Virus record (IMG/VR): IMGVR_UViG_3300034093_001496
Location: 1 to 45,383 of that record
From: a virus
Strand: one strand, 5' to 3'
DNA length: 45,383 bases
The translations under genes and the position numbers were made by a program. Below the pieces are notes generated by a model. The model saw only the letters and a program-made list of their open reading frames with translations, was not told the DNA's origin and did not search any database. Within the stretch, counting starts at the first letter, position 1; the number at the start of each line of letters is the position of its first letter. Shown in pieces: positions 1 to 45,383 of this stretch.

Positions 1-1
1 T

Positions 2-37
2 CATATTATAGCATGTTTTTGTATATACTATAAATAT
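2..37 (-). promoter_or_regulatory. ATATTTATA box ahead of the next, off-window gene
   Basis: The minus strand reads ATATTTATA at 29-37, just after the polymerase stop codon. A possible ATG at 2-4 follows after 24 bases, the same spacing seen at the other copies of this box. The gene that would start here lies outside the window, so only the context supports the call. Confidence 0.4.
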
Positions 38-43
38 GGGTTC

Positions 44-1330
44 TTATAGTTTTCCGTAATCCAAACCCCAACTAGCCTTAACAGGGAAACCACTTCCTTC
101 AATGATTTCCTTCAATCCTCTAATCAAACTCTTATCAATATCAGTCGGAACATCAAAAAGAAACGAGTCATAGGTATATAAACAAAAGTTAATACCACTT
201 CCCTTTATGTAATCCAATATCTTTCTCATAACCTCAATGTTCATCTCAGTCTCAACGGCTTGTAGGAGATAGTTAAATACCTTTTGTGCATTTGGTTGTT
301 CTATCCAGCTCAATGGGATTTCTCTATGTGGTGTTTGTAGATATCCATTCTTTTGTGTTTCAATCCATAAGGTATCAATGTAATCAGCTACCGCATTAAG
401 ATATGGAATTTGTCTAAAATCATCATCAATACCACCATATAATAAACGGAACGTAATTCCCTTTCCCTCATTCACATCACATCCATATTGTTCAGCTAAC
501 CACTCATGCACATTACCTTCCGGCATATGGAACTTAATCAACTTACCAATTAGTCTTGGGTGATATGCGTTATAATCCATTTGTAGGAATATTCCATCCG
601 AAACGAAACATTCTCTACTACCATCCGTTTTATTGAGGGCGGCATAGTTCACACCACCATGTCTATTGGATGGTCTACCGGTTACCGTAAATGGATTATA
701 CTCCGTAAACACTAAATTATCGGGTGAAAGCTGTTTGGAAGCTTGAGGCCATCTATCAATGAATTTTTCCCTAACGACACGAATTCCGAATTGTTCAATA
801 TCTGAAAGGGTAGGTATAAACACTTCGTTGTACCACTTAAGAGTAGTAGTGTAAGGTTCATTATGGAAATACTTGTCAAATTGCGGTTCTATTGCTTCTA
901 CAATCTTCATTAGAGGAAGGGATTGTATCAAGTCATCTCTATACCCTTTGTGAGTTAGGGTTGAAAGGAGAGGATTTAAAGGGGCTTCATAATCAATTAC
1001 CTTTGCTTCCTTTCTAAAGTATGCTGAATCTACATCGTATAGATTTACCGAAACATTAAGAGTATGTAATATCTTCTTTTTTTGGAATATCCACTTTTGT
1101 CCGTTGGTATTAAGTATGGTCTCTATTTGCTCATTACTTAACGCAAGAGCGTCTGTATGTTTATGTGGTAGAATGTACAAACCATCGGAACATCGTACAA
1201 CTACGAGCGAAAGAGAAGTGTTTAAAGGATGCTTACTATTATCTACCCACATAGGATACCAAATAGATACTTCCATTTCCAGCTTTTCTTTTAATTGATT
1301 AATTTCCTCAATAGACTCAACAATATTCAT
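44..1330 (-). CDS. Short family A DNA polymerase with degenerate exonuclease region
   Basis: A 428-residue protein related to the Pol I (family A) polymerase domain, presumably acting in phage DNA synthesis. Motif A reads DYNAYHPR with the metal aspartate at about residue 252, motif B reads KGITFRLLYGG (K290, F294), and motif C reads TYDSFLF with the second aspartate at about 388. A GRPSN motif resembling the usual TGRLSS stands before motif A. Some usual residues are changed: the motif A glutamate (E. coli E710) is replaced by His, and the motif C His-Asp-Glu is Tyr-Asp-Ser. The first 190 residues resemble a 3'-5' exonuclease fold (YILPHKHTD, GQKWIFQKKKIL, YDVDSAYF) but lack the DxE and later acidic residues, so proofreading is probably absent. 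ATG at 1330 was chosen because the upstream in-frame TTG at 1366 lies inside the promoter. It is the only replication-type gene here. Confidence 0.8.
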   Translation of the reverse strand: MNIVESIEEINQLKEKLEMEVSIWYPMWVDNSKHPLNTSLSLVVVRCSDGLYILPHKHTDALALSNEQIETILNTNGQKWIFQKKKILHTLNVSVNLYDVDSAYFRKEAKVIDYEAPLNPLLSTLTHKGYRDDLIQSLPLMKIVEAIEPQFDKYFHNEPYTTTLKWYNEVFIPTLSDIEQFGIRVVREKFIDRWPQASKQLSPDNLVFTEYNPFTVTGRPSNRHGGVNYAALNKTDGSRECFVSDGIFLQMDYNAYHPRLIGKLIKFHMPEGNVHEWLAEQYGCDVNEGKGITFRLLYGGIDDDFRQIPYLNAVADYIDTLWIETQKNGYLQTPHREIPLSWIEQPNAQKVFNYLLQAVETEMNIEVMRKILDYIKGSGINFCLYTYDSFLFDVPTDIDKSLIRGLKEIIEGSGFPVKASWGLDYGKL

Positions 1331-1335
1331 AAGTA

Positions 1336-1367
1336 CAAAGATACAAAAAAAATCCCAAACTACCAAA
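1336..1367 (-). promoter_or_regulatory. Bacteroidota-type promoter of the polymerase gene
   Basis: On the minus strand TTTG (1364-1367) is followed by 20 bases and then TATCTTTG (1336-1343), a near-perfect match to the Bacteroidota -33/-7 pattern. Only five bases separate TATCTTTG from the ATG at 1330, so the transcript would have almost no leader. The -33 region lies within a 14-base sequence (1357-1370) repeated exactly at the tmRNA promoter. Confidence 0.75.
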
Positions 1368-1387
1368 TTAATGTAGAATGGGATTTT
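1345..1387 (-). terminator. Intrinsic terminator of the tmRNA, overlapping the next promoter
   Basis: On the minus strand AAAATCCCA (1379-1387) pairs with TGGGATTTT (1349-1357) around a 21-base loop, and a run of eight T follows (1345-1352). The stem starts at the last base of the tmRNA CCA end. The -33 box of the polymerase promoter lies in the loop and the T run lies in that promoter's spacer. Confidence 0.65.
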
Positions 1388-1772
1388 GGTGGAGATGAGG
1401 GGAATCGAACCCCTGTCTTACAAAGTAATCATAATACCAGCATATCACACGTTTAGGTAAAGTTTAATCTTATTCACTTTCCAAAATAATTGGGGCCGTA
1501 TGGTTAGTACAGCTTTCCACCAACCTATCAGTTTTTAAGAGCCGATAGGTAGAGCTCCTTTTTGTTCACTTCTATTTAAATGTTCCACGAGTGATGCGGA
1601 ATGAACTAAGCAGCGTATGCGTACTCAGAAGCCCCAATGAATTCCATCATAGAATCAAAGGTCATAGTTGACATTTCGTCAGTTGTTTGTTTGCGCAGAT
1701 TTAAAGAGCTCTAGCACATCTCTCTACGTGTGGTACTACCATTCTCATTGCAATCAAGTCCATGGCATCCCC
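1387..1772 (-). ncRNA. ssrA: Transfer-messenger RNA (tmRNA)
   Basis: A complete 386-base tmRNA, which rescues stalled ribosomes by trans-translation. The 5' end GGGGATG (1766-1772) pairs with CATCTCC (1391-1397) to make a seven-pair acceptor stem with G-U at the third pair, the alanine identity element. Discriminator A and an encoded CCA (1387-1389) follow. The T arm is AGGGG-TTCGATT-CCCCT (1398-1414). A long-range helix is made by CACACGT and ACGTGTG. A first pseudoknot lies at about 1693-1725, and two clear ones lie at about 1524-1558 (GAGC/GCTC with CCTATCGG/CTGATAGG) and 1495-1525 (GGTTGGT/ACTAACC with GCTGTA/TACGGC). The tag frame ends GASEYAYAA then TAG at 1606-1608. By position after the first pseudoknot, the resume codon should be near 1683, giving a tag of about 25 residues; a nine-residue tag starting at GGG (1633-1635) is the alternative. 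The gene sits between phage genes on the same strand. Confidence 0.95.
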
Positions 1773-1783
1773 ATTATATAATG

Positions 1784-1815
1784 TAAATATACGAAATTAA
1801 TTTGAAACTACCAAA
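1784..1815 (-). promoter_or_regulatory. Promoter of the tmRNA gene
   Basis: The minus strand has TTTG (1812-1815), a 20-base spacer and TATATTTA (1784-1791), 11 bases before the mature tmRNA 5' end. The surrounding TAATTTGGTAGTTT (1805-1818) is identical to the element at the polymerase promoter. It overlaps the stop codon of the preceding gene. The last base of the -7 box is A instead of the usual G. Confidence 0.6.
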
Positions 1816-2175
1816 TTATTGTTTAGAAAATTGTAAAGTATTTGGAAGATATTTATACAAATTACGCATATCCACACATCCTAATTTTATTGATTTTAAA
1901 TTTGATTGGGATATTTCATCATTACTACCAACCAATCTCCATACTATACTTGCTGCAGTAAAAAATGGATTTACTAAATATGATACATATTGATTTCTAC
2001 TTATTTCAAAAATAGGTGCTGCGTTATCATTTGATTTTTGTATAAAATACCTGTCAATATATCCTCTTTGATAATCGTTATCATCTGGAGTTGGTACAAA
2101 TGTTTCAATTTCTTTTACTTTAAACAAATGCCCATTTGTTATTATACTACTATATCTATCTGTATCAATTGCCAT
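1816..2175 (-). CDS. Small protein of unknown function, end of tail operon
   Basis: A 119-residue soluble protein that I do not recognise. It has no signal peptide or membrane segment and is of mixed composition, with motifs such as QRGYIDRYFIQK and NPFFTAASIVWRL. It follows the baseplate hub gene after 36 bases, with no promoter seen between them, so it is probably transcribed with the baseplate genes and may be a virion or tail-assembly component. Its stop codon overlaps the -33 element of the tmRNA promoter, which marks the end of the tail unit. Confidence 0.7.
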   Translation of the reverse strand: MAIDTDRYSSIITNGHLFKVKEIETFVPTPDDNDYQRGYIDRYFIQKSNDNAAPIFEISRNQYVSYLVNPFFTAASIVWRLVGSNDEISQSNLKSIKLGCVDMRNLYKYLPNTLQFSKQ

Positions 2176-2211
2176 ATTACTTTCTTTTCTTTGGTGCTAC
2201 CGTATTAACTA

Positions 2212-4773
2212 CTAAGTTTGTAATGCTCTAAATGCTCCTGTTATAGTAGTTGTCCATAGCATATCAGTTAAACTATGTTCTATTTGTTGAACTTGAAATA
2301 TTCCATTTTTAGCATATTTATCTGGAATTCCTGTTATTTTAAACGTATCTCCAAATCTAACTCCGCTTATTCCCAATGTTTTAAATGTATAGTGTATTGG
2401 TAATGGGTGTGATAATCCACCTTTTTTTGCAAAGTAATCATTTTTTATTCTATCTAAAAATGAAGTATCATCAAAAGTATAAATACGAAATCTTTCACTA
2501 AATGTTTTATCATCATTAAGTCCATCTGCAGCTGTCATATTTTCAGGAATACCAGATAATTCAGGATTTGGTACTATTTCTATTTTTGCCAAATTACTAC
2601 TAATTTGTGATTTTTTAGCAGCCACAGTATCTTGATAAGCTTTTTCACTATCTACTTTGGCTTTTGCAATATCTTTATCCAATTGTACCCCAGCTGCCCA
2701 CTTTGCATTATATTGATTTTGTAAGTTTGTTTTAGCTGCACCAGTTGCAAGTTGTATTTGTGCATTAAGATTAGCTAAATCTATATCATTTTGTTTTTTG
2801 GCATCTCTAGCCAATCTTAATCTTTGTTTTGCGGCATCTTGTGGTGAAAGTGGTTTAGCGGCTGCTGCAGCTAACTGAGCTGCAGCTTGTGCATTTGCTA
2901 TTTGTTTTGATGTTAGTGGGTTGGCTAATAACTTTGGGTCTTTTGAAAATAAATCTGCTTCCGATGCAAAAAATCCACCTGTACTTAGATACGGCATACT
3001 TGGTTGAGTTACTCTCCCTAATCTTTGAGAAACTATTTGGGCGGCCATTTCCGATGGAATTGATAAATCTAATGTTGATTCTAAAAAAGGACAAAGATTT
3101 CCGCTATGGGAAAAATATTCATCATTTGGTTCTGTTTTTTTACCAACCCAATTTTCATCAACTACAGTTATTATAATATCACCTTTTGTTATTCCAAGAG
3201 CTTTATTATCAGCCTCCGCTTGAGTTTCAACCAATTGAAAATTCCAAAAATTATTTACTGCCGAAGACATTTCATTTAATATATCTAATAATACTTCTCT
3301 TATTGTTTTATTTGGTTGATTTAACTTTTCTACAAACATATCAAAGTTTACATAAAGATTTCTTAAATATCCCCAAAAAAATGGTGCTTCTTTTATTTTT
3401 TTATTAGGTGTGTTTATATTCAATGATGTTGATTGCACAAAACTTCTTTTATTAATAGAATTATCTATTGGTAGTGCATCCGAAAGTCCAGCAACTGCCA
3501 ATACACCTTTTTCTTTTTGTGTTATTTCACCTCTATTCCAAAAATATTGTCTAAAATCAGGAAGTTCTCCAGGTATAATTAATGCAGATGATTTAGTTGA
3601 AAACATATATCTAAATGCTCCAATTGCTGCTGTTTTTATATTAATACGAGCTTTTACACTTTTGTCACCAAATTTATATTCATCCAAACCACCATTTCTA
3701 TTTAAAATTTCAACGGCCAAATCCATTGTAATATAGTTGTGAGGTGACCAAAGTTTTTCTTTTGGAATATCTTGTCCTGCAACGTCTACAGTAGGTCCAC
3801 TTCCCTTTTCTCCAAATAATGGTCTATCAAATGACCAAAACCCACCATTTGAATCAGTTACCATAGCATCTGTTACAGCCTTATCCATATTTATAAAATC
3901 ATATGCACTTGTGGAGGTTGCATAATCAATTACATGCTGTATTTGTCTATGCGATGGTAATTGATTATACATATTGTTCCAAGTTCTTGCATTTGTATCA
4001 GTATTAGTGCTATCTAAAAGTTCAGGTTCATATGGTGGAACTTTTGCAGCTTGGCCAACATTAAATATTGTACCAGCCTTATCCTTTAATTGTATATGTT
4101 GTTGAGATTGTAAATATGTTGGTAGTCCTGGCGCTCCTCTTAATTTAACATTTACATTAAATTGCTCACCTTCATTAGTAACATTACCGCCAACTATAAA
4201 TCCAAAAAATGTATCATATTCTCCACCCGAATCCACTCTTAACTTATTGAGTGTATCATAATTCAAATTTCTTTCTGTTGCTTGTTTTACTATATTTGCA
4301 GGTCCTGCGGCATCCATCATTTTTATACCACCATTATCAGTATTCCATCCCCATTCTACACAAATTGTATATCCCGGTTCTAAAAAATATTTTTGAATTG
4401 CTTCCATTTGTTGTAATGAAAAACATTTAATTCCTAAAGTTGCTTCTTTTGATATTTGGTCTTTTCCTTCCTTTACTTCAAATGATATTATTCCGGGAGA
4501 TGGACGTAATCCTCTATCAGTACCACCAGCAACAGGAGCGCCAGACCAATTATACCCAATAGTACCAACAGAAGTTGGAGAACCATATACAGATGCTCCC
4601 TGTCCAGCTGCTTTAAATAACTCAAAATTATTATTTGAACTTAATATCAATCCATTACCAGCTCCAGCAAATACTCGCATCCAAACATTAAGTTTTGATG
4701 ATTGGATAGTATTAGCTCTACTTCTAATTTTGTTTGCAATCTTTGAATCTATATTTGATAAATGAGGCCACAT
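2212..4773 (-). CDS. Baseplate hub protein (gp27-like, with coiled-coil insert)
   Basis: An 853-residue protein, probably part of the central hub that closes the tail tube at the baseplate. Residues 86-140 hold the pattern RPSPGIISFEV followed by EPGYTICVEWGW, which I associate with phage baseplate hub proteins. The C-terminus (about 795-853) has GVRFGDTFKITGIPDKY, GIFQVQQIEH and WTTTITGAFR, resembling the last domain of gp27-like or late-control-D-like hubs. Between them (about 619-726) is a long Ala/Gln/Lys-rich helical stretch likely to form a coiled coil. The start codon overlaps the stop of the LysM gene as TAATG, indicating translational coupling. I see no lysozyme or peptidase domain, so the hub function rests on pattern similarity. 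Confidence 0.7.
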   Translation of the reverse strand: MWPHLSNIDSKIANKIRSRANTIQSSKLNVWMRVFAGAGNGLILSSNNNFELFKAAGQGASVYGSPTSVGTIGYNWSGAPVAGGTDRGLRPSPGIISFEVKEGKDQISKEATLGIKCFSLQQMEAIQKYFLEPGYTICVEWGWNTDNGGIKMMDAAGPANIVKQATERNLNYDTLNKLRVDSGGEYDTFFGFIVGGNVTNEGEQFNVNVKLRGAPGLPTYLQSQQHIQLKDKAGTIFNVGQAAKVPPYEPELLDSTNTDTNARTWNNMYNQLPSHRQIQHVIDYATSTSAYDFINMDKAVTDAMVTDSNGGFWSFDRPLFGEKGSGPTVDVAGQDIPKEKLWSPHNYITMDLAVEILNRNGGLDEYKFGDKSVKARINIKTAAIGAFRYMFSTKSSALIIPGELPDFRQYFWNRGEITQKEKGVLAVAGLSDALPIDNSINKRSFVQSTSLNINTPNKKIKEAPFFWGYLRNLYVNFDMFVEKLNQPNKTIREVLLDILNEMSSAVNNFWNFQLVETQAEADNKALGITKGDIIITVVDENWVGKKTEPNDEYFSHSGNLCPFLESTLDLSIPSEMAAQIVSQRLGRVTQPSMPYLSTGGFFASEADLFSKDPKLLANPLTSKQIANAQAAAQLAAAAAKPLSPQDAAKQRLRLARDAKKQNDIDLANLNAQIQLATGAAKTNLQNQYNAKWAAGVQLDKDIAKAKVDSEKAYQDTVAAKKSQISSNLAKIEIVPNPELSGIPENMTAADGLNDDKTFSERFRIYTFDDTSFLDRIKNDYFAKKGGLSHPLPIHYTFKTLGISGVRFGDTFKITGIPDKYAKNGIFQVQQIEHSLTDMLWTTTITGAFRALQT

Positions 4774-5063
4774 TATTTTGTAAAATTTCTTATTATTTCT
4801 AAATAGTTTTGGGGTATTCTTAATATAGTACCTTCGGTTAATGAAAATACTGCATTATGTATATTATTCGCAGATGCTATAATCCACCAATACGATGAAT
4901 CATTATAAAACTGATGCGAAAGTGTATCAAATCTGTCACCAGTTTCAGTTGCTACATATACATCATCATCTCTCAATGGTATGTTTGGATATATAGTTGG
5001 TCTATATACATTTCTACCATCAATTGTTTTTTTAGTTTCATTATTATCGTATCTACCTATCAT
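4773..5063 (-). CDS. LysM-type baseplate protein (T4 gp53-like domain)
   Basis: A 96-residue protein consisting mostly of one LysM-like fold. Residues 35-90 contain ETGDRFDTLSHQFYND, SSYWWIIASANN and LTEGTILRIP, the usual order of a tail LysM domain: DRxDxLAxxxYGD, WWxIAxANN, xPGTxLxIP. In contractile tails such domains occur in baseplate proteins, including T4 gp53, and bind other baseplate parts or peptidoglycan. It lies between the tube-cap-like and hub genes and overlaps the latter by three bases. Assignment to a baseplate role is firm from fold and context; exact equivalence to gp53 is inference. Confidence 0.8.
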   Translation of the reverse strand: MIGRYDNNETKKTIDGRNVYRPTIYPNIPLRDDDVYVATETGDRFDTLSHQFYNDSSYWWIIASANNIHNAVFSLTEGTILRIPQNYLEIIRNFTK

Positions 5064-5099
5064 AGTTTATTTTTTAATTCCATTATTATTGTACATAGT

Positions 5100-7538
5100 T
5101 TATTTCTGCCTATTGGGCCCAGTAAAGTTTTTTATGGATATCGTACTTGGGGTTTTAAATATATTTGTTGGAGTACGTTCTAACAAGGAAATATGTTCAC
5201 TGCCCCATGCTTTAATTAAATTTCGTTCTACCTCTTTTTTTGTTGCACCCGTTGCAACAACCCATGGTACAGGATTATCATACTCATATAATTCTGCAGT
5301 ATATTTTTTATTACCAGCTGAATCTTTTTCTTCTGTTAGCTGGCTCATAAATCCAAACTGGTTAAATTTATCTATCATATCATCGGACATCATAGTCCTA
5401 CCCTTTTTAACTCTATATTCCACATCAAAAGCAGTTTTTGATATTTGAGTCCATGTTGGTATATTTGCATCCGGTGCATTATATTTTTTTCCACTATCAT
5501 CCTGAGTGGTTATGCTTGCTGGGGTTGACACATCAATAATTACTACCGATGACCCTCCATTTGGAGGTGGTTGCATTTGAAGTGCTATACTAGGTGCACC
5601 TAATAATTTTTTGCTTAATACGGCATCTGCACTTTCTTTAGTTATTTCTTCAATTGTACGTCTATTTGGGTTTTTTACGATAGAACCATCCAATCCTTTT
5701 CCTTTTTTTACAACAGTAGGAACTATTGGCGGATCTGGTATTACAACTGGCGTTATTGTAGGTACTGTTGGAACAATTGGCGTAGCCGGTGCGCCCGTTC
5801 CAGTTACAGGATTACCAGTACTAGCTTGTGTTGGTGCTCCCTTTGTACCATCTTTACCAAATCCATAAAGTTTAACTCCGTTTGTATTTGATTTATTTTC
5901 AACAAATTTCAATGTAACACCAACATCAATAATAGTAGGTAATTTTAAATCTGCATATGTATCTGATTTGTAGTTTTCTCCAATTTCCCACATATTATTA
6001 TCATCTACTGTATAAATTAAAGAATCAATAAAACATTCTTTATTTTTATACATATTTCCTAATGTAAATTTTAAAAATGGTGGTACAGTGTAAAGAGCAA
6101 AACCTGCATATGTTGGATATACCAATGATGCTAAAAAGTTTAATCTTTCCCAAGCAGCCTTATGCTCTAATATTGATAATGAATATACTTTAAAATTAAA
6201 TTGTACACTTCTTTCAATTCCACTATATGTGTAAAAATTAAATGGATTTCCTACAAATTTATTTGAATCCCAAGTTGGTGCAAATGTTTCAGTCAATCCA
6301 GTGATTGTTGCTCTGAATTGTGCAGTCACTTCTTTTGTTATAGAATAAAATTTCAATGCAACAAAATCATATTCATCATATGAGTTTCCCTCACTATCTT
6401 TTTTAGTACCATCCGCATCAGGCTTATATGTACTTAATTCATTTAATGCATCGGTATAGTTTCCAACACCTTTATTTTTTGTGTTTCCATTCTCATCGGT
6501 TACATTTGTGGTAAGTCCTAATTTACTTTCCAAAGAATATTTGTCAAACTTTGGTTTATTATATTTTGTGTATTTATTACCCTTCCTTCCTAATAGTATT
6601 GTTTTTTCTCTAAATCTACTATCAATCTCAATACTATAATATTTTGATGATAAATCGTTTCTTTTTAATATATCCGATGTTTCAATGTCAGGTCTTACTA
6701 TATCGGAATATTTTTCTCCAGGTTTACTATTTGATTGTTGTGTATTAGAATGAAATAAATAATATTTATCTAAAGGTTTTTTATGACCACGATAATTGAA
6801 ACTACCATAAATAGGATAGGTTACTGCATTTGTTGCTAAATTCTTTTGCCCACCCTGTCCGCTACCAAATAATACACTTTTTAATAAATTCTTACCAGCT
6901 TGCGCAGTTGCGCCAGCAATATTATTTCCTAATTGATTAAGTGTACCACCAGTACCAAATCCCTTTGATATAAGTTTTCCAAAAGCTGTCCCACCACCCT
7001 TTTTTTGGATTTCAGCAAGCTTTGTCATTGTTTCCGATACATTAACGGAATCACTATTGAATTCAGATGTATTTAAATATATTTTAGTTGGTATTATATT
7101 TTGAGGAACACCTAATAAGGATTTAACATTTGATATTGTATTTCTAACTGAATTTACCAAACCTCCTAACAATCCACCATTAACTGGGGTTAATGTTACT
7201 GCACCAATACCTTGCCATTGTTCAACTCTTGCACTTTTCATTTCCGCCACATCATCACTTTGTTGTAATGTGAATCTTGCTATTTTAGTACCATATATAA
7301 TTGGTGAAGATAATTTACTTATTACTCTTAATCCAGTTGTTTCTTGTTCAACTAAAGTTTCAGTACCAGTTGTTGATATTTTTCTTCTTAATGCCGTTGC
7401 TGCTTTAAAAGGCAATCCCAATAAACCAACAGCTGATGTTAATTCATTCTCTTTACTATTACGGACAGCATATTCTTGCTCAGCGGTCTTACCACTACTT
7501 AATTTTTTACTTCTAAATAATTCTTCTATTGTTGGCAT
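5100..7538 (-). CDS. Large baseplate or tail-tube-cap protein (tentative)
   Basis: An 812-residue structural protein encoded just after the tape measure. The most conserved-looking part is residues 402-550, with FRATITGLTETFAPTW, GNPFNFYTYSGIERSV, YTVPPFLKFTLGNMY and LPTIIDVGVTLKFVE, a pattern seen in phage proteins that start or cap the tail tube next to the baseplate (T4 gp48/gp54 type roles). Residues 562-616 are a Pro/Thr/Val-rich linker that separates a C-terminal region of about 190 residues I do not recognise. A Shine-Dalgarno-like AAGGAT stands about 12 bases before the ATG. The role is inferred from place and pattern; another wedge protein is possible. Confidence 0.6.
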   Translation of the reverse strand: MPTIEELFRSKKLSSGKTAEQEYAVRNSKENELTSAVGLLGLPFKAATALRRKISTTGTETLVEQETTGLRVISKLSSPIIYGTKIARFTLQQSDDVAEMKSARVEQWQGIGAVTLTPVNGGLLGGLVNSVRNTISNVKSLLGVPQNIIPTKIYLNTSEFNSDSVNVSETMTKLAEIQKKGGGTAFGKLISKGFGTGGTLNQLGNNIAGATAQAGKNLLKSVLFGSGQGGQKNLATNAVTYPIYGSFNYRGHKKPLDKYYLFHSNTQQSNSKPGEKYSDIVRPDIETSDILKRNDLSSKYYSIEIDSRFREKTILLGRKGNKYTKYNKPKFDKYSLESKLGLTTNVTDENGNTKNKGVGNYTDALNELSTYKPDADGTKKDSEGNSYDEYDFVALKFYSITKEVTAQFRATITGLTETFAPTWDSNKFVGNPFNFYTYSGIERSVQFNFKVYSLSILEHKAAWERLNFLASLVYPTYAGFALYTVPPFLKFTLGNMYKNKECFIDSLIYTVDDNNMWEIGENYKSDTYADLKLPTIIDVGVTLKFVENKSNTNGVKLYGFGKDGTKGAPTQASTGNPVTGTGAPATPIVPTVPTITPVVIPDPPIVPTVVKKGKGLDGSIVKNPNRRTIEEITKESADAVLSKKLLGAPSIALQMQPPPNGGSSVVIIDVSTPASITTQDDSGKKYNAPDANIPTWTQISKTAFDVEYRVKKGRTMMSDDMIDKFNQFGFMSQLTEEKDSAGNKKYTAELYEYDNPVPWVVATGATKKEVERNLIKAWGSEHISLLERTPTNIFKTPSTISIKNFTGPNRQK

Positions 7539-7547
7539 GTTATATTA

Positions 7548-9932
7548 TTATCCTTGTCCTAATGCAAAGTTGTTTCTAGTACTTTTATTAACATTACTTG
7601 CTACATTTGCCGTAACCTTTGAACCATCCATATACACATCAGTAGATTTACTTGCAAAGTCTTTTCTCATTTGCTTCATTTCACTTACTAAAATATTAAT
7701 TGCTTGTCCAGCAGCAAATCCACCCATAGGTAATGCCGCTGCTCTACCTAATTTTGATGCATCATCCAATTTAGATGTTATACCAGGTGCCATAGCAACA
7801 TCATCGTTTTTAGTTCCTTTGTATATAGCACCTTCTGCCGTTGTTACAGTTGGTCCTTGTCCAGCAGGCATTTTTAAATCCCCCACATTCTTTGCTTTTG
7901 TCATCATAGATATAAACCCAGCGGTTGCTGCAATCGCCAATGGAATACCCATACCAAACGGAATACTCATAAAAGAGCTATATATACCAGCTATTGCCTT
8001 TCCTATCATTGGCGCCAAACCACCAGCATTTGCAATTGCTACTGCATTTGCTGATATAGCCGATGCTGCCATTTGATAAGCGAACATAGTAACTAATGGT
8101 ATTAAAATGTACATATTACTAACTACTGCATTAATAAGTTCTGCTATAAATGATATTGGTTTCATAACCACACTCAATATAGTAGCTAATACGGAAAATA
8201 ATGGAGTTAATGCACCGCCTACTGTTGCAACTATACCTTTAAAAGTGTTTTCCATATCAGTTAGTTGTCCAGTTATTTTTTGTCCCGCAATAAATTCATC
8301 AGTCTTTTGCTTCAATTGTTCATCATTCACATTTGTCAAATCTAATCCTGCTTTAACAGCTGCTTCTGCATTTTTTTTATCTTCTCCAGTTAAATGAGCA
8401 AGTTTTTCTTTCATTGTCAACTGCTTATTAATATCTTCAATACTCATACCAGCTGCCTTTGCTAATGCTTTTTGTGCAAATATGTCTTGGTTTTTAAATC
8501 CAATTCCCTGATTTAATTGATGTAGGATTTCTTCTTGTGCTTCTACCGTCTTACCAGCATATGCCAATCCTCTAGCCGTAGATAAATTGAATTGACCACC
8601 AACAAATGTTGCTGCTAATAATTCATCTTCAATGCCACTTTCAAAATCCAATAAAGCTTCTGCTGTTTTTGCAACTTTAGTTAATGTTGTACCTAACTGA
8701 TGTGCCTGTATTACTTGATTTTTAAGTGCAGTAACATCTCCTTTAAAAAATGTAGAAGTTGCTTCAGCGTTTTCGGCGATATCTTCTAATACTTCTTTTG
8801 GTGATACTTTACCTTGCTGAGCTAATGATGCTATTTGTTGTTGTAAACTTGCTGCAGTTTCTCCACTATATCCTGCTACTTGCTCAAATACACCCTGTAC
8901 TTTAGCTGCCGTTTCTGATGTTACTCCAGTTCTAGCTTGTATTCCTGCTAATGCTCCTAATGTTTCTTTTGAAAAGTGAGTCATATCACCAAACACATTC
9001 CCTAAATCGTTAGCTACATCAAATACGTGTTTTAATTCTACACCAGCTTTTCTAAATGATACTTCTATTTCATGTGCATCATGAGCAAGATGAGCTGTTT
9101 GTTTAGCAGTCATTCCCGTAGCCTTACTATAATCTTCGGTTGCTTTATCTAATTCCTTAAACGATTCTAAACCTGCTGCTAAAGCTGCTGCTACTAATAC
9201 AATTGCTACCAATGGACCAGATGCCATTGCCTTTCCTAATTTTTTAGTAAAATCAATTGCACTTTTTAATGATTCAGGAGCCGCCTCATATAATTCCTTT
9301 TGTCCTTCTTTTAATTCCGTTAATCTTTCTTCTTTATGATATAATGATTCTTCTATATCAAGATTATCAAGTGCATCTTGATATTGTTTTTTTGTTAAAA
9401 TACCCTTTTGCTCTAATAACTCATTTCTTTTTTTAGCAAATTTATTTTCAAAAATTGCATCCTCCTTAGCCTTTGCCGAAGCTTCTGCTTGCATTTTAGT
9501 TGCATCTGATTGGTCCGTTAGAATTGCTACTCTTTCTTGTGATTTCGCAAGTTCTGCTCCCGATAAATATGCTTGCCTTTCTTGCTCTTTTATAATCTCA
9601 CGATTGATAGAACCAAATGCTCTAGCTCCAGTTGAACTACCCGTTAAATTATCTCTTACTTCTTTACTAAGTTTTGAAAAGCTTTTGGCCCAATCAAGTT
9701 CCTTTTTATGAATATCTTTTCTTAATTTTAAACTATTTTGGTAGGCTTCACTATTTTTTAATATTTCTTTTCCAGCTGCTATTTGGCTTTCGGTAGTTTT
9801 AAGCAATTCTTTATCTGCCCAAAGAGTACTTTTTTGTTGTTCAGCTCTGAGTTTGTATAATTTTTCAAGCTTCTTTTCTTCCTTTAATGCTTCCCTTATA
9901 CCTGCACCTTTATCATCTTTTTTATCTGCCAC
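7548..9932 (-). CDS. Tail tape measure protein
   Basis: A 794-residue, largely helical protein that should set tail length and be ejected with the DNA. The first 230 residues are Lys/Glu/Ala-rich helix. A hydrophobic segment lies at 236-252 (PLVAIVLVAAALAAG), and a longer hydrophobic region at 572-636 contains SVLATILSVVMKPISF and NMYILIPLVTMFAY, as is typical of tape measures. The gene lies after the tube and gp26-type assembly genes and before the baseplate genes, the usual position. At roughly 0.15 nm per residue it would specify a tail of about 120 nm. A long reading frame on the opposite strand (7270-8076) is a shadow of the hydrophobic segment. Confidence 0.85.
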   Translation of the reverse strand: MADKKDDKGAGIREALKEEKKLEKLYKLRAEQQKSTLWADKELLKTTESQIAAGKEILKNSEAYQNSLKLRKDIHKKELDWAKSFSKLSKEVRDNLTGSSTGARAFGSINREIIKEQERQAYLSGAELAKSQERVAILTDQSDATKMQAEASAKAKEDAIFENKFAKKRNELLEQKGILTKKQYQDALDNLDIEESLYHKEERLTELKEGQKELYEAAPESLKSAIDFTKKLGKAMASGPLVAIVLVAAALAAGLESFKELDKATEDYSKATGMTAKQTAHLAHDAHEIEVSFRKAGVELKHVFDVANDLGNVFGDMTHFSKETLGALAGIQARTGVTSETAAKVQGVFEQVAGYSGETAASLQQQIASLAQQGKVSPKEVLEDIAENAEATSTFFKGDVTALKNQVIQAHQLGTTLTKVAKTAEALLDFESGIEDELLAATFVGGQFNLSTARGLAYAGKTVEAQEEILHQLNQGIGFKNQDIFAQKALAKAAGMSIEDINKQLTMKEKLAHLTGEDKKNAEAAVKAGLDLTNVNDEQLKQKTDEFIAGQKITGQLTDMENTFKGIVATVGGALTPLFSVLATILSVVMKPISFIAELINAVVSNMYILIPLVTMFAYQMAASAISANAVAIANAGGLAPMIGKAIAGIYSSFMSIPFGMGIPLAIAATAGFISMMTKAKNVGDLKMPAGQGPTVTTAEGAIYKGTKNDDVAMAPGITSKLDDASKLGRAAALPMGGFAAGQAINILVSEMKQMRKDFASKSTDVYMDGSKVTANVASNVNKSTRNNFALGQG

Positions 9933-9943
9933 TTATAGTAATT

Positions 9944-10168
9944 TTAATAAAGACCGTATTTTTTTAACATAGCTAATGTCTTTGCTGGTAATGTTCTTTT
10001 CATTCGTTCACCAGCTTTATCATTTATATCCCCAATATCTTTATCTAATTTTTTTAAAATAGGGTCATTATCTATAATTTTTCTTATTTCATCTGGTGTT
10101 TGTTTTTTACCAAAAAAACTAAAAAATTCATTTAAATTTTTTCTTGATATTTTGTATTTTTTTGCCAT
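9944..10168 (-). CDS. Small basic protein before the tape measure
   Basis: A 74-residue Lys-rich protein of unknown function (RKNLNEFFSFFGKKQTPDE, then a helical C-terminus). It lies 11 bases before the tape measure gene and behind its own ATATTTATA box and a terminator-like hairpin, so it opens a transcription unit. Small genes at this place in tail modules often encode assembly factors, but nothing in the sequence proves that. Confidence 0.65.
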   Translation of the reverse strand: MAKKYKISRKNLNEFFSFFGKKQTPDEIRKIIDNDPILKKLDKDIGDINDKAGERMKRTLPAKTLAMLKKYGLY

Positions 10169-10196
10169 ATATCTTTGTTTTATTTAAGTTATTATC

Positions 10197-10205
10197 TATA
10201 AATAT
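10197..10205 (-). promoter_or_regulatory. ATATTTATA box, candidate late promoter
   Basis: The minus strand reads ATATTTATA 28 bases before the ATG of the small gene at 10168, and nine bases after the hairpin that ends the preceding unit. The terminator-box-gene order is repeated at two other places. Confidence 0.5.
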
Positions 10206-10214
10206 CTTATAAAC

Positions 10215-10256
10215 AAAAAAGTTAGGATTTAGGGGAAATTACCTCTTAATCCTAAC
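10215..10256 (-). terminator. Intrinsic terminator after the gp26-type unit
   Basis: On the minus strand GTTAGGATT (10248-10256) pairs with AATCCTAAC (10221-10229), with further pairing inward, and six T follow (10215-10220). The stop codon of the 72-residue reading frame (10239-10241) lies in the loop region, so the last codons of that gene form the left arm. Confidence 0.75.
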
Positions 10257-10457
10257 TTTAGATGCTTTATTTGCTGTTTCTACTTGTTCATTCTCTTTTT
10301 TCTTAGCTTCTACCAACTTATTGTAGTAGAAATTTCTAAGATGGGTTGGCATTTTATACAAATCCATTATCGTAAACCCATTTCCATAATTCACCATCTC
10401 AAATATTTGAGTGTGAATGTTTATACTATGATTTTTCGGAAGGCCAAAAAAACCCAA
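10239..10457 (-). CDS. gp26-type gene extension, probably made by frameshifting
   Basis: A reading frame of up to 72 residues that overlaps the end of the 253-residue gp26-type gene in another frame. No ATG exists in the overlap; the only possible start there is TTG at 10457, and the first ATG comes at about codon 21. A run of seven T (10446-10452) lies in the overlap and would let a ribosome enter this frame by a +1 or -2 slip, giving a fusion of about 315 residues. The peptide has NGFTIMDLYKMPTHLRNFYYNKL, split here as GFTIMDLYKMP and RNFYYNKLVEAKKK, resembling small tail-assembly partners. Independent initiation is the alternative. Frameshifted chaperone pairs before the tape measure are a known phage theme (lambda G/GT, Mu). 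Confidence 0.6.
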   Translation of the reverse strand: MGFFGLPKNHSINIHTQIFEMVNYGNGFTIMDLYKMPTHLRNFYYNKLVEAKKKENEQVETANKASKVRIKR

Positions 10458-11187
10458 CTCCCATCGTAATGGGAACTACCTCGGTTTCTCCATCTTCATG
10501 GATGTGGGTGAATACCATATCAACATCAGGAGATATGGATTTTATGTAATTTCTTAAAGCCTTACTATCTTTTGCTAACATACCATTGACAAATCTAGAT
10601 ATTGCTGATATATCGTTATTACCATCTACACTTTTAATCATGTGACGTAATCTAGTAGTAATTTCAAACGATGAATCTTTGTTTAATTTTTCCAAAGCAT
10701 CAATATCTTTTTGAATTGCCAACTCATCACCATGTGTAAGTAATTTGAATGTTATTTTCTTACCATTTGAAGGTAATGTAAATTCAAATTCATTTTTGTT
10801 GTTAAAAATAGATGTATCTACTTCTTTTGTTTGTACTTTTGATAAATCAACAACAGCATCAATTTGTTCACCTGTTTTAGATGAGTAAAAACTAATTGGG
10901 TAATCTGCACCATATCCTAACAATCTAGTTGCAAGTACTATAGCGTTTTTGTCACCAATTATAATATCATTTGGATTTACGTTATCTACAATAATAGATT
11001 CAAATAGTTTATCTAATACTATTCCTTTTCTAATTAAATTTGTTGATGCAAGTATATCTTCCTCTTTTGCGGTCATATACTTTATAGTAATTTGTCCAGA
11101 TGAAAGAGGACTCTCTTTTGGATAAATCTTTCCTCCTGATGGTAAATCTAATACCTCCGTTGGAAAATCGTATGTTTTTTCTGTCAT
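10426..11187 (-). CDS. T4 gp26-family baseplate/tail assembly protein
   Basis: A 253-residue protein resembling the T4 baseplate protein family that includes gp26. The N-terminus has LDLPSGGKIYP, ITIKYMTAKEEDIL, DKLFESIIVDNVN and DKNAIVLATRLLGYG, the family's typical order, and the C-terminus is rich in charged helix (RLRHMIKSVDG). In T4 this family acts in hub assembly. Here the gene sits between tube and tape measure, the place of tail-assembly chaperones, and its end overlaps a second frame over a T7 run, as in chaperone frameshift pairs. It is preceded by a hairpin (11250-11278) and an ATATTTATA-like box. Confidence 0.75.
   Translation of the reverse strand: MTEKTYDFPTEVLDLPSGGKIYPKESPLSSGQITIKYMTAKEEDILASTNLIRKGIVLDKLFESIIVDNVNPNDIIIGDKNAIVLATRLLGYGADYPISFYSSKTGEQIDAVVDLSKVQTKEVDTSIFNNKNEFEFTLPSNGKKITFKLLTHGDELAIQKDIDALEKLNKDSSFEITTRLRHMIKSVDGNNDISAISRFVNGMLAKDSKALRNYIKSISPDVDMVFTHIHEDGETEVVPITMGVGFFWPSEKS
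10446..10452 (-). other. Possible slippery site (T7) for ribosomal frameshift
   Basis: The zero-frame codons are GGG TTT TTT TGG. Skipping one T (+1) or re-reading two (-2) leads into the downstream frame, which begins Gly-Leu-Pro-Lys after the slip. The zero frame stops 18 bases later at TAG (10426-10428). The site is seen; use as a frameshift is inferred. A homopolymer length error in the assembly could also change which frames join. Confidence 0.45.
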
Positions 11188-11214
11188 AACTTTACTTTGT
11201 TTTAAGTTTGTATA

Positions 11215-11223
11215 TATAAATAC
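11215..11223 (-). promoter_or_regulatory. GTATTTATA box, candidate late promoter
   Basis: The minus strand reads GTATTTATA 27 bases before the gp26-type start and 26 bases after a terminator-like hairpin. It differs from the common box only at the first base. Confidence 0.45.
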
Positions 11224-11249
11224 ATAATTTTTGAAAAATTAGAAAGCAT

Positions 11250-11278
11250 AAAAAAGGGGATTCTTTTGAAATCCCCTT
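11250..11278 (-). terminator. Intrinsic terminator after the tail tube gene
   Basis: On the minus strand AAGGGGATT (11270-11278) pairs perfectly with AATCCCCTT (11254-11262) around a seven-base loop; with the last two stem bases the T run is six long. It begins 18 bases after the tube stop codon. Because the plus strand also ends in a T-rich run, it could act in both directions. Confidence 0.8.
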
Positions 11279-11296
11279 ATTTTTGTTATTTTTAGA

Positions 11297-11785
11297 TTAG
11301 TATTCAAGAATAGCGTAATCGTAAGATAATGTTAATTCAATTGTTGCAGGTTCGTTAGAATCAAATGATACATCACCAAAATTTGCTTGCTGAATGAAAG
11401 CGCCTTTGATTTTCCATTGTTCTATTTTATCGCCAACTGGTCCCAACATATAGAAATCCAAATCTTTCTTATAAAAATCTGCGTATCCACGTCTACCAGT
11501 GATTGATTCATGCCCCAATCTAACCCACTCCATTACTGATTGTGCAGCTGATGGTACAATTGGGTCATAAAGAGTAATTGTAATATCTTGCCACTCACCT
11601 TTACCTTGCAACTTTCTTTTGATGTTGATATGGTCTAAAGTGATTGTTTCAAATTGGATTGAAGGTCTTGATGCTGCCTTAACCATATACCCCGGTACAC
11701 CATCCCATTCTAAGATGTAGCGGTTTTTCATTTTTGGTTCGAAGTTCGTATAGAACATCTTATTAAACTCTAATATTTCTGCCAT
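11297..11785 (-). CDS. Tail tube protein (T4 gp19 family)
   Basis: A 162-residue protein forming the inner tube through which DNA passes. It has the family pattern FYTNFEPKMKNRYILEWDGV near the N-terminus (given here up to 20 residues), then YMVKAASRPSIQFETITLDH, KGEWQDITITLYDP and a C-terminal ATIELTLSYDYAIL strand pair. Length agrees with T4 gp19 (about 163). It is directly downstream of the sheath gene, the usual order, with its own ATATTTATT box ahead and an intrinsic terminator behind, so high expression as a separate unit is likely. Confidence 0.9.
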   Translation of the reverse strand: MAEILEFNKMFYTNFEPKMKNRYILEWDGVPGYMVKAASRPSIQFETITLDHINIKRKLQGKGEWQDITITLYDPIVPSAAQSVMEWVRLGHESITGRRGYADFYKKDLDFYMLGPVGDKIEQWKIKGAFIQQANFGDVSFDSNEPATIELTLSYDYAILEY

Positions 11786-11807
11786 TTTATTCCGTTTATT
11801 TTATATT

Positions 11808-11816
11808 AATAAATAT
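11808..11816 (-). promoter_or_regulatory. ATATTTATT box, candidate late promoter
   Basis: The minus strand reads ATATTTATT 22 bases before the tail tube ATG, in the 51-base gap after the sheath gene. The last base differs from the common box. Confidence 0.4.
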
Positions 11817-11836
11817 CTACTTTTTGTTTTTCTATA

Positions 11837-14164
11837 TTATGCTGAGAAACTTGCTCCAGTTGGTAAGATGTTGAAATCTATTACGATAAATTCCGCCGTC
11901 TTTGCCGGTTGTAAGAAAATTTGTCCAGCTAATATGTTTCTATCAATTACATCAGGTGTGTTGTTACTTTCATCCATTACAACTCTAAAAGAATAAAGAC
12001 CTTGTCTTTGTTGTACAGCTTCTAAATAAGGATTAACCGTATTTAAGAATCTTGCTCTAGTTGAAGATGTATTTTGTTCGAACACTAAATAACGAGATGT
12101 AGATGCTACAAACTTCTTAAGAACGATAAGTAATCTTCTAACATTGATTCTATCTAAAGCTGATGCCTTATCTTGCAATGTCTTCTGTCCGAATGCTACA
12201 ATACCTTGTCCAGGGAATGCTGCGATTGGGTTTACTTTGTTCTCATATAGAGTATCTCTTTCAGAGTGTGTAAGTCTATTTAATACACTTACTGCTCCTA
12301 CGATACCACCTCTATTCAAACCAGCAGGTGCGAACCATTCTGCTGCTAATCTATCGTTAGCTGCGAAAACAGCGGGCATTAATACTGATGGTGGAACACT
12401 CATTAATTTGTTTGTGTTTGTATCTATTGTCTTAACCCAAGGATAATAAGTTGCTACATAGTTAGAATCAACCGAGTTTGCTTGCTCCGTTGCTTCAGTT
12501 ATTGTATCAGCGTAATCGTTGAAATCAGCGATATAGAATGCATCTTGTCTACTTTCAACCATATCAATTGCTTTAGTTACAACTGATGGATGTAAACTTC
12601 TTATAATACCAGGTGTTACTACCATATTGATATCCCACTCATCAGGGTTAGATACTGCGTTGATTGCTTTATAATATGCTAAAGTACCAGTTGATGTTCC
12701 AGATGCGCAATTAAATCCTTGCGTATTTGCATTACCCCAATCAGTATCACCAGCCTTAGCTTTTACTACAGTTGGATTCACACCATCAAAACCTTCTTGG
12801 AATGCTAATACAAATTGTCTCTTAACCATATCTTCCGATTTAGAACCAGTCATTATATAAGTCAATTGAGAATCAAATGCGAAAGCCACGTTAGAACCAG
12901 TTTGAGCTCCAACAGGAATTGGTTTTAAATATTCTGCATTATCTATCTTAGCATCAATACCTTCAAAATCAAATCCACTAAAGTATATTGGAGATGATGA
13001 TGTGTTACCAATTGAGTTAGTTTGATATACTACCGGAGGTACTAAAAGTGATTCTGCAGCGTTTGTTGCTGTAATTGGATTTGTATATGCTCCATGTCCA
13101 AATGGTGCTGCTGATATTGGGAATGAACCAGGTGCTGATACAACTACTCTTACATATTTTGATCTGTTTGAGTAATCGCCATTTTCAGTTATCTTACCAT
13201 CTGAATCAATTGTATTATATCTATCACCAATTCTTCTAGCTATATAGTTAGGAGATGCTGCATCTAAGTTTACATTATTAAATGTTTCTACTACAGTCTT
13301 TCTCTTATCAGTATCATCATATGAACGAACTGTTACAGTGAAAGTTGAATAATCAGTTGCTCCATCTTCTCCAGCTGCTTTTACATTCGAAATACCAATT
13401 TTGTATTTTGTATTATATGTATTACCATGTCCTAAAGTTACAAAGTTAAATAAATCATATCTAACACCACTTATATTTTGAGAAACAACCATTGGCGTTT
13501 GTGCTTCGGTTGTATCATATGAAAAATCCTGAGTTGGTAATACTACTCTAGTTATTACAATGTTATTTCCAGCAGAACCAGTATAGTATCCAGCCATATT
13601 TTCAAAATACGAATATGCATATGCTGATTTAGCTCCGAATGGAGATTCACCAAATACATCTGCTAAATCATTAGTAGCTGATGGTAAAATTGATGCTGAT
13701 ATGTTTACTCCAGCAGTTAATGTATTGATTACAAAAGAACCATCAATAGAATCATCACTAACAACAGTTGCTCCAGTAAAACCAACTGCCTCATCTCCTG
13801 CTTTAGTTGAGTGTAATACTCCAATTAATTTAGTACCTAATTTAGGTGTTGCGGATGAACCAGAAGCAAAGATTGCTAAAGGTGCTACTTGTTGGTAACC
13901 ACCAACACCACCTACTCTTACTACGGTTACTTGTCCTGCTTCTCTTAAATAGTTTTGTACTGCGTACTCACTATAATAAGTTCCATCAGGAGTACCAAAG
14001 GTATCTTCGAACTCTGATTGTGTTCTTATAATTGTTGGAATGAATGCAGGTCCTTGCTTAAAAGGTCCTATAATTGCTGCTCCAATTTCTCCTACTCCTT
14101 GTGCTAAGAAGGATAAATCATTTTCTCTTGTGAAAACGCCGGGTGATACGATTCTTTCTGACAT
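11837..14164 (-). CDS. Contractile tail sheath protein (T4 gp18-like)
   Basis: A 775-residue sheath subunit. The N-terminus SERIVSPGVFTRENDLS is the typical sheath opening, followed by GEIGAAIIGPFKQGPAF and LREAGQVTVVRVGGVGGY. The C-terminal half holds the conserved packing region with PPSVLMPAVFAANDR, AEWFAPAGLNRGGI and NPIAAFPGQGIVAFGQKTL, and the protein ends with LQPAKTAEFIVIDFNILPTG, the strand that links neighbouring subunits. It is longer than T4 gp18 (659 residues), owing to a surface-exposed middle part of about residues 110-460 that likely decorates the sheath. An ATATTTATA box lies 58 bases upstream after a hairpin. Confidence 0.95.
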   Translation of the reverse strand: MSERIVSPGVFTRENDLSFLAQGVGEIGAAIIGPFKQGPAFIPTIIRTQSEFEDTFGTPDGTYYSEYAVQNYLREAGQVTVVRVGGVGGYQQVAPLAIFASGSSATPKLGTKLIGVLHSTKAGDEAVGFTGATVVSDDSIDGSFVINTLTAGVNISASILPSATNDLADVFGESPFGAKSAYAYSYFENMAGYYTGSAGNNIVITRVVLPTQDFSYDTTEAQTPMVVSQNISGVRYDLFNFVTLGHGNTYNTKYKIGISNVKAAGEDGATDYSTFTVTVRSYDDTDKRKTVVETFNNVNLDAASPNYIARRIGDRYNTIDSDGKITENGDYSNRSKYVRVVVSAPGSFPISAAPFGHGAYTNPITATNAAESLLVPPVVYQTNSIGNTSSSPIYFSGFDFEGIDAKIDNAEYLKPIPVGAQTGSNVAFAFDSQLTYIMTGSKSEDMVKRQFVLAFQEGFDGVNPTVVKAKAGDTDWGNANTQGFNCASGTSTGTLAYYKAINAVSNPDEWDINMVVTPGIIRSLHPSVVTKAIDMVESRQDAFYIADFNDYADTITEATEQANSVDSNYVATYYPWVKTIDTNTNKLMSVPPSVLMPAVFAANDRLAAEWFAPAGLNRGGIVGAVSVLNRLTHSERDTLYENKVNPIAAFPGQGIVAFGQKTLQDKASALDRINVRRLLIVLKKFVASTSRYLVFEQNTSSTRARFLNTVNPYLEAVQQRQGLYSFRVVMDESNNTPDVIDRNILAGQIFLQPAKTAEFIVIDFNILPTGASFSA

Positions 14165-14222
14165 TTTGTTTCTTCTATTTGTATTTTAATTGCGTATTAG
14201 TAATTACTTACATTAATACTCA

Positions 14223-14231
14223 TATAAATAT
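14223..14231 (-). promoter_or_regulatory. ATATTTATA box, candidate late promoter of the sheath
   Basis: The minus strand reads ATATTTATA five bases after the hairpin at 14237-14284. The distance to the sheath ATG is 58 bases, longer than at other copies, so the sheath mRNA would have a leader of about 45-50 bases. Confidence 0.45.
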
Positions 14232-14284
14232 AAAGAAAATGTCCAAAACACAAATTTATTATTAAATCTGCACTTTGGACATTT
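14232..14284 (-). terminator. Long hairpin, likely terminator after the 134-residue gene
   Basis: AAATGTCCAAA (14274-14284) pairs with TTTGGACATTT (14237-14247) on the minus strand. The 26-base interior continues pairing through GU pairs and CAGATTTA/TAAATTTG to an ATAA loop, giving an almost continuous stem. A short TTTTCTTT tail follows. It could also protect the 3' end of the upstream mRNA. Confidence 0.6.
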
Positions 14285-14303
14285 ATAATTTTGTTTTAAT
14301 CAA

Positions 14304-14708
14304 TTAATAACCCGGAACAGAACCAGAAGGTGTTGGGTATGTATTACTTCCAGATGTTGGAGACCAAGGTAAATCAGCTGTACCAACTTCGATTCTAGCG
14401 TATTTCTTATTATCTATTTCTTTTTGAATTTGTCCGTTTATATGATTCATATAATTACTTCCAGTAGAACCACTTACATGGTTTTTAATCCAACCTAATA
14501 CTAAATCTTCAGTAAGGTCCTGATAATCAACAAATCCATCCCCATTTAAATCTTGAGGTGTAAATGGCGTTGCACCATTAAAAATTCCAAAATTACCATC
14601 TTCATCAGTACCAGTTAGTTTCCAATTAGTACCAACAACTATATTTTCAAAATTTTCAGAATTTTGTTTTTTCAATGCGGTTAGTTCCCACGTATATGTT
14701 AATCCCAT
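14304..14708 (-). CDS. Small virion-type protein with EF-hand/dockerin-like loop
   Basis: A 134-residue protein of unknown function. The N-terminus TYTWELTALKKQ and the block GTDEDGNFGIFNGATPF resemble a small protein family I have seen in marine T4-like phages. Residues 53-64 (DLNGDGFVDYQD) form a canonical calcium-binding loop, with D53, N55, D57, D61 and D64 in the EF-hand/dockerin positions. The C-terminus is Ser/Thr/Gly/Pro-rich. It stands alone behind an ATATTTATA box and ahead of a strong hairpin, so it is probably made in quantity. Calcium binding is inferred from the loop only. Confidence 0.7.
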   Translation of the reverse strand: MGLTYTWELTALKKQNSENFENIVVGTNWKLTGTDEDGNFGIFNGATPFTPQDLNGDGFVDYQDLTEDLVLGWIKNHVSGSTGSNYMNHINGQIQKEIDNKKYARIEVGTADLPWSPTSGSNTYPTPSGSVPGY

Positions 14709-14732
14709 AATAAATTATTTGTGTTTATATTA

Positions 14733-14741
14733 TATAAATAT
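14733..14741 (-). promoter_or_regulatory. ATATTTATA box, candidate late promoter
   Basis: The minus strand reads ATATTTATA 24 bases before the ATG of the 134-residue gene, in the 54-base gap after the preceding gene. Confidence 0.5.
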
Positions 14742-14762
14742 AAGTATTTTTACTTTTTATTT

Positions 14763-15194
14763 TTAAACTTCCAATGAACCACTATAATAATCAGTAGTTA
14801 ATAAATGTCTATATGCTTGTGCCATATGGTCTAATTCAGATGGTACTTCTAAAAAAAATACGCACTTATGGTCCATACCAGCAGTTCCAACCGTAACACC
14901 ATGTTTATTATCGGATGGATTTTTTCCAATAAATCCAATTGGAATAGAATCATTATCTCTTGCTTCTCTATCTTTCCAAATAGTTACTGCTACTTCTGCC
15001 GTATATCCCGCTTTCCAATAAACTTCACTACCTACACTTCTATCCATTGGTGTCAACCCATCTGGTCTAGAATTATCAACAGGTTGTTTGAAATCTGCAA
15101 TTCTTTTTTCAACTTTTACATTTGTAACTACGTGGTATGCGTTTGGTGCAACCAATCCAGTTCCAGGTAATTCATAATCTTTAATTAGTGCCAT
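14763..15194 (-). CDS. Small virion-associated protein, function unknown
   Basis: A 143-residue protein I cannot assign. It starts ALIKDYELPGTGLVAPNAYH, then has beta-rich blocks VTNVKVEKRIADF and YTAEVAVTIWKDREA, and ends in LTTDYYSGSLEV. It has no membrane segment. It starts four bases after the stop codon of the 2641-residue fibre (TAATAATATG), with an AAAGGAT Shine-Dalgarno-like sequence overlapping the end of that gene, so the two are coupled. Its place between fibre and sheath genes suggests a tail or neck component. Confidence 0.7.
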   Translation of the reverse strand: MALIKDYELPGTGLVAPNAYHVVTNVKVEKRIADFKQPVDNSRPDGLTPMDRSVGSEVYWKAGYTAEVAVTIWKDREARDNDSIPIGFIGKNPSDNKHGVTVGTAGMDHKCVFFLEVPSELDHMAQAYRHLLTTDYYSGSLEV

Positions 15195-15198
15195 ATTA

Positions 15199-18100
15199 TT
15201 ATCCTTTATTATTAAGTATTAAATTATTTAAAATTTCTTTTAATTCTTTAATTTCTTCTGATTGTTTTTTTACAATTTCGTTTTGTTCTTTGAATGCTTC
15301 AATAAATAAACCTGCAAAATTACCATATGCCACCGCATATTCATCTAAATCTTCTGTGTATGATACAACTTCAGGAACAACTTCATTTACTTCTTGTGCA
15401 ATTACTCCCAACTGTCTTTTATCAGCTCCACCATCAGGAATAGTATCACTTTCATTATAAATTTTAGTATAGTAAATACCTCTTAATTGTAAAACTTTAT
15501 CCAAAGCGTTATCAACTGTAACAATATCCTTTTTCTTTCTTATATCCGAATATGCTACGATGTTGCCTGTTGCGTAAACCCCACCATTACAATATATTGC
15601 ATATCCACCAGCTGTTGATGATGTTCCAATACCAGTACAGTTATTTCCGTGTGAATGATAGAACATCCACCTTCCATCGTCTTGGAAGTAGATACCACCA
15701 TTACCACTTTCAAACATTAAGTGAGGTGCGTAAGATGATTCAATTCTATGACCATACCAACCATTTCTATTACCTTCCATTCTCCACGAACCATAAGTAA
15801 CGTTGTTTGGATACCAGTGTGCTCCGTTCTCACCAGCATAAAATCCAGTATAGTTAGCTGTGTACATCCACTTATACTTAAATGAATAGTTAGATGAACC
15901 TGCTAATTGAATACACAAGTCACTCATATCGTAATCAGAATAAACTCTAGTTCCTTCATAAGAACCAGCGTTTGCTCCCAATTTAATACCAGTATGATAT
16001 CCAATTCTTAAATCCGGATAAGGATAACCCCATCCACCACCTTCTTGGTATATAGAATATCCGTGTGTACCTTGTCCAGAGTTACCACCAACACCAGTAA
16101 AATCTAAACGAGCTATTCTACAATAGTTATTGAATTCACCAGAACTCATTTGAGAATATCCAGTAGGGTCAGTATAATATCCTGTGTTATCTCTATCATA
16201 GAATATTGGTGCTCTCATCGAACCTCTAGCATGCCAGTTGTGTCCAGTATCATACCAAACAGATGCGGGATATGACCAGTTAATACCTACTCCATAGTGA
16301 GGGTTATCTGCATTATCGAACCAACCAAATGATAATTCATCAGGGTTTTGGTTTGCAACTCCCATTACAAATCTTCTATATCCACCTGCTGTTTTGAATC
16401 CAGTCAATGATAAACATGCACCATGTGTACCATTACCACTATTTGCATATGCTGAAACTCCTAAGTGTGGATAATATGGTGCGTTTACCTGAACACTATA
16501 TCTATTATCATCTGCAAGTACCATTGTAACACCATTCGTAGATAATGTATATGGTCCAAACATTGCCGAATATCCACTTGATGCTGCCGTTACTCTTAAT
16601 ATTGCAAGATTTGATATACTATCAGGATTTAAAAAATATCCAGTATTATTAGAATCATAGAATATTGGTGCTCTAAAACTTTCAGTATTTTCCGCATATC
16701 TCTCAATCACATATCTAGTAAACCAAGAACCACCACCACCAGGAGTTTCTCTCAAGTAAACAGTAGTACCTTGAGGTTTCCACCACTCACAAGAACCAGA
16801 ACCCCATTGGTGAATACGGAACATTGCCGGCTCCGTAGAGAAGTTACCAGAAGTTGATACCTCCAATGAACGGAACGAACCATACGGTTTACCCCAACCA
16901 TATCCATAAGGGTCATGTGCCCACCAGCCAGAGTTATCTCCGTATTGTCTATTGGTATCTGCTCTCATTTTGTTTGCACCAAATATATTGTAGTATGATG
17001 TTCCGGCTTGGTCACTATAATATCCTGTATTATTACTATCATAAAACAATGGTGCTCTTAATGAATCTGCTGCTTCAAAGTATCCTTCTGAATATGTGTA
17101 TCCAGAATATAATAACATTCTAGTTCCACCATTTCTAAGTAATCTAAGATTATGATTTGTAAAACTACCAACTGCTGATAAACCACCAACGTGAGAGTAT
17201 ATACCAGTTTGAATTCCTTCATTTCTAGCATACACTCTTAAAATTGAGTGGGGTGCATTTGAAATGTGGATTTGAGAACCCCATCCCCCCTCATCTACCC
17301 AATCACTACCAGAATCACCAACATATAAGTTTCTTAATCTTGATGATGAATTTAAATCTAAACGGAATGTTGAATCTGCCGAATCATAAAATACCGGAGC
17401 TCTCATAGATGTAGTAGACCATGCCGTACCACCTTGGTCCCAATACCAAAACGTTGCAGATGATACATTTCTAAGTTCAAGTTGGTCAGATGGATTTTTT
17501 AATATATTAAATCTACCAGCTCCAGCTTCACCACTAGCACCAAAAGTAATTACAGAGTAATTATTTTGAGCATCTACCAATCTAATGTTTTCATTGTAAT
17601 TACCGGCAGTCCATCCACCAATTCTAGCCATACCAAAAATACGCAATGCAGTTCCATTAGTAGCTGGGTCTAATAAATACCCAGTATCATCTCTATCGTA
17701 GAATACTGGTGCTCTAGCACTTGTTCTAAATTCTACATATGAACCATCTTGGGTTGGATAGTTTCTTTGTGACCAATCCCAACTACTTCCATTAACAGCA
17801 CCTCTACCACCATACAAATACCATGCCCCATCGGTAGCTATGTGTTGTAACATATATCCTAAGTTACCATTAGTTGATGTTTGATATATAGAAGCGTAAG
17901 TACCAGTAATAACAAGTTGTGCATGAGATGAACCAAATGGATTACTACCCCAATTTCCATTAACATTAAGGTATTGTAAATTAGTACCATCAAGTCCATC
18001 AAAATAGTATCCAGTATTAGATATATCATAATATCTTGGTGCCAAAACACCATAGTCTGCTCTTAGATAATTATCACTCTTACCAAATGAACCAATTTCA

Positions 18101-21100
18101 GTTCCTGCAAATGGTGAGTTATTAAAGAATCTAGTTCCACCATATCCAGATGCTGCTCCAATATCAACACCAGTATGCCATGCTAATTGTAAGTGATTAC
18201 CAGAATAATATCCATTACTATAATTTCTAGGATGAATCATATAATAAGGTTGGCTATCCGTTCTCTGTCCCCAAGTAATACCACTATCAACAGATGCTTG
18301 CGATGGGTCAGTTGTAGAGTTTGATAAATTTATATGTCTTGTTGTACCAGCACCACTACCTGCTCTATATAAAAATGTACCACCAGTATCATAACGATAA
18401 TCAGAGAATATATTAGATACCGTAACTCTATTACTTACAGTCATTATACCATCATAATCCACTCTTACTCTAACTTGAGGTAAATCAGTACCAGTTCCAG
18501 ATGTACCAGTTCCAGATTTAATTCCTATAATAAAATCAGAACGTTCTGAACCAGGTGTATCTCTATATTGTGCTCCAAGCCAAATATGTGGTGCAACATC
18601 ATATGAAGTACCTCCACTATAATTTAATAAACCATTTATTGCAATACCAGCGTAATAACCAGTACCACTTCTAGTAGAATAAGGTCCTAAATGTAAGTTA
18701 TATGTATTTCCGTTAATTTCACTTTCACCATTTGTATAAGATGAAACCCTTAATCTACCACCAGCATTATTTGAAGCTTGTACTTGACCTGTACTAATAT
18801 TTAATCTATTTATACGAGATTGTCCATCTCCATCAAAAAGATATGTTCCATCATTTCTATCAATAAATCTATTAGCGTAAAAATCACCCAATGCCTCAGA
18901 CCCAGCTGCTATTGCTGTATCTAATTCTTCGATTTTAAATCCTGCTATTTCAGCTTGTCCACTGTATCCACTATATAGATAATTGTGTAACCAACCCAAT
19001 TGCATAAATTTTGCATATCCATACCAAGTATATCCAGCACCAGAACCAGCTGGTCCGATTGTCATTGTATATTGAGTCCAAGAAGCAGGTGGAACTCCAT
19101 TCCAATAGTAAGGTTGTCCCCATCCACCATTATCAGGTTGTCCGTAGTTATAAGTTGCTTGTGTAAATGATAAATAACAATATGGATTACCAGATGTTGC
19201 TCTAATCCAAGCTGATACTTTATAAGTTTTAGTTGGGTCAATTGCTACCCATCCAGATTGTCTATGCCCACTCCACGCACTACTACCAGCAAATGCAACA
19301 TCACCAATAGGTGCATCACTTAATCCACTTCTATATGTTGTATCGGGCCAAATAAATCCACCATCTGCTCCACTCCAGTTTCTAGTAAAATATTTACCAT
19401 CCGGAACAAACATACCAAATAATGTTGAACCATTATTAGTTCTAGTTGAAATATTACCTCCAGTTTTTAAAACAGATAATATTGATGTACCATTAGGGTC
19501 TAAATAATATGCGTTATCACTATAATCGTAATATCTTTGTGCGTACATATAGCGATATGCTGTCATATCACCATTTGCCATATCCATTCTCAGCATTACA
19601 GTATTCGTACCACCACCAACATTATTTTCAATACCAGAAGTTTGTGCTCTAGTAAAATCAATTGTGTTTATTGGATTATTATGCCAAATACCCCAAGGTG
19701 TAGATTCTTCTTTGTAAATCCAAGGAGATGTTTCCCCACCACCTGATGGATTTACTGACCTTAAAAATACAGGATATGTAGTTGAATTAACAGCCTGCAT
19801 TCTAATACCTTCGGCTGCACTATTACCATTCATAGTAATATTTGTGCCGTTATTATTAAGAGTTAATGAATATAAATTAGATGTACCACTATTAATATAA
19901 TATGTTGTACCACCCACATAAATTGTACCATCAAATCTTGCATTTCCACCACTGTAAACGAATTTATCACCTCTAACTCTTAGGTATGTGCCATCTGTCA
20001 TATACCAACCACCACCCCAACCAAATCCAATTTCTTCATCTCTTAAGAAAGTTGAAGTACCTCTACCAATTACAAAGGCATCATTATTATTTATTAATTG
20101 TACAGATCCATTTATGAATATTCTGTTATTTGATATTGTATCAATTACTGATGTGTTATCGGTAGTTGTGTATGAAAAATCCGTTGTACCAAATCCTACT
20201 CTTTGTGTAGAGTTCATTTGCATACCAGTTGTACCATTAGTTGCTAAATACATTGTATTAGCTCCTTCTGCATGTAATGTTAAACCACCTGCTAAGTTAC
20301 TATAAAAATATCCACCATTTGCTCTATATTGACCAGATGCCGCGTATGTACTTCCAAATAATGCAGCTCCAGCTCCATTTACAGAAACATCATTTCCTAA
20401 TTGTAAATTACTATTAGATGCTGCTGTTGTATTTCTTACACCAACTGTACTACCAAATTGAACCGAATCAGTTGTTCTAACATTTTGGTTCATTGCGTAT
20501 AATTCGTTAGCACCCTGTCCAGTATTAACGGTTGCGAATGTTACACCATCGGTAGTTCTTACGTTTTGGTCCATTAAATAAACCTCAGTTACACCTTGTC
20601 CAGTATTAATTGTACCTGATATAACAATGTTACCAGTTCCCTGAATATTTCCATTTACATATGTATTATCATCAAATGACCATCTATCATTACCCTCATC
20701 CCAAATAAATTGTTTTGTTGCTGCGTTTCCTCTCTTAACTTCTATACCAGCATTTTCAGTTGGTGCAGTTGCTGCTCCAATATCTGCATTTAATGTAATG
20801 ATATTATCACCTACATTTAAAGTTGTTGTATTAATATATGTTGTTGTACCACTTACAGTAAGGTCACCACTAATTGTAGCGTTACCAGTTACTGCTAATG
20901 TAGTACCATCAAATCTTAAATTTGCTTCAACGGTTGCGTTTGGAGCAGTTCCGTTTAATGTGATTACACCATTATCAGTTGTACCTGTTAATGATAATAA
21001 TCCCGATGTACCTGCTGAACCAGAAGTTCCTGATGTACCACTACTTCCAGAAGTTCCTGAGGTGCCAGACGAACCAGAAGTTCCTGATGTACCTCTACTT

Positions 21101-23124
21101 CCGCTTGTTCCAGATGTACCACTACTTCCGCTTGTGCCAGATGTACCACTAACTCCAGAAGTTCCTGATGAACCGCTTGTTCCACTACTACCGCTTGTTC
21201 CAGATGTACCACTACTTCCGCTCGTACCACTACTTCCAGAAGTTCCTGATGAACCGCTTGTTCCACTACTACCGCTTGTGCCAGATGTGCCACTACTTCC
21301 GCTTGTTCCACTACTTCCAGCCGAACCACTCACACCAGAAGTTCCAGAGCTTCCACTTGTACCACTACTACCGCTTGTTCCGCTGCTACCGCTTGTACCA
21401 CTACTTCCGCTCGTACCACTACTTCCAGCCGAACCACTCACACCAGAAGTTCCACTCGTGCCACTACTTCCTGCAGAACCACTCACTCCACTTGTACCAG
21501 CAGACCCAGACGAACCCTGCACTCCATTTATACCAGAAGTTCCTGAAGTTCCAGATGAACCTTGTACTCCACTTATACCAGAAGTTCCCGATGTTCCACT
21601 TGTGCCTCTACTTCCACTAGTACCAGAAGTTCCATTAGAACCTGATGAACCTTGTACTCCACTTATACCAGAAGTTCCCGATGTACCTCCACTTCCAGAA
21701 GTTCCTGATGTACCACTTGTACCAGAAGTTCCTGATGAACCACTACCCCCACCGGCTCCACTTATTCCTGATGAACCAGAAGTTCCTGATGTGCCTCTGC
21801 TTCCAGAAGTTCCCGATGTACCACCACTACCAGAAGTTCCTGATGTACCACTAGTTCCATTTGTACCACCTCCTCCAGTTATACCACCACTACCAGCAGT
21901 ACCGCTTGTGCCAGAAGTTCCCGAAGTGCCACTTACACCAGAAGTTCCCGAAGAACCGGTTGTACCACTTACACCAGATGTACCAGCCGATGCATTCGTA
22001 CCAGATGTTCCAGCCGAACCAGAAGTTCCTGCTGAACCAGACGTTCCTGATGTGCCGCTTGTACCACGTGTGCCAGAAGTTCCTGCTGAACCTGTTGTAC
22101 CACCACTACCAGAAGTTCCAGCTGAGCCTGTTGTACCAGCCGAACCATTTGTACCGCTTGTGCCAGAAGTTCCTGATGTACCAGCACTACCACTAGTCCC
22201 ACTACTTCCACTCGTGCCAGATGTTCCAGAAGTTCCCGATGTACCTGCCGAACCAGTTGTACCCGATGAACCAGTTGAACCAGAAGTTCCTGATGTACCA
22301 GCACTACCAGTAGAGCCAGATGTACCACTACTTCCAGAAGTTCCCGATGTACCACTGCTTCCACTCGTGCCAGATGTTCCAGAAGTTCCGGATGTACCTG
22401 CCGAACCAGTTGTACCTGAAGTTCCAGAAGTTCCTGATGTACCTGATGTTGCCGCTGCTGTTTTAAAACCAATTCTACCAGTTGTAGAATTATAAACTAA
22501 TACATCATCGGTTGTTATATCTGGTTTTAGTGAACCAATTCCAAATGATAATGAGCCCGTAATTCCTACACTACCAGTAAATTCTTGCTTATCGTTTTGT
22601 GCATCACCAAATTTGTTACTTCCACTTGCGTAGATTATTGATGATGAAATATATGTTGCAAATAATTCAGTTGTATTTATTTTTCCAGCTACAGTTACAT
22701 CACCTCTAAAAATACCACTACCAGTTACAATAAGATAATCTCTTATAGTTACTGCAGTATTTACTTCTAATCCTCTATTTGGAGAAATTATAGCTGTTGC
22801 TGAACCTGATTTTAATCTATCCAAATCACCAATTGATGATGCGTTTATATTGAATAATCCACTACCATCTCCTCTAAATAAAGATGCCGATATTGATGAT
22901 GAAATATTAGCCGAACCACTAATTTGTGTGTTTGCTTTTATTTGTAACGGATTATTACCAAATGAATCAATTTCATCCGTTTGTATTTTAGAAGCACTGA
23001 AGTTTCCTACAATACTTATAGATTCAGATGATGCGTTTAATATAGCTGCACCACTTACAAAAAGTGATATACTATTTACACTAGTCTGATTTAAACCATT
23101 AGGATTATTACCGTTAAACTCCAT
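15199..23124 (-). CDS. Giant tail fibre with collagen-like shaft and S74 chaperone
   Basis: A 2641-residue fibre. Residues 1-225 are beta-rich units (LKSGSATAIISPNRGLEV, SSSIIYASGSNKFG) that match the other giant fibre. Residues 225-708 are a Gly-X-Y collagen-like shaft made mostly of Gly-Thr-Ser and Gly-Ser-Ser triplets without proline. Residues 720-2500 form a long receptor-type region with at least eight copies of a motif like FYDSNNTGYYxDP. The end is a peptidase S74 intramolecular chaperone: AYSDIRKKKDI, with S2526 and K2531 in the Ser-x4-Lys dyad spacing known from endosialidase fibres, then QLGVIAQEVNEVVPEVV and a coiled-coil tail. Self-cleavage before S2526 would release 116 residues. 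It probably recognises the host surface. Confidence 0.9.
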   Translation of the reverse strand: MEFNGNNPNGLNQTSVNSISLFVSGAAILNASSESISIVGNFSASKIQTDEIDSFGNNPLQIKANTQISGSANISSSISASLFRGDGSGLFNINASSIGDLDRLKSGSATAIISPNRGLEVNTAVTIRDYLIVTGSGIFRGDVTVAGKINTTELFATYISSSIIYASGSNKFGDAQNDKQEFTGSVGITGSLSFGIGSLKPDITTDDVLVYNSTTGRIGFKTAAATSGTSGTSGTSGTTGSAGTSGTSGTSGTSGSSGTSGTSGSSGTSGSTGSAGTSGTSGSTGSSGTTGSAGTSGTSGTSGTSGSSGTSGSAGTSGTSGTSGTNGSAGTTGSAGTSGSGGTTGSAGTSGTRGTSGTSGTSGSAGTSGSAGTSGTNASAGTSGVSGTTGSSGTSGVSGTSGTSGTSGTAGSGGITGGGGTNGTSGTSGTSGSGGTSGTSGSRGTSGTSGSSGISGAGGGSGSSGTSGTSGTSGTSGSGGTSGTSGISGVQGSSGSNGTSGTSGSRGTSGTSGTSGISGVQGSSGTSGTSGINGVQGSSGSAGTSGVSGSAGSSGTSGTSGVSGSAGSSGTSGSSGTSGSSGTSGSSGTSGSSGTSGVSGSAGSSGTSGSSGTSGTSGSSGTSGSSGTSGSSGTSGSSGTSGTSGSSGTSGSSGTSGVSGTSGTSGSSGTSGTSGSRGTSGTSGSSGTSGTSGSSGTSGTSGSAGTSGLLSLTGTTDNGVITLNGTAPNATVEANLRFDGTTLAVTGNATISGDLTVSGTTTYINTTTLNVGDNIITLNADIGAATAPTENAGIEVKRGNAATKQFIWDEGNDRWSFDDNTYVNGNIQGTGNIVISGTINTGQGVTEVYLMDQNVRTTDGVTFATVNTGQGANELYAMNQNVRTTDSVQFGSTVGVRNTTAASNSNLQLGNDVSVNGAGAALFGSTYAASGQYRANGGYFYSNLAGGLTLHAEGANTMYLATNGTTGMQMNSTQRVGFGTTDFSYTTTDNTSVIDTISNNRIFINGSVQLINNNDAFVIGRGTSTFLRDEEIGFGWGGGWYMTDGTYLRVRGDKFVYSGGNARFDGTIYVGGTTYYINSGTSNLYSLTLNNNGTNITMNGNSAAEGIRMQAVNSTTYPVFLRSVNPSGGGETSPWIYKEESTPWGIWHNNPINTIDFTRAQTSGIENNVGGGTNTVMLRMDMANGDMTAYRYMYAQRYYDYSDNAYYLDPNGTSILSVLKTGGNISTRTNNGSTLFGMFVPDGKYFTRNWSGADGGFIWPDTTYRSGLSDAPIGDVAFAGSSAWSGHRQSGWVAIDPTKTYKVSAWIRATSGNPYCYLSFTQATYNYGQPDNGGWGQPYYWNGVPPASWTQYTMTIGPAGSGAGYTWYGYAKFMQLGWLHNYLYSGYSGQAEIAGFKIEELDTAIAAGSEALGDFYANRFIDRNDGTYLFDGDGQSRINRLNISTGQVQASNNAGGRLRVSSYTNGESEINGNTYNLHLGPYSTRSGTGYYAGIAINGLLNYSGGTSYDVAPHIWLGAQYRDTPGSERSDFIIGIKSGTGTSGTGTDLPQVRVRVDYDGIMTVSNRVTVSNIFSDYRYDTGGTFLYRAGSGAGTTRHINLSNSTTDPSQASVDSGITWGQRTDSQPYYMIHPRNYSNGYYSGNHLQLAWHTGVDIGAASGYGGTRFFNNSPFAGTEIGSFGKSDNYLRADYGVLAPRYYDISNTGYYFDGLDGTNLQYLNVNGNWGSNPFGSSHAQLVITGTYASIYQTSTNGNLGYMLQHIATDGAWYLYGGRGAVNGSSWDWSQRNYPTQDGSYVEFRTSARAPVFYDRDDTGYLLDPATNGTALRIFGMARIGGWTAGNYNENIRLVDAQNNYSVITFGASGEAGAGRFNILKNPSDQLELRNVSSATFWYWDQGGTAWSTTSMRAPVFYDSADSTFRLDLNSSSRLRNLYVGDSGSDWVDEGGWGSQIHISNAPHSILRVYARNEGIQTGIYSHVGGLSAVGSFTNHNLRLLRNGGTRMLLYSGYTYSEGYFEAADSLRAPLFYDSNNTGYYSDQAGTSYYNIFGANKMRADTNRQYGDNSGWWAHDPYGYGWGKPYGSFRSLEVSTSGNFSTEPAMFRIHQWGSGSCEWWKPQGTTVYLRETPGGGGSWFTRYVIERYAENTESFRAPIFYDSNNTGYFLNPDSISNLAILRVTAASSGYSAMFGPYTLSTNGVTMVLADDNRYSVQVNAPYYPHLGVSAYANSGNGTHGACLSLTGFKTAGGYRRFVMGVANQNPDELSFGWFDNADNPHYGVGINWSYPASVWYDTGHNWHARGSMRAPIFYDRDNTGYYTDPTGYSQMSSGEFNNYCRIARLDFTGVGGNSGQGTHGYSIYQEGGGWGYPYPDLRIGYHTGIKLGANAGSYEGTRVYSDYDMSDLCIQLAGSSNYSFKYKWMYTANYTGFYAGENGAHWYPNNVTYGSWRMEGNRNGWYGHRIESSYAPHLMFESGNGGIYFQDDGRWMFYHSHGNNCTGIGTSSTAGGYAIYCNGGVYATGNIVAYSDIRKKKDIVTVDNALDKVLQLRGIYYTKIYNESDTIPDGGADKRQLGVIAQEVNEVVPEVVSYTEDLDEYAVAYGNFAGLFIEAFKEQNEIVKKQSEEIKELKEILNNLILNNKG
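21000..22450 (-). repeat. Nine-base tandem repeat coding Gly-Thr-Ser shaft (fibre 2)
   Basis: About 1.45 kb of degenerate nine-base repeats coding Gly-X-Y triplets. The opposite strand is open for 565 codons reading Pro-Glu-Val/Pro-Leu-Val repeats, a by-product of the repeat and not a gene. Confidence 0.9.
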
Positions 23125-23140
23125 TTAATATATCTTTTTA

Positions 23141-23473
23141 TTATGTCAATTCTAATACCGAAACAATTACATCTGCCGAAGCTGCTAATGATGATGTAAC
23201 TGAAATAAAGTCAGTAGCCTCTAATACAACTTTTTGCTCACCACCCACCATAACATTTGAACTACCCTGTACAATCAAAGCATTCTTTACTAAATATACA
23301 CATTTGTTACCAGCATTATCTCTAAGCATTACACTTACAGATATATTTTGTGTTGCCGTATTTGCTACGTTTACACCAATTATTGTTGCTGCAGTTCCTA
23401 CCGGTGCTTCATATACTTTTACACCTGTTATTCCTATTGAACTTGTTATACTATTTTTAAATGTATTTGCCAT
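23141..23473 (-). CDS. Small beta-sandwich virion protein
   Basis: A 110-residue protein with alternating hydrophobic strands: TGVKVYEAPVGTAATIIGV, VANTATQNISVSVMLRD, LVKNALIVQGSSNVMV and EQKVVLEATDFISVTS, ending VIVSVLELT. The pattern of an all-beta sandwich with a C-terminal VLSVLE-type strand is frequent in small structural proteins of marine phages, but the exact role is unknown to me. The same sandwich appears, split by an insert, in the 305-residue protein at 35390-36307. It lies between the 92-residue gene and the 2641-residue fibre with gaps of about 15 bases, so it is probably co-transcribed and may help attach fibres. Confidence 0.75.
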   Translation of the reverse strand: MANTFKNSITSSIGITGVKVYEAPVGTAATIIGVNVANTATQNISVSVMLRDNAGNKCVYLVKNALIVQGSSNVMVGGEQKVVLEATDFISVTSSLAASADVIVSVLELT

Positions 23474-23486
23474 TTTGTTTTATTTT

Positions 23487-23765
23487 TTATCCTAATGCTA
23501 TTGCAAATGCTATTGCAGAGTCTAATACGTTTACACCATCTACCAAAAACCCACCTTGAGTTAAATATATTGAACCCGTAATACTTTGGGAGCCGCTTAC
23601 TGATAATCTTTGATTTACATTAAGATAATCAAATGATGCTTGTGACACATCAATAGTACCCTTAAATGAACCAGTAAAGGACCCAGTAAATGAACCACTT
23701 AAATTTGCGTACGCATTTGAAGCTTGTGTAATTGAACCAGAAAATATTGGACTATGTATTACCAT
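23487..23765 (-). CDS. Short fibre-like protein (paralogue of fibre N-termini)
   Basis: A 92-residue protein made of the same Gly/Ser/Thr-rich beta units as the two giant fibres: LSGSFTGSFTGSFKGTIDVS and LSVSGSQSITGSIYL. It could be a short fibre, a connector, or a remnant of a fibre gene. It is the first gene of a unit behind an ATATTTATA box 27 bases upstream. The complete start, stop and spacing argue that it is translated. Confidence 0.65.
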   Translation of the reverse strand: MVIHSPIFSGSITQASNAYANLSGSFTGSFTGSFKGTIDVSQASFDYLNVNQRLSVSGSQSITGSIYLTQGGFLVDGVNVLDSAIAFAIALG

Positions 23766-23792
23766 TTATATTTATATACTTTTTGTTATAGG

Positions 23793-23801
23793 TATAAATA
23801 T
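23793..23801 (-). promoter_or_regulatory. ATATTTATA box, candidate late promoter of the fibre-2 unit
   Basis: The minus strand reads ATATTTATA 27 bases before the ATG of the 92-residue gene and 15 bases after the stop codon of the preceding gene. It would drive the 92, 110, 2641 and 143-residue genes. Confidence 0.5.
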
Positions 23802-23815
23802 AAAATAATTTCCTT

Positions 23816-24259
23816 TTAAGGTTTCACAGGCCAGTTAATAGAAAAAGGATTGGATTGAGATGTAATATCTCTTAATTGTGCTCTATATGATGTCCACAAT
23901 TCTTTCGTTTCAGTTGGTATATCTGCTAATTGTGTCCAATCACACTCAGATAATAATTGATTTCTTAATACTCTTACTTCTTCCCATTGATTTTCTATTC
24001 TATAAGAAATTTCTTCGGAAGTAGCATTAGTTTGATTCCAACTTTTATAATAAACCCCATCAATTAAAGTAGGAGTTCCTTCGGTAATATTTTTTGTGTA
24101 ATCAACCGGCATTGGAGTTGGTTGTACTACATGCATATCCCATTCAATCAAAGCTTCATCAGTTAATTCAGATGGTAAGCTTGTATTTGGATATGAATTT
24201 CTTAACTCGTTAATAGTATAAGGATAGTTAATCGTATCGTTTATAATTCGTAAATACAT
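23816..24259 (-). CDS. Putative tail-fibre assembly protein
   Basis: A 147-residue protein. The last 60 residues, with VRVLRNQLLSECDWTQLAD and ELWTSYRAQLRDIT, follow the pattern R..LL..CDWT...D......W..YR..LRD seen in small proteins encoded next to phage tail fibres and often annotated as tail-fibre assembly or tail chaperone proteins. ATG at 24259 is preferred because it leaves one base after the stop of the preceding gene (TAATATG); another ATG at 24289 would overlap it by 29 bases. Position directly after two adhesin genes fits an assembly role. Confidence 0.65.
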   Translation of the reverse strand: MYLRIINDTINYPYTINELRNSYPNTSLPSELTDEALIEWDMHVVQPTPMPVDYTKNITEGTPTLIDGVYYKSWNQTNATSEEISYRIENQWEEVRVLRNQLLSECDWTQLADIPTETKELWTSYRAQLRDITSQSNPFSINWPVKP

Positions 24260-24260
24260 A

Positions 24261-25163
24261 TTATTTAAAAGTTGAAGGTATTGATGCAAAATTTGTTAAT
24301 CCAGTACAATTATTAAATGCGTTAGTACCGGCTGGAATTGGTATTCTATTCCAAATTTCCGGAGCAGTACCAGATAATGAATTTACCGTACTACTCATAT
24401 TATATACATTATTAAAAATAGTTACGCTTGTATTATATGTAAATTGTAATACATTTGTAAGTGCTCTACAATTATAAAAAGTACCAGAAAAGTTTACAGC
24501 GGTTGTATTTTGGTCAAACAAATCAGAAGGTACTGATGTTAGTGCGGTGCAACCAAAAAAGCAAGATGCAAATGTTGTTACGTTTGGTACATTATTAAAT
24601 AATCCAGATGGAACTGTTGTTAATGTTAATACAGATGCAAAAGTGTTTGAAAATGTTGTTGCTTTTGTAGAATATTGAAACATATCAGCTGGTATTGATG
24701 TAATTCTAGTTGCTTGCATGAATCCGGAAAAAGATACTACTTCATCCAATCCAGTATATCCACCCACTGCACTTAAAGATGCGCTGCTTGGTATTGATGT
24801 TACGTTTTGACAACCATAAAAATTAATTGTTCTTAACCCAACTATTCCAAATTGTACTATTTCAGTAATAAGATTTCTAATTGCTGAATTATTATTTACT
24901 GAAAATCCTGGCATAAATCCACTTATAGTAATTATGTAAGTTCCTACACTTGCGTATGTATGAATTCTATTTGCTGAATTTGATGCTGTTATTAATGGTG
25001 ATGTATTTCCATCTCCCCAATTAATATATAAAGATGGTGTCAATCCACCATAATCTACCAAAGGACAAGTAAACACTGTACTTGCAGTAGTTGTTGTTAC
25101 TTTAAATACAAAAGGAAAAACCTGCGATGCATCTGATTCTACTAATCTTCTAAATATTCCCAT
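24261..25163 (-). CDS. PKD plus leucine-rich-repeat adhesin
   Basis: A 300-residue protein with two recognisable parts. Residues about 18-82 look like a PKD domain: YINWGDGNTSP with the WGDG core and the closing strand HTYASVGTYIITISG. Residues about 105-300 are BspA-type leucine-rich repeats with the recurring pattern LTSVPSDLFDQNT and FSGTFYNCRALTNV, each about 23-26 residues. There is no signal peptide or membrane segment, so it should be a virion part, not a host surface protein. It follows the 3384-residue fibre after four bases and precedes the likely assembly protein, so it may be a receptor-binding tip. BspA-type repeats and PKD domains are common in Bacteroidota surface proteins, so acquisition from a host is plausible. 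Confidence 0.75.
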   Translation of the reverse strand: MGIFRRLVESDASQVFPFVFKVTTTTASTVFTCPLVDYGGLTPSLYINWGDGNTSPLITASNSANRIHTYASVGTYIITISGFMPGFSVNNNSAIRNLITEIVQFGIVGLRTINFYGCQNVTSIPSSASLSAVGGYTGLDEVVSFSGFMQATRITSIPADMFQYSTKATTFSNTFASVLTLTTVPSGLFNNVPNVTTFASCFFGCTALTSVPSDLFDQNTTAVNFSGTFYNCRALTNVLQFTYNTSVTIFNNVYNMSSTVNSLSGTAPEIWNRIPIPAGTNAFNNCTGLTNFASIPSTFK

Positions 25164-25167
25164 AGCT

Positions 25168-28100
25168 TTAACTTAAATTTTTACCAGTTGTGAATCCTAA
25201 ATAGGTTGTACCATTATCATAAGTATAGAACGCTAAAACATCAGTTCCAGACGATGTTAATAATGGTGCACTTCCACCTGCCCAATCAACATTAACAGGC
25301 CATGTTATAGAAAAGGCCCCAGCATTTACAACTACTAAAGTAAATCCAAATGCATTTGATGCTGGTGCATTTGAGAATGATATTGTTGCAGTACCATTAA
25401 ATTGTCTTCTAAAGTTATTTGCCGTAGATAAATCTAATGTTACGCTTCCACCAGTTCCTTGATTTGAATATGTTTCTCTATATGTTGTAGATGCTACATT
25501 ACCGGTTACCGATAAAGTAGTTCCATCAAATAATATTCCAGATTCTACTTGAACTCCAATAGGTGTATCAACATATGTAAGTAAACCATTATTAGTTGTA
25601 CCAGTTAATTGAAATCCAGATGTTCCAGACGTTCCAGAAGTTATTCCAGGTGCGGACGTTCCTGATGTTCCAGTTAATCCAGAAGTTCCTGATGTTCCAG
25701 AAGAAAATCCCGGAGCGTTTGTACCACTTGTTCCGCTTGTACCAGTTTGCCCAGATGTACCAGAAGTTCCCGATGAAAATCCCGGAGCGTTTGTACCAGA
25801 AGTACCAGCTAAACCGTTAGTACCACTAATTCCTGATGTTCCGGAAGTTCCTGATGTAACTCCATAAAATGATGTACCACTAGTACCAGAAGAACCTCCA
25901 CTCCCACCAGTTCCTTGTGCTCCAGAAGTTCCACTGCTTCCAAACATTGTACCATTCACTCCAGAAGTTCCTGATGTACCCGAAGTTCCACTTGTACCAG
26001 AAGAACCTGACGTTCCCGATGTACCACTAACTCCAGAAGTACCCGATGAACCAAATAATGTACCATCCAATCCAGACGTCCCAGACGTACCGCTTGTACC
26101 AGACGTTCCTGATGTACCACTTATTCCAGAAGTTCCGGATGTACCAGAAGTTCCTGAAGAACCAAACATTGTACCATTCAATCCAGAAGAACCAGAAGTT
26201 CCTGATGTACCAGAAGTTCCACTACTTCCACTTGTACCAGAAGTTCCTGAAGTACCACTACTTCCAAATAGTGTACCATCCAATCCAGAAGTTCCTGAAG
26301 TTCCGGATGAACCACTTTCTCCAGAAGTTCCTGATGAACCACTCTCTCCAGAAGTTCCCGATGAACCACTTTCTCCACTAGTACCACTACTACCAAAATA
26401 TGTACCATCTAAACCAGAAGTTCCTGATGTTCCATCCATACCAGAAGTTCCAGACGTACCTGCTCCAGACGTTCCCGAAGTTCCATCACTTCCAGAAGTT
26501 CCAGATGAACCAAAATATGTTCCATCTATACCAGACGTTCCTGAAGTACCCGAAGTTCCCGATGTGCCAGAAGTTCCAGCTCCAGAAGTTCCTGAAGTAC
26601 CATTCTCTCCACTTGTACCACTACTACCAAAATATGTCCCATCTAAACCAGAAGTTCCTGATGTACCGCTTGTACCAGATGTTCCCGAAGTACCTGCTCC
26701 AGAAGTACCTGAAGTACCATTCTCTCCACTTGTTCCATTACTACCAAAAAATGTTCCATCTAAACCAGAAGTTCCTGACGTTCCATCACTACCATTGATT
26801 CCACTTGTTCCAGAAGTTCCATCACTACCATTGATTCCACTTGTACCAGAAGTTCCCGAAGTTCCATCAGTACCAATACCACTCGTACCACTACTACCAA
26901 AATATGTCCCATCTAAACCAGAAGTTCCTGATGTACCGCTTGTACCGCTTGAACCACTTGTACCAGAAGTTCCCGAAGTACCACTACTACCAAAGAATGT
27001 TCCATCTAAACCAGAAGTTCCTGATGTGCCACTTGTACCGCTTGTACCACTACTACCAGACGTTCCAGAAGTTCCATCAGAACCAGAAGTTCCCGATGTA
27101 CCATCCGTTCCATTTATTCCGCTTGTTCCTGAAGTTCCATCAGTACCAATACCACTTGTTCCAGAAGTTCCCGATGTACCGCTTGTGCCATTACTACCAC
27201 TTGTGCCCGATGTTCCGTTGGAGCCTGACGTACCTGATGTTCCAGAAGTTCCCTCACTACCATTTGTACCAGAAGTTCCTGAAGTTCCATCACTACCACT
27301 TGTTCCAGAAGTTCCATCAGAACCAGAAGTTCCCGATGTACCATCCGTTCCATTTATACCACTTGTTCCTGAAGTTCCATCACTACCACTTATTCCGCTT
27401 GTTCCTGAAGTTCCATCAGTACCGCTTGTTCCTGATGTACCACTTGTTCCAGACGTTCCATCAGTACCAATACCACTCGTACCGCTTGTACCATCACTAC
27501 CAGTTGAACCACTTGTTCCAGAAGTTCCATCACTACCGCTTGTTCCGGATGTACCGCTTGTTCCAGACGTTCCTTCACTTCCCGTTGTACCTGAAGTTCC
27601 TGATGTGCCACTTGTACCAGAAGTTCCCGATGAACCATCACTACCACTTGTTCCAGACGTTCCATCACTTCCCGTTGTACCTGAAGTTCCTGATGTGCCG
27701 CTTGTGCCAGAAGTTCCCGATGTGCCATCAATTCCAGAAGTTCCCGATGTACCTGCTGAACCAGTTGAGCCAGAAGTTCCCGATGTGCCAGAAGTTCCAG
27801 AAGAACCCGTTGAACCAGATGTACCACTACTACCACTCGTTCCAGAAGTTCCCGATGTACCACTTATACCATCACTACCACTTGTTCCAGAAGTTCCTGA
27901 AGTTCCTGCTGAGCCTGAAGTTCCAGAAGAACCTCCCGTACCAGATGAACCACCACTACCGCTTGTTCCAGAAGAACCTTCTCCACCACTTGTACCTGAT
28001 GTTCCGCTTGTGCCAGAAGTTCCACCACTACCGCTTGTTCCTCTCGTCCCAGAAGTTCCTGCTGAACCAGAAGTTCCCGATGAACCTCCCGTACCGGTTG

Positions 28101-31100
28101 AACCAGAAGTTCCTGAAGTACCTTCACTTCCCGTAGTTCCAGAAGTTCCCGATGAACCACTACTACCACTACTTCCGCTTGTTCCCGAAGTACCCCCACT
28201 ACCAGAAGTTCCCGATGTACCTGCACTACCAGTAGAGCCCGATGTACCACTTGTTCCAGAAGTTCCCGATGAACCACTTGTGCCACTACTACCAGCAGTA
28301 CCGCTTGTTCCAGAAGTTCCTGATGTACCGCTTGTTCCAGATGTTCCCGATGTACCAGAAGTTCCTGATGTACCACTACTACCGGCTGTTCCAGAAGTTC
28401 CCGATGTACCTTCACTACCCGTAGAGCCAGATGTTCCAGAAGTTCCTGATGTACCTTCACTACCAGTTGTTCCCGATGTGCCAGAAGTACCTGAAGTACC
28501 TGAAGTACCTGCTGAACCTTCCGTACCAGAAGTTCCTGAAGTTCCTGAAGTACCTGCTGAACCCTCCGTTCCAGAAGTTCCAGACGAACCCTCACTACCA
28601 CTTGTACCAGAAGTTCCTGAAGTACCTGCCGACCCTTCCGTTCCAGAAGTTCCAGAAGTTCCCGATGAACCTGCCGAACCTTCAGTTCCAGATGTACCCG
28701 CCGAACCGGCTGAGCCAGAAGAACCTTGCACACCTGCTACACTTCGTGTTTCTAATATTTTTGTTGCACTATTCCAAACAACTACATTATCAGAAGAACC
28801 AGATGCTAATGTACCTATTCTTATACTACCACTAACACCAATACTACCACTAATTGTAAGCGATGCGTTAATTGTTTGGTCTTTATTAATTTGTAAGAAA
28901 GATGCCGTATCAGTATTTCCAGAAGATAATGCAAACATTGCGTAAGATGCTGTGTATGCTAATGAAGCAGTACCAACAAACATTGATGCTGTTTGTGTTT
29001 TTTGTATAAAGTTTGTTGTATCTACATTCGATGCGTTTTGTGCAAATAATGCGTATGATGCGGTAATTGCTAAAGATGCCGTACCAACAGTCATTGAAGA
29101 TGTTACTGAATTTTTAACATAGTTAGTCAAATCCAATTCACCTAAGTTAGCTACATAAGATGCAGTTTGTGCGAATGTTGAATTAACTGCAAACGCCACA
29201 CTCATTGAAGATGTTTGTGAATTTCTAACTAAGTTTTGAATATCAGTTAATGCTGATAATGATGCCGAATCAAATCCAGTAACACTTCTTGCAGTTTCTG
29301 CGATAAATGCATATGATGATGAAAGTACAGAACCAATAACTCTATCACCAGGTATACTTCCGTTTATTAAACTACCACCACTACCAATTACGGCATGTCC
29401 ACTAGTCAATCCACTAAATAGAATTTGAATAGTATCATCATCAATCGATTTTATTGTGCCAGGTAAAATTTGGTCTTCCGAACCAGTTGCGTAAACCTGA
29501 ACCATTGGGTATCTAATTCCCAAATTGTGTACAATTGTTAAACTACTAACATTATTAAATGATACTGTTTCAGTTAATGAAGTTTCAGGTTGAGGAATAT
29601 AATGTCCTCTAGTTGGGTCATATCTTAAAATATCGTAATCAATACTTGCAGTTGGTCCATTTCCCTGATATGTGTATGTACCCAATAAACCCCCACTTAC
29701 TATTGGAGAATATATTGAAGTACTTCCAGTTATTTTATTAGCTCTTAGATTATTTCCAACATATACATCTCCCCAAATACTAGCCGATGCGTTTACAACA
29801 AATCCTTTATCAGGAGAAATTGATGCGGTGAATGAACCACTCTTTAATATAAATGTTTCAAATGATATATTTGCTAAACTAATATTTGTCAAACCACTAC
29901 CATCTCCAATAAATGTTGAACCACTTGCTACTATAACATTTCCACCACTAACAAACACCGAACCACTCACAGTCAATGAACCAGAGAATATTCTAACAGA
30001 TGTATTAACTTCTAATCCTTTGTTTGGTGATATTACACCCTGAACAGAACCAGATATGATTCTATCTAATTTAAGGTCTTGCAATGCGTTTGCAGGAATA
30101 TTAAATAACCCACCACCATCACCTATATAAAGTGCTGCTGTTATTGGTACGTTTACATCTAATTTTTCTGGGTCTATAATTGCTCTACCAGAACCAGATT
30201 GGATTCTATCTAATTGTAAATCTTCAAGTGCTGATGCCGGTATATTAAATAATCCACCACCATCTCCATCGTAACGAGATGCTGATATTGACCCACTAAT
30301 AATTACAGAACCAGTAAATACAGAACCATAATAAGAGCCAGAGTTTGAACCTACAGTAGAGAAATTTCCCTTTGTTGTTACAATAAATTGTATTCCACTT
30401 TGTACAGATGCAGTTGCTGAACCACTTGCTATTAAAGGTGCTGCTGATGCTTGTACATTTATTAGTTGAGAACCATCTCCAATAAATGTGAATGCTCTAA
30501 CACTACCACTTACGTCAATTGAACCCGTAAATCTAGAACCAATGGCCGAACCAGTTGCTCCAGTTGTTACTACAAAGGAATCACCGCTTTGAACTGATGC
30601 TGTTGCAGAACCACTACCAATGAATGGTGCAGCTGCTGCTTGTACGTTACTAATAAATCTACCATCACCAACAAAGAATTGTGATTTTAAACTACCACTA
30701 ATATCCACACTACCCGTTATACGAGTACCAATTTGAAAATCCAAACCAGAACCAGTTGCTCCAGTTGTTACTATAAAAGTATCACCACTTGCTACCGAAG
30801 CCGTTGCCGAACCACTTGCTATTAATGGAGATGCTGCAGCTACTACATTTGTTAATTGAGAACCATCTCCTAAAAATGTAAATGCTCTAATACTTCCACT
30901 TACATCAACGGAACCTGTAAATTGAGAACCAAAAATAGAACCACTAACTATATCAGTTGCTATTACTCTAAATCCAAAATCAGGACTTACCGATGCGGTT
31001 ACACTACCACTTTTAATTTCAGTAGATATTAACGCATCTTCTGTCAATGCTGAACGAGGGATATTTCTTAAATAAGTACCAACGCCATATATGAATGAAG

Positions 31101-34100
31101 ATGATTCTATAAATAAACCACCACTTGTATCATTTACAAATAAACTACCACTTATAGAAATTGAACCAGTAAATCTAGAACCAATTTGTGTAGTAAATGA
31201 ACCAGATTCATCAATTGAAGATGAGAATGGACTTGTTACTCTAAACCCAAAATCAGGACTTACAGACGCCGTTACTGAGCCGGATTTAATTTCCGATGAA
31301 ACTAATGCATCTTCGGTTAATGCTGCTCTAGGAATTTCTCTTAAATAAGTTCCTAATGAATATATGAAAGATGATGAATCTATTCTAATACTTCCACTAA
31401 AATCAGAACCGCTTACAAATGATGCTACTCTAAATCCAAAATTAGGAGATACAGATGCGGTTACACTACCACTAGCAATTCTAACGGTATCACCGGATAT
31501 CGCAGATTGTGGTATATCAAATAATCCTTTACCACTACCACTAAACATTGAAGCGGTTACATTACCTTCTACTTTTGTTTCACCAATTAATTTTATTTCA
31601 GCTGGAACATATAATGCATCTACTACATTAATAGTACCTGCCATACTTCCATGAAACTGACAATTATAGTATAATGTATCAGGTGCACTTCCAGAAACCA
31701 AAAATGTTATAACACCAACATCATCACCATTATTAGTTACCCAAGTAGTGTATGTGTTACTAGGGCCTGGTCCACTTTGTGTTTTAATTAAGAATGGATG
31801 CCCAGAAGCATTTACGTTAAATGTATAATTTACATTTCTTACTAAAGTTAAAGTTGGATTTGAACCACTTACTAACCTATTGCTTATAATATACGAATTA
31901 CTACCATCATTTGTTACGTTAAATACAGTATCTATATCACTATAAGCCAATTCTCTAGCTGAAGATGATACTATAAAACTTCCACTAATTGCAGAAAATG
32001 TGTTTACTCTAAAACCATAATCGGGTGATATAGATGCCGTTGCCGAACCACTTGCAATTCTATTAATTTTAAATGATAGAGCGGATTCAGGAATATCAGA
32101 TAACCCAGCACCACTACCACTAAAGAATGAACCAGTCTCTACTCTAATATATCCTCCACTTACAAATAAACTTCCACTAAATTGAGAACCACTTTCTATT
32201 GAAATTACTCTAAATCCATCATCAGGTGAAACAGATGCAGTTACACTTCCACTTTTAATTTCAGTCGATATTAATGCATCTAAAGTTAAAGCAGAACGAG
32301 GAATATTATTTAATCCAGCACCAGAACCAGAGAAGAATGAGCCGGTTTCAACTCTAATGTATCCACCACTAACAAATAATGAACCTGTAAATTGAGAACC
32401 AATTTCTGATGATTCTACTTTAAATCCAGTATCAGGAGATACTGATGCAGTTACACTACCACTTGTGATTCTGAATAATTCTTGTGAAAGTGCTGAAAAT
32501 GGAATATTTGTTAATCCAGCACCACTACCACTAAATACAGATGCCGATATTGAACCAGAAAAATTTGATGTAGCTGCAAATACTTCAAATCCTCTATTTG
32601 GAGAAACTGATGCAGTTACACTACCACTAAATATTTTTGATGTATCTAAATTAGAAAGTGCTGAAATTGGAATATCAAATAAATTTTTACCACTACCACT
32701 AAATGAACCAGAATTTAAAAATATTCCAGCTCCACTTACAAATAAACTTCCACTAAATTGTGTACCCTTTTCAGTAGATTCTATTTTAAATCCAAAGTTA
32801 GGTGATACTGATGCAGTTACACTACCAGATGCTATAAATGTTGATAATAATGCATCGGGCGTTAAAGCTGTTCTAGGTATATTAAATAAATTAGCCCCAC
32901 TACCAGAAAATGCTGAACCTGAATTTAGTTCTATATTACCACTTACAAATAAACTTCCGCTAATTCCAACACGACCTAATAAAGTAGAACCCAATTCGGT
33001 AGATGTAACTACAAATCCAATATTAGGTGCAACCGATGCAGTTACTGAACCAGAAACAATTTTTGTTGCTACTTGCGGTGGTACGTTAATATTTGTTAAT
33101 CTACTACCATCTCCTTGAAATGAACCACTAATATCAGACCCACTAATTTCATTAGCAAAAATAAGATTAGTAATTATATCACGTGCTCTAAAACTTGCAC
33201 TTACATCTACACTACCAGTAAATTGAGAACCATATCTAGTAGACCCACTTAAATCAGTTTCAACTCTAAATCCATAATCAGGACTCACAGATGCTGTTAT
33301 ACTACCACTTGCTATTCTAGTTGAATCTCCAGTAAATGCAGAACGAGGAATATCATATAATCCAGCACCACTACCAGTAAACACCGATGCCGATACCCAA
33401 TATTTAAATGTTGCGCCATCTTTAACAAGCAAACTACCCGTTATACTAGTATCACCTATAATATTAGTATATCCTATTACTTTTAATTCTGCTGGTCTTT
33501 TTACAAGACTATCAACTATATTAATAGTACCACGCATTGATGCCTGATATTCGGAGTTATAATATAATATATTTGGTGCATCATTCGGAACAGTGAATGT
33601 AATCGTACCTACTTCAGCTCCATTATTTGTTACACCAGTATTATATAAATCACCACCACCTGTTGAAATTGCTGTTTTTATCCAAAATGGTTGCCCAGCT
33701 GCATTAATATTAAATGTATATGTTATACCCCTTACCAAATTTATAGCTGGGTTAGGTCCACTAACCGCTCCAGTAAATGAATATGCAATATCGGCACCAT
33801 TCGTTACATTAAAAACAGTATCCAATGATTCCGATGTATAATAAACAGCAGATGCCGATATTATCATACTTCCACTAAATGTAGAAAACGTATTTACTCT
33901 AAATCCAAAATCAGGACTAATAGATGCTGTTGCACTACCACTACTAATTTTTGTAAGGTCTAAATCTTTTAATGCTTTAATAGGAATATCAAATAATCGT
34001 TCTCCACTACCAGAATAAGATGACCCAGAATTTATTTCAATACCCCCACTTACAAATAAACTACCAGTAAAGGTTGAACCACTTTCTGCGGATATTACCT

Positions 34101-35322
34101 GAAATCCTAAATTAGGCGATACTGATGCAGTTACACTACCACTTGTAATTAAAGTACTTAATAATGCATCCGGTGTTAATGCTGAACGAGGTATATCTTT
34201 TAAACCAGCACCACTACCACTAAAAAACGAACCAGTTTCAACTCTTATGTTTCCACCACTTACAAATAAACTTCCAGTAAACTGAGAACCCAATTCACCT
34301 GCTTCTACTTTAAATCCATAATTAGGACTTACAGAAGCAGTTATAGAACCAGTTGCTATTAATGTTGCCGTTAATGCATCGGGTGTAAGAGCAGAACGAG
34401 GAATATCAAATAAACCTCTACCACTACCACTAAACATTGATGCTGATACAGGAAATTCAAATTGTGCAAATGTATTTACAATAAATCCAGTATTTGGTGC
34501 GATTGATGCAGTTACACTACCACTAGCAATTCTAGGTGCTACTGTTGAAGGTACATTTAATAAATTAGAACCATCTCCAAAATAAAAATCTGCAGTTACA
34601 TTACCACTTACAAATAAGCTTCCAGTAAATTGAGAACCACTCGATATTGATTCTACTTTAAATCCAAATTGAGGAGAAACTGATGCAGTTACAGAACCAG
34701 TTGATAATCTAGTAGCTTGAGGTAAATTAAATAAATCTCTACCATCTCCAAAAAATGAACCAGTAAATGAACCAGTAAAAGAAGAACCAGTAATATTATT
34801 ACCAATCAATTCACTTTGTATTCGTACAGAACCTGTGAATTGTTGTATATTTGAATCAGTATTACCAAATATGTTTGAACCAGACGAATAAATTATTGAT
34901 GATGAAACTATATTTACAATAATTTGGTCTGCTATAATTGATTTACTCACATAAAGATTACCATCAATTATAGTATCCGTATTTATATTAAGTCCGTTAG
35001 ATTTAAACGATGCAGTTGCAGAACCACTTGCTATAAATGGTGCTACTACAGATGGTACATTTCTTAATCCACTACCATCTCCCTGAAATGAGCCTGAAAA
35101 CGAGCCAGAAAACTCTTCTAAAAATAATTTCTTTGCAAACCCTCTATTACCATCACTATCCGAAACTATTATAGCTGGATTTGTTAATAATGAGGCTGAG
35201 AATGGTGGTACTCCTAAATTAGGCTCCGCTTGAGATAAATCAAGAAATTGATACCTGTCAGATGTTACATTTTTAGGCGATACTACCCTTACCCTACCTG
35301 TTAAAAGATTACTTATTGCCAT
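25168..35322 (-). CDS. Giant tail fibre with two cupredoxin-like domains and collagen-like shaft
   Basis: A 3384-residue fibre or adhesin. Residues 1-2190 consist of about 22 beta units with SGSVTASVSPDxGFxV followed by FTGSLFVSGG and GSGAGLxxIPRSAL. Two cupredoxin-like domains are embedded at about 491-609 and 1121-1237. The second keeps a full type 1 copper ligand set, H1175, C1221, H1224 and M1227 (amicyanin-like C-x2-H-x2-M); the first has Q544, S590, Q593 and M596. Residues 2196-3237 are a Gly-Thr-Ser collagen-like shaft, interrupted about ten times by GLDGTFFGSS-type elements. The last 150 residues form a beta-rich tip (RRQFNGTATISFS, FTLVVVNAGAFSITWP). No S74 domain is present. The N-terminal units match the 2641-residue fibre. 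Confidence 0.85.
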   Translation of the reverse strand: MAISNLLTGRVRVVSPKNVTSDRYQFLDLSQAEPNLGVPPFSASLLTNPAIIVSDSDGNRGFAKKLFLEEFSGSFSGSFQGDGSGLRNVPSVVAPFIASGSATASFKSNGLNINTDTIIDGNLYVSKSIIADQIIVNIVSSSIIYSSGSNIFGNTDSNIQQFTGSVRIQSELIGNNITGSSFTGSFTGSFFGDGRDLFNLPQATRLSTGSVTASVSPQFGFKVESISSGSQFTGSLFVSGNVTADFYFGDGSNLLNVPSTVAPRIASGSVTASIAPNTGFIVNTFAQFEFPVSASMFSGSGRGLFDIPRSALTPDALTATLIATGSITASVSPNYGFKVEAGELGSQFTGSLFVSGGNIRVETGSFFSGSGAGLKDIPRSALTPDALLSTLITSGSVTASVSPNLGFQVISAESGSTFTGSLFVSGGIEINSGSSYSGSGERLFDIPIKALKDLDLTKISSGSATASISPDFGFRVNTFSTFSGSMIISASAVYYTSESLDTVFNVTNGADIAYSFTGAVSGPNPAINLVRGITYTFNINAAGQPFWIKTAISTGGGDLYNTGVTNNGAEVGTITFTVPNDAPNILYYNSEYQASMRGTINIVDSLVKRPAELKVIGYTNIIGDTSITGSLLVKDGATFKYWVSASVFTGSGAGLYDIPRSAFTGDSTRIASGSITASVSPDYGFRVETDLSGSTRYGSQFTGSVDVSASFRARDIITNLIFANEISGSDISGSFQGDGSRLTNINVPPQVATKIVSGSVTASVAPNIGFVVTSTELGSTLLGRVGISGSLFVSGNIELNSGSAFSGSGANLFNIPRTALTPDALLSTFIASGSVTASVSPNFGFKIESTEKGTQFSGSLFVSGAGIFLNSGSFSGSGKNLFDIPISALSNLDTSKIFSGSVTASVSPNRGFEVFAATSNFSGSISASVFSGSGAGLTNIPFSALSQELFRITSGSVTASVSPDTGFKVESSEIGSQFTGSLFVSGGYIRVETGSFFSGSGAGLNNIPRSALTLDALISTEIKSGSVTASVSPDDGFRVISIESGSQFSGSLFVSGGYIRVETGSFFSGSGAGLSDIPESALSFKINRIASGSATASISPDYGFRVNTFSAISGSFIVSSSARELAYSDIDTVFNVTNDGSNSYIISNRLVSGSNPTLTLVRNVNYTFNVNASGHPFLIKTQSGPGPSNTYTTWVTNNGDDVGVITFLVSGSAPDTLYYNCQFHGSMAGTINVVDALYVPAEIKLIGETKVEGNVTASMFSGSGKGLFDIPQSAISGDTVRIASGSVTASVSPNFGFRVASFVSGSDFSGSIRIDSSSFIYSLGTYLREIPRAALTEDALVSSEIKSGSVTASVSPDFGFRVTSPFSSSIDESGSFTTQIGSRFTGSISISGSLFVNDTSGGLFIESSSFIYGVGTYLRNIPRSALTEDALISTEIKSGSVTASVSPDFGFRVIATDIVSGSIFGSQFTGSVDVSGSIRAFTFLGDGSQLTNVVAAASPLIASGSATASVASGDTFIVTTGATGSGLDFQIGTRITGSVDISGSLKSQFFVGDGRFISNVQAAAAPFIGSGSATASVQSGDSFVVTTGATGSAIGSRFTGSIDVSGSVRAFTFIGDGSQLINVQASAAPLIASGSATASVQSGIQFIVTTKGNFSTVGSNSGSYYGSVFTGSVIISGSISASRYDGDGGGLFNIPASALEDLQLDRIQSGSGRAIIDPEKLDVNVPITAALYIGDGGGLFNIPANALQDLKLDRIISGSVQGVISPNKGLEVNTSVRIFSGSLTVSGSVFVSGGNVIVASGSTFIGDGSGLTNISLANISFETFILKSGSFTASISPDKGFVVNASASIWGDVYVGNNLRANKITGSTSIYSPIVSGGLLGTYTYQGNGPTASIDYDILRYDPTRGHYIPQPETSLTETVSFNNVSSLTIVHNLGIRYPMVQVYATGSEDQILPGTIKSIDDDTIQILFSGLTSGHAVIGSGGSLINGSIPGDRVIGSVLSSSYAFIAETARSVTGFDSASLSALTDIQNLVRNSQTSSMSVAFAVNSTFAQTASYVANLGELDLTNYVKNSVTSSMTVGTASLAITASYALFAQNASNVDTTNFIQKTQTASMFVGTASLAYTASYAMFALSSGNTDTASFLQINKDQTINASLTISGSIGVSGSIRIGTLASGSSDNVVVWNSATKILETRSVAGVQGSSGSAGSAGTSGTEGSAGSSGTSGTSGTEGSAGTSGTSGTSGSEGSSGTSGTEGSAGTSGTSGTSGTEGSAGTSGTSGTSGTSGTTGSEGTSGTSGTSGSTGSEGTSGTSGTAGSSGTSGTSGTSGTSGTSGTSGTSGTSGTAGSSGTSGSSGTSGTSGTSGSTGSAGTSGTSGSGGTSGTSGSSGSSGSSGTSGTTGSEGTSGTSGSTGTGGSSGTSGSAGTSGTRGTSGSGGTSGTSGTSGTSGGEGSSGTSGSGGSSGTGGSSGTSGSAGTSGTSGTSGSDGISGTSGTSGTSGSSGTSGSTGSSGTSGTSGTSGSTGSAGTSGTSGIDGTSGTSGTSGTSGTSGTTGSDGTSGTSGSDGSSGTSGTSGTSGTSGTTGSEGTSGTSGTSGTSGSDGTSGTSGSTGSDGTSGTSGIGTDGTSGTSGTSGTSGTDGTSGTSGISGSDGTSGTSGINGTDGTSGTSGSDGTSGTSGSDGTSGTSGTNGSEGTSGTSGTSGSNGTSGTSGSNGTSGTSGTSGTSGIGTDGTSGTSGINGTDGTSGTSGSDGTSGTSGSSGTSGTSGTSGTSGLDGTFFGSSGTSGTSGTSGSSGTSGTSGTSGLDGTYFGSSGTSGIGTDGTSGTSGTSGINGSDGTSGTSGINGSDGTSGTSGLDGTFFGSNGTSGENGTSGTSGAGTSGTSGTSGTSGTSGLDGTYFGSSGTSGENGTSGTSGAGTSGTSGTSGTSGTSGIDGTYFGSSGTSGSDGTSGTSGAGTSGTSGMDGTSGTSGLDGTYFGSSGTSGESGSSGTSGESGSSGTSGESGSSGTSGTSGLDGTLFGSSGTSGTSGTSGSSGTSGTSGTSGSSGLNGTMFGSSGTSGTSGTSGISGTSGTSGTSGTSGTSGLDGTLFGSSGTSGVSGTSGTSGSSGTSGTSGTSGTSGVNGTMFGSSGTSGAQGTGGSGGSSGTSGTSFYGVTSGTSGTSGISGTNGLAGTSGTNAPGFSSGTSGTSGQTGTSGTSGTNAPGFSSGTSGTSGLTGTSGTSAPGITSGTSGTSGFQLTGTTNNGLLTYVDTPIGVQVESGILFDGTTLSVTGNVASTTYRETYSNQGTGGSVTLDLSTANNFRRQFNGTATISFSNAPASNAFGFTLVVVNAGAFSITWPVNVDWAGGSAPLLTSSGTDVLAFYTYDNGTTYLGFTTGKNLS
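25612..28735 (-). repeat. Nine-base tandem repeat coding Gly-Thr-Ser shaft (fibre 1)
   Basis: About 3.1 kb of degenerate nine-base repeats coding roughly 1040 residues of Gly-X-Y. The opposite strand is open for 793 codons reading Pro-Val/Pro-Glu-Val repeats, which is a shadow. Near-identical units occur in the other fibre gene at 21000-22450. Confidence 0.9.
31610..31960 (-). other. Cupredoxin-like domain with intact copper ligands
   Basis: Residues about 1121-1237 of the giant fibre. SGHPFLIKT provides H1175 and YYNCQFHGSMAG provides C1221, H1224 and M1227. The C-x2-H-x2-M spacing equals that of amicyanin, a type 1 copper protein. Copper binding has not been shown and the strands are inferred. 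Confidence 0.6.
33495..33850 (-). other. Cupredoxin-like domain without copper ligands
   Basis: Residues about 491-609 of the giant fibre, clearly paralogous to the copy at 31610-31960 (TVFNVTNGADIAYS against TVFNVTNDGSNSYI). The ligand positions read Gln544, Ser590, Gln593 and Met596, so only the Met is kept and the domain is probably structural. Confidence 0.6.
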
Positions 35323-35341
35323 TAGTTCTTGCTAGCTTTGT

Positions 35342-35370
35342 TATAAATATGAAATTTCTACTATAAATAT
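35342..35370 (-). promoter_or_regulatory. Two ATATTTATA boxes, candidate late promoter of the giant fibre
   Basis: The minus strand has ATATTTATA at 35362-35370 and again at 35342-35350, 39 and 19 bases before the ATG of the 3384-residue gene. This is the only gap with two copies. Confidence 0.5.
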
Positions 35371-35389
35371 TAAATCTATAATATTATCG

Positions 35390-36307
35390 TTATTCATTCG
35401 CACTCTCTAGCAAAGAAAGGACTACAGTTAATTCAGTTGAGCCGGATACTATAAAACCATATGTTTCTTCCAATACCAACTTACCAGAAACTACCGGTGA
35501 AAGTGAATCTGCGGGTGGTATTGTTACGTTTGTTACTAATCTCACAGCTTCCTGCTCAATAAATACAGGAGATTCAATTGTAGCTTTAATACTATCTACT
35601 AAAGAATTAACAACATATAAAGATGCTGATAATCCTGCATTCGTTCCATTATTAAATCCCGTCAATACAGATTGAGTAACTCCACTTTGAAATAATAATG
35701 GTGAAAGAGTAGAACCAGTTACAGATTGGTTTTTTATAATTTGATTTGATAATACTTTTAAATAATCCAATGCAAAGATAGATGCTGAGTATTCAACTGA
35801 AGCTATTAAAGATGCCCCATTCTTATCAAAATAAGCTTTTGCAGCTTTACTCGTTCTAATAGTTGTATTATTAACGATATCATATTTTATTGCATCAACA
35901 TCATCTAAAGTATTTTGTTCAAAGTATGATGATATAAAAGTAAATGGAGTTTCCGATAAACTATTTTGATTTTGTGTATATGCTGCTATTTCTTTTCTCA
36001 AAAATTGTCTATTTGAATTAAGTAATAAAGATGCGCTTGCAAAACTACCACTAAAATTTAATAAAGATACAGAAGAACTTATAAAAGAACTACCACTATA
36101 TACATTACTAAATTCAGGTATTGGTATTTCTTTGTTAGATGTTACAAATATAGTAACAGGCTGTGTTACCAAACTATTATTTGTAATTTGACAAGATAAT
36201 ACAATTGATGATACACCAGCGGGTGTTGTATATATTTCATCCGGCTCTCCAGTCAATCCTGTTACTACTGACTGAAACCGATTTAAGGGTACAAAAACTT
36301 CTGCCAT
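35390..36307 (-). CDS. Virion protein: beta sandwich split by a helical insert
   Basis: A 305-residue protein, probably structural. The N-terminal 58 residues (GEPDEIYTTPAGVSSIVL, CQITNNSLVTQPVTIFVTSN) and the last 50 (LVTNVTIPPADS, GKLVLEETYGFIVSGS, LTVVLSLLE) align with the start and end of the 110-residue protein at 23141-23473. Between them lies about 190 residues of mostly helical sequence, in which SNRQFLRKEIAAYTQNQ resembles the repeated module of the neighbouring giant protein (KNREFIQNETIAYLSSS). The gene lies 26 bases after that giant gene, with an A-rich leader and no Shine-Dalgarno sequence. Function beyond virion attachment is unknown. Confidence 0.7.
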   Translation of the reverse strand: MAEVFVPLNRFQSVVTGLTGEPDEIYTTPAGVSSIVLSCQITNNSLVTQPVTIFVTSNKEIPIPEFSNVYSGSSFISSSVSLLNFSGSFASASLLLNSNRQFLRKEIAAYTQNQNSLSETPFTFISSYFEQNTLDDVDAIKYDIVNNTTIRTSKAAKAYFDKNGASLIASVEYSASIFALDYLKVLSNQIIKNQSVTGSTLSPLLFQSGVTQSVLTGFNNGTNAGLSASLYVVNSLVDSIKATIESPVFIEQEAVRLVTNVTIPPADSLSPVVSGKLVLEETYGFIVSGSTELTVVLSLLESANE

Positions 36308-36333
36308 TTTTTTATTTTTTTATTTTTCTTTTT

Positions 36334-39300
36334 TTATATTTGTAGTGCTAATGAGAACGGAGTTACTAATGAGAATAGAGATTTACTAAATGTTCTACCC
36401 ACAAGAGTACCAGTTGCCTGATTAATACTTAAACCAGTACCAATTCTAAAGTCACCATCCTGATTACCAGATGTAAAGTAGATTCTACCTCCACCCAATT
36501 CGGTAATTTCATATATTGGATTTGCAACACCACTACCACCCTGATTTGGAGGAAGTGCTTTAAATGTCACACCACTGCCATTATAAGAATAGTCAATACC
36601 CGTTGCCACAATTAGAGAACCAAATGCTTCCAATGGTGCACCTGCTGCTATAAACTCTGCTCTAGTTCTTAGATAACGATTTGTTTCCAATGTTTCTAAT
36701 AATTGGTCTCTAGTCACAGCTATTGCACTTCCGTATTGTCCATCGTAGTAAGAAGATGCTGCTCTAATTCCTCTTTCGTTTCCACCATACAATAAATCAG
36801 TTACAGCCGCATCTACAATAAATCCAGTATCACGCGAACAACTTGCCTCATTATATACTAAATATGGAAATGCTCCATTTGTGTATCCAATTGCTCTTTG
36901 TTTCAATTCATCTTTACCAGCTTTTAATCTTTCAGCTGCCTGTCTTCTCTTAGTTGCTGGTGCTAAATAAGTTAGTAAAGTATTTGCTACTATTTTTTCA
37001 GATATTCCTCTTGCGAAGTTAATACCATCTATTGTTTGTTTCTTTTGTCCGTTATTATCACTATAACTATCCACAATTGCTACTGATGGGAATTTATAAT
37101 AATAAGAACCTGCTTCAATACTTCTTTCGTTACCACCATAAACTAAATCCGTTCTGATTGCATCTATGATAAATCCTAAATCTCTACTACAACTTGCTTC
37201 ATTATATTTTAAGTTACTCCAAGACGAACTTAAGAATGTTATAGTTTCTTTTTGTATTAATTGTTTGTTATCTGTCAATAATTTTGCAGTATCTATTAAA
37301 GATGCTGATGGTACTAAATACGTTGGATTTATTACTACGTTTTTAGATAACTTTCCAGCATATCTGATACCAGTAAGAGTTGGGTCTAATTGATTTAGAG
37401 TAGATGGTACACCTTTATTGATTGCGTTAGAAGGATATAAGTAATAATACTGTCCTGCTATCACACTTCTTTCTTGTCCACCATATAATACATCCGTTGC
37501 TGCTGCATCTACTAAGTATCCAACATCTCTCTTACAAGTTGTTTGATTATAATATACTCCACTCCAAGACGAAGATACATATGCAATAGTTTCTTCTGCT
37601 ATAAATGATTTGTTCTTTCTTAATAAATCAAATGATGCCGATGCTTCTAATGATGCCGTTTGGAATACTATATTCTTAACAATCTTTTGTGCTATTCTAC
37701 TTGCGTAGTTTATACCATCAATTGTTTGTCCTAATTGTCCAACACCATCACCATCTCCTTCAATAATTGCTTTAGATGGATATTTGTAATAGAACTCCCC
37801 GCTGAATACACCTCTTTCATTTCCACCATAAAGTAAATCAGTTGTTACACCGTCTAAGATATAACCAACATCTCTCTTACACTTATCTTTATCATACTCA
37901 AATGTACTCCAGCTAGCAGTTAAATAAGCTAGTGTTTCATTTTGTATAAACTCTCTATTCTTTCTCAATAAATTAACCGATGCTGATACCAATTGTGATG
38001 CTGTCACAAATGTTAATGATGCCGCAACATTCTTAGAAAGTTGTCCTGCGTAATTAACACCTGCTAATGTTGGTTGTAATTGTGAACCTTGCGCTTGCGA
38101 TGGATATAAGTAATAGAATACCCCAGCGTTTGTACTTCTTTCGTTTCCACCATATAATAAATCCGTAGAAACTGCATCTACGATATGACCAACATCTCTT
38201 TTACAAGTTGATTCAATATAGGATGCCGTACTCCAAGAAGAAGATAGATACGCAATAGTTTCATTTTGTATAAACTCTCTATTCTTTCTTATCAATGCGT
38301 ATGATGCTGATACAATTGCCGATGCCGTTACATAAGTTATGTTTTGAATTACTTTTTGTGCTAACTTACTTGCGTAGTTTATTCCATCAAGTGTTTGGTT
38401 CAATTGTGCTCCCTGCGCCTGTGATGGATATTGATAATAGAATATACCATTAAATAATGATGCTGAATTTGAGTTAAATACTAAATCTTCAGCTGCTCCA
38501 CTTATAATCAATCCTACATCACGTCTACACTTACTTTCATCGTAAGATGCCGTACTCCAAGAAGAAGATAGGTAAGCAATAGTTTCATCCTGTATGAATG
38601 AAATGTTATTTTTTAGTATTCCGTATGCAATCCATCTATTATCATTACTTACAGCCGTTGTATAAGATGATGTTGGTAAACTTAATGATGCCGATACTAT
38701 TGCTGAACTAGTTCCGTTAGCAACTATGTTTGTTACAATAGCAATTGATGCTGATAGTATTGTTGCTTCAGTAGAAGTTGCCGATGATGCTGAAATATAT
38801 TGGTTAGTGTTTGTTACTTTAATATTTCCTAAAGTATTAAGTATAATAGAAGGTGCTGCTATTAATGTACTACTAATAGATGCAGTTGTAAATCTAGCTG
38901 CGTACTTAATTGCATCAGTTGTTTCAACCACTTGTGAACCAAATCCGTTAGCTTGTGATGGGAACTGATAATAGTAATCTGCATTCTTTCTACTTCTTTC
39001 ATTTCCACCATAAAGTAAATCAGTTGCAACACCATCAATGATATACCCCAAATCTCTATAACATTTACTTTCACTATAATCTAAGTTAGGGTATTTAACA
39101 TTTACATATGCAATACTTTCACTTTGTATGAATAGTTTGTTAGCTTTTATTAAATCATATGCGTATTGAACTTCCAAAGATGCCGTAAATACTTGCTTAT
39201 TAACAACTACGTTCATAGCCGTTCCTTTTGCGTATCTTACACCAGTCAATGTTGGTTCTAATTGTGCGTTTGTAGCTTGTGATGGGAAATCATAATAGTA

Positions 39301-42300
39301 TCTTCCAGCTACAACACTTCTTTCGTTACCACCATATAGTAAATCGGTTGCTACTGCATCTATAACGTATCCAATATCTCTCTTACAAGTAGTTTCGTTA
39401 TAACCAAAGTTACTCCAAGAAGAAGATAGATATGCGATTGATTCACTTTGTATAAATGCCTTATTTTCTCTCAATGAATTCCAAGATGCTGATGTTGGTT
39501 GGTTGATTGATGCTGATATGTGTGTAAATACAGTATTCAACACAACCTTCTCAGCCAATCCACTTGCGTATTTGATTGCCGTAATTGTTTGGTCTAATTG
39601 TGAACCAGTTGCTTTAGATGGGAAATCAAAATAGAACTTACCATTAAACAAAGATGCTGAGTTACCACCATATAAAAGGTCAAATGCAGAACCACTAAGG
39701 ATTCCAGTCAAATCTCTTTCACATTTACTTTGTGTATATTCAAATCCACTCCAAGATGAACTCATATAAGCAATAGTTTCATCAACTATAAATTTAGAGT
39801 TACTTACTAATAGATTATATGCTGAATTTATCTTTGCATTTGTATTTGCTATTGGGTATGATGTTGGTTTAAGTCCAATTGAGCTTGTACCATTACTTAA
39901 TAACACATCAATTACCAAAGATAAAGATGATGATATTAATTTACCTTGCAATCTTCCCGCTGCACTTCCACTTATTATTTGTGGTGTGTTAGTTACCTTA
40001 ATACTTGCTGATGTATTTGATGCAATTGTTGGAAGTAAAGATGTTCCATTTTCAATTACACTTAATATCAAATCAAATCCACTTGCAATCTTATTAGTAT
40101 CAAAAGATGATGCTGATATTGCTTGTCTTATAGGATTTGCGTTTGTTACTTTTAAAGATGATGATGTATTTGTTACTAATGTAGGTAATACACTCAATCC
40201 GTTTTTAACAACGTTTACAACAGTACCATAAGAAGAACTTACGTTTGTAATTTGAGTTGATAAGTTATATGAACCCGTACCAATTGTTTGTTCTTTAGAA
40301 CTTATATGTAATAAAGTTGGTGTAGATAATTCAAATCCATAATTGTAATTTCTTGCTAATGAATCCGGTACAAATGCAATACCATTTTCAATAATATCAG
40401 CTACATGCTTAAATGATGATGTAATAATATCTAATTCAGCTCCACTTGCCGATATTGATGATGAGTATTGAGTTGTGTTTGTTACTTTAATTAAACTATC
40501 ACCATTTTGAACCAATACAGGTATAGTACTTATTGAATTTTTAGTAGTTCTAACAAATGTATGAGCTGCTTGTGGTAAATGTTTAATTGCCCCAGCTGAT
40601 GCTGATACAAATGTGTGAATTGATTGAGGTAGATGTTTTATAGCGTTTGCTGATGCTGATACAAATGTATGTATTGAACCAGAAGCACTTCCAGCATCCC
40701 CTACATTGATTGTAAAGATGCCATTCTGTCTTTGTAATCCATTAATACTTGCTGTCACAAATGTATGTGAGTTTGTATATGATGATGCACCTATATTGAT
40801 GTTAAACGTATTTGTAGTTACACCAGATATACTTAACCATCTTCCGCTTGGATAATCATATCCAGCTCTAGGGTAAGACTTTGAAACCACATTATCATCT
40901 AATACACAATTGTAAGTTAATGAGTTATCAGAAAGTTTAATATAATCTCCATTACTAAATCCGTGAGATGCTATTGTTATAGTAACATCACCAGTTTCAG
41001 CGTTATATGGAGCGTTAGTTACTGTGTGTTGAGTGAATCCAACTGATTTTATCTCAATTGATTTTCCAACATATGGGTCACTTCCAACTCTAGGATAACT
41101 ATGAGTTGTTGTGTTACCATCTTGGTCACAAGTAAATGCAATTGAACCCGTTGCTAAAATAACACTTCTACCAACTCCCAATCCATGCTGTCCAACAGTT
41201 ACAGACATATCGCCCGTAAGTGCGTTGTAATTAGCTGCGGAAGGTGTAAAGTATTTATTAGCTGCAGATGCCCCAACACTAACCGTCAATGTAGTTGGTG
41301 TAGTATTAGTTATCATCATAGAACGACCAGCGTATGGGTCTATTCCAAATCTAGGATATGATTTAACTGATTGATTGTTATCCATATCACAAGTAAATGC
41401 AATTGAGCCCGTTGTTATTAGGATTCCCTCACCAATACTTAAATTATGAGAACCTACCGTCATTACAAAATCTCCAGTAGCTGGATTGTAAGTTGCGTTA
41501 GTAGGTGTAAACTCTACATTAGGTCCTGATGCTCCAACATTAACAGTTATTGTATTAGTTGTTACTGATTGTATTTGTAATTTGTTAGAGTATGCATATT
41601 GTCCAATTGAAGGTAACTTATGTTCCGTTCTATTGCCATCCATATCACAAGTGAACACAAATGATTCAGGTCTAATGTAAATACTATTATACTTTGTCAA
41701 TGTATGACTTGGAATAGTAATTACAAAATCTCCATTCGCCGGATTGTATGTTGCCGTAGTTGGTGTAAATGATTTTACCCCATCGGTTATAATTCCAGTT
41801 ACTAAACCAAATGATGAACTAATTTGATTTACTTCAATTGTACTTGCTCCTAAAGATGATGTATATTGTGTAGTATTTGTTACCTTAATATTTCCATCAG
41901 TATTTGTAGTTAATGTTGGAGAATTTAATTTTATATTTTGAACTATTGCTTTAGCTAATGCTTTTGCATAATCAACACCAGCAACAGTTTCTCTAACTTG
42001 CGTACTCTTTGTTGCTAATGATGGATATAAATAATAATATTGTCCAGCTATAACACTTCTTTGATTTCCACCATAGAAAGTATCAGTTATAACTGCATCT
42101 AAAATATATCCAACATCACGTCTACACGTTTCTCTTAAATAAACTAAGTTAGGGAAGAATGTATCTATATATTGTACAGTTTCGTTTTGTATAAATCTTT
42201 TATTCTGTCTTAATAAATTAACTGATGCTGTTACGAATCCAGTTGGTGATATTAATACTTTATTTGCTATTATATTTTGTGCAGTACCAGCTACATAGTT

Positions 42301-45300
42301 TATTCCATCAAGTGTAGGTCCTTTTTGTGTTGCCGCAGTAGGTGAAACAGAACCTGTTAGAATTGCTGCTGATGGATATAGGTAATAATATTCTCCAGCT
42401 TTTGAACTTCTTTCATTACCACCATATACTAAGTCAGTTCTAACTGCATCTATAATGTATCCAATATCTCTCTTACAAGTTGTTTCGTTATAGTAGAATC
42501 CATCACCACCACTCCAAGAAGAAGATAGATAAGCAATTGATTCACTTTGTATAAACTTCTTATTATTAAGTAATAAATTAAATGCAGTTAATTCAGATGT
42601 TGTTGGTGATTGTAATAATAAATTTGCTACAATTTTTTCAGTAATACCTTTAGCGTATTTAATACCATCTAAAGTTTGATTTAATTGTCCACCAGTATCA
42701 CCATCGTTACCCTCTGTTGCTAATGAAGGATATAAGTAATAATACTCACCAGCTTTAGCTACTCTTTCGTTACCACCATAAAGAATATCAGTTGCTACTG
42801 CATCTAATATATAACCAATATCTCTTTTACAAGTTGTTTGGTTATAAGGGAATGAACTCCAAGACGAAGATAGATACGCAATAGTTTCATTTTGAATTAA
42901 TACTTTGTTATTGAATATTAACTCATATGCTGAAACATTAGAATTGGATGCTGATACAAATGTTAGATTCTTTAATACACTATCCGTTAAATCTTTTGCG
43001 TATTTGATTCCACTTAATGTTGCTCCTAATTGAGATGTTGTTGCCTGTGATGGATATTCATAATAGAATTTTCCAGCATTTATACTTCTCTCATTACCAC
43101 CATAAACTATATCAGTTGTTACCGCATCTAAAATATGTCCTACATCTCTCTTACAAGTTGTTTCATTATAAGATGTTGTACTCCAACTTGCTGATACATA
43201 ACTTATAACTTCGTTTTGTATAAATTCTCTATTGTTATAAATTAATTCTTTTGCTTGTAATTTATTTTGTGATACTTTATTAAATGTATTTCCTTTAAGA
43301 ATTTTAAATGCAATATCTCTAGCATATTGAATACCAGTAACAGTCTCCTGTATTTGTGAACCAGTTGCTTCGGATGGGTATTTGTAATAAAATACTCCGG
43401 CATTTATTGTTCTCTCATTTCCACCATATAATAAATCCGTAGAAACTGCATCTATAATATGTACTATATCTCTCTTACAAGTTGATTCAACATATTGATG
43501 CGTGCTCCAAGATGAACTTATATAAGGTATTACTTCATCTTTAATAAACTCTTTGTTATTAACTAAAAGAGTATATGCATCTTTAACTTGCGCCGATTGA
43601 GTTACAAATAAAGTATTTAATACTAATTTTTGTGCTAAACGTGATGCGTAATTAATACCATCTAATGTTTGGTTTAATTGTGCACCTTGCGCCTGTGATG
43701 GATATTGATAATAAAATACACCATTGAATATAGATGCTGAATTTGCGTTGAATATTAAATCTTCTGCCGAACCACTCAATATAAATCTTAGGTCACGAGA
43801 ACAACTTGCTTCATTATAAGATGCTGTTGACCAAGCTGAACTTAAATATGCAATACTTTCCGATACTATGAAATCTAAGTTATTTTTTAGAATAGTATAA
43901 GCTGCTACTACATTTGAAGATGATATTGATGATGTATATAAAGTTATAGTTGGTAAAGAACCAGTACCATTTGCTATTATATTTGTTACAATAGAAATAG
44001 ATGCAGATATTGAGTTGGCTTCAGTTTGTGTTCCAGCATTTACTCCGAAATATTGAGTAGCATTAGTTACTTTAATATTATTTACATTTGAAACAATAGT
44101 AGGTAACGAACCAGTACCATTTTCTAATATGTTTATGATTCTATCAAAACTTCCAGATATACCTCTTACTAATGAAGATGATATAATTATAGAAGATGTA
44201 TATTGATTTGTATTTGTTATCTTTACTAATGAATCAGTATTTTTTACTAATGTAGGTAAAGAACCAGTACCATTTTCAACAATATTCAAAACAATATCAA
44301 AACTATTATTTGAAGATGTAAGATATGTAGGTGATATTGATGAAGTTGTTATATAACTATTTGTAGTAGTTCTTTTAATTAAAGAATTTACATTTGTTAC
44401 AATAGTAGGTAATGAACCAGTACCATTTTCAACAATATCTAAAACAATATCAAATCCAGTGGTTACTTTTACCTTTTCTTTATTAGCTGGAGTTGTTGTT
44501 GATATTATTTGTGTACCACCTAAAACATTTACACCCTTATTTGTATTCTTAACAATAGTTGTTGGTATTGAACCAGTTCCGTTTGATACAATATTAAGTA
44601 TGTTACCAAATGAAGATGATATAATAGATTTATCAGTTGTCCCTACTGATATTGATGATGTAGTTTGATTAGCAGTAGTTGCTTTAATTCCAGCTGCAGT
44701 ATTTAATACAACATTAGGTGCTGAATTACTTCCACTTTCAATTACGTTTGCCACAATATCAAAACCATCCTCTATTTCCTTCCCACCAATTGCTACTAAT
44801 TTTGCTAAACCTTTTGTGAAGTTTAATGAATCAATTGTTTCTTCGGATTGAACTCCAGTAGCTTGAGATGGATATAGGTAATAGAATCTTCCAGCAGTTA
44901 TACTTCTCTCATTACCACCATATACTAAATCCGTAATTACGGCATCTACAATAAATCCAGTATCTCTATAACACTTACTTTCAATATAATCTAAGTTAGG
45001 ATATGTTTCATTTGCGTAATCAACGGTGTTTTGTTGTAAGAATGCTCTATTTTTTCTTACTAAAGCTGCTGCGTTTGTTATTGCTGCTGATGGTAAACTT
45101 AATATATTATTTTTAATTATATTTTGTACCAATCCACTACCATAATCAATACCAGTTATAGTACTATCTAATTGAGCAGTTGCCGATGGTACACCAGCTA
45201 CTATTGCTTTAGATGGATATTCATAATAGTATTCTCCTGCAAATTTACTTCTTTCATTACCACCATATACTAAGTCAGTTCTAACCGCATCTAAAATATA

Positions 45301-45383
45301 CTTAACATCCCTTCTACATTTAATATCATCGTAAGGTGCATCACTCCAAGAAGAACTAACATATTCAACTACTTCATTTGCAA
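36334..45383 (-). CDS. Giant repeat virion protein, 5' end outside the window
   Basis: At least 3015 residues; the frame is open to the window edge, so the true start is not seen (the in-frame TTG at 45132 is a Leu inside a repeat). It has at least 17 copies of a module of about 75-105 residues with the core KNRxFIQxETIAYLSSSWS, YNETTCKRDIGYIxDAV, TDLLYGGNERS and YYYxYPSQA. A second repeat type of about 50 residues (FDIVLNIVENGTGSLPTIV) occurs near 44000-44800, and four beta repeats with FTCDxDGN and YPRxGxDPYxG lie at about 40770-41775. The end, GDFRIGTGLSINQATGTLV and FSKSLFSLVTPFSLALQ, resembles the ends of large structural proteins of marine T4-like phages. It is probably a very long fibre or whisker. 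Confidence 0.8.
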   Translation of the reverse strand, partial: ANEVVEYVSSSWSDAPYDDIKCRRDVKYILDAVRTDLVYGGNERSKFAGEYYYEYPSKAIVAGVPSATAQLDSTITGIDYGSGLVQNIIKNNILSLPSAAITNAAALVRKNRAFLQQNTVDYANETYPNLDYIESKCYRDTGFIVDAVITDLVYGGNERSITAGRFYYLYPSQATGVQSEETIDSLNFTKGLAKLVAIGGKEIEDGFDIVANVIESGSNSAPNVVLNTAAGIKATTANQTTSSISVGTTDKSIISSSFGNILNIVSNGTGSIPTTIVKNTNKGVNVLGGTQIISTTTPANKEKVKVTTGFDIVLDIVENGTGSLPTIVTNVNSLIKRTTTNSYITTSSISPTYLTSSNNSFDIVLNIVENGTGSLPTLVKNTDSLVKITNTNQYTSSIIISSSLVRGISGSFDRIINILENGTGSLPTIVSNVNNIKVTNATQYFGVNAGTQTEANSISASISIVTNIIANGTGSLPTITLYTSSISSSNVVAAYTILKNNLDFIVSESIAYLSSAWSTASYNEASCSRDLRFILSGSAEDLIFNANSASIFNGVFYYQYPSQAQGAQLNQTLDGINYASRLAQKLVLNTLFVTQSAQVKDAYTLLVNNKEFIKDEVIPYISSSWSTHQYVESTCKRDIVHIIDAVSTDLLYGGNERTINAGVFYYKYPSEATGSQIQETVTGIQYARDIAFKILKGNTFNKVSQNKLQAKELIYNNREFIQNEVISYVSASWSTTSYNETTCKRDVGHILDAVTTDIVYGGNERSINAGKFYYEYPSQATTSQLGATLSGIKYAKDLTDSVLKNLTFVSASNSNVSAYELIFNNKVLIQNETIAYLSSSWSSFPYNQTTCKRDIGYILDAVATDILYGGNERVAKAGEYYYLYPSLATEGNDGDTGGQLNQTLDGIKYAKGITEKIVANLLLQSPTTSELTAFNLLLNNKKFIQSESIAYLSSSWSGGDGFYYNETTCKRDIGYIIDAVRTDLVYGGNERSSKAGEYYYLYPSAAILTGSVSPTAATQKGPTLDGINYVAGTAQNIIANKVLISPTGFVTASVNLLRQNKRFIQNETVQYIDTFFPNLVYLRETCRRDVGYILDAVITDTFYGGNQRSVIAGQYYYLYPSLATKSTQVRETVAGVDYAKALAKAIVQNIKLNSPTLTTNTDGNIKVTNTTQYTSSLGASTIEVNQISSSFGLVTGIITDGVKSFTPTTATYNPANGDFVITIPSHTLTKYNSIYIRPESFVFTCDMDGNRTEHKLPSIGQYAYSNKLQIQSVTTNTITVNVGASGPNVEFTPTNATYNPATGDFVMTVGSHNLSIGEGILITTGSIAFTCDMDNNQSVKSYPRFGIDPYAGRSMMITNTTPTTLTVSVGASAANKYFTPSAANYNALTGDMSVTVGQHGLGVGRSVILATGSIAFTCDQDGNTTTHSYPRVGSDPYVGKSIEIKSVGFTQHTVTNAPYNAETGDVTITIASHGFSNGDYIKLSDNSLTYNCVLDDNVVSKSYPRAGYDYPSGRWLSISGVTTNTFNINIGASSYTNSHTFVTASINGLQRQNGIFTINVGDAGSASGSIHTFVSASANAIKHLPQSIHTFVSASAGAIKHLPQAAHTFVRTTKNSISTIPVLVQNGDSLIKVTNTTQYSSSISASGAELDIITSSFKHVADIIENGIAFVPDSLARNYNYGFELSTPTLLHISSKEQTIGTGSYNLSTQITNVSSSYGTVVNVVKNGLSVLPTLVTNTSSSLKVTNANPIRQAISASSFDTNKIASGFDLILSVIENGTSLLPTIASNTSASIKVTNTPQIISGSAAGRLQGKLISSSLSLVIDVLLSNGTSSIGLKPTSYPIANTNAKINSAYNLLVSNSKFIVDETIAYMSSSWSGFEYTQSKCERDLTGILSGSAFDLLYGGNSASLFNGKFYFDFPSKATGSQLDQTITAIKYASGLAEKVVLNTVFTHISASINQPTSASWNSLRENKAFIQSESIAYLSSSWSNFGYNETTCKRDIGYVIDAVATDLLYGGNERSVVAGRYYYDFPSQATNAQLEPTLTGVRYAKGTAMNVVVNKQVFTASLEVQYAYDLIKANKLFIQSESIAYVNVKYPNLDYSESKCYRDLGYIIDGVATDLLYGGNERSRKNADYYYQFPSQANGFGSQVVETTDAIKYAARFTTASISSTLIAAPSIILNTLGNIKVTNTNQYISASSATSTEATILSASIAIVTNIVANGTSSAIVSASLSLPTSSYTTAVSNDNRWIAYGILKNNISFIQDETIAYLSSSWSTASYDESKCRRDVGLIISGAAEDLVFNSNSASLFNGIFYYQYPSQAQGAQLNQTLDGINYASKLAQKVIQNITYVTASAIVSASYALIRKNREFIQNETIAYLSSSWSTASYIESTCKRDVGHIVDAVSTDLLYGGNERSTNAGVFYYLYPSQAQGSQLQPTLAGVNYAGQLSKNVAASLTFVTASQLVSASVNLLRKNREFIQNETLAYLTASWSTFEYDKDKCKRDVGYILDGVTTDLLYGGNERGVFSGEFYYKYPSKAIIEGDGDGVGQLGQTIDGINYASRIAQKIVKNIVFQTASLEASASFDLLRKNKSFIAEETIAYVSSSWSGVYYNQTTCKRDVGYLVDAAATDVLYGGQERSVIAGQYYYLYPSNAINKGVPSTLNQLDPTLTGIRYAGKLSKNVVINPTYLVPSASLIDTAKLLTDNKQLIQKETITFLSSSWSNLKYNEASCSRDLGFIIDAIRTDLVYGGNERSIEAGSYYYKFPSVAIVDSYSDNNGQKKQTIDGINFARGISEKIVANTLLTYLAPATKRRQAAERLKAGKDELKQRAIGYTNGAFPYLVYNEASCSRDTGFIVDAAVTDLLYGGNERGIRAASSYYDGQYGSAIAVTRDQLLETLETNRYLRTRAEFIAAGAPLEAFGSLIVATGIDYSYNGSGVTFKALPPNQGGSGVANPIYEITELGGGRIYFTSGNQDGDFRIGTGLSINQATGTLVGRTFSKSLFSLVTPFSLALQI
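36770..45383 (-). repeat. Seventeen or more coding repeats of the Cys/GGNERS module
   Basis: Copies are recognised by a Cys-x-Arg-Asp core followed 8-10 residues later by TDLxYGGNERS. Three copies (SGSAEDLIFNANS, SGSAFDLLYGGNS and SGAAEDLVFNSNS types) form a divergent subgroup. One copy lies at the window edge. The array is interrupted at about 40000-42000 by the other repeat types. Confidence 0.85.

Follow-up and report, generated by a model that had tools for sequence, protein, structure and literature searches.

A one-piece phage tmRNA gene with a long conserved tag

Does a phage that carries a tmRNA gene have a working route of ribosome rescue of its own, and does its tag carry the same message as the tag of its host? 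tmRNA tags are usually regarded as short degrons. A phage tag family of more than twice the length of the sampled host tags, conserved in its amino acids, would give a handle on what is gained from phage-own ribosome rescue, and it lets one ask whether tags carry instructions beyond 'degrade'. It could also serve as a marker for phage-tagged peptides, e.g. the -GADYAVAA forms. The window, i.e. the whole stretch of DNA that was analysed, is the 45,383-nt virus record IMGVR_UViG_3300034093_001496 (positions 1–45,383), which may be a fragment.

Phage tmRNAs are known and uncommon, as a preliminary description of this DNA had stated: they are reported in 402 of 18,146 phage genomes, i.e. 2.3% (PMC9004378). 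Its remark that it knew of few cases in phages of Bacteroidota needs a correction: tmRNA genes have already been published for the flavobacterial phages Calle (Cellulophaga; PMC8776804) and Panino (Maribacter; PMC11590407). These two, known here from the published descriptions, resemble the present gene as tmRNA genes of, in our case presumably, Bacteroidota phages. Phage-borne tmRNAs from other hosts include those of the mycobacteriophages (Bxz1 group, Wildcat) and Bacillus phage G (PMC4131195), and the Wildcat tmRNA is described as the most expressed lytic gene (PMC7474061). PMC12656738 also belongs to the phage tmRNA literature drawn on. We noticed no description of the long tag family in the text of open-licence papers (figures, supplements and closed journals lie outside this scope). 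While phage tmRNA as such is known, the long conserved tag appears to be new.

The preliminary description had proposed a complete tmRNA gene. A covariance-model search with the Rfam tmRNA family bears this out: RF00023 gives a full-length match on the minus strand at exactly 1387–1772 (95.2 bits, gathering threshold 47, E 5.3e-36, model positions 1–374 of 374), and at gathering thresholds it is the sole Rfam match in the window. The E-value limit of this model is unspecific when used alone, with matches in 14 of 14 control genomes including archaea, nine of them over the cut-off; therefore only cut-off matches were counted. The window thus holds a complete one-piece phage tmRNA gene with the following parts:

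1387–1772, minus strand: one-piece tmRNA gene (ssrA), complete, 386 nt, CCA encoded (RF00023 profile match)
1766–1772, minus strand: acceptor stem, 5′ strand GGGGAUG, with the G3-U pair (RF00023 match and alignment)
1391–1397, minus strand: acceptor stem, 3′ strand CAUCUCC, with the discriminator A at 1390 and CCA at 1387–1389 (RF00023 match and alignment)
1398–1414, minus strand: T arm AGGGG UUCGAUU CCCCU (covariation)
1726–1753, minus strand: long-range helix H2, 5′ strands in three segments (drawn structure and pair count)
1418–1452, minus strand: long-range helix H2, 3′ strands (drawn structure and pair count)
1692–1725, minus strand: pseudoknot PK1, the weakest of the three (pair count)
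1566–1601, minus strand: pseudoknot PK2 (pair count)
1523–1557, minus strand: pseudoknot PK3 (pair count)
1459–1513, minus strand: PK4 region, drawn as three successive hairpins (pair count)
1606–1680, minus strand: tag frame DEMSTMTFDSMMEFIGASEYAYAA and TAG stop, resume codon GAC at 1678–1680 (frame, and ARAGORN on the related locus L030)

The alanine-type acceptor stem and the encoded CCA, both claimed earlier, are present, and the third acceptor-stem pair, on which alanine identity depends, is G-U in the window and in 33 of 33 rows of alignment A1. The 73 polymerase-linked tmRNAs end in CCA in 48 cases, in CAA in 17, in CTA in 7 and in CGA in one, and the 25 copies with no encoded CCA would need CCA repair after transcription. 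The two-piece (permuted) form was not seen: the window gene is colinear with the one-piece RF00023 model, in which it differs from the tmRNA of methylophage Melnitz, described as two-piece and linked to a glutamine riboswitch (PMC9004378). ARAGORN called no tmRNA in the window despite the RF00023 match. In 13 related loci, two of them without a tmRNA, it called nine of the 11 tmRNAs, placing the tag on the conserved frame in six and elsewhere in three. Odd ARAGORN tags such as VNKPEHYLSAP proved to be misplaced in the six calls inspected, the conserved tag frame being present in all of these RNAs.

Most of the tmRNA structure is backed by covariation. Counted over the 33 rows of A1, the 75 drawn pairs form in 93.4% of cells as against 38–46% when slid by 1–3 columns, a comparison in which the drawn structure is favoured by having been drawn from one of these sequences. 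Both-side changes occur in 26 of the 75 pairs (16.5 in shuffles), counts that related rows inflate. In its number of further pair types the alignment does not exceed shuffles (53 versus 51.2, with 141 of 500 shuffles as high). More specifically, the T arm has both-side changes in three of its five pairs with 100% of cells paired, and the H2 segments are paired in 100%, 93.2% and 85.5% of cells. Compensating changes lie in outer H2, and in six rows four of the five pairs of the innermost segment are broken. The T arm and long-range helix of the preliminary description are thereby upheld, with 85.5–100% of cells paired per helix. Its three pseudoknots can all be drawn, and they stand to different degrees. 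PK3 has both-side changes in four of four pairs of stem 1 and four of seven of stem 2 (89.5% and 90% of cells paired), and PK2 has them in three of the four pairs of stem 1, stem 2 being invariant and thus uninformative. PK1 stands in part: stem 1 is paired in 80.3% of cells, stem 2 in 62.1% and one additional pair in 81.8%. The PK4 region, drawn as hairpins only, is paired in 98.8–100% of cells. As to the sets used, RNAalifold on 44 rows gave a poor consensus, which we tentatively attribute to insertions; the column screen used 39 rows, dropping L028, L056, L059, L062 and L065, and the pair count used 33, dropping also L041, L018, L032, L014, L070 and L057 with a differing PK2 region. The truncated L058 was excluded from all three sets.

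The gene lies between phage genes, with these nearest neighbours:

44–1366, minus strand: DNA polymerase gene, downstream; ORF of 440 aa from TTG, ATG at 1330 being the likelier start (phrog_17, E 6.8e-11)
1816–2175, minus strand: upstream gene, 119 aa, no family found in profile searches
2212–4773, minus strand: upstream 853-aa gene, no family found in profile searches

The tail-to-replication boundary proposed earlier is correct, as the gene sits between the tail block and the DNA polymerase gene. The strand, left unstated then, is minus, the same as that of the T4-like tail sheath, tube and baseplate genes and of the polymerase gene. In tblastn the window polymerase is 25.2% identical to a gene of phage immuto annotated as DNA polymerase family A. 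Two very long proteins of 2641 and 3384 aa with collagen-like repeats (window 15199–23124 and 25168–35322) are probably tail fibres; towards its end the first has a Peptidase_S74 chaperone domain.

With the polymerase gene as bait, 98 viral stretches with a relative were found and 80 were kept. RF00023 matches 72 of these 80 contigs, 71 over the cut-off and one truncated, and in 72 of 72 the tmRNA lies upstream of the polymerase gene on the same strand, at a distance of 12 to about 1,190 bases. In seven of the eight contigs with no match the sequence breaks off less than 600 bases upstream of the polymerase, and one of the seven, L293, has a tmRNA piece at the contig end. The eighth, L033, has the full upstream sequence and no tmRNA, i.e. 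a true absence. Among named relatives at a greater distance, phage immuto has no RF00023 match and Mel-JY01 a 17-bit fragment only, neither having a tmRNA over the cut-off; LR756508 has a full match of 72 bits. The preliminary description had named a chimeric contig as a danger to its claim. An assembly chimera with host DNA, or host contamination, is rejected on the synteny in 72 of 80 related contigs; no observation spoke for it, and we give it practically no weight.

The polymerase query had no relative in genome contigs. Compared with phages at the DNA level, in a search set for distant matches, the window tmRNA gave 106 records, none covering 80% of the query, and 18 of the 20 matches listed align only the last 31–35 bases. 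A wider set of 206 viral loci was assembled from a scan for the PK4 region (115 loci) and from the tag-ending pattern described below (91 further loci). The polymerase follows downstream in 67 of the 134 loci with a downstream ORF called, and 105 of the 187 loci with an upstream ORF called have one that is similar to the 853-aa protein. The remaining neighbour ORFs fall in many small clusters, and the tmRNA lineage occurs in more than one gene context.

The preliminary description had also given the gene its own promoter and terminator, and candidates for both can be pointed to:

1784–1791, minus strand: −7-like element TATATTTA, 11 nt before the mature 5′ end (read from the sequence)
1812–1815, minus strand: −33-like element TTTG, 20 nt further up (read from the sequence)
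1345–1387, minus strand: predicted intrinsic terminator, a stem and a run of 8 U (fold)

The pattern TTTG-N15-22-TAnnTTT[GA] is found in all 42 distinct upstream regions from the 71 polymerase-linked records (window not counted), as compared to 1.7% in shuffles; the upstream regions are related to each other, and this pattern, like the boxA-like one below, was written after inspecting the sequences. Unlinked copies, meaning those whose called ORFs do not match three window proteins, have it less often (11 of 43, shuffles 0.8%); some such loci have too little flank for a link to be seen. One of 32 Bacteroidota host tmRNA genes has the same full pattern and six have TAnnTTTG. We take the TTTG / TAnnTTTG pattern to be the Bacteroidota promoter consensus; the promoter-like signal is assigned to the Bacteroidota type on this consensus, and not on any resemblance to the 32 sampled hosts. 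On the 3′ side the fold of 1330–1390 has −16.1 kcal/mol (z −4.15, none of 200 shuffles as good), while a simple generic terminator scan found no terminator there. The U run of the tmRNA terminator lies a single base ahead of a TATCTTTG element that precedes the polymerase gene (window 1336–1352), and the tmRNA terminator and the next promoter may overlap.

A different upstream motif, the boxA-like AGTTCTTTAAAATAT and its relatives, is seen before the tmRNA in L403, L429, L437 and others of L388–L476. It starts 14–15 bases before the mature 5′ end in 31 of 44 unlinked phage copies, and it is present 10–17 bases before the 5′ end in 12 of 32 Bacteroidota host tmRNA genes, a likeness between the two, and in 6 of 54 linked copies (shuffles 1–2%).

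The host that had been suggested, Bacteroidota, is inferred with evidence on both sides. The promoter consensus and the relatedness to Flavobacterium phage immuto, which is among the few isolates with a related sheath and polymerase, speak for it indirectly, while the best sheath match is a Microcystis phage and counts against it. The window gene is not simply a Bacteroidota host tmRNA. It has the same parts, but its tag is long and the phage copies lie across a branch from the hosts. Specifically, one branch splits 40 phage tmRNAs (12 polymerase-linked, 28 others) from 32 Bacteroidota tmRNAs, with support of 100/100 for whole sequences and 97/85 for the core. The taxa are phage and Bacteroidota only and the root is a midpoint root, which in the core tree falls among phages; therefore neither a phage clade nor its source is established. 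The best 30 Bacteroidota host RF00023 scores are 177–200 bits and the listed hosts go down to about 120, as compared to 95 for the window.

The tree bears on the idea that the gene is a left-over or spare host copy tied to prophage integration as an attachment site. tmRNA genes are reported as common integration sites (PMC12595487) and such a role has been suggested for phage Panino (PMC11590407). The phage/host split on one branch nevertheless disfavours an attachment-site copy, as do a tag that differs from that of the host and the position among phage genes in many contigs. Moreover, there is no integrase family in the 18 window proteins scanned (the ORF at 36334–45132 and small ORFs lie outside that scan). 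We consider this origin extremely improbable.

SmpB (PF01668) was found in none of 26 records (23 from the phage group, two of which break off short of the tmRNA, plus three named phages related to it), nor in any of 15 further large viral records, all with the reservation that records may be incomplete. Of 14 control genomes the same search gave a match in 10, and the four with no match are archaea. Because no phage SmpB was found in these 41 large records, the phage most likely borrows the SmpB of its host. This is different from the huge phages, which are reported to carry SmpB as well as tmRNAs (Al-Shayeb et al. 2020, PMC7162821).

The tag frame ending in YAYAA, noticed earlier, is confirmed: DEMSTMTFDSMMEFIGASEYAYAA followed by TAG at 1606–1680 on the minus strand, with ARAGORN on locus L030 giving the same resume codon and tag as read in the window. 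Counting the window, 73 copies hold 23 tag DNA forms and 19 peptides of 23–26 residues, and the 24-residue window tag is the commonest form (20 of 73). The core is like ST[MW]TFEDxMAFVGADYAVAA; the window ends in -YAYAA and its relatives mostly in -YAVAA. By comparison, Bacteroidota host tags have 9–10 residues in 32 of 34 loci called by ARAGORN, e.g. GENNYALAA, GEYNYALAA and DNNYSYRLAA, a selected sample (the 30 highest-scoring loci out of 198 genomes, and four from genomes picked up by a tag pattern). Host tags often start with GE, DE or DN and end with YALAA or a relative. The phage tag consists of a host-like start (GE or DE), a conserved stretch such as STMTFEDLMAFVGA and a host-like end YA-x-AA. 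The inner stretch of about 15 residues, which looks helix-like to the eye, is absent from 32 host tags, and we infer that the long phage tag arose by insertion into a host-like one.

Codon changes indicate that the tag is under protein-level selection. Relative to the consensus of the 17-codon class there are 229 codon changes, of which 118 are synonymous (51.5%). A neutral simulation of the 17-codon block, with uniform mutation and no tree, puts the synonymous share at 20.1%, the highest value among 300 runs being 27.9%. The window's own tag falls in the 18-codon class, where codons were compared pair by pair and 191 of 557 differences are synonymous (34%); the simulation covered the 17-codon class only. 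In every class compared, over half of the base differences sit at third codon positions. Selection is clearest in the larger class and weaker in the 18-codon class. The synonymous excess in the tag codons implies that the tag peptide matters.

A decoy would hardly need such a peptide. According to this alternative the RNA would tie up the SmpB or alanyl-tRNA synthetase of the host and stop its trans-translation, as the tRNA-like-domain-only form of DS6A may do. That form, and tmRNA inhibition by a similar molecule, are published (PMC4131195, PMC11915505), and a 112-nt match over the cut-off in LR756508 looks DS6A-like. Yet a pure decoy can do without a tag, while here the frame is open, protein-level selection is indicated and the mRNA-like half with its pseudoknots is retained. 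The tRNA-like domain of the tmRNA kind is common to both, but DS6A is described as little more than that domain (PMC4131195), whereas the window gene has a 24-codon tag frame with coding selection in its family. We regard the decoy as very unlikely. In LR756508, a 484-kb uncultured phage, the 112-nt match (L147, LR756508.1 414804–414915, 58.2 bits) looks tRNA-like-domain-only and stands beside a full tmRNA (L145, 92434–92880, 72 bits) with a long tag ending in KPAAV, which looks like a DS6A-like pair in one record.

Where does the tag occur? The pattern used for its ending was the commonest one, G-A-D-Y-A-[VI]-A-A-stop, which differs from the window's own ending SEYAYAA. It matched at least 120 stretches of viral contigs; in the 206 viral loci it occurs in 129 places, and each of the 129 is the long tag, in a locus that also has a tmRNA profile match. 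None of 395 Bacteroidota genomes has it (the window's SEYAYAA lies outside that scan), which also argues against a chimera, and 189 of 198 sampled Bacteroidota genomes have a tmRNA over the cut-off. When the window's tag and a second form were run by tblastn against 50,697 phage records, nothing matched; in the control the LR756508 tag found itself at 7e-16, with 34 residues as compared to 24–25, so that distant tags may be missed. There was no match in plasmids at E up to 1, nor of one tag form in solved structures at E up to 10. Thus, among the viral contigs, Bacteroidota genomes and plasmids searched, the tag was found only in viral sequence.

Our results point, with good but not complete confidence, to a working phage tmRNA that uses host SmpB. 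It would be transcribed from a host-type promoter, trimmed by host enzymes, charged with alanine via the G3-U pair and bound by host SmpB. It would then enter ribosomes stalled on broken or end-less mRNAs, where the ribosome would resume on GAC and add alanine and the 24-residue tag ending in -YAYAA. The chain would be released at the stop codon of the tag and the ribosome recycled, while the tagged protein would pass to host proteases such as ClpXP through its Ala-Ala end. The inner stretch seems to be kept for its amino acids, so it is most likely a binding element, e.g. for a protease adaptor. What the sequence itself shows is the anatomy of the RNA, the conserved tag frame, signals that resemble a promoter and a terminator, the conservation among relatives and the lack of SmpB in the records searched. 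Charging, SmpB use, tagging, proteolysis, timing and the role of the inner stretch are predictions, and so are the functions proposed in the preliminary description, i.e. keeping ribosomes free late in infection or marking proteins for proteolysis. Counted against a working tmRNA are the ARAGORN miss, the score of 95.2 bits below those of hosts, the absence in L033, immuto and Mel-JY01, the weaker protein-level selection in the 18-codon class, the possibly fragmentary records in the SmpB search and the 25 of 73 copies with no CCA.

If the tmRNA is a working one, its tag could still serve chiefly for something other than degradation, the inner stretch tethering the rescue products or hiding them, perhaps through a phage protein that it binds, or slowing their destruction. 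That stretch is conserved in amino acids and lacking from the 32 host tags, and its strict motif occurs only in tmRNA tags, with no instance outside them in six-frame translations of the viral loci scanned. On the other hand, the Ala-Ala end typical of degradation is kept in 19 of 19 peptides (73 copies; the search rule itself required the last Ala) as in the 32 host tags, and we find a non-degradation tag unlikely. It is somewhat more plausible, and still only a tentative proposal, that a single lineage of phage tmRNA, present in large phages of more than one kind, has remodelled its degradation tag, so that rescue products would go to a different receiver in a quality-control channel of the phage's own, with a hairpin at the start of the tag as a second message. 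A different receiver, if true, would mean a phage or host adaptor, or another protease, than for host-tagged products.

The hairpin concerned is the following:

1669–1681, minus strand: small hairpin at the resume codon, UGACG AAA UGUCA (predicted pairing; other forms in relatives)

The first tag codons can pair as GUAGA/UCUAC, as GAAGA/UCUUC, as GUUGA/UCAAC (one sequence) or, slightly earlier, as UGACG/UGUCA. The residue pairs V..T and E..S change together with the forms. In single sequences the hairpin is not significant, each form being common in AT-rich shuffles, and its retention in relatives is suggestive only. Finally, the tmRNAs of L018, L028, L030, L017, L054 and L059 look mosaic, with like outer parts and different tags, PK2 or PK4 modules, as if tmRNA pieces had been swapped between phages.
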